From the NCBI GenBank assembly GCA_024636505.1, contig JAGXGY010000027.1, forward strand, positions 1 through 64,000: a stretch of 64,000 nt of DNA, given 5' to 3'. Position 1 is the first letter of the stretch; every line of letters starts with the position of its first letter. Shown here piece by piece: positions 1-64,000 of this stretch. The notes under the pieces were generated by a model. The model was not told the origin of the DNA and did not search any database. It saw only the letters and a list, made by a program, of their open reading frames with translations. The stretch is from Methylobacter sp. GTDB taxonomy: Bacteria; Pseudomonadota; Gammaproteobacteria; Methylococcales; Methylomonadaceae. Both the position numbers and the translations under genes were made by a program.

Positions 1-1
1 A

Positions 2-124
2 CTTGGAATAAGAGAGTGGACTTGTGCCGAGTGTGGCACTACGCATGATAGAGATATGAATGCGGCAAAGAACATTCTCGCGCTTGGGCATAAGCGTCTA
101 GCAGTAGGAATCCCCGTCCTTTAG
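2..124 (+). pseudogene. tnpB: C-terminal end of an IS200/IS605-family TnpB (OrfB), cut by the window edge
   Basis: The last 40 codons are visible, with the CAECG zinc-knuckle half and the [12 protein letters not shown] motif that ends TnpB proteins. The protein is an RNA-guided nuclease associated with IS200/IS605 elements. The stop codon lies inside the terminal palindrome of the element, which is usual for this family. Whether the gene is intact upstream cannot be seen. Confidence 0.85.
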
Positions 125-139
125 GTCGGGGAGGATGTC
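112..139 (+). mobile_element. Right-end palindrome of the IS200/IS605-type element
   Basis: An imperfect hairpin (CCCCG-T-CC, loop TTTA, GG-T-CGGGG) is followed by AGGATGTCAA. The reverse complement begins TTGACATCCTCCCCGACC, and close relatives of this end recur near 7945, 9271 and 54781. This gives the boundary of the insertion on this side. Confidence 0.7.
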
Positions 140-725
140 AAGCTAAAAACACAAAAATAAACGCAATAGAAAAGCTCAGATTGCCGAAAAATAACGGATC
201 GTTCAAAAATCTTTTAAATGTTTCAATCAATATAGCGCCTCCCAGAAGATAAACAGGGAGTACAAAAACAGTGGTCAAATGTCCTATATCGCCGGGTATA
301 TAATAAAAAATGAACGTATCAAGGAAAAAAATGCTGGAAAGATTTACCAATATTTCCAGCAATAACGCATCGATAGAGAGCACAACAGCAAAAATAGGCC
401 CTTCATATTGACATTTAAAAGATTGGAGTTTTTTCTGGAGATAATAAAGGTGATAACCATAGAGCGACCACTGAAAAAACGCAAAAATCGAGGTATCGCC
501 GCCGTGTACGGGGGTTACCTGATAGATCCAAAGCGGCGAGTCGAAAGCTGCTCTACAGAAGCTGTTGATAGCCACTTCGCTAATACATCCTATTAGGGCG
601 AGTGTTCCCGAATACATGTAGACCTCTTGGATCTTTATCTGCGTTGAGCTATCGGTGAGAGCGAAGCCTGTGGAATAAACAACGACAACCAAATACAAGA
701 AAAAAATAATGAGGTTTGTATCCAT
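138..725 (-). CDS. Multi-pass membrane protein of unknown function, probably truncated at its C-terminus by an IS
   Basis: The 195-residue product is strongly hydrophobic, with about five or six membrane segments: residues 5-25, 38-55, 80-95, 110-135, 145-170 and the very end. I do not recognise a family. Its stop codon (TGA, in CTTGACATCC) belongs to the terminal sequence of the adjacent IS200/IS605 element, so the final residues FVFLA and the stop were probably supplied by, or lie at, the insertion point. Base composition is AT-richer than the neighbouring mtaD/mtnA genes. A hairpin upstream separates it from mtaD. Confidence 0.55.
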   Translation of the reverse strand: MDTNLIIFFLYLVVVVYSTGFALTDSSTQIKIQEVYMYSGTLALIGCISEVAINSFCRAAFDSPLWIYQVTPVHGGDTSIFAFFQWSLYGYHLYYLQKKLQSFKCQYEGPIFAVVLSIDALLLEILVNLSSIFFLDTFIFYYIPGDIGHLTTVFVLPVYLLGGAILIETFKRFLNDPLFFGNLSFSIAFIFVFLA

Positions 726-761
726 AAGGTAGATTTCTAAACTGATTTAATCATTAAAGTC

Positions 762-784
762 GAACAGGGTATGTTGCCCTGTTC
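762..784. terminator. Hairpin between the membrane-protein gene and mtaD
   Basis: A perfect 8-bp stem GAACAGGG/CCCTGTTC with a 7-nt loop lies downstream of mtaD (minus strand). There is no long U-run on the minus strand, so it may be a weak terminator or an mRNA 3' stabiliser. Confidence 0.4.
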
Positions 785-890
785 AAAACATTTTTCGGGG
801 GTTAAGGCGTGCAGCCATTTAGTCCGGACACTGCTGAAGCGCAGGCGTGGGAAGGGCAAAACCTGTGCCGCTGGGAGTATAAGCCAAAAA

Positions 891-2204
891 TCAAGCGGAC
901 AGGCGCACTTGCCATTCGGCAATCTTCATTCGCAACTCATTAATATTAACCGTCGTCAGATGGCGCTGATTTAACAGCCGTTTGCCCGCCACCCAGACAT
1001 CGGTGACTTGCTGGCGGCTGGCGGCGTACACGATCTGCGACACAGGACAATATAATGGTTGGGTTTCCAGATGCGACAAATCAACGGCAATAACATCGGC
1101 GGCTTTGCCGATGCTTAACGAACCGGTTTCATGGTCTAACCCCAAGGCTTTTGCGCCGTTAATGGTCGCCATGCACAACGCGGTCATCGCCGGAATGGCG
1201 CTGGCATCTCCTGCAACCGCTTTGCCGAGCAAGGCGGCGGTGCGCATCTCGCCGAACATGTCCAGATCATTGTTGCTGGCTGCGCCGTCGGTACCCAAGG
1301 CCACGTTAATGCCTGCGGCGATGCATTTGGCAACCGGGCAAAAGCCGCTGGCCAGTTTTAAATTGGACTCGGGGCAATGCACGATATGCGCGCCGGATTC
1401 TGCAAACCGGGCGATTTCATCATCGGTTAACCGGGTCATGTGTACCGCGATGAACGACGGATCGATCAGGCCGAGCTGGTGCAAGCGTTGCAACGGGCGC
1501 AGGCCGGTTTTTTCCAGTTGCTGTTCGATCTCGTGCTGCGTTTCGTGGACATGCATATGGATCGGCATTTCCAGCTCATCGGCAAGGGTTTTGATTTTCT
1601 GTAACGGTTGGTCCGACACCGTGTACGGCGCATGCGGCGCAAACGGCGTGGAAATCAGCGGGTGATGGCGCAGTTGTTCATGCAGCGCCAGACCCTTCTC
1701 AATATAGGCGTCGCTGTTTTCGGCCCAGACCGTCGGGAAGTCGATAACGATCAGGCCGACGCTGGCGCGGATGCCGTGCTGTATGGCTTGAGTAGCAGTG
1801 ATTTCCGGAAAAAAATACATATCGTTGAAGCAGGTGGTGCCGCCCAGAATCATCTCGGCTATTGCCAGGTCGGTACCGTCTTTGACAAAGGCCTCGCTCA
1901 TCCATTTTTGTTCCAGCGGCCAGATGTGATTGGCAAGCCAGTCCATCAGCGGCAAATCGTCGGCAATGCCGCGCATTAAGGTCATCGCCGCATGGGTGTG
2001 GCTGTTGATCAAGCCGGGCAGCAGCGCATGATCTTTAAGGTTTTCGGTGCTTGTGCCCTGGTATTTTTGCTGGGCAAGTTCGGTAGGCAGCAGGTCGACG
2101 ATTCGACCATTATCGATAACCAGCGTATGGTGTTCATAGGTTACGGATTCCGGTTCGACGGGTATAATCCAGCGAGCGTGGATGAGAGTATCGACAACTG
2201 TCAT
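891..2204 (-). CDS. mtaD: 5'-methylthioadenosine / S-adenosylhomocysteine deaminase (TrzA/ATZ amidohydrolase family)
   Basis: This cytosolic metal-dependent amidohydrolase of 437 residues has the usual family length. Visible metal and catalytic positions are the HTH motif (H69, H71, in INSHTHAAMTLMRG), H218 in the HMHVHE strand, and D306 in GTDGAASNNDLDM. The family deaminates methylthioadenosine or S-adenosylhomocysteine. It is divergent from mtnA with a 113-bp gap. The same pairing of a deaminase with mtnA occurs in Pseudomonas, where methylthioadenosine is deaminated, then phosphorolysed to methylthioribose-1-phosphate, the MtnA substrate. Substrate choice within the family is inferred from this neighbour. 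Confidence 0.88.
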   Translation of the reverse strand: MTVVDTLIHARWIIPVEPESVTYEHHTLVIDNGRIVDLLPTELAQQKYQGTSTENLKDHALLPGLINSHTHAAMTLMRGIADDLPLMDWLANHIWPLEQKWMSEAFVKDGTDLAIAEMILGGTTCFNDMYFFPEITATQAIQHGIRASVGLIVIDFPTVWAENSDAYIEKGLALHEQLRHHPLISTPFAPHAPYTVSDQPLQKIKTLADELEMPIHMHVHETQHEIEQQLEKTGLRPLQRLHQLGLIDPSFIAVHMTRLTDDEIARFAESGAHIVHCPESNLKLASGFCPVAKCIAAGINVALGTDGAASNNDLDMFGEMRTAALLGKAVAGDASAIPAMTALCMATINGAKALGLDHETGSLSIGKAADVIAVDLSHLETQPLYCPVSQIVYAASRQQVTDVWVAGKRLLNQRHLTTVNINELRMKIAEWQVRLSA

Positions 2205-2317
2205 AAGATATTCCTGTATTGAATTGCCGAATTATAACTTTTTAGACACTATTCGGCACCAAGGAAAGGTTTCGCCTCTTAAACAATACTGAATAATTAG
2301 ACTTTATTTTTATATTA

Positions 2318-3358
2318 ATGACTATGCAAAACAAATTGACTGTACAAGCCTTGCAATGGACCGGCAGTGCTTTAAAAGTGCTGGATCAGCGACAATTGCC
2401 GGAAAAAATCGTTTACGATGAATACACCGATGCGCTCGGCGTAACCGAAGCGATTATCAGCATGCGCGTTCGCGGCGCACCGGCTATCGGCATAGCCGCC
2501 GCTTACGGCGTGGCGCTGTCGGTTCGCAAGTATTACGCCGAGTCCAATCATTGGCGGCAAAAAGTCGCCGCCGATATAGAGATGCTGGCAACCTCGAGGC
2601 CGACGGCGGTCAATTTGTTCTGGGCGCTGGACCAGATGAAGAGCACATTGGCCAAGCCGCTTGATAATCCGATTACCGCAGTGCTGGCGTGTGCGGAAAG
2701 AATTCACCGCGACGACATTGCCGCCAATCACAAAATGGGCGAACTGGGCGCCGATATTCTGGCCGACGCCAAAGGCGTGATGACCCATTGCAACGCCGGC
2801 GCGTTGGCGACCGGCGGCTACGGCACCGCGCTGGGGGTTATCCGTAGCGCTTATCAACGTCAGCGCCTCAATGTTTACGCGGGCGAAACCCGCCCCTGGT
2901 TGCAAGGCGCAAGGTTGACCGTTTGGGAATTGGCGCAAGACGGCATTGCTTCGACCTTGATTGCCGATTCGGCGGCGGCATGGCTGATGAAGTCCGGCGC
3001 TATCGACTGGATCGTGGTCGGTGCGGACCGCATTGCCGCCAATGGCGATGCTGCCAACAAGATCGGCACTTACTCGCTGGCGGTATTAGCCAAACAGCAT
3101 GGCGTAAAACTGATGGTGGCTGCGCCGACTTCGACCATAGACTGGAATATCGATAACGGCGATCAGATAGAGATCGAACAACGCAACCCCAACGAATTAT
3201 TGCCCGCCTGCTATATCAACGAGGATTCCCTGGTTAGCGCCTGGAATCCGGTCTTTGACGTAACCCCGGCGGAACTGATTAGCGCCATTGTGACCGAGCG
3301 CGGCGTGGTATTGAATCCTGCCGAGCAAGGCGTGAGAGGATTAAGACATGCACTTTGA
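2318..3358 (+). CDS. mtnA: Methylthioribose-1-phosphate isomerase (methionine salvage)
   Basis: A 346-residue eIF2B-like isomerase that converts 5-methylthioribose-1-phosphate to the ribulose form. The sequence shows RVRGAPAIG near residue 50, the THCNAGALATGGYGT block with catalytic C158, and VVGADRIAANGD with catalytic D237. These match the Cys and Asp pair of the family in position. Start: ATG at 2318, or ATG at 2324 in frame. The 3' end overlaps cysZ by 11 bases, suggesting co-transcription. No other mtn genes are in the window. Confidence 0.95.
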   Translation: MTMQNKLTVQALQWTGSALKVLDQRQLPEKIVYDEYTDALGVTEAIISMRVRGAPAIGIAAAYGVALSVRKYYAESNHWRQKVAADIEMLATSRPTAVNLFWALDQMKSTLAKPLDNPITAVLACAERIHRDDIAANHKMGELGADILADAKGVMTHCNAGALATGGYGTALGVIRSAYQRQRLNVYAGETRPWLQGARLTVWELAQDGIASTLIADSAAAWLMKSGAIDWIVVGADRIAANGDAANKIGTYSLAVLAKQHGVKLMVAAPTSTIDWNIDNGDQIEIEQRNPNELLPACYINEDSLVSAWNPVFDVTPAELISAIVTERGVVLNPAEQGVRGLRHAL

Positions 3359-4067
3359 TAGAAAAGGCAGCAACCCGGTATTAGCCGTAGGTTTTTTATT
3401 TAAAGGCCTGAAATTAGTGAGCCGCCCGGAATTGCGCAAATTCATCATCATTCCGGTATTGATTAATATCGTTTTGTACAGCGCCGCCTTGGCTTTGAGT
3501 TATTTTTATATTGCCGATTTGATCGATCAATTCATTCCCGGCTGGCTGCTTTGGTTGAGCTGGATCTTATGGCCGCTGTTTTTTATCAGTTTTTTTATCG
3601 CCGGTTTTTTCACCTTTACGGTATTGGCGAATCTGATTGCCGCGCCGTTTTACGGCCATTTATCGGCAAAAACGCTGGCGATGGTAAGCGACAAACCCAT
3701 TACAATCAGTGAGCCGCCCTTAGCTAAGGTTCTGCTGGCGGAATTAAAACGCATGGGCTATCTGGCGACCAGAGCCTTGCCGCTGCTGATTGTGTCGGTT
3801 ATTCCCGGTATCAACGTGATTGCGCCTGTGCTTTGGGCATTGTTCGGCGCTTGGGGCATGGCGCTGGAATATCTGGCCTATCCGCTGGAAAACCAGGGCG
3901 TATTGTTTTCCGAACAGAAAAACCTGGTCAAAAGCGTCAGGCTGGGTGCGTTAAGCTTTGGCGGATTGGCGGTGCTGGGATTGACCGTTCCGGTGCTGAA
4001 TATCATCATCGCCCCGGCTGCGGTGATCGGCGCGACGCTTTATTTTAATGAGATTAAGCGGGATTGA
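3348..4067 (+). CDS. cysZ: CysZ/EI24-family membrane protein (sulfate uptake)
   Basis: A 239-residue integral membrane protein with four to six hydrophobic segments (about residues 33-57, 66-95, 135-165 and 200-225) and the EI24 core (NLIAAPFYGHLSAKTL). CysZ proteins mediate sulfate entry for cysteine synthesis. The overlap with mtnA and the sulfur-relay genes nearby give a sulfur-metabolism setting. The EI24 family also has members of unproven function, so the transport role is inferred. Confidence 0.75.
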   Translation: MHFDRKGSNPVLAVGFLFKGLKLVSRPELRKFIIIPVLINIVLYSAALALSYFYIADLIDQFIPGWLLWLSWILWPLFFISFFIAGFFTFTVLANLIAAPFYGHLSAKTLAMVSDKPITISEPPLAKVLLAELKRMGYLATRALPLLIVSVIPGINVIAPVLWALFGAWGMALEYLAYPLENQGVLFSEQKNLVKSVRLGALSFGGLAVLGLTVPVLNIIIAPAAVIGATLYFNEIKRD

Positions 4068-4091
4068 GCGGTAGATGGTAAAGTTTCGTAG

Positions 4092-4138
4092 GCCGGAATA
4101 AGCCAGTTCGAGTGGAAGCGAGAACTGGCATTTCCGGC
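4092..4138. repeat. REP-type nested palindrome
   Basis: Outer arms GCCGGAA/TTCCGGC enclose inner arms GCCAGTTC/GAACTGGC. It lies 25 bp after cysZ and before the AT-rich gene at 4168, and resembles the GTAGGCCGGAATAAGC repeats dispersed in many gammaproteobacteria. It could also act as a terminator for the mtnA-cysZ unit. Confidence 0.65.
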
Positions 4139-4167
4139 AATCCGTTAGACTATACAAGGAATTCAGC

Positions 4168-5127
4168 GTGAAAACTTGGAAATTAAGCATCAAGCCCAAC
4201 AACAGCAAAGAATCTGATCCATTTAAATTATGCAAAGATAACTCAATACTTGGAGTTGGATGGGCAGGAGCTTATAAAGAAATACAAGCTTTAAATATTT
4301 CTGAAGCTAAAAAGTTAGTGAAGGCTAAATACAACAAATGGCCGCATCCCATAAAGCATCTTCTTGAAAACGTTAAAAGCGGAGATCATATTTGGCTTCA
4401 TCAAAAGGGAGGGTATTTTTTATGTAAAGCTGGCGAAGAAATTCTGTTTGGTGACTCTATCGATAAAAATTTTCTGAGTTACGATCTAGGCCACGCAAGA
4501 AAAGCAGAATGGATTAAAGTTCCAGAAGCTTACGTCTCTGGTTCTATACAACGCGGGACAATAGCCCAAAGAACAATTCAAAGAATACGAGTAACCAAAA
4601 AAGAACAAGAGCTTCACGAATTTTTATTCGAAAATTTGTCAAAAAATTTAAGATGGCAGCCACCAGATATTAATCAGGCAATGTTTGAAGATAAAATCTC
4701 GAAAATGACGATAACGGATATGTTTTCGTTAATGACGCCAGATGATGTAGAGGATGTTGTTTCTGCTTATTTGCAACATCAAGGTTGGGTACTCATAAAA
4801 TCTACATGCTTTCGCAGCAAGCCTGTTTTTGAATTCACAATGCTGAACAATAACAATGAAACATGCCATGTCCAAGTGAAGTCGGGCAAAACTCCAAATC
4901 CTTTATCTCCAGAAAATTACAGGCAACATACCTCGCCTGGAAAGACTATTTACCTTTTCTCTACCCATCAAAATCCCTATCCTGGGGAAAATGTTAAAGG
5001 TGTTGAGACCATCAGGCATATGGAAATGTTTTCTTGGATTCAAAAGAATATTTGGGCATTAACAAATCCATTAAAACAACGATTATGGATATATTTTTGT
5101 GCCCAAAGTTGGGCTGTCTCTGAATAA
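4168..5127 (+). CDS. Orphan protein with a C-terminal PD-(D/E)XK/Mrr-like nuclease motif, possibly a defence gene
   Basis: A 319-residue protein, start GTG preceded by AAGGA. The N-terminal half (about 1-140) contains GVGWAGAYKEIQ and HIWLHQKGGYFLCKAGE, a beta-rich region I cannot name. The C-terminal part (190-280) reads DDVEDVVSAYL...E222...HVQVKSG, with an acidic residue, then Q236-x-K238 at the spacing of Mrr-type QxK nuclease cores. The gene is clearly AT-richer than its neighbours and sits alone between cysZ and tusD, which suggests horizontal acquisition. No methylase or partner is adjacent. Nuclease and defence roles are inferred from the motif only. Confidence 0.5.
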   Translation: MKTWKLSIKPNNSKESDPFKLCKDNSILGVGWAGAYKEIQALNISEAKKLVKAKYNKWPHPIKHLLENVKSGDHIWLHQKGGYFLCKAGEEILFGDSIDKNFLSYDLGHARKAEWIKVPEAYVSGSIQRGTIAQRTIQRIRVTKKEQELHEFLFENLSKNLRWQPPDINQAMFEDKISKMTITDMFSLMTPDDVEDVVSAYLQHQGWVLIKSTCFRSKPVFEFTMLNNNNETCHVQVKSGKTPNPLSPENYRQHTSPGKTIYLFSTHQNPYPGENVKGVETIRHMEMFSWIQKNIWALTNPLKQRLWIYFCAQSWAVSE

Positions 5128-5136
5128 CAAAACCCA

Positions 5137-5526
5137 ATGAAATTCGCGATACAAGTTAATTCCAGTCCTTACCAGTCCAATGCCGGGTATACCGCCTATC
5201 AATTCATCAATGCCGCCTTGGCAGCGGGACATCAAGTGTTCCGGGTGTTTTTTTATCACGACGGCATTTACCATGCGTTCAAATATGCCACGCCGCCGGA
5301 TGATGAGCTCCAGTTCAGCGCGCAATGGAGCGAGTTGGCAAGACGGCACCGGATTGACCTAGTGGTGTGCATTTCCGCAGCCCAACGGCGCGGTTTGTTA
5401 TGTTCTGATGAAGCCAAGCTGCAGGGCAAGCAGGATAATGACCTGGCCGAGGGTTTTCGCATTTCCGGTCTGGGGCAGTTGGTTGAGGCCACGCTGGAAG
5501 CCGACCGCTTTATGGTATTCGGGTGA
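5137..5526 (+). CDS. tusD: Sulfurtransferase TusD/DsrE family
   Basis: A 129-residue DsrE-fold protein. The conserved persulfide-carrying cysteine is present (C78, in VVCISAAQRRGL), at the same position as the active-site cysteine of TusD. In the Tus relay it accepts sulfur from TusA within TusBCD and passes it towards tRNA 2-thiouridine synthesis. tusC follows after 4 bp; no tusB is seen behind it. Confidence 0.88.
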   Translation: MKFAIQVNSSPYQSNAGYTAYQFINAALAAGHQVFRVFFYHDGIYHAFKYATPPDDELQFSAQWSELARRHRIDLVVCISAAQRRGLLCSDEAKLQGKQDNDLAEGFRISGLGQLVEATLEADRFMVFG

Positions 5527-5530
5527 GGGC

Positions 5531-5887
5531 ATGAAACGTTATTTATTCGTATTGCGCAAACCGCCGCACAGTGGCGCACAGGTTCAGGAAATGCTGGACA
5601 TTATTCTGACCACCGCCGCATTCGACCAAGACGTCAGTCTCTTGTTGCTGGACGATGGCGTGTTTCAGCTGAAAAACGGTCAAAACCCTGAAATTGCTGG
5701 GATGAAGGATACGGCTGCAATTTATAAGGCGTTGGAAATCTACGATGTAAACGACATTTATATCGAAGTGGAGTCGTTACAGGAACGCGGTTTAAAACCG
5801 GGCGATTTGTGTTTGCCGGTGCAGGAGTTTTACCGGAAAGATATAGCCGGATTGATGCAACGGTTTGATGTGGTGTTTGCGGGGTAG
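5531..5887 (+). CDS. tusC: TusC/DsrF family sulfur relay subunit
   Basis: A 118-residue protein starting MKRYLFVLRKPPHSG, a typical DsrF/TusC N-terminus. The start at 5531 is preferred over longer upstream in-frame options because it follows tusD by 4 bp and matches family length. TusC is a structural subunit that lacks the active cysteine. The third subunit, TusB/DsrH, is not encoded next door, and a palindrome follows directly. Confidence 0.85.
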   Translation: MKRYLFVLRKPPHSGAQVQEMLDIILTTAAFDQDVSLLLLDDGVFQLKNGQNPEIAGMKDTAAIYKALEIYDVNDIYIEVESLQERGLKPGDLCLPVQEFYRKDIAGLMQRFDVVFAG

Positions 5888-5908
5888 ATTTACTGTTAGC
5901 AAGAATGC

Positions 5909-5936
5909 TGTGGAGGCGACTTCAGTCGCCCCCACA
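5909..5936. repeat. Palindrome after tusC (REP-like or bidirectional terminator)
   Basis: Arms TGTGG-GGCGAC/GTCGCC-CCACA around a TTCA loop, each arm interrupted by one unpaired base. It lies between the convergent tusC and ettA genes. It resembles dispersed GTGGAGGCGAC repeats, so both a mobile-repeat and a terminator role are possible. Confidence 0.6.
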
Positions 5937-5945
5937 ATCCGTTGA

Positions 5946-7613
5946 TTAACCGGTTAGCTTCTTATATTTCAACCGGTGCGGATTATCCGCATCGCTACCC
6001 AGGCGGCGATGACGGTCGGCCTCGTAATCTTCATAGTTACCTTCAAACCAGACCACGTTACTGTCGCCTTCAAACGCCAGCATGTGCGTGGCAATCCGAT
6101 CCAAAAACCAGCGGTCATGCGAAATCACCACCGCGCAACCGGGGAACGCCAGCAGCGCTTCTTCTAACGCACGCAGGGTTTCAACGTCCAGATCGTTGGT
6201 CGGCTCATCGAGCAACAGCACGTTGCCGCCGGTTTTCAGCAGCTTGGCTAGATGCACGCGGTTGCGTTCGCCGCCGGATAAATCGCCGATGCGTTTGCCC
6301 TGGTCGGCACCTTTAAAGTTAAAACGGCCGACATAAGCGCGGGACGGGGTTTCATATTTGCCGACGGTAATCATGTCCAGACCGTCGGAAATTTCATCGA
6401 ACACGGTTTTTTTCGGGTCCAGATCATCGCGCAACTGATCAACATAGGCCAGTTGAACGGTTTGCCCCAGTGTCAGGGCACCGGAATCGGGCTGGTCGAC
6501 ACCGGCCATCATACGGAACAGCGTGGTTTTACCGGCGCCGTTCGGACCGATGATGCCGACGATGCCGCCGGGCGGCAGTTTAAAGCTCAAGCCGTTGAAT
6601 AACAGCTTGTCGCCGAAAGCCTTGCTGATGTTGTCGGCCTCAATGACCACGTCGCCCAAACGGGGGCCGGGTGGAATATAAATTTCCTGGGTCTCGTTGC
6701 GTTTTTGCACGTCGGAGGAAGACAGTTCTTCAAAGCGCGCCAAACGCGCCTTGCTTTTGGCATGACGGCCTTTCTGATTGGAGCGCACCCATTCCAGCTC
6801 TTCTTTCATGGCTTTTTGCCGGGAAGATTCCTGCTTTTCTTCCTGCAACAGACGGTTGCTCTTTTGCTCCAGCCAGCTGGAGTAATTGCCTTCCCACGGG
6901 ATGCCGGAGCCTCTGTCCAGTTCCAGAATCCAACCGGCTACGTTATCCAGGAAGTAGCGGTCATGGGTCACCGCAACTACGGTGCCGGGATAACTGTGCA
7001 GGAACCGTTCCAGCCAGGCGACCGATTCGGCGTCCAAATGGTTGGTCGGTTCGTCCAATAATAGCATGTCGGGGTTGGATAATAATAACCGGCATAAGGC
7101 CACGCGGCGTTTTTCACCGCCGGACAGTTTGGTCACATCGGCATCCCAATCCGGCAGCCGCAACGCATCGGCGGCGACTTCGAGCTTGCGTTCCAGGTTA
7201 TGGCCGTCGCAGGCGTTGATCATGTCTTCCAGCCGCGCCTGATCGGCGGCTAACTTGTCAAAATCGGCATCGGGCAGCGCGTAAGCCGCATATACGGCAT
7301 CGAGTTGTTCCAGCGTTTCTTTGATTTCCGCAACCGCTTCTTCGACATTGCCGCGCACGGTTTTATTGGGGTCGAGTTGCGGTTCCTGCGGCAGATAGCC
7401 GATTTTAATGCCTTTGAGCGGGATAGCCTCGCCTTCAATTTCCTTATCGATACCGGCCATGATACGCAGCAGCGTCGATTTACCCGAGCCGTTTAAACCC
7501 AAGACGCCGATTTTTGCGCCGGGAAAAAAAGACAGCGAGATGTCCTTAAGGATATATTTTTTGGGCGGGACAATTTTGCCGACCCGGTTCATGGAGTAGA
7601 TGTATTGCGCCAT
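5946..7613 (-). CDS. ettA: Energy-dependent translational throttle protein EttA (ABC-F ATPase)
   Basis: A 555-residue tandem ABC protein without membrane segments. ABC1: Walker [10 protein letters not shown] (39-47), signature LSGGEKRR (163-170), Walker [12 protein letters not shown] (184-194). ABC2: GPNGAGKTT (about 357), [20 protein letters not shown]. The linker between them (about 240-325) is rich in basic and glutamate residues. EttA binds the ribosomal E site and gates the first elongation steps in response to the ATP/ADP ratio. Length and the [12 protein letters not shown] context are typical of EttA rather than Uup or RbbA. Confidence 0.93.
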
Positions 7614-7747
7614 AGTATTCAGTTCATCAGTTTAAGGTGGGTAGAGAATATCGCGATGTCGGCTATTATTCCATGTTATTTGCTAATTTTTAAGTGTTGA
7701 TGACGGTGACCTGAATATGCAGGCACTTTACTGATGGATGCAGCCGG

Positions 7748-7975
7748 GCGATGCTGAACACACAACTTGAATATGAGTCGATAGCGACGCAAGGCGTGTT
7801 TATAGAAGTCAACGAGTCGTACACTACCCAAGCCTGTTGGTGCTGCGGCTGTATAAGCGCCAGTAGTCCGAGGGCTTGGAATAAGCGAATGGATTGGGGT
7901 AACCCATTATGCGGGAAACAACATTCCCGCGCTGGGGCACCCATTTTTTAGTTCGGTGAGGATGCCAAAGCTTTA
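7748..7975 (+). pseudogene. tnpB: Decayed TnpB C-terminus with IS-end palindrome
   Basis: Translation shows GVFIEVNESYTTQACWCCG, the zinc-finger start of TnpB, then a frame change to GLGISEWI and THYAGNNIPALGH, which match [12 protein letters not shown] and [11 protein letters not shown] of the copy at position 2. It ends in TTTTTTAGTTCGGTGAGGATGCCAA, the degenerate counterpart of the right end at 112-139 (shortened here to its recognisable core). The gene is frameshifted and incomplete at its 5' side. Confidence 0.75.
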
Positions 7976-8078
7976 ACATTAGGGCAAAGATACCGGCTCT
8001 GTCGGCGGCTAAAGTCGGTGAGCCTTTGCAAAAAACTGAACGCAAATATATTCAATGAAGATGGGTATTTAACTGTTG

Positions 8079-8293
8079 CACACAGTAACAATCAATAACT
8101 TAGCCTTGCCCTTAAATATGCCGTTTATGTATCGCAAAGCCATGATAAGTTATTGATAGATTATAGGGTTATTGATTTGTTGCGTTTTTATACGATTTAA
8201 CAAAACACCAATAAAAACCGCAAGTAAACGTTAAAAAAAACAGCCGGTCCACAGAATTATCCACAGGTTTTGTGAATAACTATTGGCTGGATG
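8079..8293. repeat. AT-rich direct repeat, copy 1, ending in paired DnaA boxes
   Basis: A unit of about 215 bp starting CACACAGTAACAATCAATAAC and ending GTGAATAACTATTGG. It is repeated at 8388-8596 with scattered substitutions. It contains an AT-rich stretch (TTATTGATTTGTTGCG, then CAATAAAAACCGCAAG). No ORF spans it. The two units account for almost the whole 8.05-8.66 kb gene-free region. Confidence 0.85.
8257..8279. promoter_or_regulatory. Convergent pair of DnaA boxes, copy 1
   Basis: TTATCCACA at 8257-8265 is a perfect consensus DnaA box. TGTGAATAA at 8271-8279 is the inverse of TTATTCACA, a common variant. They are 5 bp apart and face each other. The pair is repeated at 8566-8588. Confidence 0.7.
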
Positions 8294-8387
8294 TTAATTG
8301 CTGAATGATGCGTGATAACTACGAATAATTTAAGCGGCAATTTTTGCGCTTGAGGCGTGGACAATAGTTTTGATTCAATAGTATTTA

Positions 8388-8596
8388 CACACAGCAACAA
8401 TCAATAACTTAGCCTTGTCTTTAAATGCGCCGCTTATAGGCTAAAAATCAGCTGTAAGTTGTTGATAGTTAGTAAAATTATTGATTTGTTGCGTTTTTGT
8501 ACAATCTAACAAAACACTAATAAAAACCGCAAGTAACAGTTAAAGAAAACAATCAATGCACAGAGTTATCCACAGATTTTGTGAATAACTATTGGA
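8388..8596. repeat. AT-rich direct repeat, copy 2, ending in paired DnaA boxes
   Basis: Second copy of the unit at 8079-8293, separated by about 95 bp. The best-conserved parts are the first 30 bp, the central TTGATTTGTTGCGTTTTT block, the ACTAATAAAAACCGCAAGTAA block and the DnaA-box end. Confidence 0.85.
8566..8588. promoter_or_regulatory. Convergent pair of DnaA boxes, copy 2
   Basis: TTATCCACA at 8566-8574 and TGTGAATAA at 8580-8588, the same arrangement and spacing as copy 1. Conservation of both boxes while the interior has drifted suggests they are the functional part. Confidence 0.7.
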
Positions 8597-8635
8597 TGCG
8601 GCTTTATCGCTGTATTTGGCGCTAAATGGCGGTTT

Positions 8636-8663
8636 GTATTCCTGCATTGGCATGCAGGAATAC
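8636..8663. terminator. Strong hairpin after the host-attachment-like gene
   Basis: A perfect 12-bp stem GTATTCCTGCAT/ATGCAGGAATAC with loop TGGC lies 9 bp beyond the stop codon of the minus-strand gene at 8673. Without a U-run on that strand it may be factor-assisted or a boundary of the repeat region. Confidence 0.5.
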
Positions 8664-8672
8664 GGGATTTTG

Positions 8673-9116
8673 TTAAAGATTCGGTAAATATTGGGGAAGA
8701 TGTTGCCGGATATCGGCAGTACTCAACATGGTGATTTCTTTGTCGAGTTCAAAATGAACCCGTTTTTTAACCTGTTCAGACAGATGATTACGTAGTAAGC
8801 CAAGAAAAGAAGGTGAGGCAACAAGCAGCAGTTGCTCAAACCGGTTGGTATTGTGTGCGTCTTCCAGATATTGGGCAACGATATGTGCAAAATTGTCGGC
8901 TTCGTGTTTTTTCGGGTCGGTAGGTTGCTCAAAAGCATGGCCGCCCCCACCGACGCTTTTGATCTTTCCTGGCAGATCGGAAGTTATCTCCCGATCATGT
9001 AAGCGACTTTCGGTATGAGAAAAGTCTTCAATTTCCTCTAAAGGGGAGGCAGGCGTGTCGGCAGTAAAAATGCGTGCACGACTGCTGTCAGCAACGAGTA
9101 TCCAGGTTAATTTCAT
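8673..9116 (-). CDS. Host attachment protein family (baeRF/eRF1-like small protein)
   Basis: A 147-residue protein starting MKLTWILVADSSRARIF, the N-terminus typical of the Host_attach family, followed by the GGGGHAFEQPTDPKKHEADNF region and a C-terminal LLVASPSFLGLLRNHL strand-helix. The start at 9116 is chosen because it has a GAGGGAACC ribosome site and matches the family; longer in-frame extensions lack both. Some members help plant-pathogen attachment and the fold is related to peptide-release-factor domain 1, but the biochemical role is not established. Confidence 0.8.
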   Translation of the reverse strand: MKLTWILVADSSRARIFTADTPASPLEEIEDFSHTESRLHDREITSDLPGKIKSVGGGGHAFEQPTDPKKHEADNFAHIVAQYLEDAHNTNRFEQLLLVASPSFLGLLRNHLSEQVKKRVHFELDKEITMLSTADIRQHLPQYLPNL

Positions 9117-9270
9117 GATGGTTCCCTCAGTGATGATCCTGTTTAAAATATCCGGTTTTGTATTGTTGTTTGTAGGATAGATAAACCAAGTCCTGCAAAC
9201 AATAAGTAGTAATACCGAGGGAATAGGAGCGCGGTTAATGGTTTTGTGTTGATTGCTATGTTGGTCACGT

Positions 9271-9305
9271 TTGACATTCACCCCCAGCTAAAGCAGGGGG
9301 ATTCC
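9271..9305 (+). mobile_element. IS200/IS605-type end palindrome, opposite orientation
   Basis: TTGACATTCACCCCC, then AGCTAAAGC, then GGGGGATTCCT. This is the same terminal architecture as the reverse complement of the 112-139 end, with a perfect C5/G5 stem. No tnpA or tnpB is attached. Confidence 0.6.
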
Positions 9306-9732
9306 TTAGTATAGCCCTCCATGCCCGAAGGGGACGACTCTGAAAATCGTCTTGCTTCACGCCATCTCAGTTACCCTGATGGCAGGAGATACGCAGTAAC
9401 AGCGCACCCAACGGAAAAAATTATAGATGATAACCAAAACAAATCAAGAGCATCCTTACATCCCCCACCTAAAGGCATAGGTATCTACACAACTTTTTTG
9501 TATTATAAATACAATGAGTTACAAGTTGTCTTACTTCATTTTCTACTGGAGAGGGCTGGAGTGAAGAGAATAAAATCAAGTGGTTATATTTCACTTATCC
9601 CAACCTTCTTCCTCAATGAAGAAGAAGTCCATACTTGTGTAGATACTTATGACCTAAAGGAAGGGGCTTTACGGACTTTTTTGGTAAAATAGTCTGCCCC
9701 GCATAATAATCTAAATCAATTTTCTAATTCCC
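9306..9732. other. Gene-poor stretch with further IS-end relics in front of dnaE
   Basis: No convincing gene; one 123-codon frame is open but has no family resemblance and an odd composition. The stretch holds a hairpin (GCCATC...GATGGC, near 9360-9385) and two more degenerate element ends: TTACATCCCCCACCTAAAGG near 9456-9476, and GACCTAAAGGAAGGGGCTTT near 9652-9671. It looks like the remains of nested IS200/IS605-type or non-autonomous elements. The dnaE promoter must lie in its last part. Confidence 0.5.
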
Positions 9733-12700
9733 ATGCAGCCAGCTTTTGTCCATTTAAGACTCCATTCCGAATTCTCTCTGATTGACGGTATCGTCAAAAT
9801 TAAACCCTTGGTTAAGCGTTTGGCTGAGTTAAATATGCCTGCGGTAGCGGTTACCGAACATGCTAATTTGTTTTCGCTGGTCAAATTTTATAAAGCGTCG
9901 TTAGGGCAGGGCATCAAGGCGATAGCCGGTGCCGATGTATTGATTTTTAATCCCGAAGACCCTGCAACCCCGTACTGTTTGACCTTGCTGGTCAATAACC
10001 ATAGCGGTTACATCACGCTGACCGAGTTGATTTCAAAAGCCTATCAGGAAGGCCAGCATCAGGGTGTGCCGATGCTGCAGCGAGAGTGGCTGGTCGCCAA
10101 TCATCGTGGTTTGATTGCTCTGTCCGGCGCGATGAGCGGGGATATAGGTCGGGCGCTGTTAGCCGAAAACCCTGGTGCAGCCAAACGCTTGGCGGAATTT
10201 TGGGGAGGATTGTTTGAGCAATGCTTTTATCTGGAATTACAACGGGTCGGCAAACCCGATGAAGAGCGCTATATCGCCGCTGCGGTCGAGCTGGCCTTGG
10301 CAGCCGGTTTGCCGGTGGTGGCGACCAATGATGTGCGCTTTGTCCATCAACGGGACTTTGCGGCCCATGAGGTGCGGGTTTGCATCAATCAGAGCCGGGT
10401 GCTCGATGATAGTCGGCGCCCCAAAGATTACACCGAGCAGCAATATTTGCGTAGCATCGAGGAAATGCAGGCGCTGTTTGCCGATCTGCCCGAAGCCTTG
10501 GAAAATACCGTAGAAATCGCCAAACGCTGCAATTTAAAACTGACCTTGGGCGAGAACTTTCTGCCGGATTTTCCGGTGCCGGAAGGCATGAATCTGGGTG
10601 AGTTTATGGCCGATGAGGCCATGAAAGGCCTGGAACAGCGCTTGCAGCATTATCCTGCGGTGGGCAAAGGTACCGATGAGGAAAACCGGCGCGTTTATTA
10701 TCAGCGTCTGGATTTCGAGTTGAAGATGATCACCCAGATGGGTTTTCCCGGCTATTTCATGATTGTCGCCGACTTTATCCAGTGGGCGAAAAACAATCTG
10801 ATTCCGGTCGGGCCGGGACGGGGTTCGGGGGCGGGCTCGCTGGTGGCTTACGCACTTAAGATTACCGACCTTGATCCTATCGAATTCGACCTGTTGTTTG
10901 AGCGCTTTTTGAATCCCGAGCGGGTTTCGATGCCTGATTTCGACGTGGATTTTTGCATGGATCGCCGGGATGAGGTGATCGATTATGTCGCCCGTCATTA
11001 CGGCCGCGATCATGTCGCGCAGATCATCACTTACGGCTCGATGGCGGCCAAAGCGGTGATTCGCGATGTCGGCAGGGTACTGGGTTTCGGCTACGGTTTT
11101 GTCGATAGGCTGGCTAAGCTGGTGCCGTTTGAAATCGGTATGACGCTGACCAAAGCGTTAAAAGACAGCCCCGAACTGAAACAGCTTTACGATGCCGAAG
11201 AAGAGGTTAGGGCGCTGATCGATATGGCGCTGTCGTTGGAAGGCACGGCCAGAAACGCCGGAAAACATGCCGGCGGCGTGGTGATTTCGCCGACCAAGTT
11301 GACCGATTTTACGCCGTTGTATTGCGACCAGGATGGCAATAATCTGGTTACCCAGTTCGACAAGGACGATGTGGAAGCGGTCGGCCTAGTCAAATTCGAC
11401 TTTTTGGGACTGCGTACGCTGACCATTATCGATTGGGCGTTGCAGGATATTAATGCCAAACAACAGAAACTGGGCCAGCCGCCGGTCGATATAACCACCA
11501 TTCCCCGTGATGACGCCGCATCATACGAATTATTAAAAAACGCCCAGACCACCGCAGTGTTCCAGTTGGAATCGCGCGGCATGAAGGAGCTGATCAAAAA
11601 GCTGAAACCCGACTGCTTCGACGACATCATCGCGCTGGTGGCGCTGTTTCGTCCGGGGCCCCTGGAATCGGGCATGGTCGACGATTACATCAACGTCAAG
11701 CACGGCGCCAAAGCCGAATATGCGCATCCGTTGCTGGTACCGATTTTAAAGCCCACCAACGGCGTTATTTTGTACCAGGAGCAGGTGATGCAAATCGCCC
11801 GTGAAATGGCGCTGTACACGTTGGGCGGCGCGGACATGCTGCGCCGGGCGATGGGCAAGAAAAAACCGGAGGAAATGGCCAAGGAACGGGACAAATTTAC
11901 CGCCGGTGCCATCGAAAATCAGGTTGATGAAAAAATTGCCACTTACGTGTTCGATTTGATGGAAAAATTCGCCGGTTACGGTTTCAACAAATCGCATTCC
12001 GCCGCCTACGCGCTGGTCGCCTATCAGACCGCCTGGCTGAAAGCCCATTATCGGTCTGAGTTTATGGCGGCAGTGTTGTCTGCGGACATGGACAACACCG
12101 ACAAAGTGGTGATTCTGATTGAAGAATGCAAACAGATGAAGCTGGAAGTCTGTCCGCCGACTATCAACGTTTCCAAATACAAATTCACTGTTAATGATGA
12201 GGGTCATATCGTTTACGGATTGGGCGCGTTAAAGGGCGTGGGCGAGGCGGCCATCGAAGAGATGCTGATCGAGCGGCAAGCAAACGGGCCGTTTTCCGGC
12301 TTGTACGATTTATGCAAGCGGGTGGATTTGCGTAAATTCAACCGGCGGGTACTGGAGGCGTTGATACGGGCCGGGGCGTTTGACGAGTTCGACGATAACC
12401 GCGCCGGTCACTTGGCGGAATTGCCGACGGTATTAAAAGTCGCCGAGCAGTACGGAAAAATGGCGAAAACCGGACAGAACGATTTGTTCGGTTTGGCGGT
12501 TAATGCCGAAAATATCGACGATGTCCATGCTTATTCCACGGTGGTTGAGCCATGGTCGGAAAATGAGCGGCTGAATGCTGAAAAACTGGTCCTGGGTTTA
12601 TTTTTGACCGGACATCCGATCAACCAATACGAGGCTGAATTAAGACGGTTTACCCACGGAACCATAGCCTCGCTGTTGGGGACGGTGGAGCGCTCCAAAA

Positions 12701-13224
12701 GCCGGAAAATGGAGGCGCGAACCGCCGGTTTGGTTGTCGAAGTCCGCACCCGGCAGACCAAGAGCGGTAAAACCATGGGCTTTGCCACTATTGATGATCG
12801 AACCGGCAGACTTGAAATTGCAGTATTTGGTGATGTCTATGAAAAATATCGGGGTATTTTTTCCCGCGATAGCCTGTTGGTTGCCGAAGGAGCATTGGGT
12901 ATTGATGATTATTTGGGAACGTTACGCTTAACGGTAGAGAAGCTGTACAGCATGGAGCAGGCCAGGGAGGTTTTTGCCAGAAGCATTCAATTGGTGTGGC
13001 CGGCAGGCAATGAAGATCAAGGTCATGACTATGTTACGAAACTGATGGCTGCTCTGGAGCCTTTTAAGGGGGGAGGATGCCCGGTGAGTATCAGTTATAG
13101 CTCAACGGTCGCAAAGGCAAATCTGCAATTGGGTGATGCGTGGCGCGTCCATCCAACCGATGAATTGGTGGCGCGATTGAGAGCGTTGTCGGGAAGCGAA
13201 CCTGTAGAGGTTAGGTACGGGTGA
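9733..13224 (+). CDS. dnaE: DNA polymerase III alpha subunit (replicative polymerase)
   Basis: A 1163-residue catalytic subunit of the replicase. The N-terminal PHP domain begins HLRLHSEFSLIDG. The palm has PGRGSGAGSLVAYAL and the PDFDVDF motif near residue 401, which carries the two metal-binding aspartates. Fingers, a helix-hairpin-helix region and a C-terminal OB domain (GLVVEVRTRQTKSGK...) follow. Length equals the E. coli protein. The 3' end abuts the prophage: no host gene follows within the window. Confidence 0.98.
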   Translation: MQPAFVHLRLHSEFSLIDGIVKIKPLVKRLAELNMPAVAVTEHANLFSLVKFYKASLGQGIKAIAGADVLIFNPEDPATPYCLTLLVNNHSGYITLTELISKAYQEGQHQGVPMLQREWLVANHRGLIALSGAMSGDIGRALLAENPGAAKRLAEFWGGLFEQCFYLELQRVGKPDEERYIAAAVELALAAGLPVVATNDVRFVHQRDFAAHEVRVCINQSRVLDDSRRPKDYTEQQYLRSIEEMQALFADLPEALENTVEIAKRCNLKLTLGENFLPDFPVPEGMNLGEFMADEAMKGLEQRLQHYPAVGKGTDEENRRVYYQRLDFELKMITQMGFPGYFMIVADFIQWAKNNLIPVGPGRGSGAGSLVAYALKITDLDPIEFDLLFERFLNPERVSMPDFDVDFCMDRRDEVIDYVARHYGRDHVAQIITYGSMAAKAVIRDVGRVLGFGYGFVDRLAKLVPFEIGMTLTKALKDSPELKQLYDAEEEVRALIDMALSLEGTARNAGKHAGGVVISPTKLTDFTPLYCDQDGNNLVTQFDKDDVEAVGLVKFDFLGLRTLTIIDWALQDINAKQQKLGQPPVDITTIPRDDAASYELLKNAQTTAVFQLESRGMKELIKKLKPDCFDDIIALVALFRPGPLESGMVDDYINVKHGAKAEYAHPLLVPILKPTNGVILYQEQVMQIAREMALYTLGGADMLRRAMGKKKPEEMAKERDKFTAGAIENQVDEKIATYVFDLMEKFAGYGFNKSHSAAYALVAYQTAWLKAHYRSEFMAAVLSADMDNTDKVVILIEECKQMKLEVCPPTINVSKYKFTVNDEGHIVYGLGALKGVGEAAIEEMLIERQANGPFSGLYDLCKRVDLRKFNRRVLEALIRAGAFDEFDDNRAGHLAELPTVLKVAEQYGKMAKTGQNDLFGLAVNAENIDDVHAYSTVVEPWSENERLNAEKLVLGLFLTGHPINQYEAELRRFTHGTIASLLGTVERSKSRKMEARTAGLVVEVRTRQTKSGKTMGFATIDDRTGRLEIAVFGDVYEKYRGIFSRDSLLVAEGALGIDDYLGTLRLTVEKLYSMEQAREVFARSIQLVWPAGNEDQGHDYVTKLMAALEPFKGGGCPVSISYSSTVAKANLQLGDAWRVHPTDELVARLRALSGSEPVEVRYG

Positions 13225-13249
13225 GTGAAGGCTGACTGACAGGGAGTGA

Positions 13250-13345
13250 GATATTTAAAAGCCCTACCGTGAGATAAATGGAATGAATCGAAATGATACA
13301 GAACAAAACGAAACGAAAAAAATAAATTTACTTTCACATTACGCA
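13250..13345. other. Candidate terminal region of the Mu-like prophage
   Basis: Between dnaE and the first phage gene there is a run of related short motifs: read on the minus strand, TTTCGTTTCGTTTTG, TGTATCATTTCG and GATTCATTCC. Mu-type transposase sites at phage ends are built from similar CGAAA/TTTCG and TTCAT elements. No exact end or target duplication could be fixed by eye, so this is only a candidate. Confidence 0.35.
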
Positions 13346-13354
13346 AATAAAAAA

Positions 13355-13384
13355 ACGCCGTTTTAATCGCAAAAAAAACGGCGT
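13355..13384. terminator. Bidirectional intrinsic terminator between dnaE and dam
   Basis: A perfect 10-bp stem ACGCCGTTTT/AAAACGGCGT, with A/T runs on both sides, lies just downstream of the minus-strand dam gene and 130 bp after dnaE. It fits termination from both directions. Confidence 0.75.
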
Positions 13385-13390
13385 CGAAAT

Positions 13391-14149
13391 TTAAAAATTA
13401 GTGATGATCAACTCCTTTGCAGCTTTACCTTGCTTACCACCTACCGTATAAGTGATATCGACACTATCCATCGAAAGACCAGAAAAAACCTGCCGCATCT
13501 CGGGAATATCGTTAACCGATATAATCATGCTGCCATTGATTGATTTGGCTAGATCAGCCATCCTTTCGTATTGGCTAAATGCAAAATTAACACCATAACC
13601 CTCAGTCCCCCAGTACGGCGGGTCTAAGTAAAATAAAGTGTGCGGCCTGTCATACTTGATAATACAGTCATCCCACGCCAAATGCTCAATGTACACGCGG
13701 GATAACCGCAAATGAGCGGCAGACAACTCCTCTTCAATCCGTAGTAAATTAAGCCTGGGCGCGGTAGTCGTAGCCGTACCAAATGTCTGACCGGATACCT
13801 TACCGCCAAACGCCATTTTTTGCAGATAGAAAAACCTTGCTGCCCTTTGTATGTCAGTCAACGTTTCAACATGCGTCAGCTTTAGCCACTTATACATCTG
13901 ACGACTGACCAGCGACCACTTGAATTGCCGGACAAACTCCTCTAAATGATTCTGCACCACCCGATACAGATTAACCAATTCGCCGTTGATATCATTGATA
14001 ACCTCAACGCGAACCGGTTCTTTAATGAAGAACAGCGCGGCCCCACCTGCAAACGGCTCAACATAACATCGATGCATAGGAAACATTGGCAAGATGTATT
14101 TAGCCAAGCGCCGCTTGCCGCCTACCCAGGGAATAATTGGATTAGTCAT
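13391..14149 (-). CDS. Phage DNA adenine methyltransferase (D12/Dam class)
   Basis: A 252-residue N6-adenine methylase with the MTNPIIPWVGGKRRLAKYI N-terminus, AdoMet-binding EPFAGGAAL (31-39) and catalytic DPPY (176-179). It would modify adenines in phage and host DNA. Its ATG follows the com stop codon with no gap (TAA then ATG), so translation is likely coupled to com. In Mu, Com activates translation of the mom modification gene; here a methylase takes the place of mom. It is the last gene of the minus-strand phage unit, as mom is last in Mu. The recognition site cannot be read from sequence. Confidence 0.85.
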   Translation of the reverse strand: MTNPIIPWVGGKRRLAKYILPMFPMHRCYVEPFAGGAALFFIKEPVRVEVINDINGELVNLYRVVQNHLEEFVRQFKWSLVSRQMYKWLKLTHVETLTDIQRAARFFYLQKMAFGGKVSGQTFGTATTTAPRLNLLRIEEELSAAHLRLSRVYIEHLAWDDCIIKYDRPHTLFYLDPPYWGTEGYGVNFAFSQYERMADLAKSINGSMIISVNDIPEMRQVFSGLSMDSVDITYTVGGKQGKAAKELIITNF

Positions 14150-14308
14150 TTAAACCTCTTTATCGCTTGACGCTCTGGGCGTGCTGATGAGAGGCTCTAT
14201 GGCCTTCAGTTGATTCATTACCCCACATCGAGGGCACTTGATTGATAGCCAAATAAACTCAGCTTCAGCCAACTTCTTTCTGCAATGTCCACATCGCACT
14301 ATTTCCAT
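14150..14308 (-). CDS. com: Com-like zinc-finger translational regulator
   Basis: A 52-residue protein with two CxxC pairs: C6 and C9 (RCGHC), C25 and C28 (KCPRC). This layout, including the aromatic IWLSIKCPRC centre, matches the Mu Com family. Mu Com binds mom mRNA and opens its translation start. The gene ends immediately at the dam start codon, so a com-dam regulatory pair is suggested. It is short and easily missed. The 140 bp upstream hold an imperfect inverted repeat (CCATTAATAGTG ... CACTAATGG) that could be a regulatory hairpin. Confidence 0.75.
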   Translation of the reverse strand: MEIVRCGHCRKKLAEAEFIWLSIKCPRCGVMNQLKAIEPLISTPRASSDKEV

Positions 14309-14448
14309 TTTATCGAACTCGCGTGATAACCTAAGTCCGCTGTGTGCACAGCACGGTGCCTAGGCCAAACGCAGGCGCTTCCTGCTGAAGGTGGCCATTA
14401 ATAGTGTTACAGCACCACTAATGGTCGCACCGTCTTTCTCTCAAATAT

Positions 14449-14898
14449 TCATAAATCCAAATGACGCTGAATAATACTGAGAATCTCTGCCTTATCCGCG
14501 TCAGAGATACCCAGATAAGGACGGCCAGGAATATCACCCCATAAATTGGGGAACTCCGCTTTAGTGCCGCCGAACTGCATCATTGCCGCCTGATCTTTAT
14601 TACTGCCTATCAAAACGGCGAAATCACCATCTAGTTGATAACGGATAGTGTCCATCAATGAGCCAGTTACCCCAGTCAGCGGCCTATTGCCGGGTTTATG
14701 ATCCAGCGTAACCTGACTATTAGCCGCCCAATGCTCGCCATCAGGCCCGGTTGTAGTCTCAAACCGACGTTTGGTTTGTTCCGTCACCTCCTCGCCGATG
14801 TCAACCAGCGCCGGGCGAATATTGCCCGTCCGCTCCAACAGTCGATGCAGCGCCGCCATCACCTCGGCATCATCAAAAACAATATCAATATCAATCAT
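14449..14898 (-). CDS. G: Phage virion morphogenesis protein, Mu G-like (copy 1)
   Basis: A 149-residue protein of the Mu gpG/P2 S-like family, with the conserved MMQFGGTKAEFPNLWGDIPGR block and an LGISDADKAEI C-terminus. Family members assist joining or completion of heads and tails. A homologue with the same block lies at 33494 on the other strand. It overlaps F by 4 bp (ATGA type). Confidence 0.85.
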   Translation of the reverse strand: MIDIDIVFDDAEVMAALHRLLERTGNIRPALVDIGEEVTEQTKRRFETTTGPDGEHWAANSQVTLDHKPGNRPLTGVTGSLMDTIRYQLDGDFAVLIGSNKDQAAMMQFGGTKAEFPNLWGDIPGRPYLGISDADKAEILSIIQRHLDL

Positions 14899-15662
14899 CG
14901 CCTTACCAAATCCGCCGATAATGCATCGGCAATCGGTTTAGGGTAGCGCGATAGATCCGGCTTGTAAGCCGATGCGCCAGGCGCGTAATCCCAGCCGTAA
15001 TCAATGCCCTGTGGGATAGTGTGAACCTTGCCGTTGCGGTCGGTGTGCCTGTAAGTACCGTTATCCGGCGCGGCAATGCCTGGATATTCATCAGCTGTTA
15101 CCGCAGTGATCCGGCACCGACAGCCCCAGCCATTGGGCGTGAAATGAGTCGTCCACCACGGATCATCAAAACGCAGTACAGTACCCGACCACGCCAGATG
15201 CAACGGGCGCGGATGCATTACCGTATCGTTGTGCAGATACTTCCAGTACGGTCTACTCTTTAATAGGTCAGGATCATGCAACTGCGCCCAGCGACCAGCG
15301 TTATAGCTGCTGCTCAAATTAGTTTGATAGATAACCCGGGTACGCCAGTCGCGCTCGCCGTTGTAGCTCCAGCCGTGTTTTTTAACGATATCATCAAAGC
15401 GCTTGCGGAAGGCGTTGATGGTTTCGCCGTCTTGAATCGCGGCCAGCACCGCAGTAATTAAATCGGTCAACAACTCCGCCTTGGTTGCCCCGGCCACTAC
15501 AAACGCCCGGTCATGCGCCGCTGTTAAAATATCATCCCAGAATTGGGTAGGCAGATTCAGCTTGTCCTTAAAAAAAGCAATCTGCTCGACAAACGGCAAG
15601 GCAAAAACAGCCTGCATTGCCGCTGCATTTGCGGCGCTATCAAGTGGCGTTATCTCTGGCAT
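14895..15662 (-). CDS. F: Mu F-like head morphogenesis protein (gp30-type)
   Basis: A 255-residue minor head protein. Conserved blocks are TRVIYQTNLSSSYNAGRW, HNDTVMHPRPLHLAWSGTVL, FDDPWWTTHFTPNGWGCRCR and DYGWDYAPG. Mu F takes part in early head assembly with the portal. The central part (about 135-230) is duplicated, out of context, in the hybrid gene at 32259. The C-terminus is short and carries no extra domain. Confidence 0.88.
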   Translation of the reverse strand: MPEITPLDSAANAAAMQAVFALPFVEQIAFFKDKLNLPTQFWDDILTAAHDRAFVVAGATKAELLTDLITAVLAAIQDGETINAFRKRFDDIVKKHGWSYNGERDWRTRVIYQTNLSSSYNAGRWAQLHDPDLLKSRPYWKYLHNDTVMHPRPLHLAWSGTVLRFDDPWWTTHFTPNGWGCRCRITAVTADEYPGIAAPDNGTYRHTDRNGKVHTIPQGIDYGWDYAPGASAYKPDLSRYPKPIADALSADLVRR

Positions 15663-15799
15663 TTAGGTACTACCCCACCTTTAAATGCAATCCATACTGT
15701 CAGCATCGGCAGCACATTGATACAGACACGCCTGTTAAATATAGAGTAATGAGCACCAATCCAAAACGCACATGGATTGAATAAAACGCCAATTTTCAT
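15650..15799 (-). CDS. Small conserved phage protein between portal and F
   Basis: A 49-residue product (MKIGVLFNPCAFWIGAHYS..., C-terminus GGVVPKCQR). It starts one base after the portal stop, has a GAAGG ribosome site 8 bases upstream, and overlaps the F start by 13 bases, so it is packed into the operon. Similar short proteins (start MxIGLLFNP, WxGAHxS, NRRxCIN) occur in many tailed phages, to my recollection. Function unknown. Confidence 0.6.
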   Translation of the reverse strand: MKIGVLFNPCAFWIGAHYSIFNRRVCINVLPMLTVWIAFKGGVVPKCQR

Positions 15800-15800
15800 C

Positions 15801-17426
15801 TTAACGACCTTCACGTACATCAAACCGCCCGGCTAAATCCGCCGCAGCAAACGCCACACCCATCACTTTAGTCATTTTATCGGACGGCAAATGACCATAG
15901 CCATTAACCAGCGCCGCTTGGAACGCTTCCAGGCTATCAGCATCATTTAGCATATTTTGAATGCTATCCAGCCAAGCTTTTAGCGGATCAGCAGCATTAG
16001 CGGCCAGAAGCGCCGTATGCGCATCTACAGAATCATCCAACTGGGCAGGATTATCCACCCGCCCAGGTTGGCTCTGGGTAGCGGCAGCTATGTATTCTGA
16101 GGTCTTCGTAATTACACCGGCCAACCCAGTTGCAGCCTGACCGTCTTGCGCCGGAGCATTAGCACTACGCGATGGCTGCAAAATAGGCTCATCATCTTCA
16201 GGCTCCGGTATTTTTAGTTTTAAATTGACATAACGCAATGGAATCCTGGCTCCTGCATTAGCCAACTTGGGCAACGCATCGGCATACAACTGTAAATCGT
16301 CCGGCTCCTGAGTGTCGCTAACCCAGCTCGGACAACGATTATCCGCAAACAGCCCGTTCAGCATCGCCATCGGATAAACCAGATAACTACTCAGCGTTTG
16401 ATCCAACTGCGTCGCGTCATCGTCCCTAATATCCAGCCTGACCTCATTATGCACATCGCCCAGCGAGCGATTGCCGTTAGCGCCGGTCGAACTGGTCAGC
16501 GTACCGCCCAAAATAGCCTTGGACTGGCTGGCCTCGCACCAATTGACCATCGCCATAAACGAATCGGCATTGCCCAAGGCCATCACCTGCTGCAACTCCA
16601 GCTGCATCGTGTCGGGAATAATCCCCGCCGCATTGTGGCCGATACTCAGCACCGTGCGCAGCAGATCGCGCTTTTCTTTATCAGAGGCCGTCGGCGAATA
16701 TTTGCCCACCCGAATCGGCAAACCGTAAATTTCCAAAAACTCGGCCAGATCCCGCACCGAGTAATTTTTGTACAAATACGGCCAAGCCAGCGCCCGAAAC
16801 AAACCGGATCTGGCGATATACCCAGCCCTGGACTTATGAAAATGCGGAATCCAGCCGAACGGTTGCAGCGGTACTCCATATACCGTACCGCTATCGCGTA
16901 AATGCAAGGTATTGCGTTGATCCGGCGGCGTAATAAACCAGGTCGGCGAACGGTGCTCGACCTGATTAGGAAACCACAACCCCGCCGCAGTACGCCCCCA
17001 GCCCAGCTCGATACACGAATAGCCGTGACCGATCGCATCCAGCGCATCCATACGCAAATTGCCGATATCGAGCTCATCGGTAATCAGATCCTGCAATAGT
17101 TTAGTGTGCTTTTTTTCAGTTGCCGAAGCATCGCGCGGCGGCCGTAGCTCCCAGTCCAGTTTTTTGACCGCCATTTCCCGCTTGCTCAACTCAGCGCCGA
17201 TATGCGTATCTTTCTCGCGCATATCCATAAACAGCTCCGCTTGGGCCTGCAAATTACCCTGCTCAGCTTCAATAAACAGCGAGGCCAGACGTGCCGGAGT
17301 GAGTCCTTTAGACGGATGCTCGGCAAATTCGCGGTGCAATAGGGCCGACGTCGGCGAATCGGTCTGCCGCGCTTTAACGGCGGCCGGTGTCAGCTTCGAT
17401 ACCAGCCAATCTGTGATTAAACTCAT
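15801..17426 (-). CDS. Portal protein (DUF935, Mu gp29-like)
   Basis: A 541-residue portal protein. The family blocks KREMAVKKLDWELRPPRDA, GYSCIELGW, GLFRALAWPYLYKNYSVRD and KAILGGTLTSSTGANGNRSL are present. It forms the dodecameric DNA-entry vertex and docks the terminase encoded just upstream. It overlaps the terminase stop codon by one base. Confidence 0.92.
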   Translation of the reverse strand: MSLITDWLVSKLTPAAVKARQTDSPTSALLHREFAEHPSKGLTPARLASLFIEAEQGNLQAQAELFMDMREKDTHIGAELSKREMAVKKLDWELRPPRDASATEKKHTKLLQDLITDELDIGNLRMDALDAIGHGYSCIELGWGRTAAGLWFPNQVEHRSPTWFITPPDQRNTLHLRDSGTVYGVPLQPFGWIPHFHKSRAGYIARSGLFRALAWPYLYKNYSVRDLAEFLEIYGLPIRVGKYSPTASDKEKRDLLRTVLSIGHNAAGIIPDTMQLELQQVMALGNADSFMAMVNWCEASQSKAILGGTLTSSTGANGNRSLGDVHNEVRLDIRDDDATQLDQTLSSYLVYPMAMLNGLFADNRCPSWVSDTQEPDDLQLYADALPKLANAGARIPLRYVNLKLKIPEPEDDEPILQPSRSANAPAQDGQAATGLAGVITKTSEYIAAATQSQPGRVDNPAQLDDSVDAHTALLAANAADPLKAWLDSIQNMLNDADSLEAFQAALVNGYGHLPSDKMTKVMGVAFAAADLAGRFDVREGR

Positions 17427-18865
17427 TACCAGGCCCCTTTTTGGCTAATATTCAAATCGTCTTTTCCCCAATACCTATCGTCTTTGCTGGGTATGGGCGT
17501 GTATTCAATCATCGACGCAGGCGTAGACGCCGCATGCACCCCCAGCGCCAGCGCCCAGAACCTGTCCGCGTGGCCGTTTTCAGACCGTTCCGCCGTAAAC
17601 CTGACGTTCCCCGCAGCGGTCGCAACCTTAGTCACAGCGCGCAAATCAGCCCGGATAGCCGGTTTATAGGGGATGCGTATCTTCTTATCCTCCATGCGCC
17701 CGCGCACCGGATAAGCCAGTTCTTCTTTAATCCGATTGGTAAACGTCACCAGCTCCACGCGGTATTCACCGAACGCCCGCTGCGCATCATCGCCCCAACC
17801 GATGCCCAGACCGGTATAGTCAACACAGGTACGCTCCATCAGCGCCATCACCGGCCACAACACCTTTTCCTGATCCGGCTTGGACATGTTTTGCAGCTCG
17901 ATAATCTTGCGTGTGTACAGCACGTCGCCCAGCAGCTCAAACACCCACAGCACCGTTAAATCCTTTTTGCGGCCAATATCCAGCCCGGCGAACAGTTTCG
18001 CTCCGCGTCGCTTGGATTCTTCCAGATCGACTTCCCAAACCTCATGGCTGCCGTACTCGCAACCGGCAATCAGGTCGTATTCCAGGAACGCCGAACCATC
18101 ATCGGCCGGATCGCACATGTATTCCTGGCGGAAACTTTCCTCATCGGCGCAACCGGACTTGATAAAATCGAAATACGCCGCCTCATCCATAGCATGTACT
18201 TCATGCTCAGCAGGGAGTGACTTTTGCAGCTTGAATAAAAAGCCTTGGTCGAGCGCATCCTGCAAGGTCATCCGGTGCAGACTGATATTCTTGGGGTTGC
18301 CGTTCTCGCGGACTTCGCGGATCAGCTGATTGAAAAAATTATGACTGCCCCGATGGGTGGAAATCAGCTCCATAGAGCCGCCCCAGGTGATACCCGGATA
18401 GGCGATGCTCCACAACTTGCGCGGATCGGGATGCAATGCAAACTCGTCCAGGATACGCCCGCCGCGCTTACCAGCCTGCGCGTCCGGATTACTGGACATT
18501 GAATGGATGCGGCGGCCAGAGGCAAACTCCAGCACATAGGCCGTTAATTTGGTCTTCTCATCAATGACCCGCTCGCCCAGATCGGCGGCGGCGATGCTCA
18601 TCACCTTCGCCCACATCTTGCAGTCTTCAATAAACAGCCGCGCTTGCAGATCGTCGCGGCTTGAGACCCATTGATCCCATTTACCGCCCGCCATCGAAGT
18701 ACGCTCGTCAGCAGCATAAGCCGTAGACCAGCTGATACCGATTTGGCGGGCCTTTTCCATCAGTTTTAGCCGGGAGTTGTCCTTAATCCAGAGCTCCTGG
18801 CCAGCCAGGAAGATGCCGTCAGGATTAGGCGGGATAACCTTGGCGTTGCCGCGCTTAACACTCAT
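17426..18865 (-). CDS. Terminase large subunit (Mu gp28-like)
   Basis: A 479-residue packaging motor. The ATPase part has a Walker A-like EKARQIGISWS (37-47) and Walker B RILDEF (136-141). The nuclease part starts FAGLDIGRKKDLTVLW with the first acidic metal ligand, then DYTGLGIGWGDDA. It overlaps the small terminase gene by 4 bp. Confidence 0.92.
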   Translation of the reverse strand: MSVKRGNAKVIPPNPDGIFLAGQELWIKDNSRLKLMEKARQIGISWSTAYAADERTSMAGGKWDQWVSSRDDLQARLFIEDCKMWAKVMSIAAADLGERVIDEKTKLTAYVLEFASGRRIHSMSSNPDAQAGKRGGRILDEFALHPDPRKLWSIAYPGITWGGSMELISTHRGSHNFFNQLIREVRENGNPKNISLHRMTLQDALDQGFLFKLQKSLPAEHEVHAMDEAAYFDFIKSGCADEESFRQEYMCDPADDGSAFLEYDLIAGCEYGSHEVWEVDLEESKRRGAKLFAGLDIGRKKDLTVLWVFELLGDVLYTRKIIELQNMSKPDQEKVLWPVMALMERTCVDYTGLGIGWGDDAQRAFGEYRVELVTFTNRIKEELAYPVRGRMEDKKIRIPYKPAIRADLRAVTKVATAAGNVRFTAERSENGHADRFWALALGVHAASTPASMIEYTPIPSKDDRYWGKDDLNISQKGAW

Positions 18866-19419
18866 GATACAGCTATACCCAGAGCTTCGCGGATGCGCAA
18901 CACGCCTTGCTCGGATACACCTTCGGCTTTGGCCGCAGTCGTAGCCAAGCGCGCCGACTCTTCACGCTCCAGCTTGCGTATCTCCGCCTCAAACTCTCGC
19001 TTCCACTTGGCGCTGCCAATCGCCGACCGGTTTAAATCCGCAATAGCCCGCACCAGCTTTGGGATAGCCGCCATTCTGTCCGCTATCTCCAGTCCGTCAA
19101 CCTCCTCAAACATGTCCATGATCTGATCCATGGCTACCATTTCGTTGGCTTCCATCAGGGCCGCTTTTTCATCGTCCGACGCACCGCGCAAGGCCTTGGC
19201 AATCTCCATGCGCTCACGGGCGCGAGCCATGGATTTTTCCATCTTGGCTTGCAAGTTCGAGCCATGCCGCCACACCGCCGTTTTGCTGATTTGATAGCCC
19301 TGCTCCTGAAGCCAGCTTGTCAGACCGTCATAATCGCTAAATGCCTGATCGACCAAACGGGCATTTAATTGCTCGACTACCGCAGCGGGCAATAAGGCAA
19401 TAGCCGGACGCGGTGCCAT
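18862..19419 (-). CDS. Terminase small subunit (DUF3486, Mu gp27-like)
   Basis: A 185-residue protein starting MAPRPAIALLPAAVVEQLNARL, with the SDYDGLTSWLQEQGYQISKT DNA-binding-like region, then a long helical segment. The start at 19419 overlaps the preceding stop (TAATG) and fits the family. A longer in-frame extension would run far into the upstream gene. Confidence 0.85.
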   Translation of the reverse strand: MAPRPAIALLPAAVVEQLNARLVDQAFSDYDGLTSWLQEQGYQISKTAVWRHGSNLQAKMEKSMARARERMEIAKALRGASDDEKAALMEANEMVAMDQIMDMFEEVDGLEIADRMAAIPKLVRAIADLNRSAIGSAKWKREFEAEIRKLEREESARLATTAAKAEGVSEQGVLRIREALGIAVS

Positions 19420-19715
19420 TAAATAGGCTCCGGCCGCGCAACGCCGGGAACCACTGACAGCCCCTGCTGAACATCGCCGCCTCGGGCGGTCAGCGTAGCC
19501 AGCCAAATGCCGTCCGGCTGCTTAGCAAGTACCAGCCCTTGCTCGTGCAGCCATTGCAGATCGGCGCGCACCAGGTCGGTAGAGGCGGCCTGGCCGCGAC
19601 TGGACAAGGCCTTTTTTAAATCAACCTCATGCAACGTATAGGCATTCGCGGCATTCAACAGGCTCAATAGTGCCAGGCGGCGGTTGGCGACAATCAGATC
19701 AGAGTAACTGCTCAT
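19419..19715 (-). CDS. Winged-helix-like phage protein (Mu gp26-like)
   Basis: A 98-residue protein with a helix-rich N-terminus (NRRLALLSLLNAANAYTLHE) and a winged-helix-like DLQWLHEQGLV strand region. It ends VVPGVARPEPI. The motif PGxARP recurs at the end of the paralogue at 20061. DNA-binding function is inferred from the layout. Confidence 0.7.
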   Translation of the reverse strand: MSSYSDLIVANRRLALLSLLNAANAYTLHEVDLKKALSSRGQAASTDLVRADLQWLHEQGLVLAKQPDGIWLATLTARGGDVQQGLSVVPGVARPEPI

Positions 19716-19722
19716 GGGATAC

Positions 19723-20064
19723 CTACTTATTATTCATTAGATGATGATGGATCGTATTCAGCGTATTTCTGATCGCATGGAATTCGCCTTTCATTTCCTT
19801 GATCTCGCCGTTTAGCGTATCCAGCCGCTGATGCACGCGCTTGAAGTCATTATGATCGGGAGCATGTTTTACGTCCTGTTCCAGCCGCGTCAAGCGTTCC
19901 AATTGCCCATCCAGGCGATCATCAATGCTGTTCTCCAGAGTGGTAATGGTCGCACTGGTGATGCGCTGACGATTATTCAGCCAGCTCATAATGCCTACAG
20001 CAGCAATCAGCAGCGTCTGAATCACGTCAAACCAGAATTTGGCTAATTCATATCCCGCGCTCAT
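19723..20064 (-). CDS. DUF2730 protein (Mu gp25-like)
   Basis: A 113-residue protein with one N-terminal membrane segment (FWFDVIQTLLIAAVGIMSWL) and a coiled-coil C-terminus. It belongs to a conserved set between lysis and terminase genes in Mu-like phages. Function unknown. Confidence 0.8.
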   Translation of the reverse strand: MSAGYELAKFWFDVIQTLLIAAVGIMSWLNNRQRITSATITTLENSIDDRLDGQLERLTRLEQDVKHAPDHNDFKRVHQRLDTLNGEIKEMKGEFHAIRNTLNTIHHHLMNNK

Positions 20065-20384
20065 GCCGACAACGCCTGAACCGGGGACTTGATAGGCCGG
20101 GCAATACCCGGCAAAACATCCGTCGCATAATAAACAAAGCGCATGCCCTCATTGCGCATCATGCAAAACCAAGGGCCGGTAGACGACATATCCAGCAGAA
20201 TTAAACCGCCGCGCACCAGGTATTCCATGTTGCTGCGCACCTCATCTAAATCTGCATCCGGGTACTGAGATTTAATAACCGGCACGAGGGCGTTTTCATG
20301 GGTGCCGGACGGACAGGCGCTGCTGATCGTCAGCAGAATCAGCCAGCGGATAGTTTCGTTGCGTTGCGCTGAGCTTATCGTCAT
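20061..20384 (-). CDS. Winged-helix-like phage protein, paralogue of the 19419 gene
   Basis: A 107-residue protein with the pattern helix, ENALVPVIKSQYPDADLDEVRSNMEYLVRGGLI, and a PGIARPIKS tail matching PGVARPEPI of the gene at 19419. It overlaps both neighbours by 4 bp. Probable regulator or structural accessory, unproven. Confidence 0.65.
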   Translation of the reverse strand: MTISSAQRNETIRWLILLTISSACPSGTHENALVPVIKSQYPDADLDEVRSNMEYLVRGGLILLDMSSTGPWFCMMRNEGMRFVYYATDVLPGIARPIKSPVQALSA

Positions 20385-20608
20385 TGCTTTTTCCTGATTT
20401 CATGTGTGAACTGGCAGTCTATGCAGCGGACGCAATTCGGTAATGCGCCCAGCCGGTCAGACGGTATATCAATACCGCAATCCAGACATTCGACAATGCC
20501 GTCGATGACCCATTGAGGCGGTAGGGCGTGATCGATCAGATGCTGGCGGATAGCCAGATCATTAGTAAATTGCGCCGTAGCGTTAGCGCGGTCGATATCG
20601 TCAGTCAT
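20381..20608 (-). CDS. TraR/DksA-type C4 zinc-finger protein
   Basis: A 75-residue protein with the DksA-type four-cysteine finger (CLDCG...CVRCIDCQ) in the C-terminal half. Phage and plasmid TraR proteins bind RNA polymerase at the secondary channel and shift promoter choice. Its place in the late operon is typical of Mu-like phages. Confidence 0.85.
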   Translation of the reverse strand: MTDDIDRANATAQFTNDLAIRQHLIDHALPPQWVIDGIVECLDCGIDIPSDRLGALPNCVRCIDCQFTHEIRKKQ

Positions 20609-20936
20609 CCGGAGAATCCCTTATCTGATGCGTACCGGTACCGCTCCCGGCGGTACTGGCACTTCCGCTATTTCTGGCAGTCGTTGATTTAATAATGACT
20701 TCGAGCTCTTCCGCATAGTGCCGCAGCAGCCGGTTGCGTGTAGCCAGCCGCTCATAAACAGCATCACTAACGCAGATCAGGTCGGTTGACGGAATGGACG
20801 GCAGTACCGGTCGCGCCGGCAGCGGCAGCGCTTGCAGCATGATCCGTACCGGTTCCGGCGTCGTGCAGCCGGTCATCGCCAGACCAAGCGTTAGCAAAAT
20901 CAGAGCGCTCAGCCAGATGTGTCGGGTTTGTAGCAT
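20601..20936 (-). CDS. Outer-membrane spanin lipoprotein (Rz1-like)
   Basis: A 111-residue protein with a signal peptide and lipobox LAMTGC (lipidated C24). A proline-rich stretch LPLPARPVLPSIPS follows, as in Rz1. It overlaps the inner-membrane partner gene by 170 bp in another frame. The pair fuses inner and outer membranes at lysis. The C-terminal part after about residue 90 is low complexity. Confidence 0.75.
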   Translation of the reverse strand: MLQTRHIWLSALILLTLGLAMTGCTTPEPVRIMLQALPLPARPVLPSIPSTDLICVSDAVYERLATRNRLLRHYAEELEVIIKSTTARNSGSASTAGSGTGTHQIRDSPDD

Positions 20937-21144
20937 CGAGTGTTTCCTTGCGGTGGGTTTCGTGGATAGTTTTCAGCGCCGTATCCAGCTGCTGGCGATT
21001 GTTATTGACAGACTCCGCAGCCTCGGCGCGCTGCTGTTGCAACGCGGCATGGTGTTGCTCGGCCTTGGCCTTGCCACGGTAGCCCAGCGCCACGATAATG
21101 GCAGCCAGCAATACAATCAGCCCGATACCCGTCAAAATCATCAT
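20767..21144 (-). CDS. Inner-membrane spanin (Rz-like)
   Basis: A 125-residue protein with one N-terminal membrane anchor (ILTGIGLIVLLAAIIVALGY), then a helical, glutamine-rich periplasmic domain. The start overlaps the holin-like gene by 4 bp; the 3' half encodes the o-spanin start in another frame. This matches two-component spanin architecture. Confidence 0.75.
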   Translation of the reverse strand: MMILTGIGLIVLLAAIIVALGYRGKAKAEQHHAALQQQRAEAAESVNNNRQQLDTALKTIHETHRKETLDATNPTHLAERSDFANAWSGDDRLHDAGTGTDHAASAAAAGATGTAVHSVNRPDLR

Positions 21145-21413
21145 GACTCGCCTCGCGAGCAGCGAAAGCCGATCTTGTCGGTCGTCGCTACCGTTAAATA
21201 ACCATTAACAAAGCCGCCGATAATCGCAATGCCGGTCACCAACGTCAGTACATCATCAGCGGTTAAACCCAGCATCGACAGCAAGGGCGACATCACCCCA
21301 GCAATAATCACCAAAGCATTAACCGCCTGCTGCCGGTTCTTCCAGATTGCCGGATTAGCCAGCGATTCGCCTGCCATCAACACCCGGCATAACGATAAAA
21401 TAAAAGCCATCAT
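21141..21413 (-). CDS. Holin-like small membrane protein
   Basis: A 90-residue protein with two or three hydrophobic segments (residues 1-15, 30-50 and 55-75) and a charged tail. It lies between endolysin and spanins. The start at 21413 sits one base after the amidase stop. A holin role is inferred from position and topology. Confidence 0.65.
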   Translation of the reverse strand: MMAFILSLCRVLMAGESLANPAIWKNRQQAVNALVIIAGVMSPLLSMLGLTADDVLTLVTGIAIIGGFVNGYLTVATTDKIGFRCSRGES

Positions 21414-21414
21414 G

Positions 21415-21939
21415 CTAATGACTCCCCGGCAAAATATGCCCGACCAAAGGAGCCATGCCGCCCGCCAACCACGCCGCCACATCAAAGCCGGGGCACGTTT
21501 TTAGCCACTCCTGCGGGTCAACGCGGCCATTGCGGTTGGTGTCGGGCGAGGTATCGCGATGCCCTATTACCGTGATGCCGGGGTAGCGTTTCTTGAAAAT
21601 CTCAACTTGAGTTTTGAGGGTCGCCCATTGTTCCGGACTGAAAGCGTCGGTGCCGACCATACAGATGCCGATGCCGTTAGTGTTATAGCCGATGCAGTGT
21701 GCTCCGGTTTCCAGCTCATAGCGGCCGCATTCAGCGACACCGTTAACGCGATTGACGAAGTGATAGCCGATGTGTTTCAGCGTGGGTGCATGGTGAGGAA
21801 ACAGCGACATATTGCGAGTAAAACCGCGTTGTTTATGCCAACTGTCAATGTCCGCCGCCGTGAACGGCTTGCCGTTGGGCGTGGCGGCGCAATGGATGAC
21901 CAAAAATTTGATGTGCGCAGCAGTGCGGCGATTGCTCAT
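21415..21939 (-). CDS. Endolysin, N-acetylmuramoyl-L-alanine amidase (T7 lysozyme class)
   Basis: A 174-residue amidase_2 protein with zinc-ligand-type residues H16 (LVIHCAAT), H127 (IGHRDTSPD) and C149 (KTCPGFDV). It cleaves the amide link between muramic acid and the stem peptide. It is the first gene of the minus-strand late unit. The upstream 125 bp hold the TTCCGAA palindrome found also at other late starts. Confidence 0.9.
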   Translation of the reverse strand: MSNRRTAAHIKFLVIHCAATPNGKPFTAADIDSWHKQRGFTRNMSLFPHHAPTLKHIGYHFVNRVNGVAECGRYELETGAHCIGYNTNGIGICMVGTDAFSPEQWATLKTQVEIFKKRYPGITVIGHRDTSPDTNRNGRVDPQEWLKTCPGFDVAAWLAGGMAPLVGHILPGSH

Positions 21940-21993
21940 AAAGCCCCCTTTTGAATAGTGGGGCTAGTTTATGGAGTTAGGGGTTTAGCGGGC

Positions 21994-22012
21994 ATCCGAA
22001 GCAGTTCGGAAG
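21994..22012 (-). promoter_or_regulatory. TTCCGAA palindrome upstream of the lysis operon
   Basis: The inverted repeat TCCGAA-gcag-TTCGGA lies 55 bp before the amidase start. On the minus strand its flanks (ACCCCTC before, GATGCCCGC after) resemble ACCCC and GATACCCGC around the plus-strand copy at 32215. It could be the site of the late activator, a terminator loop or a mobile palindrome. Confidence 0.45.
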
Positions 22013-22065
22013 AGGGGTTTTAATGGAGAGAGGGAGTTGGGGCGGATGACTCCGCCCCGGATAGA

Positions 22066-22266
22066 TTAGCCGGCTACAAACGGCATATCCTTGTCGGTCG
22101 GCAATTGGCTTTGCACTGCAACCAGTAACGCCGACAGGCCGCGCGGGTCAATCTGTACGATAGTTTTATCGGGAATCGCATCAACCAGATCGCTGACCAG
22201 TTGCAGCGTATAGCGCGCGTGGTAAATGCATTGTTCTTGTTCTTCGCTGAGTTGGAAGTGGCTCAT
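22066..22266 (-). CDS. Small phage protein of unknown function
   Basis: A 66-residue acidic, helical protein (MSHFQLSEEQEQCIYHARY...). The ATGA overlap with the antirepressor gene shows they are one unit. No family recognised. Confidence 0.6.
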   Translation of the reverse strand: MSHFQLSEEQEQCIYHARYTLQLVSDLVDAIPDKTIVQIDPRGLSALLVAVQSQLPTDKDMPFVAG

Positions 22267-22937
22267 ACTGTGCCGCCTTGGTTACGGATAGAGCGACGAA
22301 CGATACCGGCATTGCGATAAAACCAGATCGATAGCGTATGCACTGTCCAGCCCTGATCGTGCAACTCAGTGATTTCCTTTTCTTCGGCCGCGGCAATCGG
22401 GCGCTGGGCACGAATAGCACGCTCTAATTGCGCGCGATTTTCCGCATGAATCAGTTTATGCCCATCAATCCTAAAATTTAGCTGCTTGTTTTGCTGGATC
22501 AGATGATCGGTATAAGCGTTGGCTTTTTCCTTGAAAACCTCATGCGCGTATTTTTGCGAGTCGATCAGTTGGCGTTGGGTGTCGAGCAGTTCTTGGGCGG
22601 TGGATTGCGGGGCGAGATAGCTGCCGGTTTTGTGGATAGCGGGGAGGACTTCTGAGGTTAGCCATTTTTTAACGGTTTTGGCTTCGGGTTTGGTGCTTCT
22701 GAGGACTGATGACCATAATCCAGACTCGTTGATGACATTGACGCCGCGATTTCCAAAACCGGCGATTTGCAGGTTTTGAACTTCATCTTCATCTAGCTTT
22801 TTGGTCATTTCAAACGCGTCGCTGTATTCGAGTATTTCAGCAACTTCTTTGGCGATAAACCAAGATGCGCCTTGCTCGTCGGTAATGACAGTTAATTGAT
22901 GGGATTGGAATTGGAAAGTTTGTAATGCTGTATTCAT
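22263..22937 (-). CDS. BRO-N-type phage antirepressor
   Basis: A 224-residue protein. The N-terminus is a BRO-N domain (LTVITDEQGASWFIAKEVAEIL, then SGLWSSVLRSTKPEAKTVKKWL). The C-terminal half is helical and ends in a helix-turn-helix-like AEEKEITELHDQGWTVHTLS segment. Antirepressors inactivate phage repressors and trigger induction. The start at 22937 has a CGGAG site; a longer frame to 23204 is only the translated leader. It is controlled by the C4-like RNA leader described separately. Confidence 0.8.
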   Translation of the reverse strand: MNTALQTFQFQSHQLTVITDEQGASWFIAKEVAEILEYSDAFEMTKKLDEDEVQNLQIAGFGNRGVNVINESGLWSSVLRSTKPEAKTVKKWLTSEVLPAIHKTGSYLAPQSTAQELLDTQRQLIDSQKYAHEVFKEKANAYTDHLIQQNKQLNFRIDGHKLIHAENRAQLERAIRAQRPIAAAEEKEITELHDQGWTVHTLSIWFYRNAGIVRRSIRNQGGTV

Positions 22938-22944
22938 GTTGATC

Positions 22945-23027
22945 TCCGTTGAAATATTAGATAATCCGGCAACATGACGCCAATCATGGTGCCGGACTGG
23001 ACAGGTTGGCGTACCAGGTTCAACGGA
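22945..23027 (-). promoter_or_regulatory. Antirepressor leader: C4 target segment and SD-proximal copy
   Basis: The segment read as CCGTTGAACCTGGTACGCC on the RNA (plus coordinates about 23005-23025) is complementary to the C4-like RNA element carrying GGCGTCTCGGTATTTCAACGG (described in pieces). A second copy of the C4 motifs, GATTGGCGTC and TATTTCAACGGAG, lies next to the antirepressor start and includes the GGAG ribosome site. The middle segment can therefore pair with either copy, hiding the ribosome site or not. Confidence 0.6.
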
Positions 23028-23093
23028 CCCGGCCAGCCTTTTTAGGGGCTGCCTGCCCAGCCCGACATAATGAAGAGCTGGAGCGATGCACAC

Positions 23094-23169
23094 AAAAAAA
23101 CCGCTTGAAGCGGCCATGTGCCGTTGAAATACCGAGACGCCAATCCCGTACGCTGGATTTTGCCAGCGC
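23094..23169 (-). ncRNA. C4-type antisense RNA (immunity RNA), copy 1
   Basis: Predicted RNA of about 76 nt, from a start 7 bp after the TAATCT box to the T-run after hairpin CCGC-TTGAA-GCGG (plus-strand reading). The 77-nt length of P1 c4, the terminator, the GCTGGCAAAATCCAGC hairpin and the complementarity to the downstream leader all fit the P1/P7 C4 system, in which the RNA blocks antirepressor expression. The promoter and terminator are seen directly; the family assignment is inferred. Confidence 0.7.
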
Positions 23170-23175
23170 ACAATT

Positions 23176-23204
23176 AGATTAGCCCTCGGGGTTGTTTTTG
23201 TCAA
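23176..23204 (-). promoter_or_regulatory. Sigma-70 promoter of C4 RNA and antirepressor, copy 1
   Basis: Perfect -35 TTGACA (23204-23199), 17-bp spacer, TAATCT -10 (23181-23176). The same arrangement, with the spacer also ending in GGGC before TAATCT, is found at 33944 in front of the other antirepressor. Confidence 0.8.
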
Positions 23205-23223
23205 ATTTCGAGATTACCCACTG

Positions 23224-23328
23224 CTACTCAAACAGCCAGTATAAAAAATAGCAAAACGCAATAAAGAGAGCTGCATAAGACATCAAAAAAACAGATATGA
23301 TGGTGTTGGTCTTGGGGAATAATGCCAT
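23224..23328 (-). CDS. 34-residue single-pass membrane protein
   Basis: MALFPKTNTIISVFLMSY... to ...WLFE, with one hydrophobic helix over residues 9-32. AAGAGG lies 8 bases before the ATG, a good ribosome site. It sits alone between mor and the C4 promoter. Function unknown; membrane toxins and superinfection-exclusion peptides of this size exist, but nothing specific links it to either. Confidence 0.55.
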   Translation of the reverse strand: MALFPKTNTIISVFLMSYAALFIAFCYFLYWLFE

Positions 23329-23370
23329 GTTAATTACCTCTTAGTTATGCCTAAATCGGCGGTTAAAAAA

Positions 23371-23769
23371 TCAATCATCAATATCAAACATATCCACCTG
23401 CCCGACATCCTCGTCCATACTATTGCAGATGGTCAGCACCTGGCGTTCGGTCAAACCGAACTTCCTGGCGACGTTAAACAGCGGCTCACGCTCTTTGCGC
23501 AACCGCCTGATCTCGGTATTGCGTAGCGCTCTAAAGGCCTTGGCGGCTTTGGGGATCTGGATAATCTCCCCGGCGAAGTTCTCGCAAAAGGCCGCGGCGG
23601 CTCTTGGACCCAGCACTTGACTCAGCTGATGCAGGGCATCAACCTGTTGCGGTACGCACACATGCCCGCCGCCGTAATGCTGCAGCAAGTCCATCGCGGT
23701 CTTGTCGCCGCAGTATTCCGCGATTTCCAGGAGTTTCGGGGGCAGCAAATGCCGGGGTAAGGGGTGCAT
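23371..23769 (-). CDS. mor: Mor-family transcription activator of middle/late genes
   Basis: A 132-residue protein: dimerisation-like N-terminus, IIQIPKAAKAFRALRNTEIRRLRK, and a C-terminal helix-turn-helix (NVARKFGLTERQVLTICNSM). In Mu, Mor and its relative C activate the middle and late promoters. Here it precedes the antirepressor, lysis and head genes in the same direction. Confidence 0.88.
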   Translation of the reverse strand: MHPLPRHLLPPKLLEIAEYCGDKTAMDLLQHYGGGHVCVPQQVDALHQLSQVLGPRAAAAFCENFAGEIIQIPKAAKAFRALRNTEIRRLRKEREPLFNVARKFGLTERQVLTICNSMDEDVGQVDMFDIDD

Positions 23770-23770
23770 A

Positions 23771-24250
23771 TTACTGAGCGACCGGGCCGTTAACGCGTTT
23801 TTGCCATTTCTTCAATGCCTCGATGACGCCGCTCGCTTGTGCCGTATCCAGCCATTGCAAGGCTTCGACGCCGGTCAAACGCTTGACGTAGTTAGCCAGA
23901 CTGGCCTCGGACGGATCGCGCACAATGCCCTGGTTATGCATCTCCAGCCACAAGCTCCTGATTTTTTTGGATTGCCCGTCGTCGGCCAGCGCCCTGGATG
24001 ACTTAGCTTGAGCCGGTTTAACCTTAAAGCCCAATCCCTTCATGACCTCGACCGCCTGGCACAGTTGGCCGATAGACATTGTCGAGGCCGAGTATTTGCC
24101 GTTTTTCAGGGTAGCGCCCTGCATCGGCAGCCAGATGCCGTAGTAAAACTCGTCATCCCAGCCCAGCTGATCTTTGCCGACTTGCAGCAGAGTATAGTAG
24201 CGTTTGCGGTTATCTGTCTCGGAGCGCGGTTGGTAATTTCTACGATTCAT
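23771..24250 (-). CDS. gemA: GemA-like regulatory protein (DUF1018, Mu gp16)
   Basis: A 159-residue protein starting MNRRNYQPRSETDNRKRYYTLL..., then TLLQVGKDQLGWDDEFYYGIW, and a C-terminal KKIRSLWLEMHNQGIVRDPSE block, characteristic of GemA. In Mu it modulates host gene expression and DNA topology. It ends directly before mor. Confidence 0.85.
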   Translation of the reverse strand: MNRRNYQPRSETDNRKRYYTLLQVGKDQLGWDDEFYYGIWLPMQGATLKNGKYSASTMSIGQLCQAVEVMKGLGFKVKPAQAKSSRALADDGQSKKIRSLWLEMHNQGIVRDPSEASLANYVKRLTGVEALQWLDTAQASGVIEALKKWQKRVNGPVAQ

Positions 24251-24815
24251 TGGATACTCTCTTAGCCTTGCCCTGCCAGCCTGACGGCGGGCCGGATTTT
24301 TGTTTAGGTTCTGCAGCTTTCTTGGCTACTGCTTTCGTGACAACCGCACCGACCGGTTGCATGCCCATCTGTGCGCCGGATTGCCCACGGTTGCGCTGCG
24401 CCTCGATCGCTTTGGCCTCAGTCGCAGCCAGTTGCTTTTCAACACGCCCGACCATGATCGACAGCAAATAACCGTTGGATTTCAGCGGCAGCACCAGCGC
24501 CGCGGGTTTATTGCTGACCAGCTTCATCATTTCGCCCTCCCAAGCCTGCATGGGCATTGCGTGGGTAATACCGCCCCGTACCACCGTGCCGCTTTTAATC
24601 ATCGGCATCAGCTCTTGGGTCAGCGCCAGCCGCCGCGACCAGCGCAGCGACTGTATTTTCGGCTTAAACAGCTCCAGATAGCGGAGCAGAGCGCCGATCA
24701 TGCTCGGCGGTATGCTTTGAATCAGCTCCGTCCACTCATTGCCTGCGGCCAGCTCCATGCCTTGGATAATGTCGATAGACGTGCCGCAGTAAGGGCAATC
24801 GAAACTGCAGCTCAT
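24240..24815 (-). CDS. Phage early protein with N-terminal CxxC finger
   Basis: A 191-residue protein beginning MSCSFDCPYCGTSIDI, so a possible small zinc or disulfide motif. The middle region (PPSMIGALLRYLELFKPK...) is helical and the C-terminus is basic and low complexity. I do not recognise a named family; position suggests an early replication or transposition accessory. Confidence 0.6.
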   Translation of the reverse strand: MSCSFDCPYCGTSIDIIQGMELAAGNEWTELIQSIPPSMIGALLRYLELFKPKIQSLRWSRRLALTQELMPMIKSGTVVRGGITHAMPMQAWEGEMMKLVSNKPAALVLPLKSNGYLLSIMVGRVEKQLAATEAKAIEAQRNRGQSGAQMGMQPVGAVVTKAVAKKAAEPKQKSGPPSGWQGKAKRVSNES

Positions 24816-24961
24816 CGTTGATAACCTAGACCTGTAGCGGGTGCGCTACCATCAAAGCCCGAGCCTGGCGGCAACGCCGTTGCTGCTTCGTTGGCGTTAT
24901 TAATGGAGGCAAGTCTTAGGCATTTTTTAATTTTGCTGAGTATTTTGCTTGGCTCGCTCAT
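24812..24961 (-). pseudogene. N-terminal fragment of a DUF2786-like protein
   Basis: 49 residues. The first 30, MSEPSKILSKIKKCLRLASI..., through NNANEAATAL, match the N-terminus of DUF2786 proteins (ILxKIRKCLxLAxxxNxxEAxxAL). The frame then runs into an unrelated Pro-Gly-Ser-rich tail. The rest of the domain is absent. Probably a truncated gene, though the short product may still be made. Confidence 0.5.
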
Positions 24962-24962
24962 A

Positions 24963-25580
24963 TCAAACCCCCGCAATATCCAGCGCCAACTGGTCGAACT
25001 TGCCGTCGCTATTGCGCTCGTAAATCCGCAAATAGGCTTTAGTCCCCACCACTTGCATAGAGTCGCGCAACGCCTGCATAGCCAATTGCCATTGCTCATC
25101 CTGTATATCGTATTGCAACAGCGTATAAATGCGCCCCAGGCTGATTTTGCCTTCCTGGTCGGTTTGAAAGGCATGCTCAACCAAGGCGATAATCTCTACC
25201 CGGCTGCCCTCCGCCCAGCGATGAATACAGTCATCAACCAGTTTCTTTGCGGACTGCAAACGCTCATCGAATATTTTGATTTCCGCTTGGGACACCTTGA
25301 TTTGATAACGTCCGTCGAATGAACACAGCGTGATATTGCCCTTGATGCCGCCCAGCTTGACCTTGTATTTCTCTGCTGACAATTCGGAAAACGCCTGTAT
25401 TTCGCCGAAGGTATCCGCTTTAAATCCGCCCAGCAGCTCGCGCAAATCGGCGACCTTGCCGATAATTTCCATCACCAACTCATTACGGAGCTTATCGATC
25501 TCGCTGACCAGTTGCAGCGGCACCAAGTGGCCTAGGCTGTTTTTTAAATAGCCTGTAGGTATGACTTCTTGTTGAGACAT
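24963..25580 (-). CDS. DUF3164 phage protein
   Basis: A 205-residue protein with GYLKNSLGHLVPLQLVSEIDKLRNELV at the N-terminus and FDGRYQIKVSQAEI in the centre, the blocks of DUF3164, a protein of the early region of Mu-like phages. Molecular role unknown. Confidence 0.8.
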   Translation of the reverse strand: MSQQEVIPTGYLKNSLGHLVPLQLVSEIDKLRNELVMEIIGKVADLRELLGGFKADTFGEIQAFSELSAEKYKVKLGGIKGNITLCSFDGRYQIKVSQAEIKIFDERLQSAKKLVDDCIHRWAEGSRVEIIALVEHAFQTDQEGKISLGRIYTLLQYDIQDEQWQLAMQALRDSMQVVGTKAYLRIYERNSDGKFDQLALDIAGV

Positions 25581-25610
25581 TGTTTTTTTTCCTGTTGTTT
25601 AAAAAAAATG

Positions 25611-25682
25611 TAGGTTGGGCAGCGTCTTTCTGCCCAACGTTTATTGGGTAATGTTGGGCAGAACAGTTTGCCCAACTTACAC
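25611..25682. repeat. REP-type GTAGGTTGGGC repeat inside the phage early operon
   Basis: TGTAGGTTGGGCAG ... CTGCCCAACG, then TGTTGGGCAGAAC ... GCCCAACTTACA: a double inverted repeat. The same family lies at 31961-32038. It occupies the gap between DUF3164 and the gene at 25738. Confidence 0.75.
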
Positions 25683-25737
25683 CGTCACCAAAACCGCATC
25701 GACAGTGACACGGCGATCAGCACCACCGCCAACACCA

Positions 25738-26085
25738 TCAGCCCGTGCATTTGCGCGCCGCCCGGCGATAACCTTGCCCGGGCCAGCGGATCACCTTGGA
25801 GGCGGCCGGTGCTCGCATCGGCTTATGCCAAACGACTTTGACCCCATCGACCACCGCCGCATAGGATTTGTACATCTTGCCGCCTTCCCAGCCTTGGCCG
25901 GTATAGGCCGATGGCAACAGCCGGGTCGCGGCATTAGGTTGGACATGGATCGCCGGTGTCCGTCCAGGCTGAGCATTGATGATAACCAGCCCCAAAAAAT
26001 GCAGTTTGTTAACCACCCGGCTGATGTGTTCGACGGCTTCAGGGTCGTGATGGGTACCGATGAGTTCATAGCTTTTCATTGTCAT
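25738..26085 (-). CDS. Phage early protein of unknown function
   Basis: A 115-residue protein, start MTMKSYELIGTHHDPEAVEHI, with a VHQPNAATRLLP-like central part (actual HVQPNAATRLLP). It starts directly behind the B gene stop. The C-terminus is basic. No family recognised. Confidence 0.55.
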   Translation of the reverse strand: MTMKSYELIGTHHDPEAVEHISRVVNKLHFLGLVIINAQPGRTPAIHVQPNAATRLLPSAYTGQGWEGGKMYKSYAAVVDGVKVVWHKPMRAPAASKVIRWPGQGYRRAARKCTG

Positions 26086-27240
26086 CTACGCCTCCAGAAT
26101 TAAATCATTGGAAATCTTAGGAAACCCCAGCTGCGCCGCCTGATTCATCGCCGCCGTGACCAGATTATTGATCATCAACGGGTACATCAAACTGACCGAC
26201 TCGCGGGTTTTACCGGCCTTGGCGAAGATCAACCGGCCGCGGACGCCATCCAGTGCGTCTTTTTCAAACAGCTCATCAATGCCTTTGCCGACCCGCTCGA
26301 ATTTGAATTTCAGGTATTGATCCAGTTGCGCATCCAGCGGCGGCAGCTCGACCACTTCGCAGCGCTGCACCACTTCCCGCACCTCGGGCGAGCGCTCCGA
26401 CAGCTTGATTTTCAGCTCGGTCTGACCGATCAGCACGATGCTCAGCAGCTTTTTAAAGCCGTCCTCCAGCTCGAAGAAGCGTTTTAAATGCTTGAGGGTG
26501 GCAATGCTCAGCCCGTGCGCCTCTTCGATGATCAAACAATGGTTAAACCCGGCGCGGCGGCTGTCTTTCAATATCCTGTGCAGTTGGCGGCTCTTGGCCT
26601 CCATGGACACGCGGGGTTTTTCCTGCGGGGCCAGGGTCAGGATAATACTGTCGGCAATCGCGCTGGCTTTCAGCGTTTTGCCGCGCACGTCGTTGTCTTC
26701 CATGCCCAATACATACGGCTCGATAATCAGGATCGGCGCGTCCTCGCGGGCGATGCGGTCGTGCAGGTCGCGGCGCAGCGTGGACTTGCCGGAACCGCTT
26801 TCGCCGATCACCGCAATAAAACCGCCGTGCATGGCCGTTGCCCACAGGTATTCCCGCACCCGGCGGATGTCCGGCGAGGTGAACACGTCCGCCGCCTCGT
26901 TGATGTCGTTGCTGAACGGGTCGCGGAAAAGACTAAAGTGCTGTCTCGCCGCTTGTGACAGCGCGGTTTTACGTAGTAACATATCGATACCTTCTTGGTT
27001 GGGGGTGATGGTTGCAGGCGTTGAACCCGCAACCGCTGCAAACATTGCCGCGTCAACGGCAATATCTCGGACGACCAGTGCTTCGGTAATCTTCCCCATC
27101 AGGGTGGTTTTATCCGGGCTGGTCGGCCATTTTTCATGGTTCAACAATTGCGCTACCAAAGCGGGCGACAAGCCGATGTCTCGGGCCAGTTGCGCCTGGC
27201 TGATGCCGTTGCTTAGCAGTCGATTTTTTAGGGCCAGCAT
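26086..27240 (-). CDS. B: Transposition ATPase B (MuB-like)
   Basis: A 384-residue AAA ATPase. The N-terminal helix-turn-helix (about 13-34, ISQAQLARDIGLSPALVAQLLN, given here as its first and last residues I13 to N34) is as in MuB. Walker A GESGSGKST spans 146-154 and Walker B CLIIEEAH spans 235-242. It would select target DNA and stimulate transposase A. It lies downstream of A in the usual order A, small gene, B. Confidence 0.9.
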   Translation of the reverse strand: MLALKNRLLSNGISQAQLARDIGLSPALVAQLLNHEKWPTSPDKTTLMGKITEALVVRDIAVDAAMFAAVAGSTPATITPNQEGIDMLLRKTALSQAARQHFSLFRDPFSNDINEAADVFTSPDIRRVREYLWATAMHGGFIAVIGESGSGKSTLRRDLHDRIAREDAPILIIEPYVLGMEDNDVRGKTLKASAIADSIILTLAPQEKPRVSMEAKSRQLHRILKDSRRAGFNHCLIIEEAHGLSIATLKHLKRFFELEDGFKKLLSIVLIGQTELKIKLSERSPEVREVVQRCEVVELPPLDAQLDQYLKFKFERVGKGIDELFEKDALDGVRGRLIFAKAGKTRESVSLMYPLMINNLVTAAMNQAAQLGFPKISNDLILEA

Positions 27241-27242
27241 GA

Positions 27243-27455
27243 TTAGTGCCTGGCTGCCGATGCCATGGGCATGACATGCGCATCAAAACTACGCCCGGCT
27301 AAAAAATCCTGCAATGCCGCCTCGATGACGCCACCCAGCACTTTTGCGGGGGTGTTATCGTCCGTTTCGCTGGGTCGGGCAAGACGCATTACCTGCACGC
27401 TGATGCGTGATGTTGCGGTGTCTTCGTCTTCGATAATGATGATTGTTTTAGCCAT
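27243..27455 (-). CDS. Small phage protein between transposase A and B
   Basis: A 70-residue protein beginning MAKTIIIIEDEDTATSRISVQV, probably a beta-strand-rich N-terminus. Gap of 2 bp to B. Function unknown. Confidence 0.6.
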   Translation of the reverse strand: MAKTIIIIEDEDTATSRISVQVMRLARPSETDDNTPAKVLGGVIEAALQDFLAGRSFDAHVMPMASAARH

Positions 27456-27488
27456 TGGCGTTACCTCTGTTGGTTGGTGTTATTGTTA

Positions 27489-29252
27489 TTAAATCGCTCT
27501 TAATTGCGCGCGCCCGGTCGCGGCTCTACCCACTGCCAGATCCGCCAGCACCTGCTCCAAATCCTCCTCGGACGCCCCTTCGGGAAACCGCGACTGCACA
27601 TCCGCCAGCAACTCCGGCCGGTAATCGCTACCCAAGCGCCCCAGCAGCCATTTAGCCGCCTGCACCGGGCTCAACTTCAACAGCTCAACAGTCGGGGCAT
27701 TAACAGCCAAAGCCGTGCCGCGCTTGGGCATAAACGTTGCCAGCGCCTGTTTGGAGGCCAGCAGCGGGTCGATCTTGCCGTCAAACGGCACATAATGTTT
27801 GTTGCCGCGCTTCTTCTCGGTTGCCGCCAGGGTGTCGGTACCGGCGGCCAGTTGATGGACGCGCTTGCGGTTGGTATCGGCTATGGTGTCCGGCTTGGCC
27901 TTATGTTCCTCGCCGATTACCGCCGCGCTCTCCCTGAAGCCCAGTGCGTTGGCTTTATCCTCATACAGCGCAATATGCTGCTCCTGGCCGTCTTCGCCCC
28001 AGATCACAGCCATCGCGGTATCGACCATAAACGGATGCCAATGCACGTACACGTCGCCTTTCACATACACGCCGGGCACATGATCGACTTTCCAGGTCCG
28101 GTTTTTAAACGAGATGGTTAAGTCGCCGCGTACCTGGCGTTTGATCGGCTCATCGGTTGCCAAACTCAGCAACACCTCGGCGCTGGGCGTAATGCGCAAT
28201 TGCTCGGCAGTGATGGTCAGCCACACCGCAAAGCGGGTGCGTTTGGTCCGGCTGTGCTCTTTGGTGGCGTTCCACCACAGTTGATAGGTTTCCGCCAGCG
28301 CATTCAGCCCGTTAAAGTCGGTCGGGCGTTTTTTCATGAAGCGCAGCGCCTGCTCAAATGAGGTTTCCACCAAATGGTTGCCCTTTTCGACGCTGCCCTT
28401 GGCCCGTGGATTGCGCCGCTTGTTGACGATCAGCTCAATGCCCATCCTAGTGCAAAACCGCCGCACCAGACCGCCGCTAGTCGCGCCCGGATCGACCATC
28501 ACGATCATCGGCGCACCGTGGAACGGATCGTTACCGGACTTTGGCGCCATCGCCCAGGCCAAAAACCGCACCGTATGCTCGCCTGATTCGGCATGCGGGT
28601 AATAGCGGTACCGGATTACCCCGCTGGCATGGTCGCTGACGACGTAACGAATCACCCGAAACTGCTCAATCGCTTTCAGATTTTGCGGCTTGTTTTTGTA
28701 ATGCACCGCGTCGTCCAGCTCCACCAGTTCCGCGCCGCCGTCCGGCAGGTAATAAATCACGCACACCGAGCCGTCCACCTGCCACACATGATTAGGGTGC
28801 AGCGATTGCAGATTGGTGTGCGGCGTCGCCTGGCGCAATTGCTCGGGGTGCAAGGTGTGGACCCGCAGGCCGTTGGCAATCGCCGAGTCCGACAGCGGCA
28901 CCAGTTCCCCGGTCGCCGCGTCCAGCGTAGCGGCGGTAATTAGCCCGTTATCTCGTAGCACTTGAATCGCCTCCTTAACCGGCGTGATCTTGCGATTGTT
29001 CTTGCGGTAGCCTTCCAGGCAATAGGCCGACACCACATCGGCATCGGCGGCGCTCAGCGCCACTACCCCGGCATCGGAACGCCTTTTGCGCGGCTTGCCG
29101 ACCGCGACTTTTTTTAAATGCCGCAACAAGGTGCTTCGGTTCTTGCCCAGCTCCTGGCAGGCGCGCCGGTAGATCGATTCCTTCTCGCCGTGGCCAGCCG
29201 CCGCCACGGCGTCGGCAATGCCCACCAGTTGTTGTATGTAGGCGGGATGCAT
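27489..29252 (-). CDS. A: Mu-type DDE transposase (transposase A)
   Basis: A 587-residue transposase. The N-terminal helix-turn-helix is GKNRSTLLRHLKKV. The catalytic core carries D160 (VWQVDGSV), D254 (IVMVDPGATS) and E289 (KGSVEKGNH). The Mu-type C-terminal beta-barrel follows (PIKRQVRGDLTISFKNRTW). It integrates and replicates the phage. It reads away from the plus-strand structural genes, which is opposite to the canonical Mu layout relative to those genes. Confidence 0.93.
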   Translation of the reverse strand: MHPAYIQQLVGIADAVAAAGHGEKESIYRRACQELGKNRSTLLRHLKKVAVGKPRKRRSDAGVVALSAADADVVSAYCLEGYRKNNRKITPVKEAIQVLRDNGLITAATLDAATGELVPLSDSAIANGLRVHTLHPEQLRQATPHTNLQSLHPNHVWQVDGSVCVIYYLPDGGAELVELDDAVHYKNKPQNLKAIEQFRVIRYVVSDHASGVIRYRYYPHAESGEHTVRFLAWAMAPKSGNDPFHGAPMIVMVDPGATSGGLVRRFCTRMGIELIVNKRRNPRAKGSVEKGNHLVETSFEQALRFMKKRPTDFNGLNALAETYQLWWNATKEHSRTKRTRFAVWLTITAEQLRITPSAEVLLSLATDEPIKRQVRGDLTISFKNRTWKVDHVPGVYVKGDVYVHWHPFMVDTAMAVIWGEDGQEQHIALYEDKANALGFRESAAVIGEEHKAKPDTIADTNRKRVHQLAAGTDTLAATEKKRGNKHYVPFDGKIDPLLASKQALATFMPKRGTALAVNAPTVELLKLSPVQAAKWLLGRLGSDYRPELLADVQSRFPEGASEEDLEQVLADLAVGRAATGRAQLRAI

Positions 29253-29254
29253 GG

Positions 29255-30244
29255 TTATGCCTCGTCTTGCTGTTCTTGCGTCGCCATAAACGCTTCAAAC
29301 GCCTTAGCCTCGGCCCTGCCGGGCTCGTCTGCCGCCTGCTCGGCGTCAAGGATTGGCACAAAGCCCATATTGTCGGCGACGCCGTAAGCCGCAGTGATGA
29401 TCAAGCCGACTGCCTGCCGCGCAGCCAGCTCGATATGCTTGGGCGGCTGGCCTTCGAATACCCGGTACAGCTTGGCGATCTCGCTGTTCAGCGTGGCGGT
29501 GACTTTTACCGTCAGTTCGCGGCTATATTCCTGCAAGCGCGAGAGCTGGAATTCGCCGGGCATCTGCACTTCGTCGATAGTTGTTCGCTTTTCCGCCTCC
29601 AATACCTGGATGCGGTTGGTTTTTTTCGTTAGGGATTCGTTGTATTCGCTGATGACCGTGTCTTTCGCAATCAAATCCCCGGTTAATAATTCGACCTGTT
29701 TGGCTGAGGCTTCCTTTTCGCGGAAATGTTTGGCGGCCAGCTGCTGCATCAGGTCAAGTGCTTTATCCAGGTCTTCGGACTCAATCGCCTGAGCGATAAT
29801 TAGGCGGTCGTCAGATGGCAGGGCTTTTAAGGCGTTATAGTCGCGTTGGCGAAAACCCAAGCGTTCTGCCTGCTCATACAGATTCGAGCCCAGCAGATTG
29901 TGGTTGCTCATCAGCTCCATAGTTCTTCTGTAAGATTTTCCAAGGAATGCGGTGCAGAACTCTGGAAAATCTGCGACCTGTCGCAAATTTCCAGCGTCGT
30001 CTTTGTAGGGCAATCCTTTGTATTGCTTGCTTTCACGGATATTTATTGCTGTTTCGGCGATCAATTTATCTGCGACGGTCGCAAAAAAGTCGGCAGCCTC
30101 AATTCGGCCCAACGATTTGAGTACATCAACGCTGGCTATTACCGCTGCATTAGCAATAGACATCTGATTGCCAGCCTCAACGAGTTGCTGCACATTGTTT
30201 TCCTGCGCCGGTGTTAGCGCTGTGCCAGTAGATTTATCGGTCAT
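29255..30244 (-). CDS. Phage early protein with coiled coil, upstream of transposase
   Basis: A 329-residue protein. It has an N-terminal helical part, a middle segment with DFPEFCTAFLGKSYRRTMEL, and a coiled coil around 190-225 (EKEASAKQVELLTGD...). The last 30 residues are acidic. Mu-like phages of the BcepMu type carry comparable proteins before transposase; I cannot name its function. Confidence 0.6.
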   Translation of the reverse strand: MTDKSTGTALTPAQENNVQQLVEAGNQMSIANAAVIASVDVLKSLGRIEAADFFATVADKLIAETAINIRESKQYKGLPYKDDAGNLRQVADFPEFCTAFLGKSYRRTMELMSNHNLLGSNLYEQAERLGFRQRDYNALKALPSDDRLIIAQAIESEDLDKALDLMQQLAAKHFREKEASAKQVELLTGDLIAKDTVISEYNESLTKKTNRIQVLEAEKRTTIDEVQMPGEFQLSRLQEYSRELTVKVTATLNSEIAKLYRVFEGQPPKHIELAARQAVGLIITAAYGVADNMGFVPILDAEQAADEPGRAEAKAFEAFMATQEQQDEA

Positions 30245-30246
30245 GT

Positions 30247-30564
30247 TTATGTCCTGTTGATGCGTTGATTAAGTTCCGCCAGTTGTTTTTCGGCGGTGTT
30301 GAGTGAGTGCAGTATCTGCACGGCATGCCGCGCAAACCGCTCGCTCGGCCTGATTCGCCCGGTCTCCTGGATGCGCTCGGCAAACCCCGCCTGTTCCAGC
30401 GTGTTGACATAGCGGGTGATGTCGGTGCCGCTAAACCCAGTCGCCTCAATCAATTCCTTGGGGCTAAAGCCGTGCGCGAAGTTGCGCAGCAGTACATCCA
30501 GCACCGCCAGCACTTTGATCGCGCTTTTAATGTCCGAGCTTTTTTCCTTGATGGTGGTTTTCAT
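30247..30564 (-). CDS. IclR-like winged-helix regulator
   Basis: A 105-residue protein whose N-terminal 70 residues resemble the IclR DNA-binding domain (AIKVLAVLDVLLRNF..., FSPKELIEATGFSGTDITRY, LEQAGFAERI). The effector domain is missing. The start at 30564 overlaps the stop of the small upstream gene (ATGA), so longer upstream starts are rejected. Confidence 0.7.
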   Translation of the reverse strand: MKTTIKEKSSDIKSAIKVLAVLDVLLRNFAHGFSPKELIEATGFSGTDITRYVNTLEQAGFAERIQETGRIRPSERFARHAVQILHSLNTAEKQLAELNQRINRT

Positions 30565-30716
30565 TTCGCCACCCGCTGCATATAGTGCTCGTGCCAGTTG
30601 ACGTGGGGCCATTCCGCTCTGGGAGGCTGTTTAGGTAACGCCTGGATTTTGCGGCGAGCGGCTAACTGCTTGGCTCGGGCGGCTTCCAGAGGGGTTAGGT
30701 TGCTTGGTTGGGGCAT
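30561..30716 (-). CDS. 51-residue basic phage protein
   Basis: MPQPSNLTPLEAARAKQLAA..., C-terminus WHEHYMQRVAK. AGAGGAAC lies before the ATG and its stop overlaps the next gene. It is the first gene after the operator-like region at 30748. Function unknown. Confidence 0.55.
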   Translation of the reverse strand: MPQPSNLTPLEAARAKQLAARRKIQALPKQPPRAEWPHVNWHEHYMQRVAK

Positions 30717-30747
30717 GATCGTTCCTCTTTTAGGTAGTTTTGCTTAG

Positions 30748-30776
30748 GTATTAATACGTACGTTGTTTTACGTAGG
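30748..30776. promoter_or_regulatory. Operator-like palindromes upstream of the early operon
   Basis: A perfect 10-bp palindrome GTATTAATAC (30748-30757) is followed by ACGT repeats and TTTTACGTAGG (30766-30776). The latter occurs in inverse orientation as CCTACGTAAAA at 32047. A repressor site shared by the two early control regions is possible. Confidence 0.4.
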
Positions 30777-30811
30777 CAGTTGCGCGTATGGCGACATGCC
30801 TATACAGGCTG

Positions 30812-31045
30812 TTATTTTTGGTCGGGAAGATCCGGCTTATCAGCCGATTTAAAAATATATTTCATGGCGACGGCGTAAGTGTCTCCCCAGAATTTCGCCT
30901 GGTCTTCAGGACTGATCAGGCTGGGCATAAAAAAACTAACGCCGCCGGTAGGGTGACTCAGCATCGTAATCATGAGCCGATGAGCATCGCTGGGGTTTTG
31001 TTCGCAAAATGCGGCAAAAAAATCTTTAGCGTTTATGCGTTTCAT
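30812..31045 (-). CDS. Small phage protein of unknown function
   Basis: A 77-residue protein, start MKRINAKDFFAAFCEQNPSD, preceded by AGGAG. It ends KSADKPDLPDQK. It lies 10 bp after Rha. No family recognised. Confidence 0.6.
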   Translation of the reverse strand: MKRINAKDFFAAFCEQNPSDAHRLMITMLSHPTGGVSFFMPSLISPEDQAKFWGDTYAVAMKYIFKSADKPDLPDQK

Positions 31046-31055
31046 GGGGAGGCTC

Positions 31056-31592
31056 CTAGTTATGCAGCAAGCCAGCATCACGCATACGGCGCTTGTTGGC
31101 GGTGATGGTATCGGGCGAACGGTGTCCGGTTAGTGCGCAAGTTTGACGGCGCGACAGGCCGTTATCATGGGCTTGCTCAATGGTCAGCCAATGTCGGCGC
31201 AGATAGCCCAGCGCATTGGCTCGGCGTTCAACGCGGGCTTTGAGGGCGGTTTCCATGCTGCGGAATGCGGTCAGGAAATCGATCTTCCATTGCAAGGCTT
31301 GCTTGCCGGTGAAACCCATCGCCAACAGGGCAAAACCGTCATGGGTCATCTTGTACATGAGGCGCGGCTTTTTTTGCTCGTCAAGATATTTCGCGGGCGC
31401 AAAATTGCGCTCGCTAAACTCTTTGTCGGGGCATTCGGTAATCAGTTTATTGATGGTTTTGAGGACATCTTTATGTTGCTTTCGAAAATGCTCAGCTACC
31501 TTGAGCGAGGTGGTAAATGTATGACCGTCGACTATATCGACCAGCAGGGTTTCCGGGAACAGGTCGGTGTTTTTGGTTGGGGTGATTGGCAT
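31056..31592 (-). CDS. rha: Rha-family phage regulatory protein
   Basis: A 178-residue protein with the Rha core: TSLKVAEHFRKQHKDVLKTI, then ERNFAPAKY, MTHDGFALLAMGFTGKQALQ. The C-terminus adds a helix-turn-helix-like region (LSRRQTCALTGHRSPDTITA). Rha proteins of lambdoid phages interfere with growth in some hosts and act in regulation. The AGGAG site is 7 bases upstream. Confidence 0.85.
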   Translation of the reverse strand: MPITPTKNTDLFPETLLVDIVDGHTFTTSLKVAEHFRKQHKDVLKTINKLITECPDKEFSERNFAPAKYLDEQKKPRLMYKMTHDGFALLAMGFTGKQALQWKIDFLTAFRSMETALKARVERRANALGYLRRHWLTIEQAHDNGLSRRQTCALTGHRSPDTITANKRRMRDAGLLHN

Positions 31593-31601
31593 GATGATCT
31601 C

Positions 31602-31739
31602 CTAAGCTGCTTGTTCGGGCTGCTTGTCGTAGCGGTTGGGCCATAGCTCTGCAAGCGACAGGCCGGTTTTAGATGCAATCAAATCAGCGGTGCGTCTTGA
31701 TGTGCTGCAATGCCAACAGGAGATTATGACGGCGTTTTT
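31602..31739 (-). pseudogene. Possible remnant of a Ner/Nlp-like regulator
   Basis: The open frame ends TADLIASKTGLSLAELWPNRY plus a short tail, resembling the IIAxALxxxPxxIWPSRY end of Ner proteins, which sit at this place in Mu. There is no start codon: a stop lies in a run of seven A residues just upstream. Decay, a homopolymer sequencing error, or chance are all possible. Confidence 0.3.
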
Positions 31740-31923
31740 TTATGCCGTAATAGCAACCCACCCAGCGCCCGGACAACTGAAGCAAAATTTTTCCGAAGGC
31801 AGCGAGCGAATAATAGCCAACAACATGACCAAGTCGCTTCCTGATGATTGGATTCGGCAAGCAATTGTCTACCGCGATATGCTAATGCATGGGATTGATC
31901 ACAAAATTGCTCAAAGCTCTTAA
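31726..31923 (+). CDS. Small plus-strand phage gene divergent from rha
   Basis: A 65-residue product, MTAFFYAVIATHPAPGQLKQ..., ending HGIDHKIAQSS. AACAGGAGATT gives a near-ideal ribosome site. The opposite strand also has an open frame (from 31933) with a ribosome site, but its product looks less protein-like. This is the first plus-strand gene. Confidence 0.5.
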   Translation: MTAFFYAVIATHPAPGQLKQNFSEGSERIIANNMTKSLPDDWIRQAIVYRDMLMHGIDHKIAQSS

Positions 31924-31960
31924 AATGGGGCATGGGTATCTCCTAAAGAAATATTGTAGT

Positions 31961-32038
31961 CGTAGGTTGGGCTAAGGTACGAAGCCCAACACATGGACGC
32001 TAAAAATGTTGGGCTTTCTTGCGTCAACCCAACCTACG
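31961..32038. repeat. REP-type CGTAGGTTGGG repeat
   Basis: Terminal arms CGTAGGTTGGG/CCCAACCTACG, with an inner GAAGCCCAAC/GTTGGGCTTTC pair. Same family as the copy at 25611. It sits at the switch point between the minus and plus gene blocks. Confidence 0.8.
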
Positions 32039-32046
32039 TATCCTTA

Positions 32047-32057
32047 CCTACGTAAAA
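32047..32057 (+). promoter_or_regulatory. Operator-like CCTACGTAAAA
   Basis: The same 11-mer occurs inverted at 30766-30776 upstream of the early operon, here followed by ACGCGTAC. Candidate regulator site; no factor assigned. Confidence 0.35.
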
Positions 32058-32172
32058 ACGCGTACAGCCGCAAAAACGGCCTTTACGCCAACTCTCACAT
32101 CATTAAGCGCCAAAAATACCCGCCAGCGCGTTTATAAACGCCCGTAACAATCATTTAAGTGGGTTGCGCGGG

Positions 32173-32236
32173 TTGTATTTTGCTATAGTGTAAACACTCC
32201 CCAGTAAACACCCCTTCCGAAGCACTTCGGATACCC
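32173..32236 (+). promoter_or_regulatory. Late-promoter-like region before the hybrid gene
   Basis: TTGTATTTTGCTA (32173-32185, followed by TAGTG) also occurs at 35366-35378 before the protease gene. Then TTCCGAAG-ca-CTTCGGAT, a palindrome shared with 21994 and 58171, ends 23 bp before the start codon. I read this as a phage late control region. Confidence 0.45.
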
Positions 32237-32258
32237 GCCCACCTTGTGGCTGTCTATC

Positions 32259-33143
32259 ATGCAGCCCATGAACAAAAAACAGCCTCTTAAATCTAATCAG
32301 CTATCTGCCCATATCGGTATCGCCGCCTGTACGTTCGCGCTCGGCGCTTCCGTTGATGGTTCAATGCAATTATTGACCGATCCTGATTTTTTAAAGATTT
32401 ATCCGAATTGGAAGTATATCCACAACGATACCGTAGCCCACCCGCGCCCGCTGCATCAAAGCTGGAACGGTACAGTGTTGCCGCATGATGATCCGTGGTG
32501 GGATACCCATTTTACGCCTAACGGTTATGGTTGCCGATGCCGCATTGCCTCCGCCGATCCCGGCGAGTACAAAGGCCATCCAGCCCCGGATGACGGCACT
32601 TACGAAAAAATAGACCGCAACGGCGAAGTGCATACCCTGCCCAAGGGCGTGGATTACGGCTTTAACTATGCGCCGGGCAAAAGCAATCTGGTCAAGGCGG
32701 TCGAGATTCAACAGCAAAAGCAGGAAGCGCTGCCGTGGCAATTGGCCCGCGCCAATGTCAAGGATCTGGTTAATGGCTCTATTTTTACAGACTTCTTTGC
32801 CGGGAAACTGCGCGGGGAATTCCCCATTGCGGTGCTGCCTGCGGCCGATCAGGCCTTGTTAGGCTCGGAGACGGCGACGGTATTGCTGTCGCAGCATTCC
32901 TTGGCCGCGCACTTGGTCGCCCATCCAGAAATCGGCTTAACGGATTATTTGAACGTTCAGGAGATTCTGGAAACCGGCGAGGTTTACCGTCAAGGCGAGG
33001 AGCGTCTGGTTTATCTGACGATTGGTGACATTGTTTATCGGGCGGCCTTAAAGCGCACCGCAGATGGCAAGAAGAATTACTTTTTGACGCTGTTTAAGAA
33101 CCAGGAAGGCAGCAGGCCAAAGCAAACGGACAGGATCAGATAA
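32259..33143 (+). CDS. Hybrid: protease-type leader, Mu F-like centre, C-terminal putative PBECR nuclease domain
   Basis: A 294-residue protein. Residues 1-40 (MQPMNKKQPLK..., GIAACTFALGASVDGSMQLL) match the start of the head protease at 35539. Residues about 45-145 match the centre of F (HNDTVAHPRPLHQSWNGTV, DDPWWDTHFTPNGYGCRCR, DYGFNYAPG). The last 140 residues are new; their end (YLTIGDIVYRAALKRTADG, KKNYFLTLF) resembles barnase/EndoU/RelE-like nuclease domains attached to phage F proteins. The F N-terminus is missing. Start choice: ATG 32259 or 32268. Confidence 0.65.
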   Translation: MQPMNKKQPLKSNQLSAHIGIAACTFALGASVDGSMQLLTDPDFLKIYPNWKYIHNDTVAHPRPLHQSWNGTVLPHDDPWWDTHFTPNGYGCRCRIASADPGEYKGHPAPDDGTYEKIDRNGEVHTLPKGVDYGFNYAPGKSNLVKAVEIQQQKQEALPWQLARANVKDLVNGSIFTDFFAGKLRGEFPIAVLPAADQALLGSETATVLLSQHSLAAHLVAHPEIGLTDYLNVQEILETGEVYRQGEERLVYLTIGDIVYRAALKRTADGKKNYFLTLFKNQEGSRPKQTDRIR

Positions 33144-33147
33144 GGGC

Positions 33148-33234
33148 GCCGGTCGCGGGGCACGCGCTCCCCGCTAGACCTCATCAACCGCCAAAGCGGA
33201 AGGGCTCGTAAGCGATTTACGACGACCGGCCTTT
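33148..33234 (+). ncRNA. Cloverleaf-like structured segment, terminator or small RNA
   Basis: GCCGGTCG (33148-33155) pairs perfectly with CGACCGGC (33223-33230). Inside lie three hairpins: CGGGG/CCCCG (33156-33160 with 33169-33173), CCGC-CAAA-GCGG (33188-33199) and TCGTAA-GCGAT-TTACGA (33206-33222). A T-run follows at 33232-33235. It directly follows the hybrid gene. It is not a tRNA: no anticodon arm of normal size. Confidence 0.5.
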
Positions 33235-33277
33235 TCAGTATAAACTAACCCCTAAAATTTACCACTCAGGAGCCGCG

Positions 33278-33493
33278 ATGCACAGTATTGAAACCCTAAA
33301 AAACCTGTTAACGTCAGGCGCAGGACTGCGCATTGACGCCAATATGGTCAGTATTAACAGCCTCAATGAATTGGCCGCTATTGCTCACAGCAACGGTGCC
33401 AGGCTCACCATCACCAACGCCAATCATGTTCTCAAGGATTCGCTGGAGCGGTTGGCCGTGGTCGGCGGGCAGTTTGTCAGCTTCGAGTTTTAA
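33278..33493 (+). CDS. Small phage protein of unknown function
   Basis: A 71-residue protein (MHSIETLKNLLTSGAGLRID..., end VVGGQFVSFEF), preceded by AGGAG. The stop is directly before the G start. The alternating hydrophobic pattern suggests a small alpha/beta unit. No family recognised. Confidence 0.6.
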   Translation: MHSIETLKNLLTSGAGLRIDANMVSINSLNELAAIAHSNGARLTITNANHVLKDSLERLAVVGGQFVSFEF

Positions 33494-33940
33494 ATGATTG
33501 AAATAAGCGTCGACGACCGCGAGCTCCAGGCGGCCTTGCGCAACCTGCAGCAGGTAACAGGCAACCTGCGCCCTGCTCTGCAAAAAATAGGCGATAAGCT
33601 AAAAGACTCCACCCAGCAACGCTTTGGCAGCCAGACCGCTCCCGACGGTTCGGCGTGGCTGGGCAATGCCGAGTCCACGATTGCGCGTAAGGGCCGCAGC
33701 CAGCCGTTGACCGAGCACGGTACTCTGGGCGATACCATCGATTCTCAATTGCTGGGCAATGACGGCGTGCAGATCGGCAGCCCGATGAAATACGCGGCGA
33801 TGATGCAGTTCGGCGGCACCAAGGCCGAATTTCCGGCTCTATGGGGCGATATTCCAGCGCGGCCGTTTTTGGGCATTTCTGCCGATGACCGCAATGCCGT
33901 CATCGAGATTATTACCCGCCACCTGGAACAGGCTGTTTAA
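33494..33940 (+). CDS. G: Phage virion morphogenesis protein, Mu G-like (copy 2)
   Basis: A 148-residue homologue of the gene at 14449: both have MMQFGGTKAEFPxLWGDIPxR and an LGIS segment. The N-terminal halves differ. It belongs with the plus-strand head genes. Its presence on both strands shows that the two halves are not simply one split genome. Confidence 0.85.
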   Translation: MIEISVDDRELQAALRNLQQVTGNLRPALQKIGDKLKDSTQQRFGSQTAPDGSAWLGNAESTIARKGRSQPLTEHGTLGDTIDSQLLGNDGVQIGSPMKYAAMMQFGGTKAEFPALWGDIPARPFLGISADDRNAVIEIITRHLEQAV

Positions 33941-33943
33941 GTT

Positions 33944-33972
33944 TTGACAAAGGCCGCGCAAAGGGCTAATCT
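33944..33972 (+). promoter_or_regulatory. Sigma-70 promoter of C4 RNA and antirepressor, copy 2
   Basis: TTGACA (33944-33949), 17-bp spacer, TAATCT (33967-33972). It is nearly the same in layout as the minus-strand promoter at 23204-23176. Confidence 0.8.
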
Positions 33973-33978
33973 GCTCGG

Positions 33979-34057
33979 GCACTGGCAAAGCCGGTGTCGG
34001 GACTCTAACCCCCGCAATAACAAAAGGTGCCGGCGCACACTATCATGCGCTTTTTTT
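33979..34057 (+). ncRNA. C4-type antisense RNA (immunity RNA), copy 2
   Basis: Predicted RNA of about 79 nt ending in terminator GCGCA-cactatca-TGCGC plus seven T. It has a hairpin CTGGCAAAGCCGG near its start and CGGGACTCTAACCCCCGC at 33998-34015, largely complementary to GCGGTGGTTAGAACCCG at 34117-34133. Length, promoter, terminator and complementarity match P1/P7 C4 RNA. Confidence 0.7.
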
Positions 34058-34116
34058 ATGTCTATCGAATTATGGTGGGCTGGCATGGGCCGCCTTCGGG
34101 CGGGCCGCTCCTTTTG

Positions 34117-34166
34117 GCGGTGGTTAGAACCCGTGTCAGTCCATCGCCCGATTCTAACTATAGGGT
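34117..34166 (+). promoter_or_regulatory. C4 target and hairpin in the KilA-N gene leader
   Basis: GCGGTGGTTAGAACCCG (34117-34133) can pair with the C4-like RNA. Next comes CCATCGCCC ... GGGTGATGG (34141-34169), a strong hairpin whose loop repeats the C4 motif TTCTAAC. The ribosome site AAAGGAAA of the antirepressor lies about 20 bp further on. Confidence 0.55.
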
Positions 34167-34196
34167 GATGGTCTTCTTACTCAAAAGGAAACTATC

Positions 34197-34997
34197 ATGA
34201 CTACCGAATTATCCCTCAATATTTCCGGTATTGCTGTCGCCCAAGACAGTTCAGGCCGTTTCAATCTGACTGATCTGCATAAGGCTGCTGGTGGATTATC
34301 TCAGCACGAGCCTAATCGATGGCTTAGAAATCAACAAACTAAAGACCTGGTTGATGAATTGCGTAAGCCATTGATTTATACGGATACCCAAATTAGGGTA
34401 TCCGACAAAATCAAGCACTTAGAACCTATCAGTATCGTCAAAAGCTTTTTCATGACTCAAGGCACCTTTGTCGTAGAAGAATTGGTCTATGCTTATGCGA
34501 TGTGGATCAGCCCAGCCTTTCATTTGCAGGTGATACGCTCCTATGCCGCCTTGGCTAAAGGCCTACAGCCCGCGCCGTCCGCCATGCCTGCCAGCATTGA
34601 AGCCCGCATGGAACGCATGGAAGGCTTTATGGAGACCATGGCCAGCAATATGTGCACCATGGCCGAAGTCTCGGTACAGCAGGCGCAAAAACTGGATGTG
34701 ACTGCCCGCTATATTGGCTTGCTGGAGGTCAACCAGAAAGGCACGGTTAAGATCACCCGCACCGTCGAAGCCGAAGCTCTGGCGCTGGCCGCGCAAGGGG
34801 TATCGATGACCGACATTGCCAAGGTGGTGCGGGTTTCGCGGGCTTCGGTCAGCTTGCTGGTGCGCGGCAAGTATCCCTGGTCATACTCTCAGGCCGCCTT
34901 GCCGCCCGCCTCGGTGCAGGACGTGGCGGACAGCATGGTTGCCGCCGAACGTGACCTATTGTTGGCCAGGCTGGCTAAACTGGACGGTGCCCAATGA
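34197..34997 (+). CDS. KilA-N domain phage antirepressor/regulator
   Basis: A 266-residue protein. The KilA-N domain (about 15-120) has GRFNLTDLHKAAGGLSQHEPN and EELVYAYAMWISPAFHLQVIRS. A coiled middle part rich in methionine follows, then a C-terminal helix-turn-helix (ALAAQGVSMTDIAKVVRVSRA). By context with the C4 RNA it is an antirepressor-type regulator. Unrelated in sequence to the BRO-N protein at 22263 although controlled alike. Confidence 0.8.
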   Translation: MTTELSLNISGIAVAQDSSGRFNLTDLHKAAGGLSQHEPNRWLRNQQTKDLVDELRKPLIYTDTQIRVSDKIKHLEPISIVKSFFMTQGTFVVEELVYAYAMWISPAFHLQVIRSYAALAKGLQPAPSAMPASIEARMERMEGFMETMASNMCTMAEVSVQQAQKLDVTARYIGLLEVNQKGTVKITRTVEAEALALAAQGVSMTDIAKVVRVSRASVSLLVRGKYPWSYSQAALPPASVQDVADSMVAAERDLLLARLAKLDGAQ

Positions 34998-35215
34998 GCG
35001 CAACACTGGACGCACTGGATCGCATTGACCATATCACCGCCTGCCTGGAAGCGGTCAGCGATCTGATGATTCCGGCCAGCGACTTGCATGCGGTAGACCG
35101 CGGAAAGCAGGCCTTGCTGCTGGCGTTCCTGCTGACCGAATACCGCATTGCCTCGGATAATTTAGGGCAGGCGCTTAAACCGGGCAAGGTCAATGTATTA
35201 CATTCTGCCGCTTAG
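34994..35215 (+). CDS. Small helical phage protein behind the KilA-N gene
   Basis: A 73-residue protein (MSATLDALDRIDHITACLEA..., end KVNVLHSAA), overlapping the preceding stop (ATGA). It takes the same place as the 66-residue gene behind the BRO-N antirepressor, without clear sequence identity. Function unknown. Confidence 0.6.
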   Translation: MSATLDALDRIDHITACLEAVSDLMIPASDLHAVDRGKQALLLAFLLTEYRIASDNLGQALKPGKVNVLHSAA

Positions 35216-35271
35216 CCTATGCCAAAAAAACCCATTAACGGCTGGCAAGCCGCATAAGCTATAGGATGTTA

Positions 35272-35302
35272 AAAACGCACTTGGCTCGACTGAGTGCGTT
35301 TT
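35272..35302 (+). terminator. Intrinsic terminator after the KilA-N unit
   Basis: A perfect 10-bp stem AAAACGCACT/AGTGCGTTTT with an 11-nt loop, ending in T4. It separates the antirepressor unit from the head operon. Confidence 0.8.
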
Positions 35303-35538
35303 CCCCCTTAAATCCCCGGTTTTGGAAAATGCCGATTTAAAAAAGCTAGGCAGAAGCGATTTAAGTTGTATTTTGCTAAAACCCACATATCGAGCCGAAA
35401 AAAAATTTAACACTCAATTAACGCATACCCTCGACAGCCTCAGCGCTGTTTGTGCGGTAAAGTCACGACCCATGTCCCTGCACAGATAAAATCCCCATTC
35501 CGAAGCCCGTCACATTCCCGTTTTATCGATGACTGCCT
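35303..35538 (+). promoter_or_regulatory. Control region of the head operon
   Basis: No gene. TTGTATTTTGCTA at 35366-35378 repeats the block at 32173. At 35498-35505 there is a TTCCGAAG half-site within CCCCATTCCGAAGCCCG, corresponding to the full palindrome at 32215. ATGACTGCCTATGATGCAGTCC before the start is also nearly repeated before the hybrid gene (described in outline). Confidence 0.4.
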
Positions 35539-36576
35539 ATGATGCAGTCCATGAACAAAAAAAACCCACTCATTGCTGCTTGTCTATTCTCGCTGTCGCC
35601 GGGCGCGGACGGCGCTATCCAGTTATTCCCTGCCGGTCAGTTTGATGCGCCTCGCGGTGCGATGGCAGGCAGCGGCCCGTGGTTTATCGATGCCTCCATT
35701 GCCGCGGCCTTGATAGCGCGGGTCACTCAGCGGACCAATGATATTGCGGTCGACTACGAACATCAAACCCTGGCTACCGCCAAGAACGGCCAGCCTGCCC
35801 CGGCGGCCGGTTGGCTTGCGCCCGCCAATCTGCATTGGGTGGACGGCAAGGGCTTGATGGCCGCCGATCCCCAATGGACAGCCAAAGCGGCGGCGCATAT
35901 TGCCACCGGGGAATACCGCTATTTATCCCCGGTATTTTCGTATGAGCCGACCACCGGCCGCGTGCTCGATCTGCTCCATGTCGCCTTAACCAACAATCCG
36001 GCCATCGACGGTATGGACGCGGTGCTGTTGGCAGCCGCGACCGCTTTTAACCTTAACCCATCATCACAGGAGTCCTTTATGGATCTGAAACTTTTAACTT
36101 TACTGGGCCTTAAAGAAGGGGCAACGCCTGAAGAAGTGCTGGCCGCCACCACTGCCTTGCATACCGGCAATCAGCAATTACATCAACAACTGGCCGACAA
36201 GGACATTGCGATTGCGGCGGCATCATTGACCACGCCGGAGACAGCGGTTGCTGCTATCACCGGCTTGCAGGCGCAACTGGCGGCATTGACCGCTCAGGTG
36301 AACGACGGTCAGGTCGATGAGATGATCGCCGCCGCTAAAGCGCAAGGCAAGTTGTTGCCGGTGCAGGAGCCTTGGGCGCGGAGTTTGGAAAAGAGCGCAC
36401 TCCAGGCTTATCTGGATGTGGCGCAACCGGTCGCGGCGCTGAACGCGCAGCAATCCAGCGGCAGACAGTTGGACGCTAGCGGCGTCGCGGTGCTGACAGC
36501 CGAGCAGATTGCGGTGTGCTCGCAATTGGGCTTGTCCCAGGATGACTTTAAAAAAACCTTGGCTGAAGATGCATAA
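35539..36576 (+). CDS. I: Head maturation protease/scaffold, Mu I-like (gp32)
   Basis: A 345-residue protein. The N-terminal half is a phage protease (QLFPAGQFDAPRG, RTNDIAVDYEHQTL with conserved YEH, GEYRYLSPVFSYEPTTGRVL, ALTNNPAIDGMDAV). The C-terminal half is the alanine-rich, helical scaffold part. It processes and shapes the capsid formed by the T-like protein downstream. A damaged relative lies at 54868. Confidence 0.88.
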   Translation: MMQSMNKKNPLIAACLFSLSPGADGAIQLFPAGQFDAPRGAMAGSGPWFIDASIAAALIARVTQRTNDIAVDYEHQTLATAKNGQPAPAAGWLAPANLHWVDGKGLMAADPQWTAKAAAHIATGEYRYLSPVFSYEPTTGRVLDLLHVALTNNPAIDGMDAVLLAAATAFNLNPSSQESFMDLKLLTLLGLKEGATPEEVLAATTALHTGNQQLHQQLADKDIAIAAASLTTPETAVAAITGLQAQLAALTAQVNDGQVDEMIAAAKAQGKLLPVQEPWARSLEKSALQAYLDVAQPVAALNAQQSSGRQLDASGVAVLTAEQIAVCSQLGLSQDDFKKTLAEDA

Positions 36577-36811
36577 GTTGATTGCAGAAAGCCGCAGTAT
36601 CCGCGTGGCGCTACTGAAGGCGCTGTATCTGGCCTTGCATGCCGATCCCGGTCAAGGCTGGGTTTGGCGGCGGGAATTGGAACGGCAAGCGGGGAGCGCG
36701 ATTGATTTTGAATTGAACTACTTGAGTGAGCGCCACTACTTGCAAGCTGACGGCCCCAAGTACCGCATCAGCGCCACGGGCATCGATTTTATTGAACAGG
36801 AGAACGACTAA
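36569..36811 (+). CDS. Small winged-helix-like phage protein
   Basis: An 80-residue protein (MHKLIAESRSIRVALLKALY...), with a wing-like LSERHYLQADGPKYRISATG. It overlaps the protease by 8 bp and the cement gene by one base. It resembles the gp26-like proteins at 19419 and 20061 in size and layout. The second head module lacks it. Confidence 0.6.
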   Translation: MHKLIAESRSIRVALLKALYLALHADPGQGWVWRRELERQAGSAIDFELNYLSERHYLQADGPKYRISATGIDFIEQEND

Positions 36812-37212
36812 TGGCTGTACTGACGAAAGACCGCAATACCGCGCAACGCCAAGGCGACGAGTTTAACCATCCGGTGGCCGCCGCCGCCCATATTTTCGCC
36901 GGGTCACTGGTGGTGCTGGATGCGGCGCGTAATGCCAAACCCGGCTTAACCGCTACCGGCCTGATTGCGCTCGGCCGCGCCGAAGAGGCCGTCGATAACA
37001 CCACCGGTGCGGCCGGAGACAAGACGGTGCAGGTACGCAACGGGGTGTTTTTGTTTGCCAATGACGGCAGCATCGCCCGCGCCGATTTAGGCGGCACCGC
37101 TTATATCGTCGACGATCAAACCGTTGCCGACACCGACGGCACCGGCACCCGTAGCGCCGCTGGCAAGATTGTCGATGTCGATGCTGCCGGCGTCTGGATC
37201 AGAATCGCTTAA
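36811..37212 (+). CDS. Capsid decoration (cement) protein
   Basis: A 133-residue beta-rich protein. Blocks: TKDRNTAQRQGDEFNHPVAA, FAGSLVVLDAA, VQVRNGVFLFAN, AYIVDDQTV, GKIVDVDAAGVWIRI. Its homologue lies at 55950 in the second module. It sits between protease and major head protein as in Mu-like phages. Confidence 0.78.
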   Translation: MAVLTKDRNTAQRQGDEFNHPVAAAAHIFAGSLVVLDAARNAKPGLTATGLIALGRAEEAVDNTTGAAGDKTVQVRNGVFLFANDGSIARADLGGTAYIVDDQTVADTDGTGTRSAAGKIVDVDAAGVWIRIA

Positions 37213-37231
37213 TTTTTAGAGGAATCGAACC

Positions 37232-38134
37232 ATGTTAGTCAACAAAAGCTCTATCCAGAGCATTTTTACCGGCCTGAAAACCACCTTCAATAACGCCCTG
37301 ACCGCGCAAACCGGCAACTGGCAGGCGACCGCGATGGAAGTGCAGTCCAACAGCCGGGGCGAGGATTACGCCTGGTTAAGCCGCTTCCCGATGATGCGCA
37401 AATGGATCGGCGAGAAGTCGATCAAAGCCTTGGCGGCCAACAAGTTTACGGCGGTCAACGAGGATTGGGAAACCACGATTGCGGTCAAACGCAACGACAT
37501 CGAAGACGACAGCATCGGCATTTACAGCGCCCAGGCACATATGGCGGGCGATTCGGCGGCGGAACTGCCGTACATCATCATCGATGAGCTGAAAAACAAC
37601 GGCTTTATCAATACCGGCATCGACGGCCAGTTTTTTTACGACACCGACCACGAGGTTAAAGGGGCTTCGGTGTCCAACAAGCTGGCGACGGTCTTGAGCA
37701 CGGCAACCCCGGCGACAGCGGCGGCCGGTTACGGCGCGGCCAGAATAGCGATCATGAAGTTTACCGACGAAGAAGGCATGCCCTTGAGGCTGGTGCCGGA
37801 TACGCTGGAAGTTCCGCCTGCGCTGGAAGCGATTGCTAACAAGCTGATTAACGCCGACAAGCTGGACGACAACAGCCCTAACCCGTACAGAGGCACGGCC
37901 ACGGTGATCGTTAACCCGGCGCTGACTTCAGATACCGCGTGGTTTCTGCATGTGACCTCCAAAGCGGTGAAGCCGTTTATCCTGCAAATGCGTAAGCGTC
38001 CGGTGTTTGTGTCGCAAACGTCGATGGAAAATGACGACGTGTTTTCCAAGGCGGAATACAAGTTCGGCGCGGAAGCACGCGCTACCGGGGTTTATGGCTT
38101 CTGGCAGTTGTCAGTGGGCAGCACCGGCGCTTAA
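37232..38134 (+). CDS. T: Major head protein, Mu T-like (gp34)
   Basis: A 300-residue HK97-fold capsid protein starting MLVNKSSIQSIFTGLKTTF. Strong blocks: DYAWLSRFPMMRKWIGEKSI, NEDWETTIAVKRNDIEDD, FYDTDHEVKGASVSN, TGVYGFWQLSVGSTGA. It is closely related to the protein at 56353, which has an extra N-terminal leader that this one lacks. Confidence 0.93.
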   Translation: MLVNKSSIQSIFTGLKTTFNNALTAQTGNWQATAMEVQSNSRGEDYAWLSRFPMMRKWIGEKSIKALAANKFTAVNEDWETTIAVKRNDIEDDSIGIYSAQAHMAGDSAAELPYIIIDELKNNGFINTGIDGQFFYDTDHEVKGASVSNKLATVLSTATPATAAAGYGAARIAIMKFTDEEGMPLRLVPDTLEVPPALEAIANKLINADKLDDNSPNPYRGTATVIVNPALTSDTAWFLHVTSKAVKPFILQMRKRPVFVSQTSMENDDVFSKAEYKFGAEARATGVYGFWQLSVGSTGA

Positions 38135-38148
38135 TAACCTATTCAAAC

Positions 38149-38168
38149 GGGCGGCCAGGCGGTCGCCC
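38149..38168. repeat. Small REP-like palindrome after T
   Basis: GGGCGGCC-AGGC-GGTCGCCC followed by CTAC, a short dispersed-type palindrome (GGGCGACC...GGTCGCCCCTAC). It lies in the 50-bp gap before gp35. Confidence 0.5.
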
Positions 38169-38185
38169 CTACCTGAGGAACTATC

Positions 38186-38377
38186 ATGGCTGAATTAACC
38201 AAGCCCACTAAAAAACCGACCGCCAAAGGCTATCTGGTCACGGTCAAGAAAGACGGCTTTCGCCGTTTGGGTCGCGCCTGGATGGGTAGCACGCTGGTCG
38301 AAGCGACGGATCTAAAGGCGTTTGAGCTGGCGGTGCTTGAGGCCGACCCGATGTTTACCGTTGAGGCTCAGGACTAA
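38186..38377 (+). CDS. HI1506-like small head protein (gp35)
   Basis: A 63-residue basic protein with GYLVTVKKDGFRRLGRAW and FELAVLEADPMFTVE. Same position and pattern as the gene at 57412. Likely a head accessory; mechanism unknown. Confidence 0.75.
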   Translation: MAELTKPTKKPTAKGYLVTVKKDGFRRLGRAWMGSTLVEATDLKAFELAVLEADPMFTVEAQD

Positions 38378-38380
38378 GCC

Positions 38381-38800
38381 GTGAGTTATTGCACGCTGAC
38401 TGATCTGATCGACCGGTTTTCAGAACAGGAACTTATCCAGCTGGCCGATCACGACAATGATGGCGTGATTGATGTGGCGGTGGTTGACCGGGCGATTAGC
38501 GACGCCGACGGCGAGATTGACGGCTATCTGTCCAGCCGCTATGCCGCTCCGATTACTCCGGTGCCCAAGTCGATTACCCGTATTGCCTGCGATATGAGCC
38601 GGTATTACTTGTATGACGACCTGGCGACGGAACAGGTGACCAAGCGCTATAACGATGCAGTCAAGTTTTTAATCGGCGTGGCCAAGGGCGACATCAGTAT
38701 CGGCATTACCGCGCTGGGCGCTAAGCCCTCCAGCCAGAATACCGCGCAGATGCAGACCGGCGGCACCGTTTTTAACCGCAAAGACAAGAGCTTTATCTGA
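38381..38800 (+). CDS. DUF1320 protein (Mu gp36), head-tail connector type
   Basis: A 139-residue protein starting at GTG. Blocks: YCTLTDLIDRFSEQELIQLA, DADGEIDGYLSSRYAAP, RIACDMSRYYLYDDL. This family is the connector/adaptor protein behind the capsid gene. A clear homologue is at 57690. Confidence 0.88.
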   Translation: MSYCTLTDLIDRFSEQELIQLADHDNDGVIDVAVVDRAISDADGEIDGYLSSRYAAPITPVPKSITRIACDMSRYYLYDDLATEQVTKRYNDAVKFLIGVAKGDISIGITALGAKPSSQNTAQMQTGGTVFNRKDKSFI

Positions 38801-39348
38801 TGAATGCTAACGGCATTAACGGCTTGCAAGCCGCGATCGTGGCCGATTTTGGCCAATATTTAAGCGGCGTGCAGGTGGCGATCTATGCCGGGCAGTTTTC
38901 CGAGGTGGCGACTAAAAAAACCTTAATCAACGTGCCTGCGGTGTGGCTGGATTTTGAAAGCGGCAAGCAAGGCGCCGATACCGGCACCGAGCAGGTCGAG
39001 CTGGTATGCACCTTTACGGCCTATGCGATTACCCGAGTGCTGAACAACGCCCGCGCTCGCAACCAGGACGCTCAGGCGCTGGCTCAGCAGGTATTGCTCA
39101 GGCTGCAAAACAACCGGTTTGGCTTGAGCGCTATCAGCAGGCCCTCGGGCATTGACCTCAAGCCGATGAACTATGCCTATCTGGTCGATAACGGCTTAGG
39201 CGTGTGCGCCATCCGCTGGCAACAAAGCCTGTATTTGGGCGAGTCTGTCTGGGACAGTACCGGCGTAACCCCCACTGAAGTCTGGCTGGGTCTGTCACCT
39301 GAAATCGGCATTCCCTACGTCGACAAATACATCCGGGGGGATTTATGA
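38800..39348 (+). CDS. Mu gp37-like protein (DUF1834)
   Basis: A 182-residue protein with the DUF1834 layout: an N-terminal NGLQAAIVADFGQYL, a central RNARARNQDAQALAQQVLLRL and a C-terminal QQSLYLGESVW. Probably completes the tail or neck end. The TGATG overlap with gp36 indicates coupling. Confidence 0.82.
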   Translation: MNANGINGLQAAIVADFGQYLSGVQVAIYAGQFSEVATKKTLINVPAVWLDFESGKQGADTGTEQVELVCTFTAYAITRVLNNARARNQDAQALAQQVLLRLQNNRFGLSAISRPSGIDLKPMNYAYLVDNGLGVCAIRWQQSLYLGESVWDSTGVTPTEVWLGLSPEIGIPYVDKYIRGDL

Positions 39349-39908
39349 GCTTTGAATCAACCGAACTGGACCGGCGCATCAGCAACCTGATCCGCCTTGG
39401 CACCATCGACCAGGCCGACTATGCCACGGCCAAAGTACGCGTTAAAGCCGGGGATATTTTAACCGGCTGGATACCCTGGGTTAACCAACGCGCGGGCGGC
39501 GATGTCAGTTGGCATGCGCCGGAAGTCGGCGAGCAGGTGTTGATTTTAGCGCCGTCAGGCGAGCTGAATCAGGGCGTGGTGCTGACAGGATTATTTCAGG
39601 CGGCGCATGCTCAACCGGTCAACACCCCGGACAAACAGCACACTGTATACAAAGACGGCGCGGTGATCGAATACGACCGCGCCTTGCATCATCTGAAAGC
39701 GGTGTTGCCGGCAGGTGCGACAGTCGAATTAATAGCAACCGGCGGCATTGCCTTTACCGGCGACTTGACCGTGACCGGCAATATCAAAGCAAGCGGCGAC
39801 ATTACCGACCATACCCGCAGCATGCAGGGCGATCGTGGCATTTACAACGGCCATACCCATGACGATCCGCAAGGCGGAAGCGTGGCGCCGACAGGACAGA
39901 CACAATGA
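39345..39908 (+). CDS. V: Baseplate spike protein, P2 V-like
   Basis: A 187-residue protein: OB-like N-terminus (RLGTIDQADYATAKVRVKAG, GEQVLILAPSGELNQGVVLTG), then a C-terminal beta-helix with YNGHTHDDPQGGSVAPT, where the His residues can bind metal at the spike tip. First gene of the baseplate module. Confidence 0.9.
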   Translation: MSFESTELDRRISNLIRLGTIDQADYATAKVRVKAGDILTGWIPWVNQRAGGDVSWHAPEVGEQVLILAPSGELNQGVVLTGLFQAAHAQPVNTPDKQHTVYKDGAVIEYDRALHHLKAVLPAGATVELIATGGIAFTGDLTVTGNIKASGDITDHTRSMQGDRGIYNGHTHDDPQGGSVAPTGQTQ

Positions 39909-40249
39909 GCCTGAGCGGCGTTAATCGCAAAACCGGCGCGGCCTTGGCGGGTATCGGCCATTTAAAGCAGTCGATTATCGACATCCTGACCACGCCTATC
40001 GGCACAAGGGTGATGCGCAGAGAATACGGCTCGCGGCTATTTGCTTTGATTGACGCCCCAATGAATAGTGGCACCATCATCGATATAGTGGCCGCCACCG
40101 CCGAGGCATTGGATAAGTGGGAGCCGCGCATCCGACTAGACCGCGTTGAACTTGCCGCGGTCACCGCCACCGGCCGTGTCGAACTGACGTTATACGGACT
40201 TTACCGTCCGAACGGCGAGCCAATCAAGCTGGAGGGCATCATCTTATGA
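39905..40249 (+). CDS. W: Baseplate wedge protein, P2 W/gp25-like
   Basis: A 114-residue protein of the GPW/gp25 family: LKQSIIDILTTPIGTRVMRR, EYGSRLFALIDAPMN, and RLDRVELAAVTATGRVELT. It overlaps V and J by 4 bp. Confidence 0.92.
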   Translation: MSLSGVNRKTGAALAGIGHLKQSIIDILTTPIGTRVMRREYGSRLFALIDAPMNSGTIIDIVAATAEALDKWEPRIRLDRVELAAVTATGRVELTLYGLYRPNGEPIKLEGIIL

Positions 40250-41115
40250 ATGCGCTCGACTTTACCCGGATAGCGCCGCCCAGCATTATCGAGCCGCTCA
40301 GTTTCGAGTTGATTTTTGCCGCGATGCTGGCGGATTTGCAGGCGCGCGATGCAACTTTCAGCGCGTTGGTTGAATCCGACCCGGCTTACAAGATTTTAGA
40401 AGTCGCCGCTTACCGCGAGTTGCTGCTCAGGCTGCGCATCAACGAGAGCGCACGCAGCAATTTATTGGCGTTTGCGATCGGCGGCGATCTGGATCAGCTG
40501 GCCGCCAATTACGGCGTGGTGCGCATGACCATGGTGGCCGCCGACCCGCTAGCCACGCCGCCGGTGATAGAGGTATTGGAGAGCGATGACCGACTCAGGA
40601 CGCGGCTGCAATTGCGCATCGCGGCATTAGCGGCTAACGGCACCGCCGAGCATTACCGCTTTGTCGCGCTGTCGGCGCATGCCGACGTGATCGACGCCGC
40701 CGCCTTGCAGACCTTGCCCGGCTCGGTGCTGGTGGTGATTTGGTTACCGGATGGCAGTACCGCTTTGCCGGTTATTGCCGCGCGCTTCCTGGCGGATGAT
40801 GTCAGGCCGTTGGGGGTTGCCGTCGCCGTTGCCCAGGCCATGCCGATTATTATTGACGTGCAGGCGACGCTGTATACCGAGCCGACCGCACCAACCAACT
40901 TGGTGTCAACGCTCAGCGCCACTTTGCCTGTCGCCATTGCCGACTACGCCCGGCTAGGCCGCGATATGCCGTTGTCATGGCTGATTTCGCGGCTGCATGT
41001 GGACGGGGTTTCTCGGGTCGCGTTGCAGGCGCCGACGACAAATAAAGTTCTGGAACCGAACGAATACGCGGTTGCCGGGCAAATTAATTTAATTAACGGC
41101 GGCAGCGCATGGTGA
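40246..41115 (+). CDS. J: Baseplate assembly protein, P2 J-like
   Basis: A 289-residue protein: DLQARDATFSALVESDPAYK, ILEVAAYRELLLRLRINESA, LDQLAANYGVVR. Forms the wedge arm of the baseplate with W and I. Ends GGSAW at the repeat-invaded junction. Confidence 0.92.
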   Translation: MNALDFTRIAPPSIIEPLSFELIFAAMLADLQARDATFSALVESDPAYKILEVAAYRELLLRLRINESARSNLLAFAIGGDLDQLAANYGVVRMTMVAADPLATPPVIEVLESDDRLRTRLQLRIAALAANGTAEHYRFVALSAHADVIDAAALQTLPGSVLVVIWLPDGSTALPVIAARFLADDVRPLGVAVAVAQAMPIIIDVQATLYTEPTAPTNLVSTLSATLPVAIADYARLGRDMPLSWLISRLHVDGVSRVALQAPTTNKVLEPNEYAVAGQINLINGGSAW

Positions 41116-41275
41116 TGTCGGCCTTAGACGCGAATAAATTCCCTCGTTCCCACGCTCCTGCGTGGGAATGCCTGGGGCTTACAGGTCACGGGGGTTACCA
41201 CGCAGAGCGTGGGAACCAGGGCATGGTGGTGTCGGTCTTAGACGCGCGAATAAATTCGCTCCCACAATGGTGATG
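41109..41275. repeat. REP cluster at the J-I junction with repeated I start
   Basis: GTTCCCACGC-tcct-GCGTGGGAATGC (about 41145-41170) and a second inverse half ACGCAGAGCGTGGGAAC (about 41199-41215) are flanked by ATGGTGATGTCGGCCTTA (41109) and ATGGTGGTGTCGGTCTTA (41223), each followed by GACGCG...AATAAATTC. The true I start repeats ATGGTGATGTCGGC again at 41267. Repeat insertion seems to have multiplied the gene start. Confidence 0.7.
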
Positions 41276-42490
41276 TCGGCGTTATTGCCGCCCAATGCCA
41301 CCACGGAAGAAATGGCGCTGGTTGATGCGATTTGCCGCGCCGAACTGGATACCCTGGTTGCCGCGCCCCGCGCATTAAAATCCAATGTCGCCGAACCGAT
41401 ACAGCCGTGGCTGGCGGCGGAGTGGGGCCTAGCCGATTTGGCCGGTTTTTTTGACGACACCCAGGCATTGCTGGAGGCCGGTTGGCCGTGGCTGCAAGTG
41501 CGCGGCACGGCGGCATCGGTGCAACTGGCGTTGTCATGGATTGCTATGCCGGTCACGCTGGAAGAAGACGGCGCGCGGCTGCAAATCGATACCGGCACGC
41601 CGGAAGCGCCCGCTCAGCTGGACGCTATCAAACACTTAGTCAACGCCTCGATTCCGGCGCATGTGCAGCTTTATCGCTTGTATCACGGCTACGACCGCCG
41701 CGTGTTGCACAGTTCGACCGGAGACCGTTGGGATGACGCGTTTTTGTCCGACGATTCCGGCGTGTGGATCGACGGCATTAAATTAAGTTTTGGCCGTACC
41801 TGGTTAATTAACGCGGTGCGCCCGGCGACACTGTCCGGCGTGCAGTTCTACCGGCTGCATAGCGCGCTGATCCGCTACCCGGACGTGTTGCGCTGGGGCG
41901 TGATGCGCTTTGGTGACGCCTTTGTACGCAATAACCCGGTTATGCGCGGGCATTTGATGGGCATTATTAATGCCGTCGGCCTGCCTGATCCGCTATTGAT
42001 GACCGGCAACCGGCGCATGGCCAGGGCGGCGTTTTTATTGTCCGAAGACGCGCGTCTGGGCGAGCCTAACACCCGCTTCGGCGGCTACAGCGAGACCGCA
42101 TTAAACCGGTTTTACTGGTCTGAACCCGAATCGATGCTCTCGGATTTTGATTATGGTCGGCATAAATCGCCAATAGAAGAAGTCTGGATCATGACCACAG
42201 GCATCGGCAATATGGTACCGGATTTTACCCAGATCATCGCAGCGGTCACCCCCAGCCGTCGGCACAGTCTCACTGCCGATTGGCGGGGACAGCTGCTGAT
42301 GGACGGCAGCTTGCGCTGGTCTGACGCCAAATTGACCGAGTCGACCGGGCTGTTATTTATCGACCGCCGCCATGTCAGCGACTACACCGGCATAGGGCCG
42401 CGCGGCAGCAACTACGGCTGGACCGGCGGCTGGGACGACCGGCGCTGGGGCGGCGACAACAGTATCACCCACCAAACATTGACTGCATAA
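41273..42490 (+). CDS. I: Tail protein I-like (baseplate)
   Basis: A 405-residue protein starting MSALLPPNATTEEMALVDAI, which resembles the LLPPNAT start of P2 I. The N-terminal 200 residues (AEWGLADLAGFFDDTQALLE, VRGTAASVQLALSW) are I-like. The C-terminal half, with WDDRRWGGDNSITH at the end, is longer than P2 I and may be fibre-related. The start at 41273 (or GTG 41270) is chosen because the longer frame upstream only translates the REP cluster. Confidence 0.85.
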   Translation: MSALLPPNATTEEMALVDAICRAELDTLVAAPRALKSNVAEPIQPWLAAEWGLADLAGFFDDTQALLEAGWPWLQVRGTAASVQLALSWIAMPVTLEEDGARLQIDTGTPEAPAQLDAIKHLVNASIPAHVQLYRLYHGYDRRVLHSSTGDRWDDAFLSDDSGVWIDGIKLSFGRTWLINAVRPATLSGVQFYRLHSALIRYPDVLRWGVMRFGDAFVRNNPVMRGHLMGIINAVGLPDPLLMTGNRRMARAAFLLSEDARLGEPNTRFGGYSETALNRFYWSEPESMLSDFDYGRHKSPIEEVWIMTTGIGNMVPDFTQIIAAVTPSRRHSLTADWRGQLLMDGSLRWSDAKLTESTGLLFIDRRHVSDYTGIGPRGSNYGWTGGWDDRRWGGDNSITHQTLTA

Positions 42491-42500
42491 AGGATAGATC

Positions 42501-42983
42501 ATGGCAACTTTAACTAACAGCGGACGCACGGCGCTCGCCATCGCACTCGCCGCACAAACCCTGCATTTTGCCTGGGGCACCGGCGATGCCGCCTGGGATG
42601 CCACGCCGGTACCGGAATCGGTTGACGACACCGCGCTGATCAATGAAATCGGCCGCCGTTCGGTGACCCAGGTCATGTACGTGGTCGAAGACGCGCTCGG
42701 CGAAATCGTAGTGCCGACCGGCCGCTATGCGGTCTCGGAGACGCCGACGCGGCATATCCTGTTTCGCATCGCTTACGACTTTGCCGATGCCGCTGCCTCA
42801 CAGATCAGAGAGGTCGCGCTGTTTGCCGGCACCGAGGTTATCGCCGGACTACCGGCCGGGCAGTTTTACTTTGACCCTACCCAGATCGCCGCGCCCGGCA
42901 CTCTGGTGGCGTTGGAGCGCATCCCGGTCATTAACCGCTCGCCGTCGACCCGCGAGACTTTTGAACACGTACTGACTTTATAA
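42501..42983 (+). CDS. Tail/baseplate-associated protein upstream of the fibre genes
   Basis: A 160-residue protein, start MATLTNSGRTALAIALAAQT, with WGTGDAAWD and TRHILFRIAYDFADAAASQI. Proteins of this pattern precede DUF4815 proteins in other phages. Probable fibre-attachment or baseplate component; not certain. Confidence 0.6.
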   Translation: MATLTNSGRTALAIALAAQTLHFAWGTGDAAWDATPVPESVDDTALINEIGRRSVTQVMYVVEDALGEIVVPTGRYAVSETPTRHILFRIAYDFADAAASQIREVALFAGTEVIAGLPAGQFYFDPTQIAAPGTLVALERIPVINRSPSTRETFEHVLTL

Positions 42984-42992
42984 GGACCCCTC

Positions 42993-44933
42993 ATGCCAAC
43001 TATGCCCAGCGCGTACTTTAACCGCTTTGACCCGAGCAAAAACTTTGACGCACATTTGTTCCGCGCCGGTTTTGCGGTGCAAAGCGCCGAATTCAATGAA
43101 GTGCAATCCAGTTTTGCCAGCCGCGTTCAGGATATTAGCGACGCGATATTTCGCGATGGCGACGTGATCCGCGATGCCCGCGTGATCGTCAATGCCGCAA
43201 CCGGCGATACCATCGCCGAGGCCGGAGCGGTTTACATTCGCGGCGCGGTGCGTAATGTCGTCTTAAAAGACATGACAGTGCCCCTTGTCGGCTTGATTGC
43301 TATCGGTTTGTATTTGCAAGAAACCGTCATCACCGAACTGGAAGACCCAAGCTTGCGCGACCCGTCGATCGGCACCCGCAACTACCAGGAGCCGGGCGCA
43401 TCGCGGTTGAAAATTGAGGCGGTCTGGGGCTTTGCCAACGATGGACAACTGGGCGAATTTTTCCCGGTTTATCAGGTTGAAAACGGCATCTTGCGCGCTA
43501 AAGAGCCGCCGCCGAATCTTGACGGCGTCACCCAGGCTCTGGCCCGTTACGACCGTGACAGCTCCGGTGGCTCTTATGTAGTGAACGGTCTCAGTGTTGC
43601 CGCCGTCGCCGACTTGATCGGAGGCGAACAGGTGTACACAGTCAGTGAGGGCCGCGCCCGGGTCAACGGTTTCGGCGTCGAACAGAATACCTCGCGGCGC
43701 TTGATTTATGCGGCTATCCCGGATTTGCGCCTGCTGGACTCAGAACCGCATGCCAGCACCACGGTTGCCGCCCAGCGCATTGATCTGGACAGGTCGCCGG
43801 TTGCCGACATCAGTCAGGTGCGTATTACCAAACAAGTGACGCAAACGATAGTGCATGGCGGTTTTACCGGCGCACAAGACCCGTTGCCTGATACTTCGGT
43901 GATTAGCATTTTATCGGCGGTGCAGGGCGCAACGACTTACGTGCTGGGCACGGAATACAAATTAACCGCCGGGAAGGTTGACTGGAGTTTGCCCGGAGCC
44001 GAACCCGATCCCGGCAGTTCTTACGACGTGACCTATCAGTATATCGCCACGGTGATTCCGACCGCCGTTGACAGCACCGGCTTTACCGTGACCGGGGCGG
44101 TAGTCGACTCGCTGGTATTGACTAATTACAGCCAAATGTTACCGCGTATTGACAGTCTGGCGATTAGCGCCGACGGAGCATTGACCTGGATTGCCGGGGT
44201 ATCGTCAGACTGGAACCCGCAGGCTCCGGCGATACCAGTTAATTTACTATTGTTGGCGAAAGTGCGGCAAACGTGGACCGCAGACCGCACGGTCAGCAAT
44301 GACAGCGTGCGCGTAGTGCCGATGTCGGAACTATCGGTTATCCAGAATAAAATAGACCGATTGGCCGAACTGATTGCCCAGCAAAGTTTGACATCTGACG
44401 CGCAATTACGCGAGAGCGGCGTAAAAAAGGGTGTATTGGTCGATGCGTTTTTGTCGGATGACATGCGCGATTTAGGCAGTGCGCAAACGGCGGCGATTTT
44501 TGGCGGTGAGCTGACGCTGCCGATTGCGGGGGTTGTTGCCGCCGTATCCGCCGACGTGAGCACGCGCACCGCCTTGACCTATAACCTGTCGCCGGTGTTG
44601 CAGCAAACCTTACGCACCGGCAGTATGAAAGTTAACCCGTATATGGCGTTTGATCCCATTCCGGCCACGGTGGTATTGACCCCGGCAATCGACCGCTGGA
44701 CAGTCATTGAAACCGTGTCGGCGGGGCCGATCACTCAGCGGCTCACTGTCGGCAGCGGCAATGCCTCCAGCACCGGCACCAGCACCAGCACGGTGTTGCT
44801 GTCGTCGAGCCGCAGCGCCATTGAAACCCTACGCCCGATTGACGTGCATTTTAGCGTCAGCGGTTTTGGTGCCAATGAGGCGCTAACGGCGCTTAATTTT
44901 GACGGCATCAGCGTTGCCGCAACTGCCATTTAA
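42993..44933 (+). CDS. DUF4815 tail-fibre-type protein
   Basis: A 646-residue protein, N-terminus AYFNRFDPSKNFDAHLFRAG, QSAEFNEVQSSFASRVQDI, typical of DUF4815. The C-terminal half is beta-rich. Likely a structural tail fibre or baseplate-attached protein. Confidence 0.75.
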   Translation: MPTMPSAYFNRFDPSKNFDAHLFRAGFAVQSAEFNEVQSSFASRVQDISDAIFRDGDVIRDARVIVNAATGDTIAEAGAVYIRGAVRNVVLKDMTVPLVGLIAIGLYLQETVITELEDPSLRDPSIGTRNYQEPGASRLKIEAVWGFANDGQLGEFFPVYQVENGILRAKEPPPNLDGVTQALARYDRDSSGGSYVVNGLSVAAVADLIGGEQVYTVSEGRARVNGFGVEQNTSRRLIYAAIPDLRLLDSEPHASTTVAAQRIDLDRSPVADISQVRITKQVTQTIVHGGFTGAQDPLPDTSVISILSAVQGATTYVLGTEYKLTAGKVDWSLPGAEPDPGSSYDVTYQYIATVIPTAVDSTGFTVTGAVVDSLVLTNYSQMLPRIDSLAISADGALTWIAGVSSDWNPQAPAIPVNLLLLAKVRQTWTADRTVSNDSVRVVPMSELSVIQNKIDRLAELIAQQSLTSDAQLRESGVKKGVLVDAFLSDDMRDLGSAQTAAIFGGELTLPIAGVVAAVSADVSTRTALTYNLSPVLQQTLRTGSMKVNPYMAFDPIPATVVLTPAIDRWTVIETVSAGPITQRLTVGSGNASSTGTSTSTVLLSSSRSAIETLRPIDVHFSVSGFGANEALTALNFDGISVAATAI

Positions 44934-44944
44934 AGGACACAATC

Positions 44945-46156
44945 ATGATTAATGCGAATGCATCCGGTGTCGTCACCGGAAAATTTACCATCCCCGCCGA
45001 CGTCCAGAGCGGCGCCAAGCGCGTCGAGTTTTTAGGCGGCGGCGGCAGTCGCGGCGAGGCGTTATTTGTCGGCCAGGGCGATTTGCAGATTAACACCCTG
45101 CAACAGGTCACCCGAATTACCACCACGTTATGGTGGCAAAATGTTGATCCACTGGCGCAAACTTTTACCCTTAACGACAATACCCAGATCGGCGGTGTTG
45201 ATTTATGGTTTACGGCGAAAGGCACCTCGCCGGTGATTGTGCAGATCCGCGAGACCACAACCGGGTTTCCCAATCAAGCTATCCTCGCCGAAGCGCGGCT
45301 GTTGCCCGCCAACATTAGCATCACCGCCGCGACGCCCGCGCTATTCCCCGCGCCGGTGAATTTACAGGCCAGGACGGAGTACGCCATTGTGGTGATGACC
45401 GATGATGCCGTCACCGAGCTTGCCATAGCCGAGCTGGGAAAATGGGACAATTTTGCTCAGCGCTGGGTGACCAGTCAGCCGTTTCAGGTTGGCGTATTGC
45501 TAAGTTCGAGCAATGCCAGCACTTGGACTGCACATCAGGATAAAGATATGGCATTTCGCTTGTTGGCGGCTAATTACACCCAAACCAACAGAAATGTAGC
45601 GCTTGGAACCGTTGCTGTGACCGCCGCTACCGACTTGATGCTGTTGGCTTTATCTGACAGCCCTAATTCAGCGGCGCGGATTGAATACAATTTGGCATTG
45701 CCTGACGGCAGCACGGTCAAAGTATCGGACGGCCAGCCGGTGCGCCTGCCTGTCGCCATTACCGGCGATGTCGCGGTGTCGGCAACACTGTCGGGCACGA
45801 TCAGCAGTTCGCCCGTCTTATTTCCCGGCTCGCAACTGGTCAGCGGGCAGGTAGCGGATACGGCCGACTATATCAGCCGGGCCATCCCTGCCGGGACAGC
45901 GGCGCGGGTGCGGGTGATATTTGATGCGCTGATTCCGGCCGGTGCCAGCGTGGCGGTATCGGCTGCGGGTATTGACATTGGCGATACCTTTGAGCCGGTT
46001 GCCTATCAAAGCAGCCTTGCCATTGGCGACGGCTGGATGGAAATGGCGCATGAACTGGCGTCAATCACCGAGGCCAGCATCCGCGTCAAACTAACGCTGG
46101 GCGGCAACAGCGCCGCGCGTCCCCGAGTGCGTAACTTGCGCGTTATTGTTTTGTAA
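44945..46156 (+). CDS. Beta-rich tail protein behind DUF4815
   Basis: A 403-residue beta-rich protein (MINANASGVVTGKFTIPADV..., WWQNVDPLAQTFTLNDNTQI, GGVDLWFTAKGTSPVIVQIR). Short gap of 11 bp to the DUF4815 gene. Looks like a continuation of the fibre or of a collar; I cannot name the family with certainty. Confidence 0.6.
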   Translation: MINANASGVVTGKFTIPADVQSGAKRVEFLGGGGSRGEALFVGQGDLQINTLQQVTRITTTLWWQNVDPLAQTFTLNDNTQIGGVDLWFTAKGTSPVIVQIRETTTGFPNQAILAEARLLPANISITAATPALFPAPVNLQARTEYAIVVMTDDAVTELAIAELGKWDNFAQRWVTSQPFQVGVLLSSSNASTWTAHQDKDMAFRLLAANYTQTNRNVALGTVAVTAATDLMLLALSDSPNSAARIEYNLALPDGSTVKVSDGQPVRLPVAITGDVAVSATLSGTISSSPVLFPGSQLVSGQVADTADYISRAIPAGTAARVRVIFDALIPAGASVAVSAAGIDIGDTFEPVAYQSSLAIGDGWMEMAHELASITEASIRVKLTLGGNSAARPRVRNLRVIVL

Positions 46157-46168
46157 GGGGACTTAAAT

Positions 46169-46507
46169 ATGGCTGAAATTACCGCACATCTGAGCCTGCC
46201 GCTGCCGTCGCCTGCTAACACCCTGGCGGTTGATGTGCTGCGCATCCGCGAGGCGTTTACAGCGCTGGATGCCAAGATTGCCGCGCTGGATACCTTGCTG
46301 TCCAGCGATGACGTGACCTTGGATAGCGTCCAAGAGCTGGTGGCGGCAATCAAGGCCAGTCAAACAGAAATGGGTGCGGTCACGGCCCAGGTAGCCGCAC
46401 AACTCGCGGTGCAAGATGCCCAGGTAGCCGCACAACTCACGGCGCAAGATGCTCAGGTAGCCGCACAACTCGCCGATTTATCGGCTCTTGTTTACGCAGG
46501 ACTCTAA
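46169..46507 (+). CDS. Small coiled-coil tail protein with QVAAQL repeats
   Basis: A 112-residue protein. The C-terminus has three copies of (A/T)AQDAQVAAQL-like decapeptides (about residues 70-105), encoded by imperfect 30-bp DNA repeats at 46385-46474. A trimeric coiled coil is likely, as in fibre stems. Confidence 0.65.
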   Translation: MAEITAHLSLPLPSPANTLAVDVLRIREAFTALDAKIAALDTLLSSDDVTLDSVQELVAAIKASQTEMGAVTAQVAAQLAVQDAQVAAQLTAQDAQVAAQLADLSALVYAGL

Positions 46508-46508
46508 T

Positions 46509-47438
46509 ATGCCATTATCCGATTTAACCAATTTTAGAAACGAATATTTAGCCGAAGTGGGGGCACGTCTGACAGCGGCAACGATAACCACAGCGACCGA
46601 CACCGACTTATTACTACAGTCGGCGCTGTTAAAAGCTTACGATGCGGTCAATCAATTTGATCCACTTGGCCCTGGTGCGGTATCGATACTGTCGATCATG
46701 ACCGGCGCAGAACTGGAAACATGGTTGCAAGATGCGAGTAACAGACAGTCATTTGAAACTGTAGTCGCCAGTTCCACGGCGATGACGGCGGTGATCAACG
46801 ATACTGCGGCGTGGGCAACGATTGTCGCCAGTTCCACGGCGATGACGGCGGTGATCAACGATACTGCGGCGTGGGCAACGATTGTCGCCAGTTCCACGGC
46901 GATGACGGCGGTTGCGGCCAGTTCCACGGCGATGACGGCGGTTGCGGCCAGCGACATTGCCTCTGACGCGGTATTTACCAACACCGTTTCGCGTCTTGCT
47001 ATTTATAACGACAACATTGCCCTGTCAGCTTTTCAGGCCAATCCGAATCAAGTGCAGCGGCAAATTGGCATTGCCGGGCGCACCACGTCGGCAAGCGCGA
47101 CGGTTTCGAGTTTCGAATACGTTGCGAATGGCACAAAAGTTATCTTACTGAGGATGTGGACGACAGGTGGGTCAGAGAATCCATCACTCAATTTTGCCAG
47201 GGGGTATACAGGAGTCTCTAACGCTACAACCGCAGGTATTATTGTGCCCATTACGGGGGAAAATCTGGGTAAAACAACGGTGGCGTTCGGGCATACAACG
47301 ACGTATGCAGACAGCGGCACTTATCCAGCTGCATCTAATGATAATGCCAATGTGGTTTGTGCGGCAAACGGCTTAAAACGACATACATGGTCGATAGTTG
47401 GCAGTACTACGCAAAACGTCATCTACATCACTGTTTAA
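46509..47438 (+). CDS. Tail fibre protein with 20-residue tandem repeats
   Basis: A 309-residue protein, start MPLSDLTNFRNEYLAEVGAR. Residues about 86-145 consist of VASSTAMTAVINDTAAWATI repeats (two full, then shortened copies), from perfect 60-bp DNA repeats at 46764-46883. A beta-rich C-terminus follows (RMWTTGGSENPSLNFARGYT). Receptor-binding is likely at the C-terminus. The start at 46509 follows the preceding stop directly. Confidence 0.75.
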   Translation: MPLSDLTNFRNEYLAEVGARLTAATITTATDTDLLLQSALLKAYDAVNQFDPLGPGAVSILSIMTGAELETWLQDASNRQSFETVVASSTAMTAVINDTAAWATIVASSTAMTAVINDTAAWATIVASSTAMTAVAASSTAMTAVAASDIASDAVFTNTVSRLAIYNDNIALSAFQANPNQVQRQIGIAGRTTSASATVSSFEYVANGTKVILLRMWTTGGSENPSLNFARGYTGVSNATTAGIIVPITGENLGKTTVAFGHTTTYADSGTYPAASNDNANVVCAANGLKRHTWSIVGSTTQNVIYITV

Positions 47439-47446
47439 GGAAAAAT

Positions 47447-48106
47447 ATGAAACTGGTTATCGATTTATTAACAAACACTATTGCCGGATCAACCAATGAT
47501 CCTGCTTTTAACCCATCATCAACACAAGTCCTCATCGATACGCCCGAAGATTTCGACAGCGCAACATCAGCAGAATGGGCCTACGACGGCATGACCGTCA
47601 GTCACGATCCCATGGCGGCAATGGAACGGGCAAAAACCGCCAGAAAATCACGCATTAAAGCCGAGGCTGGGCAACTGATCGCCGCTTCGGACTGGAAATT
47701 AAATAGGGCAAAAGAGCAGGAACAGGCAGGCTGGTCTGATTTAGCGGCGGTTGATGCGATTTTGGTGCAGCGCGAAACCATCAGGCAATCGTCAAACGCG
47801 GCAGAACTGGCGGTTGATGCGCTGACTGATGTCGTCAGCGTTATCGGCTTTACTTGGGTTGTTGATGTCGTTGTTATTGCACCCAGGCGATTAACCAGTT
47901 ATGCGCTGCTGTCCCGATTCACCTCGGCGGAAATCGAGGCTGTGTTAGCGGCCGCTGAGACCAATGCGGCGCTACGGGTCTGGTGGGAAAAATTCAAACT
48001 GGCGGCGTCTATCGACTTGAATAATGCCGATACCATAGCGGGCATTAATGCGTTTGAAACAGCCGGGCTATTAACAGCTGGCCGTGCTGCAGAAATTTTA
48101 TTGTAA
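47447..48106 (+). CDS. Probable tail fibre assembly/accessory protein
   Basis: A 219-residue protein, start at ATG after AAGGAAAAAT. The central ARKSRIKAEAGQLIAASDWK and LNRAKEQEQAGWSDLAAVDA resemble DUF4376-type fibre accessory proteins. The place directly after the fibre gene fits a chaperone or cap. Confidence 0.55.
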   Translation: MKLVIDLLTNTIAGSTNDPAFNPSSTQVLIDTPEDFDSATSAEWAYDGMTVSHDPMAAMERAKTARKSRIKAEAGQLIAASDWKLNRAKEQEQAGWSDLAAVDAILVQRETIRQSSNAAELAVDALTDVVSVIGFTWVVDVVVIAPRRLTSYALLSRFTSAEIEAVLAAAETNAALRVWWEKFKLAASIDLNNADTIAGINAFETAGLLTAGRAAEILL

Positions 48107-48123
48107 TTTAACAGGAGAAACCC

Positions 48124-49623
48124 ATGGCTGAACAATTTTTACACGGCGTTGAGATCGTCGAGATAGACGATGGCGCACGCCCGATTAGCGTTATTAAATC
48201 ATCGGTTATCGGTTTGATCGGTACCGCACCCAACAGCGCTGCTGCGGCGACCGCCAGCCTGTTGACCGGCTTGGTCGCCAATAATAACGCGATGACGTAC
48301 ACGGCCGTAACGCCGGGGAAAGCGGGCAATAACATCACGGTGCAGCACAAAGACCCAAAAGCCAACGGCGCGGCGTTGTCGGTCACGGTGTCCGGCACCG
48401 CGATTACGGTTAATTTGGCTACTTCTGCAATCGGCGTTATCACCTCGACCGCTGCGCTGGTTATCGCCGCGATTGCAGCTAGCACCACGGCGGCATTACT
48501 GGTGACCGCTACCGCCACGGGGGCATCAACCGGTGTCGGTCTGGTCGGCGCATCGGTCAAGGTGCAACCGTTATCCGGCGGTCTGGATGAAGCCTTTCCG
48601 CTGAATGTCCCGGTGTTAGTGACCGGCAGCCGCACTGAGGCCGCCGGTCTTGATACCGTGGGCGACAAGCTGGGCACCTTGCCTGATGCGCTGGACGCGA
48701 TTTTCGACCAGGCCGGGGCGATGGTCGTCGTTATCCGTGTCGCTGAAGGCATCGATGCTGCCGCCACCAAAACCAATATCATCGGCGGCATCAATGCCGG
48801 GGTGCAGGTGTTTTTAAATGCTGAATCGGTGGTCAAGGTGACGCCGCGCATTTTGATTGCGCCGGGCTTTTCGCATGAAGTCGCGATTGTCTCCGAGTTA
48901 CTGGGCATTGCCGATCAACTGAAAGCGGTCATCATTGCCGATGGTCCCAACACTGACGATGCTACCGCGATCAGCTACCGCGAAAACTTCGGCAGCAAGC
49001 GGGTTTATATCATCGACCCGCAAGTCAAGGTTTGGGATACGGTCAGCAATTCGGAAATCAATCAGCCGGTATCGGCACGCGTTGCCGGGCTGATTGCCAA
49101 ATCCGACAATGAGCGCGGTTTCTGGTGGAGTCCTTCCAACCGCGAGATCTACGGCATTACCGGCACCGCGCGCGCTATCGGCTTTAGCCTGGGCGACGCC
49201 AATGCCCGGGCCAATTATCTAAATGAAAACGAGGTAGCCACCATTATCCAAAAGGACGGCTATCGCTTATGGGGCAATCGCACTTGCTCGTCTGATCAGA
49301 AATGGGCGTTCTTGTCGGTAGTCAGAACGGCCGATATGATTCACGAGTCTCTGCTGGCGGCGCACCTGTGGGCGGTCGATCGTAACATCACCAAGACCTA
49401 TATTGAGGATGTGATTGAGGGCGTGAACGGTTATCTGCGGCACCTGGTCGGCGTCGGCGCAATCTTGGGCGGCACTTGCTGGGCCAATCCCGATTTGAAC
49501 ACGGCGGACAGTATCAGCCAGGGCAAAATTTATTTTGACTTTGATTTTACCCCACCCTATCCGGCTGAACACATCGTTTTCCGCAGCCATTTGGTTAATG
49601 ATTACATCAAGGAATTATTCTAA
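48124..49623 (+). CDS. FI: Contractile tail sheath protein, P2 FI-like
   Basis: A 499-residue sheath protein. Start MAEQFLHGVEIVEIDDGARP, with SVIGLIGTAPNS; C-terminal part VEGVNGYLRHLVGVGAILGG, ISQGKIYFDFDFTPPYPAEH. An inserted alanine/threonine-rich domain lies around residues 35-160. Shows that this module builds a contractile (myovirus) tail. Confidence 0.93.
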   Translation: MAEQFLHGVEIVEIDDGARPISVIKSSVIGLIGTAPNSAAAATASLLTGLVANNNAMTYTAVTPGKAGNNITVQHKDPKANGAALSVTVSGTAITVNLATSAIGVITSTAALVIAAIAASTTAALLVTATATGASTGVGLVGASVKVQPLSGGLDEAFPLNVPVLVTGSRTEAAGLDTVGDKLGTLPDALDAIFDQAGAMVVVIRVAEGIDAAATKTNIIGGINAGVQVFLNAESVVKVTPRILIAPGFSHEVAIVSELLGIADQLKAVIIADGPNTDDATAISYRENFGSKRVYIIDPQVKVWDTVSNSEINQPVSARVAGLIAKSDNERGFWWSPSNREIYGITGTARAIGFSLGDANARANYLNENEVATIIQKDGYRLWGNRTCSSDQKWAFLSVVRTADMIHESLLAAHLWAVDRNITKTYIEDVIEGVNGYLRHLVGVGAILGGTCWANPDLNTADSISQGKIYFDFDFTPPYPAEHIVFRSHLVNDYIKELF

Positions 49624-50126
49624 TGTTGAACGATATTTTAAAGAATTTAAACCTGTTCGTTGACGGTCGCGGCTATGCCGGTAACGTCGAGGAACTGACC
49701 CCGCCCAAATTGACCCTGAAAACTGAGGATTTCAGAAACGGCGGTATGGATGCGCCGGTGGAAGTCGAGATGGGCATGGACAAACTGGAAGCGTCTTTTT
49801 CTTTGACCCAATACGATGCCGAAGTGCTGAAAATTTTCGGCCTGGCACCGGGCAACACCAAGCCGCTGACCTTTCGCGGTTCGTTAGCTAGCGAGGACGG
49901 CGTAGAAAAGCCGGTGGTTATCCAGTTACAGGGCATGTTAAAGGAAGTCGATCAGGGCAGCTGGAAGCCGGGCGACAAAGCCACGCTCAAGGGCACGGTG
50001 GCGGTGCGTTATTACAAGCACACGATTAACGGCGAAGTGGTGCATGAAATCGACGTGCCGAACATGATCCGCATCGTCAATGGTGTCGATCAATTGGCGC
50101 AAACGCGCAAAAATCTGGGGATGTAA
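49623..50126 (+). CDS. FII: Tail tube protein, P2 FII-like
   Basis: A 167-residue protein with LNLFVDGRGYAGNVEELTPP, MEVEMGMDKLEA-like text (actual VEVEMGMDKLEASFSLTQYD) and a C-terminal HEIDVPNMIRIVNGVDQLAQ. Forms the inner tube of the contractile tail. One-base overlap with FI. Confidence 0.93.
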   Translation: MLNDILKNLNLFVDGRGYAGNVEELTPPKLTLKTEDFRNGGMDAPVEVEMGMDKLEASFSLTQYDAEVLKIFGLAPGNTKPLTFRGSLASEDGVEKPVVIQLQGMLKEVDQGSWKPGDKATLKGTVAVRYYKHTINGEVVHEIDVPNMIRIVNGVDQLAQTRKNLGM

Positions 50127-50273
50127 ATGCAAGATTATACGGTTTTAAACGTGTTCGACGGCCATGCGCTCGGCGACATCATCACGCTGAATAGCAGACA
50201 GGCTAAATACCTGTTGTTGTCCGGTCATATCCAATTAAAAGCGGCTGATAAGCCGGTCAAGGCGGCAAAATGA
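50127..50273 (+). CDS. 48-residue small protein between FII and E
   Basis: MQDYTVLNVFDGHALGDIIT..., tail ADKPVKAAK. Starts directly at the FII stop and overlaps the E start (ATGA). Comparable small proteins with a GxxxxLNxxQAxYLLLxGxI pattern occur in tail operons. Function unknown. Confidence 0.6.
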   Translation: MQDYTVLNVFDGHALGDIITLNSRQAKYLLLSGHIQLKAADKPVKAAK

Positions 50274-50506
50274 GCGCAACCACTATCGAACTGAAACACC
50301 CGGAACAAGGCGGCATTACTGAGTTGGTAATGCGCCGCCCCAAGGTTCGCGATATGCTGGCCTCGGAAAAAGCCAAGGGCGGCGATGCGGATAAGGAGAT
50401 TACCTTGTTTGCTAATTTATGTGAAGCGGTACCAGCCACGATTGAAGCGCTGGATATGGCCGATTATCAGCAATTGCAACAGGCGTACCAGGGTTTTTTG
50501 TCTTAA
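50270..50506 (+). CDS. E: Tail assembly chaperone E-like, 0-frame product
   Basis: A 78-residue protein (VMRRPKVRDMLASEKAKGGD, LCEAVPATIEALDMADYQQL). In P2 and Mu-like phages this gene lies just before the tape measure gene and has a -1 frameshift product. Here the codons GGT TTT TTG just before the stop contain T TTT TTG (50494-50500). Confidence 0.85.
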   Translation: MSATTIELKHPEQGGITELVMRRPKVRDMLASEKAKGGDADKEITLFANLCEAVPATIEALDMADYQQLQQAYQGFLS

Positions 50507-50649
50507 CCGCCAACGATGCGCGGATGGGATGCGTGGTGTTGGCATCCCATACCGGCTGGCCGCTGTATGAGTTGCTGGAACTTAATGGCGACGAGCTGAT
50601 CGCATGGCTTGAGGCAACGAAAGCAACACAGACAAGAGCGCAACGATGA
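50500..50649 (+). CDS. -1 frame extension E' (frameshift product of E)
   Basis: After a -1 slip at T TTT TTG the frame continues VLTANDARMGCVVLASHTGW, PLYELLELNGDELIAWLEAT, and ends at TGA 50647-50649. The HTGWPLYELLxLxGDEL pattern is typical of chaperone extensions. The predicted fusion E-E' is about 126 residues. P2 E/E' is known to use the same slippery heptamer. Confidence 0.8.
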   Translation, partial: VLTANDARMGCVVLASHTGWPLYELLELNGDELIAWLEATKATQTRAQR

Positions 50650-50833
50650 CAACATAGGGCACAAAGGCGACCAGCGCAATAAACGGCATGGCGATAGCGG
50701 CGGCTATTAAGGCCGCCCAGGCTGGGGTTTGCTCCTGCATGGCGGCAATGAAGAAGCCGACAAAGCTGAGCGTCATAATCAAGTGCGGGTGATACGGCCA
50801 GTTAATAATGCGGTCGAAAATGGATGTTGGCAT
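50582..50833 (-). CDS. Antisense small membrane protein between chaperone and tape measure
   Basis: An 83-residue product, MPTSIFDRIINWPYHPHLIM..., with hydrophobic segments at about 18-33 and 39-72. GAGGG lies before the ATG. The first 60 residues lie in DNA free of other genes; the last 22 codons are antisense to E'. It opposes the tail operon. It could be a real lysogenic (moron-like) gene. Confidence 0.5.
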   Translation of the reverse strand: MPTSIFDRIINWPYHPHLIMTLSFVGFFIAAMQEQTPAWAALIAAAIAMPFIALVAFVPYVVIVALLSVLLSLPQAMRSARRH

Positions 50834-50854
50834 AAAACCCTCAAAAGGATACTC

Positions 50855-50880
50855 GTTCCCACGCTCCCGCGTGGGAATGC
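50855..50880. repeat. REP-type GTTCCCACGC palindrome
   Basis: GTTCCCACGC-tccc-GCGTGGGAAtgc, the same family as at 41145. It lies 37 bp before the tape measure gene start. Confidence 0.75.
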
Positions 50881-50916
50881 ATACGGAACCCGAAAAATAC
50901 AGGATCAGTATAGATC

Positions 50917-53214
50917 ATGGCTAACAATATATCACTGGGCATTGTCATCGGTGCGGCGCTATCGAGCACTGTGGGCCGCGCTTTCCAGTCGCTGGACCAG
51001 CGCGCAACCGGTCTGGGCCGAAGCCTCCAGCAGGTGCGCCTGGGGCGTGCGGCCGGGGCTGATGTGGCCCGGTACCGGACGCAACTGGAAACCTTGCGCG
51101 CGACTCAGCAGCAATTTGGCGCCAGTAATACCCATTTATGGGGACAGATTGCGCGTACCGAACGCTCGTTACGCGATGCCGAGCGAGCGGCGGAACGTTA
51201 CGGCCTCGATGTCGGCAACATTACCCGCGAAAACCGTCGGCTGTTACAGTCGGAACAGGCTATCGCGCGGCAATTGCAGCGCACTAATCAACTGCGGTCT
51301 AACCGCGACCAGCGGGCTAATTTAGGCGGGCAGATCGTCGGCACTATCGGCATGGCGTATGCAGCGGCGCTGCCGGTCAAAAAAGCCATTGAATTCGAGT
51401 CGGTGATGGCTGACGTGCGCAAAGTCGTCGACATGACTGATGCCGAATTTAAGGCGATGAGCAAGTCCATTCTGGATATGTCGGCGACCATGCCGATGGC
51501 CGCCAGCGGCATTGGTGCGATTATGTCCGCCGCCGGGCAATCAGGCATCGCTAAGTCTGAGCTGTTGGATTTTGCCAAAGCAGCGGTACAGATGGGGGTT
51601 GCGTTCGATTTGACCGGCGACCAGGCCGGGCAAATGATGGCTAACTGGCGCGCGGGTATGAATTTGTCGCAGGCCGAAACGGTGGCGCTGGCCGATGCGG
51701 TCAACCATTTATCCAACAATATGAACGCCACCGCTCCGGCCATTGGCGAAGTGGTACAGCGGCAGGGGGCAGTGGCCAGAGCCGCCGGATTAAGCGCGGT
51801 GCAAACAGCGGCCTTGAGTGCGGCCTTGCTCAGCTCGGGCGCCGCGCCGGAAATTGCGGCAACGGCGTTAAAGAATCTGACCAATGCGCTGACCAAGGGC
51901 GGATCGGCCACTAAGTCGCAGATTGCGGTGTTTAAGCAACTGGGCTTTGATTCCACAGCGGTTGCTGCGTCGATGCAAAAAGACGCGGCGGGAACGATTA
52001 AAAACGTATTCGAGGCGCTGGCGAAAGCGCCAAAAGAGATACAAGGCTCGTTGGTCGGCGGCCTGTTCGGCGAGGAAGCCAAGGGCGCGATTTCGCCACT
52101 GCTGGCGAATATGGGCAATCTGACAAAAGCGTTTGCAGAAACCGCCGATGCGGGGAAGTTTTCCGGGTCGATGCTGGCAGAGTACGAGGTTCGATCAAAG
52201 ACGACGGCGAATAGCTTGGAGCTGCTAAGCGGCAAGACTACGCGGCTGGCGATCAATATCGGCAGTCTGCTGTTGCCTGCGCTGAATACTGTCGTCGGCG
52301 CATTGGGCGGCGGCATCGGCGCGGTGACGGGGCTGGCGGAGAAATTCCCGCTATTGACGCAGGTGATCGTGGGCGCGGCAGTCGGCCTGGTGGCGCTAAA
52401 GGTGGTAACACTGGCCGGTGGCTTTGCGATGACCATTCTTTCTGACGGCCTGGTTATCGCCGGCGGCATTATGGATTTTTTCCGGCTGTCAACGATGCGG
52501 GCTAATGCCGCGCTGGTTTGGCAAAAGGCCGTTGCGCTGGGCACGGCTATCCAGCAAAAGGCGCTGGCGATTTCGACCGGCGTGGTCACGGCGGCGCAGT
52601 GGCTGTGGAATGCGGCTGTGTCTGCCAGTTCTATCGGTCGCGTGGCCATTGGCATTGCGGCGATGGCCGTTGCCCAAAAAGCCACGGCCGTCTGGACCGG
52701 GGTAGTCACCGCCGCCCAATGGCTGTGGAATGCCGCACTGTCGGCAAACCCGATCGGCCTAGTGGTTATCGGCATTACTGCCTTTGGAGCGCTGGCCTAT
52801 ACGGTCTATAAAAACTGGGAACCGATCATGAACTGGTTCCAGGAGAAGTTCGCTTGGCTGTCAGGTGCGGTGGATTGGGTAAAAGGCATTGGCGGCGTGA
52901 TCGGCGGTGCTGTGTCTGCCGTGGGGGGGGCTATAGGATTGACGTCTGCGCCCAATCCGGTCATTGGCAGCGCTGCGCTGTCGAAATCAACAAAGGGATC
53001 TGAAGTGCTGGCCAAGGCCTTGGCCCCGCCCGTGTCGGCTGCTCCTGCGGCCAACCCGGCAACCAGTCCACGAGTGACGCCAGTGGGCAATCAAACCAAT
53101 ACTTTCCATATTACCCAGCTGCCCGGCGAAGATCAAAAGGGCCTGGCAGATCGCGTCGCCGCAACCTTAAGACGCCAACAACAAGCCGACCAACGCAGGG
53201 CCCTATATGACTAA
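50917..53214 (+). CDS. Tail tape measure protein of the contractile tail (P2 T-like)
   Basis: A 765-residue protein. N-terminal coiled part, then the tape-measure core (FESVMADVRKVVDMTDAEFK, SAAGQSGIAKSELLDFAKAA, LLSSGAAPEIAATALKNLTN). Several hydrophobic segments lie between 440 and 640, where the unit GVVTAAQWLWNAAxSAxxIG occurs twice. It sets tail length and is ejected with DNA. Confidence 0.9.
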   Translation: MANNISLGIVIGAALSSTVGRAFQSLDQRATGLGRSLQQVRLGRAAGADVARYRTQLETLRATQQQFGASNTHLWGQIARTERSLRDAERAAERYGLDVGNITRENRRLLQSEQAIARQLQRTNQLRSNRDQRANLGGQIVGTIGMAYAAALPVKKAIEFESVMADVRKVVDMTDAEFKAMSKSILDMSATMPMAASGIGAIMSAAGQSGIAKSELLDFAKAAVQMGVAFDLTGDQAGQMMANWRAGMNLSQAETVALADAVNHLSNNMNATAPAIGEVVQRQGAVARAAGLSAVQTAALSAALLSSGAAPEIAATALKNLTNALTKGGSATKSQIAVFKQLGFDSTAVAASMQKDAAGTIKNVFEALAKAPKEIQGSLVGGLFGEEAKGAISPLLANMGNLTKAFAETADAGKFSGSMLAEYEVRSKTTANSLELLSGKTTRLAINIGSLLLPALNTVVGALGGGIGAVTGLAEKFPLLTQVIVGAAVGLVALKVVTLAGGFAMTILSDGLVIAGGIMDFFRLSTMRANAALVWQKAVALGTAIQQKALAISTGVVTAAQWLWNAAVSASSIGRVAIGIAAMAVAQKATAVWTGVVTAAQWLWNAALSANPIGLVVIGITAFGALAYTVYKNWEPIMNWFQEKFAWLSGAVDWVKGIGGVIGGAVSAVGGAIGLTSAPNPVIGSAALSKSTKGSEVLAKALAPPVSAAPAANPATSPRVTPVGNQTNTFHITQLPGEDQKGLADRVAATLRRQQQADQRRALYD

Positions 53215-53596
53215 TGTAATGATGCGCCTGGGAGCGTTTAACTTTTCGATCAGCACCGCCGCTTATCAGGCATTCAGTCGCTCGACCGCCTACCGTTGGC
53301 AAGCCGTCGAGCGCTATGGCAGACTGCCGGCGCAACAATACACCGGCCCAGGTGAAGATTCGATCACGCTGTCCGGAGAAATCTATCCCGATTATTCCGG
53401 TGGCCTGCATCAGATCGATGGCATGCGTACTGAAGCAGCAAAAGGTCTGCCGCTGTTGCTGGTCGACGGCAATGGCTATGTATGGAAAAAGTGGGTGATC
53501 CAGACAATTGATGATGCCCAAGAGATTTTTTTAGCCAATGGCACGCCGCGTAAAATGTTCTTCACGCTGAAAATAACCCAATACGGGGAGGACTGA
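53207..53596 (+). CDS. U: Tail protein, P2 U-like
   Basis: A 129-residue protein: MRLGAFNFSISTAAYQAFSR, TLSGEIYPDYSGGLHQIDGM, PRKMFFTLKITQYGED. P2 U acts at the tube-baseplate junction. Overlaps the tape measure gene by 8 bp. Confidence 0.9.
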   Translation: MTNVMMRLGAFNFSISTAAYQAFSRSTAYRWQAVERYGRLPAQQYTGPGEDSITLSGEIYPDYSGGLHQIDGMRTEAAKGLPLLLVDGNGYVWKKWVIQTIDDAQEIFLANGTPRKMFFTLKITQYGED

Positions 53597-53802
53597 TGGC
53601 GCAATATCGCACTAAAACCGGCGACATGATTGATGCTATTTGCCATAAATACTATGGACGGCAGTCTGGTGTGGTTGAACGGGTCTATGAGGCTAACCGG
53701 GGATTAGCGGATTACGGCACGCTATTACCGTCTGGTCTGGTGATTGAGCTGCCCGATATACCGGCCATTGAAGCCGTTAACACTATAAAGTTGTGGGATT
53801 GA
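53596..53802 (+). CDS. X: Tail protein, P2 X-like (LysM-type)
   Basis: A 68-residue protein: YRTKTGDMIDAICHKYYGRQ, VVERVYEANRGLADYGTLLP, GLVIELPDIP. Typical LysM-like X protein. One-base overlap with U. Confidence 0.9.
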   Translation: MAQYRTKTGDMIDAICHKYYGRQSGVVERVYEANRGLADYGTLLPSGLVIELPDIPAIEAVNTIKLWD

Positions 53803-53803
53803 T

Positions 53804-54775
53804 ATGAGGCCGTTATGTAAAGTGCTGGCCGATAATGTCGATATTACCGACGTGCTTAACCGGCGCCTGATTAGCATTAAAACAACGGATGAAGCGGGCA
53901 TCAAATCCGATACCTGCACGATTGATCTGGATGATCGAGACGGCGTGATAGAGCTGCCCAGGCGCGGCGTCAAGTTGTCAGTCTGGCTCGGCTACGAGCA
54001 AACAGGCTTGGTCAAGATCGGCATTTACACCGTTGACGAGGTGTCGATGTCCGGATTTCCCGAGGTTATCAGCATCAACGCCAAGGCGGCGGACATGCGC
54101 GGGGATCTGAAAGCGCCCAAAACCCGATACTTTGACAACATGACTCTGGGCGCACTGGTAGAAACCATCGCCGGTGCAAATAGCCTGATCGGGAAAACGT
54201 CCGCCGCGCTGGCATCGGTGTTGCTTGGCCATGTCGACCAGACCCAGGAGTCTGATTTAAATCTGTTAACCCGACTGGCTAAAAAATACGGCGGCGTGGC
54301 GAAAGTGACCAACGATCATTTGATTGTCGCCAAAGCCGGGGAATCAAAAAGCGTTTCCGGCGCCAGTTTGGACACTATCCTTATTGATAAACGCCAGGTG
54401 TCCAGCTATCACGCCAGCATCACGGAGAGAGGCAGTTATGCAGCGGTAACGGCCAGTTATCACGATAAGCTGACAGCGCAGGATGTCGCCATCAGCACCA
54501 GCGAAGACAAGCCCGCATTTGTGTTGCGCCATACCTACGATACCCGGCAGCAAGCTCTTGAAGCCGCGCAGGCTAAAAAGGCCGCGCTGGACCAAGGAAC
54601 GGCGACGGTTGATGTCAGTCTATCGATCGGCAACGGTAATCTGTTTGCGGAATCGCCGTTACTATTGACGGGATTTAGATCCGGCATTAGCGGCGTTGGC
54701 TGGACCGCTACCCGCGTTGAGCATTCGTTTAGCAGTGCCGGGTTTATTACGACCGTTAATGGGGAGATTAAGTGA
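53804..54775 (+). CDS. D: Baseplate hub/late control protein, P2 D-like
   Basis: A 323-residue protein: DRDGVIELPRRGVKLSVWLG, LNLLTRLAKKYGGVAKVTND, and a C-terminal GISGVGWTATRVEHSFSSAG. Forms the hub between tube and spike. It is the last gene of the contractile tail module; directly after it the second head module begins. Confidence 0.9.
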   Translation: MRPLCKVLADNVDITDVLNRRLISIKTTDEAGIKSDTCTIDLDDRDGVIELPRRGVKLSVWLGYEQTGLVKIGIYTVDEVSMSGFPEVISINAKAADMRGDLKAPKTRYFDNMTLGALVETIAGANSLIGKTSAALASVLLGHVDQTQESDLNLLTRLAKKYGGVAKVTNDHLIVAKAGESKSVSGASLDTILIDKRQVSSYHASITERGSYAAVTASYHDKLTAQDVAISTSEDKPAFVLRHTYDTRQQALEAAQAKKAALDQGTATVDVSLSIGNGNLFAESPLLLTGFRSGISGVGWTATRVEHSFSSAGFITTVNGEIK

Positions 54776-54780
54776 CGTTA

Positions 54781-54820
54781 TTGACATCCTCACCGACATA
54801 AAGAGAAGGGGATTTACGCT
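54781..54820 (+). mobile_element. IS200/IS605-type end palindrome at the module junction
   Basis: TTGACATCCTCACCGACATA, then AAGAGAAGGGGATTTACGC (same line-up as the reverse complement of the 112-139 end). No transposase is attached. A further hairpin TCCCG-TTAAATTG-CGGGA follows (54826-54843). It marks the joint between gene D and the truncated protease. Confidence 0.65.
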
Positions 54821-54867
54821 ATTTCCCGTTAAATTGCGGGATATTCGGTGGTTTCCCCGTTAATTAG

Positions 54868-55950
54868 TGCGCCAAATATCGCGCAAAACTACGCCAAATA
54901 TCGCGCGGCGTTACATTATTCCCAGCCGGAACGTTTGATGCGCTGCGCGGCGCATTACGCGGCAAAGGCCCTTGGCGGCTGGATGCCGAATCGGCAAAAC
55001 GATTAATCAGTGTCGTCTCGCAACGTACAAACGACATTGTCGTCGATTATGAACACCAATCGATTTTAACGACTCAAAACGGCAAACCTGTTGTAGCCGC
55101 TGGCTGGATTGGTCCGCAAACGTTGGAATGGCGAGAGCCGCCCGCTGCGCATCCTGGTCTATTTGCCATCAGTCCGAAATGGACTGCTGCCGCATCGGCG
55201 CATATTGCCGCTGATGAAATCCGCTATGTCTCCCCGGTATTTAGCTATGACGCCAAAACCGGCGAGGTGCTGGATATCCTGAATGTCGCTTTAACCAATA
55301 ACCCCGCGATTGATGGCATGCAGGCTGTATCTGTTGCTGCCGCCAGTTTTTTGGCATCCACCTCTTTAATCAACCCACAGGAGTCCGCTATGGATGAACT
55401 GCTCGAACGATTGCGCTATCTGCTCAATCTGCCACTCACGTCCACTGCCGAGGAAATCTCAGCCGAATTGGATAAATTAAAAACCATGATTGCCGGGGCC
55501 GACGGCGCAACGGCGGGCTTGTCGGCATTGTTAACAAGCAAAGCGGATGAGATTGCGGCATTGTCGGCTCAGGTCGGCGCAGCGGTTGACTTAACTCACT
55601 ATGCGCCCATCGGCGTGGTTAAAGAGTTGCAAGATCAGGTAGCGGCTTTATCCGGCAATGCGGCTGAAGATCGTGTTGCCAAGCTGATCAACCAAGGCAA
55701 ATCTGATGGACGGATTATCGGGGAACAGCTGGAAAGCTATTTGACCAATCTGGGTAAGCAGGATTTTGCGGCGCTATCCGGTTATTTAGATTCCGCGCAA
55801 CCGATTGCGGCACTCTCGGGTATGCAAACCGGCGGCAAAGCGCCTGAGTTTGATACAGGCGGCAACGATTTAACGGCCGATGAGCTGGCAGTTTGCAGCG
55901 GCCTCGGCATTGATCCACTCGAATTCAAAAAAACCAAAGGAGATAAATAA
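54868..55950 (+). pseudogene. N-terminally truncated head protease/scaffold (second Mu I-like copy)
   Basis: The frame is open from just after a TAG at 54865 but has no proper start. It reads RGVTLFPAGTFDALRG, SQRTNDIVVDYEHQSI, then YVSPVFSYDAKTGEVL and a helical scaffold half ending GIDPLEFKKTKGDK. Compared with 35539, the first 25 or so residues are lost at the IS-end junction. A TTG at 55123 could still start the C-terminal scaffold part. A 15-bp direct repeat (CGCCAAATATCGCGC) lies at 54870-54906. Confidence 0.75.
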
Positions 55951-56342
55951 TGGGTGCATTAGTTAAAGACCGGAACACCCCGGCCCGTAACGGCGACCAG
56001 TTCGTTTACGGCGTCGCGGGATCAACCAAAATTTATGCGGGCTCATTAGTTTGCGTAAACGCCTCAGGATTTGCGGTACCGGGTTCGGTGGCGACCACAT
56101 TGAAAGCGGTCGGCCGCGCCGATGAACAAGTCGACAACACGGCCGTCACCGACGGCGCAAAAACAATCGCCGTCCGCAAAGGCGTTTTTAACTTCGCCAA
56201 TGCCGGCGACGTGACCATCGCGCACCTGGAAACAAATATCTACATCAATGACGATCAGACCGTTTCGTCAGTATCCACCGGAAAATCGGTGGCCGGAAAA
56301 TGCGTCGCAGTCGATTCTGACGGCGTTTGGATTGAAATTTAA
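55950..56342 (+). CDS. Capsid decoration (cement) protein, second module
   Basis: A 130-residue homologue of the gene at 36811: KDRNTPARNGDQFVYGVAGS, YAGSLVCVNASGFAVPG, AVRKGVFNFANAGDV, IYINDDQTVSSV, GVWIEI at the end. One-base overlap with the protease frame. Confidence 0.78.
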   Translation: MGALVKDRNTPARNGDQFVYGVAGSTKIYAGSLVCVNASGFAVPGSVATTLKAVGRADEQVDNTAVTDGAKTIAVRKGVFNFANAGDVTIAHLETNIYINDDQTVSSVSTGKSVAGKCVAVDSDGVWIEI

Positions 56343-56352
56343 GGAACCCTTT

Positions 56353-57399
56353 ATGAAAAAAACAAACGTATTCGCCAGTCTCTTGATGACCCTGGCATTC
56401 ATCGGCACGGCGGCATTTGCATTCAGCGGCACCGTTTTGGCCGCCCCGGCCATGCCCTCGCCGGACGGGGTTATCTCGTTGGTATTCGGCGGCATACTGG
56501 TCAATGCATCGGCGATTAATAGCATTTTTACCGGACTAAAAACGGTCTTTAATAATGCATTAAAAGCGCAGCCGGGCAATTGGCAGGCTACGGCCATGGA
56601 GGTTCCAAGCTCCGGGGCCAGCGAAGATTACGCCTGGCTAAGCCGCTTTCCGATGATGCGAAAATGGGTGGGGGAAAAATTTGTTAAATCGCTGGAGGCC
56701 GGAAAATATACCAAGGTCAACGAGGATTGGGAAACCACGATTGCCGTTAAACGCAATGATATAGAGGACGATAGGCTCGGCATCTATAACACCCAGGCGC
56801 AGATGGCAGGCGATAGCGCCAGCGAATTGAACGATATTATTGTCGATGGTCTAAAAAACGGCGCATTTGCCAATACGGGTATCGATGGGCAATATTTTTA
56901 TGACACCGATCATGAAGTTAAGGGCGCCTCGGTATCGAATAAATTAACGACGGTGCTGAGCTCCGCTACCCCGACAGCGGCAGCGGCCGGTTATGGCGCC
57001 GCCAGGATGGCGGTGATGAAGTTTACCGATGAGGAGGGTATGCCGCTCAGACTGGTACCCGACACGTTAGAGGTTCCTCCGGCACTGGAAGCCATCGCCA
57101 AAAAGTTGCTGGAAGCCGACAAGCTGGATGACAATAGCCCGAATCCCTACAAAGGCACGGCTAAGCTGCTGCTAAATCCGGCGCTGACTTCCGATACTGT
57201 CTGGTTTCTGCATGTGACAACTAAGGCGGTTAAGCCATTTATCGTACAAATGCGTAAGAAACCGGTCTTTGTTTCGCAAACATCATCGGAAAATGATGAC
57301 GTGTTTATGAAGGCGGAATTTAAATTCGGCGCAGAGGCTCGGGCAACCGGGGTTTACGGTTTCTGGCAGTTATCTGTCGGCAGCACCGGTGCGGGTTAA
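56353..57399 (+). CDS. Major head protein, Mu T-like, with an extra hydrophobic leader (second module)
   Basis: A 348-residue protein. From about residue 50 it aligns with the T-like protein at 37232 (INSIFTGLKTVFNNALKAQP, YAWLSRFPMMRKWVGEKFV, NEDWETTIAVKRNDIEDD, TGVYGFWQLSVGSTGAG). The first 50 residues are new: MKKTNVFASLLMTLAFIGTA, AFAFSGTVLAAPAMPSPDG, then VISLVFGGILVN. They read like a Sec signal peptide with an AxA-type end, or a membrane anchor. The ATG at 56353 has AAGGAACC upstream. An internal start near the usual N-terminus is not obvious. Confidence 0.85.
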   Translation: MKKTNVFASLLMTLAFIGTAAFAFSGTVLAAPAMPSPDGVISLVFGGILVNASAINSIFTGLKTVFNNALKAQPGNWQATAMEVPSSGASEDYAWLSRFPMMRKWVGEKFVKSLEAGKYTKVNEDWETTIAVKRNDIEDDRLGIYNTQAQMAGDSASELNDIIVDGLKNGAFANTGIDGQYFYDTDHEVKGASVSNKLTTVLSSATPTAAAAGYGAARMAVMKFTDEEGMPLRLVPDTLEVPPALEAIAKKLLEADKLDDNSPNPYKGTAKLLLNPALTSDTVWFLHVTTKAVKPFIVQMRKKPVFVSQTSSENDDVFMKAEFKFGAEARATGVYGFWQLSVGSTGAG

Positions 57400-57411
57400 T
57401 AGGGGATTGTC

Positions 57412-57690
57412 ATGACTGAATCAACAAAAACCGTCGCGGGCATCAGGGTAAGAACCGCGCAAGTCGGCTTTCGCCGGGGCGGTCGGGAATGGTCGGGTGT
57501 GACAGAAGTCGCGGCCAGCGAATTTACACAAGCGCAGCTCGAACAAATCTGCGCCGAGCCGCTGTTGGTGGTCGAGGATATCGAGATTGGGCAGGAGCCG
57601 GATGCAGTTAATGGATTGATGGATGATGCTGTAGGGGCGGATTCATCCGCCCAGGCAGCCGCCAAACCAGCCGGAAAGCCGACTAAATAA
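57412..57690 (+). CDS. HI1506-like small head protein (gp35), second module
   Basis: A 92-residue protein: IRVRTAQVGFRRGGREWSG, FTQAQLEQICAEPLLVVEDI. The C-terminal 25 residues include the translation of a REP-like palindrome at 57631. Longer than the copy at 38186 for this reason. TAATG overlap with gp36. Confidence 0.75.
   Translation: MTESTKTVAGIRVRTAQVGFRRGGREWSGVTEVAASEFTQAQLEQICAEPLLVVEDIEIGQEPDAVNGLMDDAVGADSSAQAAAKPAGKPTK
57631..57652. repeat. REP-like palindrome inside the gp35 coding sequence
   Basis: GTAGGGGCGGATtcATCCGCCC: arms GGGCGGAT/ATCCGCCC. It is translated in frame as VGADSSAQ. Repeats of this shape are common between genes in related genomes; within a gene this is unusual. 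Confidence 0.6.
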
Positions 57691-58094
57691 TGCCGTACTG
57701 CACCCAGCAAAACCTGATCGACCGGTTCGGTGCCGCCGAGTTGATACAGCGCACTGATCGCACCGGAACCGGTGCGATTGATACGGCGGTATTAAACGAG
57801 GCTATCGCCGATGCCGATGCGGAAATCGACGGCTACTTAACGGCATACCCATTGCCGTTAACGACGATCCCCGCTAATTTAGAGCGCATGGCCTGCGATA
57901 TCGCCCGTTATTATTTGTACGACGACGGGATGATCGAGCAGGTAAAAACGCGTTATGACAATGCGATCAGTTATCTAAAGCTGGTCGCCAAGGGCGTAAT
58001 CAGTATTGCGCCGGACGCCTCCGGAACGGTAGCCGCGCCCAGCAGCAATAGCGTTGAATTCCAATCCAACCGCTCGGTGTTCGGCCGGGAATAA
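57690..58094 (+). CDS. DUF1320 protein (Mu gp36), second module
   Basis: A 134-residue protein: YCTQQNLIDRFGAAELIQRT, DADAEIDGYLTAYPLPL, ERMACDIARYYLYDDGM. Homologue of 38381. The gene order then breaks at the 58.1-58.47 kb insertion. Confidence 0.88.
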   Translation: MPYCTQQNLIDRFGAAELIQRTDRTGTGAIDTAVLNEAIADADAEIDGYLTAYPLPLTTIPANLERMACDIARYYLYDDGMIEQVKTRYDNAISYLKLVAKGVISIAPDASGTVAAPSSNSVEFQSNRSVFGRE

Positions 58095-58108
58095 ATCTCT
58101 CTTTATGC

Positions 58109-58130
58109 ATCGGGCGCCACCGTGCCCGAT
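58109..58130 (+). terminator. Hairpin after gp36
   Basis: ATCGGGC/GCCCGAT around an 8-nt loop, 15 bp after the gp36 stop. T-poor on the 3' side, so only a possible terminator. Confidence 0.35.
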
Positions 58131-58469
58131 TGCTCTACCTCGCTCTATCTATCCTCTGTTGTATCCGCCCTTCCGAAGTCTTTCGGATACCTCCTCTCTT
58201 CATGCCTGGTTAAACTGGCCGCATGTTTCAATTCACATTCGACCTCATCTGCCAAATGACTTGTCTTACGACAATCCATCGACAGATAGAGGTCGGCGGA
58301 TTGCCTCGCGGTAAACGACGAGGTTACCTGAAAGGCTAACAATGCTAAAGCATCGTTGTCAACGTTGAACGAATCTCCCTGAAGGGAGCGGTTTCAAACC
58401 AACAAGGAAATTTGATGAAAATTTATCCTAATATTCCTCAAAACAACTTACCCCTACGCAGGCAGGCCG
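58131..58469 (+). other. Inserted, highly structured non-coding stretch between gp36 and the next tail gene
   Basis: No gene is expected here and none is convincing. From 58300 there are consecutive hairpins: CCTCG/CGAGG (58304-58323), ACAATGCT/AGCATCGTTGT (58339-58359) and CTCCC-TGAA-GGGAG (58375-58388). AAGGAAATTTG and a 20-residue frame (58415-58477, MKIYPNIPQNNLPLRRQAGA) follow, running into the gp37-like start. The MKIYxN start recalls reverse transcriptases of diversity-generating type, so this may be a leader left by a lost element; that is a guess. Confidence 0.4.
58171..58188 (+). promoter_or_regulatory. TTCCGAAG palindrome in the insertion
   Basis: TTCCGAA-gtc-TTTCGGAT with CCC before and ACC after, the same family as at 21994 and 32215. 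Here it stands between gp36 and the gp37-like gene. Confidence 0.45.
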
Positions 58470-58916
58470 GTGCTTAGTTATTTATCGGCATCCGGCTTGA
58501 TTATGCAACGCCTGGTTGATGAGCAGGTGGCTGATGATAAAAAAGTGCGTCCGGCGCCCTCGGCTGCATGGGCGATTGCGAACGCGTTGGATGCGTCGGT
58601 TAACGTTATTTTCTACGACGATTTACCGGATGAAAGTACCGGAGGCTCATCCCAGCGCGGTAAGGTGCAGAGTAGCCAGCAGCTGTGGTTGGTCATCGTC
58701 TCGGCACGGAATGTTGCCGATGCCGGGGTGCGATCCAGCCTGGATGCGGGCATTATTTTTTTGAATACCTTAGTCGCTTTGCAAGGTTACCGGCTGTCGG
58801 CGGAGCATGGCGAACTGCAGCGTAAGCGCTTGCCGTACCGCGCCATTTACGATAACGGGTTTGCCCATCTGCCCGCGTTATTTTCCACAAAAGTCATCAC
58901 TACCGGCAGCGCCTAG
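58470..58916 (+). CDS. Gp37/tail terminator-like protein, second module
   Basis: A 148-residue protein starting at GTG. LIMQRLVDEQVADDKKVRPA, SSQQLWLVIVSARNVADAGV, DNGFAHLPALFSTKVITT. Its place after gp36 and before the tube matches gp37-type tail-completion proteins; sequence similarity to 38800 is weak. No ribosome site is evident at the GTG; translation may depend on the short frame before it. Confidence 0.65.
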   Translation: MLSYLSASGLIMQRLVDEQVADDKKVRPAPSAAWAIANALDASVNVIFYDDLPDESTGGSSQRGKVQSSQQLWLVIVSARNVADAGVRSSLDAGIIFLNTLVALQGYRLSAEHGELQRKRLPYRAIYDNGFAHLPALFSTKVITTGSA

Positions 58917-58960
58917 CGCCGGTGAATTATTTACCTCCATTAATCGATAGGAGTCGCCCC

Positions 58961-59116
58961 ATGGCCGATTTACCCAAGAAAGCCAACAAGCCTAAACGTT
59001 GCCGGGCAGTGTTGAAAAAAGCCCACACCCACGCCGGTACCCAATACCCGCCCGGCGCTGAAATCGAAATCACCGAAACCCAAGCCAAAGTCTTAACCGA
59101 CCAAGGCGTTATTTAA
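58961..59116 (+). CDS. Small basic protein (gp38/DUF7210-like)
   Basis: A 51-residue protein: RCRAVLKKAHTHAGTQYPPG, EIEITETQAKVLTDQGVI. The start at 58961 has GATAGGAG upstream; the longer frame from 58922 lacks one. Such small proteins lie before tail tube or sheath genes in Mu-like phages. Confidence 0.7.
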   Translation: MADLPKKANKPKRCRAVLKKAHTHAGTQYPPGAEIEITETQAKVLTDQGVI

Positions 59117-59133
59117 TTTAAAGAGGAACGAAC

Positions 59134-59877
59134 ATGGCAGGTTTTTTAGGCTCAGGCCGCATTTATGTAGATCGCAAAGTCGCTGGGGTTTTCCAGGGAT
59201 ATAAATATATCGGTAACGCGACTAAGTTCGAGATCAAGGAGAACTCGGAAAAAAAGGAGCGTATATCAAAAGACCGGGCCAACTACGGCTCGGCGCTGAA
59301 TACGGTGTTTATCAAGAAGCCCGCCGAGGTCAATATCGCGTTGGACGACCTGGACAAGGACAGTCTGGCGCTGGTGTTTTTGGGCAATACCTCGGCGGTT
59401 TCGGTCACCGGCGCAACCGTCACTGACGAAGTCGCGACAGGTTTTAAGGGTCTGATTTTAAAAACCGCCCAGCGCAAAATCAGCGCAGTCGTTATCACCG
59501 ACTCGACCGCCGTGACCACCTTCGCGCTCGGTACCGATTACGAAATCACCGACGCCAGTCTGGGATTAATCAAGGTCTTGGCCGCTGGTACCATTACTGA
59601 CGGTCAGTCGCTGAAGATCGACTACACCTACGCCTCCATGACCAGCAACAAGGTGGCGGGCGGCACCAATTCCAACATCATCGTGCGCATATTGTTTGAT
59701 GGCATCAATCAGGCCGACCAAAGCAAAGCCGTGGTTAACGTGTTCGAGGGGGTGTTGTCGCCCACGTCCGGGGTCGATTTCCTGGCCGATGATTTTACCT
59801 CGATGGAGCTGGCAGGCATTGCCAATGTGCCTGCGGGCGAAACGGCAGCCTACGAAGTCGAACTGGACGTGGTCTAA
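59134..59877 (+). CDS. Major tail tube protein of a non-contractile tail
   Basis: A 247-residue protein: GSGRIYVDRKVAGVFQGYKY, FLGNTSAVSV, and a C-terminal VVNVFEGVLSPTSGVDFLAD. It lacks a sheath gene next to it, so this module builds a siphovirus-type tail. The middle carries an inserted beta domain (ALGTDYEITDASLGLIKVL). Confidence 0.8.
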   Translation: MAGFLGSGRIYVDRKVAGVFQGYKYIGNATKFEIKENSEKKERISKDRANYGSALNTVFIKKPAEVNIALDDLDKDSLALVFLGNTSAVSVTGATVTDEVATGFKGLILKTAQRKISAVVITDSTAVTTFALGTDYEITDASLGLIKVLAAGTITDGQSLKIDYTYASMTSNKVAGGTNSNIIVRILFDGINQADQSKAVVNVFEGVLSPTSGVDFLADDFTSMELAGIANVPAGETAAYEVELDVV

Positions 59878-59880
59878 CCG

Positions 59881-60204
59881 ATGCGGCTGCAGCAATCGGT
59901 TAGGCTCGATGAATTGCGCACGGTAACCGTGCGCGAGTTGCGGGTGCGTGACGCCCGCAAGTTGTTGTCACAGGCGAAAAGCCTGGATCAGGTCGATATG
60001 CAGACGCTGATGGTCGAGCGCTTTGACGAGCTGGTCGTGCTGCTCGGCGACGGCATTGCCATGCCGGACGGCGAGACGCTGGAGGACCTGACGTTCAGCG
60101 AGGTCGCTTTAGTCAAAGCCGCGTTGCTGGAGGTCAACGCGGCTTTTTTAGACCTGATGTGGATGGCGCCGGAAAAAGCGCCAAACCCGCAGCCAACAGT
60201 TTAG
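59881..60204 (+). CDS. Tail assembly chaperone, 0-frame product (lambda G-like)
   Basis: A 107-residue protein: RLDELRTVTVRELRVRDARK, LVVLLGDGIAMPDGETLEDL, ALLEVNAAFLDLMWMAPEK. Position between tube and tape measure is that of lambda G. The slippery region GAA AAA G (60172-60178) precedes the stop by about 25 bases. Confidence 0.8.
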   Translation: MRLQQSVRLDELRTVTVRELRVRDARKLLSQAKSLDQVDMQTLMVERFDELVVLLGDGIAMPDGETLEDLTFSEVALVKAALLEVNAAFLDLMWMAPEKAPNPQPTV

Positions 60205-60317
60205 CTAACTTCGACCGCGCCTGTATTGCCCTGATTGAACGCGGGCATTCAGGCGTTTTCGAGTATGGCTGGACTTTCTTTATCGCCGCGTTGACCTATT
60301 CACCCGAGAAATCATAA
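60177..60317 (+). CDS. -1 frame extension of the chaperone (lambda T-like part)
   Basis: After a -1 slip on AAA (60175-60177) the frame reads SAKPAANSLANFDRACIALI, ERGHSGVFEYGWTFFIAALT and ends TAA 60315-60317. It stops 3 bp before the tape measure start, as G-T fusions do. The fused product would be about 145 residues. Not detectable as a separate ORF because it has no start. Confidence 0.75.
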   Translation, partial: SAKPAANSLANFDRACIALIERGHSGVFEYGWTFFIAALTYSPEKS

Positions 60318-60320
60318 GCC

Positions 60321-63300
60321 ATGTCCGGAAACAATAATCTAGCAATGCGCATCATCCTCCGCCTGCAGGATGATGCCAGTCGCGGCCTCGATACGGCCCG
60401 GGGCCATGTGCGCGGCATTGGCCAGGAAGTTGATCGCGTTAAACAGCTGATGGTCGGCTTTTTCAGCTTTGTGGCGATTAAAGCCGGTATCGAGCAGGTA
60501 ATAAAATTAAGCGATAAGTTTGCCAGCCTATCGGCTCGGATAAAGCTGTCAACGACATCTCAAGGCGAATATAACGCCGCGCAAGAGCAATTATTTGCTA
60601 TCGCTCAGCGTAGTCGCACGTCGCTGGAGTCGGTCATCGGCCTCTATGCCAAGGTTCAAATCGGCATTCGCAGCCTGGGCGGCACCCAGCAACAAGCCTT
60701 CGTCACCACCGAGGCGGTCACGCAGGCATTCAAGATTTCCGGCGCATCGGCCAGCGAATCGGCAGGCGGCATTCAACAGCTGACGCAATCGATGTCCAGT
60801 GGCGTGTTGCGCGGCGAAGAATTCAACTCAGTGATGGAGAACGGCTCTCGAGTCGCGCAAGCGCTGGCCGACGGCCTGAATGTCCCGATCGGCAAGTTGC
60901 GCGGCATGGCCGAGGCCGGTGAACTGACCTCAACGCGGGTGATTAACGCGCTGCTCTCGCAAAAAGACGTGTTGGCAGCCGAGTATGCCCAGCTGCCGGT
61001 CACCGTATCCGGCGCGTTCCAGAAGCTGGAAAACCAGTTTTTAAAGTATATCGGCACCTCAAAAAACGCCAGCGAGGCGACGCGCAGCATTGCCGACAGC
61101 ATTGAATTTATTACCGGCCATCTGAATGACTTGGTCAGTCTGGCGGTCACCGGCGGCAAAGTGTTGCTGGCGATGTTCGCGGCCAGCAAGATCAACGCGC
61201 TGCTACGCTATAACCAAGGCCTTATCGCTTCAGCCGCCGCCGCCCGAGCCGATGCGACCGCCGCCGAACTGAACCGGATTCAAACAATTGCGCTGCTCGA
61301 AGCCAAGGCCGCCGCTGCCCGAGCCGGGGTGACGGCGCAGCGGGCGATGGTTGAAGAAGCCCGTCTGGGCGTGGCCCTGGCCGCCACCACCCACGAACGC
61401 TCGCTGGCAACCGCACGACTGACCGCCGAACTGAACCGGCTGGGTGTCGCACAAGGCCGCGCCAGCGCGGCGACGGCAAATCTGGCGGCCGCTCAGGACG
61501 TAGCCGCGGTCAGCACCACACGCCTGAGCCGGGCCTTTGCCGCGTTGGGCGGTTTGAGCGGCATGGTTAACGGCGTGTTCGGAGCCTGGATAGCCTGGGA
61601 CATCGGCACCACCATCGGCAACTGGGGCTTGCAGTTCGCCTGGGTGCAAAAGGTCGGGGCCAATATCGCGCAAATGACCGCCAAATTTGTCGCGTTCGGT
61701 GCCTTTATGACCACGCCGTTATCGCTGGCCAGCTGGCAGGCGTTCGCAGCAGAACTGGACAATATCGACGTCCATTTTGACGGCGTGCGGGCCAGCATCG
61801 GCAAGACCACTCAAGCCCATGCTGACGGCTCGTCCAGTATGGCGCAGACCGAAGCGGAAAAAAGCGCACTGATTGAAGCCGAAGCGCTGAAGCAGCAGAC
61901 CGCGTTTGCCAGCGTACGAACAGCCGCCAAAGCCCTGTCCGACAGCATCAGCGCCGAAGCCAAGGCGCAAACGGCGGCGATTGAGCAGGCCTTGATCGAG
62001 CGCCTGGGGCTGATCGATGCGATGGACATCAGCGAAGCGGCAAAAGATAGCTTGCGGGTCACGGCGAAACTGGCGGCGTCAACCGCCGAAGTGACGCTGC
62101 AGCAAAACACCGCAGAGCAAAAACTGGCGGTTATCGACCAGGAATATGCCGCCGAATTGACATTGGCGGCAACCAACGCCCAGCGCAGCGGCGAGATAGA
62201 AAGCCAAAAGCGGCAGGATAAATTGGCGGTTTATACCGGCCTGGCCGACTATTATCAGGGCGAGGTCAACCGGCTGTCCGGCGTTTATGCCAGCGAGTTG
62301 CAACGGGCGCAGCAAGCCAAGCAGCAACTGCAAAATCTGAATCAGAGCCACGAACAGGCGCTGTTCAACATCAAATTAATGGGCATGGGCGAGCGCGAAA
62401 AAATTGATGCGCAAGAGTCCTTATTTAATGACAAGCTCAGACAGATCAAAACGGAACGCGCCAAGGGCGAACAGGCCGACCAGGGCAAAATAAACGCCTT
62501 GCTGGGCGATGCGCGCGGCTTGCATGACCAGATCACCCGCGCTGCCGGTACCGGTTCCTCGGCGCTGTCCAAAGCTAAAAGCCGCGAAAACATTTTGTGG
62601 GCGCAGGAAAAAACCACGCTCGAAGCCAATGCAGCGGCGCACGAAAGCAATGCCGACCGCGCTAAAATCGCGCGTAACGGCGTCAATAAGAAGTTGCAGG
62701 CCACGCAAGCGACTATCAAAGACATGACCGACAAGCTCAATGCCGAGTATGCGCTGAAAATCGGCATCGATACCGCCAGTCTGAGTGCCGCGCAATCCCT
62801 GATTGCTAGGCTGGTTGCGCCGGAAACCAAAACCATTTACATCAACACCGTCGAAACCGGCAGCGCGGCCGCGCAAGCCACCGGCGGCCCGGCCGGACAA
62901 CCCACAGGCCAACCGTGGCGCTTTAACCTTGGCGGTTTTTTGCCCAGAACCGGCAAACTGCCGGGCTTCGGCGGCGGCGACAAAATCAAAGCGCTGCTGG
63001 AATCCGGGGAATTTATCGTCCGCAAAGAGGCGGTTAAAAAATTAGGTATGCCGTTTATGCACCTGGTCAATGACGGACAACAACCGGTCGGCGAGGTGAT
63101 CCGTCGGGCCACCGGCGGCCCTGTGGATGCGGACAAAATCAGGCGCGACAGTGCGGCGGCGAAAAAAGTCAATTATGCTGATGTGGCGAATCATTTATTC
63201 AGCATCACTCAGGGCATTGGCAACATGAGCTCGCGCGACGTTAGCAACCGGGGGGTCTACTCGGGAACGGCTGATCGAGTTGATCAAACTATATGGACAG

Positions 63301-63842
63301 CATTGATGGCGCAATTGACGGCATTTTTGAGTGATAGCGGCCTTCCTCATCTAAAAGGCCGGGCGGAAAGTTTGATGCAAGGCACCTTGCTGGATGCCCA
63401 AGGCGGCGATTTCAACGCTGCCATGACACACGCCAAGGAGAAGATTCGTTTGCTGGTTGAAGACCAGCAAATTGCCGACATGAAGGCGCAAGAAAAAGCC
63501 GACATAAAGGCGCAAGAAAAAGCCGCCAGGAAGGCGCAAGCGGTTAATGGCGGGCAAGTGCAGGCCACGCTGACATCAGACAACCGCCCGGCAGGGCAAG
63601 GGCTGACATCCGCGCTCGCAATATCCCAGCTGTCGCAAGCTAAAACACTATCCCTGCCGCAGCCGGTGTTGCCCGCTAAAACCACTGGCGGCACCGCGCA
63701 GGCACAAGCTCAAGGCTCGTCTAATACCATGAAAGTGCAGTTTGTCTCGCCGAGTGGCAGCCAGTCAGCGGGGCACTTTACCCCCGGCGACGCCACGGCC
63801 ATTTTGCAAATTTTGAAAGATTCGGGAGCGAGGACAGTATGA
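60321..63842 (+). CDS. Tape measure protein of the non-contractile tail
   Basis: A 1173-residue protein. The N-terminal 250 residues are a typical tape-measure domain (RIILRLQDDASRGLDTARGH, IKAGIEQVIKLSDKFASLSA, GGIQQLTQSMSSGVLRGEEF). Then long alanine-rich coiled coils (300-820) with a hydrophobic part around 400-460 (SGMVNGVFGAWIAWDIGTTI). A C-terminal FLPRTGKLPGFGGGDKIKAL, LESGEFIVRKEAVKKLG block is common in phage tape measures. Unrelated to the tape measure at 50917. Confidence 0.88.
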   Translation: MSGNNNLAMRIILRLQDDASRGLDTARGHVRGIGQEVDRVKQLMVGFFSFVAIKAGIEQVIKLSDKFASLSARIKLSTTSQGEYNAAQEQLFAIAQRSRTSLESVIGLYAKVQIGIRSLGGTQQQAFVTTEAVTQAFKISGASASESAGGIQQLTQSMSSGVLRGEEFNSVMENGSRVAQALADGLNVPIGKLRGMAEAGELTSTRVINALLSQKDVLAAEYAQLPVTVSGAFQKLENQFLKYIGTSKNASEATRSIADSIEFITGHLNDLVSLAVTGGKVLLAMFAASKINALLRYNQGLIASAAAARADATAAELNRIQTIALLEAKAAAARAGVTAQRAMVEEARLGVALAATTHERSLATARLTAELNRLGVAQGRASAATANLAAAQDVAAVSTTRLSRAFAALGGLSGMVNGVFGAWIAWDIGTTIGNWGLQFAWVQKVGANIAQMTAKFVAFGAFMTTPLSLASWQAFAAELDNIDVHFDGVRASIGKTTQAHADGSSSMAQTEAEKSALIEAEALKQQTAFASVRTAAKALSDSISAEAKAQTAAIEQALIERLGLIDAMDISEAAKDSLRVTAKLAASTAEVTLQQNTAEQKLAVIDQEYAAELTLAATNAQRSGEIESQKRQDKLAVYTGLADYYQGEVNRLSGVYASELQRAQQAKQQLQNLNQSHEQALFNIKLMGMGEREKIDAQESLFNDKLRQIKTERAKGEQADQGKINALLGDARGLHDQITRAAGTGSSALSKAKSRENILWAQEKTTLEANAAAHESNADRAKIARNGVNKKLQATQATIKDMTDKLNAEYALKIGIDTASLSAAQSLIARLVAPETKTIYINTVETGSAAAQATGGPAGQPTGQPWRFNLGGFLPRTGKLPGFGGGDKIKALLESGEFIVRKEAVKKLGMPFMHLVNDGQQPVGEVIRRATGGPVDADKIRRDSAAAKKVNYADVANHLFSITQGIGNMSSRDVSNRGVYSGTADRVDQTIWTALMAQLTAFLSDSGLPHLKGRAESLMQGTLLDAQGGDFNAAMTHAKEKIRLLVEDQQIADMKAQEKADIKAQEKAARKAQAVNGGQVQATLTSDNRPAGQGLTSALAISQLSQAKTLSLPQPVLPAKTTGGTAQAQAQGSSNTMKVQFVSPSGSQSAGHFTPGDATAILQILKDSGARTV

Positions 63843-64000
63843 GCATAACCCTGGACGGCATCGCGCTGCCGGAAGACCTGATTTGGACTGACGAATTCGA
63901 CTGGTCGCCACGCCAGCAAAAACAAAGCTACACGCTCACCGGCGCGTTGGTGGTTGAGCTGGGCATCAAGCAAAAAGGCCGGTCAATGACCTTAGTGGGC
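63839..64000 (+). CDS. Start of a tail protein gene, cut by the window edge
   Basis: 54 codons: MSITLDGIALPEDLIWTDEF, DWSPRQQKQSYTLTGALVVE... Overlaps the tape measure stop by 4 bp. By position a distal tail or tail-tip protein. The gene continues beyond the window. Confidence 0.65.
   Translation, partial: MSITLDGIALPEDLIWTDEFDWSPRQQKQSYTLTGALVVELGIKQKGRSMTLVG

Follow-up and report, generated by a model that had tools for sequence, protein, structure and literature searches.

Within a 64,000-nt stretch of Methylobacter DNA (here called the window), the region in front of a phage gene is best explained overall as an antisense switch of the C4 type that controls this gene, an antirepressor, combined with an IsrK-like decoy RNA (probability, roughly 85%). 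On the minus strand, this region (i.e., unit 1) carries, in order, a promoter, a 76-nt terminated RNA, a C4 RNA, a leader, and a Bro-N gene. Unit 1 is well supported as a further member of the C4 system of phages P1 and P7, which is doubled in the window. Judging from its target sites, the C4 RNA very probably represses translation of the Bro-N antirepressor, and the evidence for the IsrK-like RNA acting as a decoy for C4 is evenly balanced. The point of interest is that IsrK and the a1b1 element of C4 systems share one identity, with the decoy test following from it.

The promoter of unit 1 (23176 to 23204, minus strand; TTGACA at 23199 to 23204, a 17-nt spacer, and TAATCT at 23176 to 23181) can be read directly in the sequence, as an earlier note on this DNA had described it. 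The -35 box is perfect and the -10 box agrees with TATAAT at three of six positions; a consensus promoter scan of unit 1 made no call, the -10 box being weak. The RNA of about 76 nt that the note had placed behind this promoter, ending in a hairpin with seven U, was also recovered (23169 to 23094, minus strand). It matches the Rfam isrK model (RF01394; 58.9 bits; cut-off, 50), its 3' end consists of GGCCGCTTCAAGCGG followed by seven T, and a terminator scan calls an intrinsic terminator at 23094 to 23115 (7-pair stem plus T run). Two short sites on this IsrK-like RNA, namely, a1 (UUGGCGU; 23137 to 23143) and b1 (UUCAACGG; 23121 to 23128), are perfect complements, over 7 and 8 bp, of the sites a' and b' of the C4 RNA that follows.

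The segment that the earlier note had seen to be complementary to part of the 76-nt RNA is the C4 RNA itself; the Rfam C4 model (RF01695), which the note had suggested, matches it above the curated cut-off (53.5 versus 45 bits) at 23072 to 22985. Its predicted fold (-47.4 kcal/mol; z = -4.9) leaves the a' linker (ACGCCAA; 23006 to 23012), which is complementary to both a1 and a2, unpaired and places b' (UCCGUUGAA; 23019 to 23027) in the loop region of the third hairpin (P3), from where it pairs with b1 over 8 bp and with b2 over 9 bp. The leader holds the second copies of the motifs that had been noticed near the ribosome site, i.e., a2 (UUGGCGU; 22977 to 22983; 7-bp complement of a') and b2 (UUCAACGGA; 22945 to 22953; 9-bp complement of b'), the latter overlapping the Shine-Dalgarno sequence (22944 to 22947). 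All four pairings (a'-a1, b'-b1, a'-a2, and b'-b2) are perfect in unit 1, and the a and b sites are spaced 8 nt apart in the IsrK-like RNA versus 23 nt in the leader. The gene behind the leader (22263 to 22937, minus strand; 224 aa) matches Pfam Bro-N (E = 2e-18) and the PHROGs anti-repressor Ant (E = 2.6e-42). Its start is most likely the ATG at 22937 (22935 to 22937), since the TTG start of the 313-aa open reading frame proposed previously (22263 to 23204) lies within the -35 box. Thus, the claim of a C4-type switch before a BRO-N antirepressor stands with respect to the Rfam match and the leader pairing, while the parts of the switch had been swapped.

In the predicted folds of both C4 RNAs of the window, a long helix closes the structure and encloses two hairpins, and the a' linker is unpaired (z = -4.9 and -4.2 for units 1 and 2, respectively). 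The IsrK-like RNA of unit 1 folds only modestly better than its shuffles (z = -1.7), and its lowest-energy fold on its own contains the terminator and no competing structure. In cofolds of C4 with the IsrK-like RNA or with the leader, C4 stayed closed and formed no contacts at a or b; the method used is unable to form such pseudoknots. By eye, the loop of hairpin I in the IsrK-like RNAs (23150 to 23169 in the window, for instance) recurs as GCAAAATC or GCACAATC across many units and has a near form in P1; pairing with C4 does not explain this loop. Despite the pairing of a1 and b1 with C4, the c4-a1b1 model (RF03163) has no match in the window at its gathering threshold; the a1b1 element of the window therefore works like c4-a1b1 but is not classed as a member.

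A second unit lies on the plus strand (unit 2; 33944 to 34199), ahead of a KilA-N domain protein (34197 to 34997; 266 aa; Pfam KilA-N, E = 4.5e-20). It consists of a promoter of the form TTGACA-17-TAATCT (33944 to 33972), a terminated RNA (33979 to 34057) with a1 (TCTAACC; 34004 to 34010) and b1 (CAAAAGG; 34021 to 34027), a C4 RNA (34068 to 34151; RF01695, 66.7 bits) with b' (UCCUUUUG; 34109 to 34116) and a' (around 34121 to 34129), and the leader sites a2 (UUCUAAC; 34152 to 34158) and b2 (CAAAAGGA; 34182 to 34189; at the Shine-Dalgarno sequence). The terminated RNA, recognized by its terminator and pairing, scores 30.0 bits against isrK, i.e., below the gathering score of 50, and is only isrK-like; the Rfam matches in the 64-kb window at gathering threshold number three (isrK and the C4 RNAs at 53.5 and 66.7 bits). 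The pairing cores of unit 2 are perfect, with one G-U pair at a2, and unit 1 shares neither its a' nor its b'. Two further C4 units lie outside the window, bringing the genome to four; by eye, TTGACA-17-TAATCT precedes three of them and TTGACA-17-TATTCT precedes the fourth.

Unit 1 belongs to a Mu-like gene set, in which it is flanked by a Mor-type activator and an amidase; the evidence for this set comprises a PHROGs transposase, Mor, Portal_Mu, Phage_Mu_F, and a match to the Phage_tail_S virion morphogenesis family, which we take to be the Mu G homologue. Two such gene sets run in opposite directions (13391 to 31933, minus strand; 32244 to 64000, plus strand); both contain F-type and Phage_tail_S genes, their F stretches being 71 to 72% alike, and protease, capsid, and gp36 genes form an additional set at 55 to 58 kb. 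These sets may represent nested, rearranged, or joined prophages. The host is most likely a member of the Methylococcales, as its DNA polymerase III alpha, encoded next to the prophage, shares 79% identity with that of a Methylococcales MAG and 74% with that of Methylomonas. The earlier note had suggested that RNA-based immunity might operate in place of, or alongside, a Mu-type repressor; the open reading frames scanned (part of those of the prophage) include a Rha protein, a regulator of the MarR/IclR type, and a MuB-like ATPase with a helix-turn-helix, and no match named CI or Mu c was found among them. The gene for the Rha-type phage regulator (31059 to 31592, minus strand) has no Rfam C4 match in front of it. 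A 58,183-base IMG/VR record (G369) carries both C4 units in the spacing and orientation of the window; if colinear, its first base would correspond to window position 13391.

A class-wide search identified C4 in 24 of 369 genomes. From a table of about 58 matches, 57 were used (one below the cut-off was left out; four are from this genome) and, together with P1, P7, and Salmonella Gifsy-1, gave 60 units, of which ten (P1 and nine others) were dropped at ≥90% C4 likeness, leaving 50 non-redundant units. A complementarity score without tight spacing limits was tried first and proved too permissive (shuffles reached the real value in 47 of 100 cases for the unit 2 upstream site, in 3 of 100 for the unit 1 upstream site, and in none for either leader); therefore, spacing was limited and cross-locus controls were used. 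In the resulting test (k = 6), the a and b sites must each form six contiguous Watson-Crick pairs, and their order and spacing must be correct. By this test, C4 matched its own upstream site in 45 of the 50 units and the upstream sites of other loci in 35 of 2,450 combinations (1.4%); the corresponding values for the leader were 34 of 50 and 22 of 2,450 (0.9%), leader pairing failing in 16 units. For all 60 units, the counts were 55 upstream and 41 for the leader. The relaxed setting (k = 5) gave 48/50 upstream (cross-locus, 15.4%) and 38/50 for the leader (9.4%), and the strict one (k = 7) gave 34/50 (0.16%) and 30/50 (0.12%). With a graded score, the own partner was strictly the best in 23 of 50 units upstream and in 27 of 50 for the leader; for units 1 and 2, the own upstream site ranked fifth and seventh, respectively, and the own leader ranked first in both. 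The own partner is often not at the top of this score because its limited maxima still admit chance helices, and our conclusions rest on the k = 6 count instead.

Predicted duplexes were stronger upstream than at the leader in 41 of the 50 units (mean, -33.2 versus -26.3; unit 1, -39.0 versus -28.0) and in 28 of the 36 units that remain without G274, G367, and G195; P7 shows a slight difference in the opposite direction. These energies count stem bases and were obtained with more windows tried upstream, and cross-locus pairs likewise score stronger there than at the leader (-25.1 versus -20.8). The stronger upstream duplex is thus partly background.

Relatives of the antirepressor were found on six viral contigs of a viral collection (100 to 56% identity); one of these contigs has the same element and two have the same leader, which left four distinct relatives (L066, L067, L068, and L070). 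In all four, both pairings occur in the same geometry (upstream gap, 7 to 10; leader gap, 20 to 22). Where unit 1 has ACGCCAA as its a', L067 has AGACCAA, matched by UUGGUCU at both a1 and a2, and L070 has AUGUCAA, matched by UUGACAU at both sites. The b' sites of these two relatives are altered too. Hence, a', a1, and a2 exhibit three-way covariation among the close viral relatives. Some of their helices contain G-U pairs, namely, b2 of the leader in L066 and L067, b1 in L067 and L070, and a2 in L068. In a cross table of six units, the own partner was the best or tied for the best in four of six upstream sites and five of six leaders. A search of the genome collection with the antirepressor matched 35 stretches, none of which was confirmed as a relative.

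All four C4 RNAs of this genome pass the k = 6 test with their own upstream and leader sites. One of 24 cross tests among them was positive (the unit 1 C4 with the leader of the unit on contig 3), and neither C4 of the window passes with the sites of the other unit. Another genome contains an array of four tandem C4 cassettes within 1.4 kb (G261:C9, L037; at 548 to 633, 903 to 988, 1501 to 1586, and 1855 to 1940), each with promoter-like boxes (by eye), a1b1, a terminator, C4, and a leader. Three cassettes share b' and the fourth has another, and every cassette has an a' of its own to which its a1 and a2 correspond, so that the array represents a set of separate specificities. Such different a'/b' combinations, both in this genome and in the array with its four a' and two b' sites, would be expected if the cassettes were aimed mainly at other phages, with C4 silencing the antirepressors of related phages that enter the cell and the locally encoded antirepressor acting on other prophages; a role in superinfection has also been proposed for Acinetobacter baumannii in the part of that study drawn on here (PMC5320573). 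However, each of the four C4 RNAs matches its own leader, and this alternative, which we regard as on the unlikely side, is compatible with the preferred explanation rather than exclusive of it.

The gene after C4, taken by rule as the first plausible open reading frame of at least 60 aa, was scanned with Pfam in 56 cases; Bro-N was found in four, AntA, Rha, and KilA-N in two each, and ORF6N in one, and most had no match. One of the 56 proteins matches Pfam SymE_toxin, so genes other than antirepressors may also be under C4 control.

A terminator-like hairpin lies within 110 nt before C4 in 43 of the 60 units under a strict rule, including P1 and P7, compared with 11% of shuffles and a single match in control stretches 300 to 410 nt downstream (about 59 units were long enough). 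In the 41 units that have this hairpin as well as a k = 6 upstream match, the median distance from the end of b1 to the stem is 6 nt; the a1b1 element stops short of the hairpin in 40 of them and reaches 1 nt into it in the other. Termination could therefore release a short RNA that carries both a1 and b1 in full.

The elements, both pairings, the covariation, and the terminator are seen in the sequence itself; transcription, processing, repression, the antirepressor activity, and the direction of the decoy effect enter the following scheme as predictions. A single promoter would give rise to two kinds of transcript. Those stopping at 23094 would be free IsrK-like RNA, and from those reading through, C4 RNA would be cut out by RNase P, as in P1, where the processed C4 measures about 77 nt. 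The a' and b' sites of C4 would then pair with a2 and b2 of the leader, and with b2 located at the ribosome site, Bro-N translation would be shut and, by analogy with P1, lysogeny would be kept. The IsrK-like RNA, which offers the same two sites in tighter spacing, may compete with the leader for C4 and serve as a built-in decoy that could lift the repression under strong promoter drive or frequent termination.

Close parallels to unit 1 are found in P1, P7, and Gifsy-1. The P1 record of immI (c4-icd-ant; RF01695) has the promoter, a1, b1, C4, a2, b2, and the gene in the same order, with a1 and b1 annotated as putative. As in unit 1, a terminator-like hairpin separates b1 from C4 in both P1 and P7, although no terminator is annotated in that stretch of the P1 record. 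In contrast to P1 and P7, unit 1 belongs to a Mu-like phage, has other a' and b' sites, and is followed directly by the Bro-N gene with no icd. The c4-a1b1 motif (RF03163), a name that also appears in the part of Weinberg 2010 that we cite, designates a1 and b1 as targets of C4 and matches P1, P7, and Gifsy-1. In the Gifsy-1 isrK-orf45-anrP region, as in unit 1, an isrK match (34316 to 34240) adjoins a C4 match (34214 to 34131), an antirepressor-like gene follows, and a1 (UUGGCGU) and a' (ACGCCAA) are identical to those of unit 1; the c4-a1b1 match overlaps isrK and ends before the terminator. The Gifsy-1 region differs from unit 1 in belonging to a lambdoid prophage, in its b' and its gene, and in having been published as a cis/trans mRNA switch.

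When the published Gifsy-1 transcript is numbered with the isrK start as position 1, ten checked positions are recovered (C18, G28, G31, AUG 107, AUG 119, G114, C159, C162, G173, and C175). On this numbering, G28 and G31 (isrK G28A/G31A) lie within a1 and C159 and C162 (orf45 C159U/C162U) lie within a' of C4; C18, G173, G114, and C175 lie outside both, and both start codons of orf45 are inside the C4 match. We infer from its reported size and place that STnc1160 is the Gifsy-1 C4. A text search of the IsrK/anrP paper for the terms "C4 RNA" and "RNase P" gave no match. In the results of that paper used here, IsrK in trans raised anrP translation from 3 to 4 units to several hundred and a1-mutant IsrK gave no rise; the a' mutations in orf45 derepressed anrP translation (484 and 926), and compensating double mutants lowered it to 224 and 327, respectively, short of the wild-type value of 4 (PMC4825925). 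The authors took this partial fall as support for a cis structure (PMC4825925). The incomplete return also fits a C4 system, because a2 would stay mismatched.

Two other results from the same portion of that work fit less well. The G28A and G31A mutations of isrK in cis raised basal anrP translation from 4 to 93 and 218, and co-expression of orf45 (STnc1160) made the growth arrest caused by IsrK more pronounced, not less (PMC4825925). The former result is the opposite of what a pure decoy would predict, and the latter, in which extra orf45 RNA strengthened the arrest, also speaks against one. The rise with cis a1 mutations is what would be predicted by attenuation of the kind described for phage P4, in which C4 acting on nascent a1b1 would promote termination at 23094, a1b1 would be the site of repression, and the short RNA would be a by-product. 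The P4 CI RNA, an antisense RNA in one transcript with two flanking target copies with which it pairs (seqA and seqC), resembles unit 1 in this arrangement, and the comparison has already been made for IsrK in the passages considered (PMC4825925). P4 CI differs from the C4 proposed for unit 1 in acting on transcription termination. The closeness of b1 to the terminator stem (median distance, 6 nt) would suit attenuation as well. However, b1 overlaps this stem in only one of 41 units, by 1 nt, and the lone RNA of the window already has the terminator in its lowest-energy fold, with no competing structure. Moreover, the activation in trans by wild-type IsrK and not by a1 mutants, as reported in the same results, requires a trans role (PMC4825925). 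We therefore consider attenuation unlikely.

It is very unlikely that a1b1 is a functionless relic of leader duplication, leaving only C4 and a2b2 of importance. The putative status of a1 and b1 in the P1 annotation would agree with such a relic, but pairing is kept more often upstream than in the leader (45 versus 34 of 50), and the upstream sites change in step with C4. The units of two genomes bear on the same point. The leader match is absent from all 13 of the units G274 b to j (L036, L042, L045, L049, L052, L056 to L058, and L060) and G367 c to f (L041, L043, L044, and L050), and 12 of them (all except G274f) keep the k = 6 upstream match, i.e., upstream pairing persists where leader pairing is lost. 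None of the ten G274 units passes the terminator rule, the nine (b to j) that lack the leader match among them, and the terminator is kept in G367 c to f. The C4 RNAs of these 13 units may be retargeted or decayed. The assignment made in the earlier note, in which the 76-nt terminated RNA was the C4 repressor pairing with the leader, is hardly tenable: its length is near 77 nt and it is placed just after the promoter, but it carries sense copies rather than complements of the leader motifs and matches isrK upstream of the real C4 that Rfam assigns at 23072 to 22985, so that the transcript ending at 23094, which the note took for C4, would be an IsrK-like RNA.

For A. baumannii, the sections consulted describe 21 similar Group 1 C4-like sRNAs in one genome, with an upstream Region 1 and processing at GGW; they give only a possible auxiliary function for Region 1 and do not describe pairing of these sRNAs with their own leaders (PMC5320573). 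C4 reads far above those of the upstream region, also reported there, speak against the preferred reading of unit 1, i.e., a C4 switch with an IsrK-like decoy (PMC5320573). The portion of a Xylella paper available to us tabulates C4 and isrK side by side, and the idea of IsrK as a decoy for C4 was not found in the titles or abstract openings of the IsrK and C4 papers listed by the searches made here.

We tentatively extend the decoy reading to the IsrK-type RNAs of gammaproteobacterial prophages in general, with slightly less than even confidence. These RNAs might be dedicated C4 decoys (i.e., anti-antisense RNAs made by early termination of the same transcript from which C4 and the antirepressor mRNA would otherwise arise), with the termination ratio setting the threshold of immunity; the Salmonella IsrK/orf45 pair would then be a C4 system in which STnc1160 is C4 and orf45 begins inside that C4.

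Our analysis points to a P1-type RNA immunity switch with two specificities in Mu-like prophage DNA from a methanotroph. Furthermore, it brings together IsrK and c4, which are given as separate entries in the relevant part of a 2025 review. If the decoy reading is true, the published genetics of Salmonella IsrK could be understood more simply, and it would become possible to test what a1 and b1, so far annotated as putative in P1, do.
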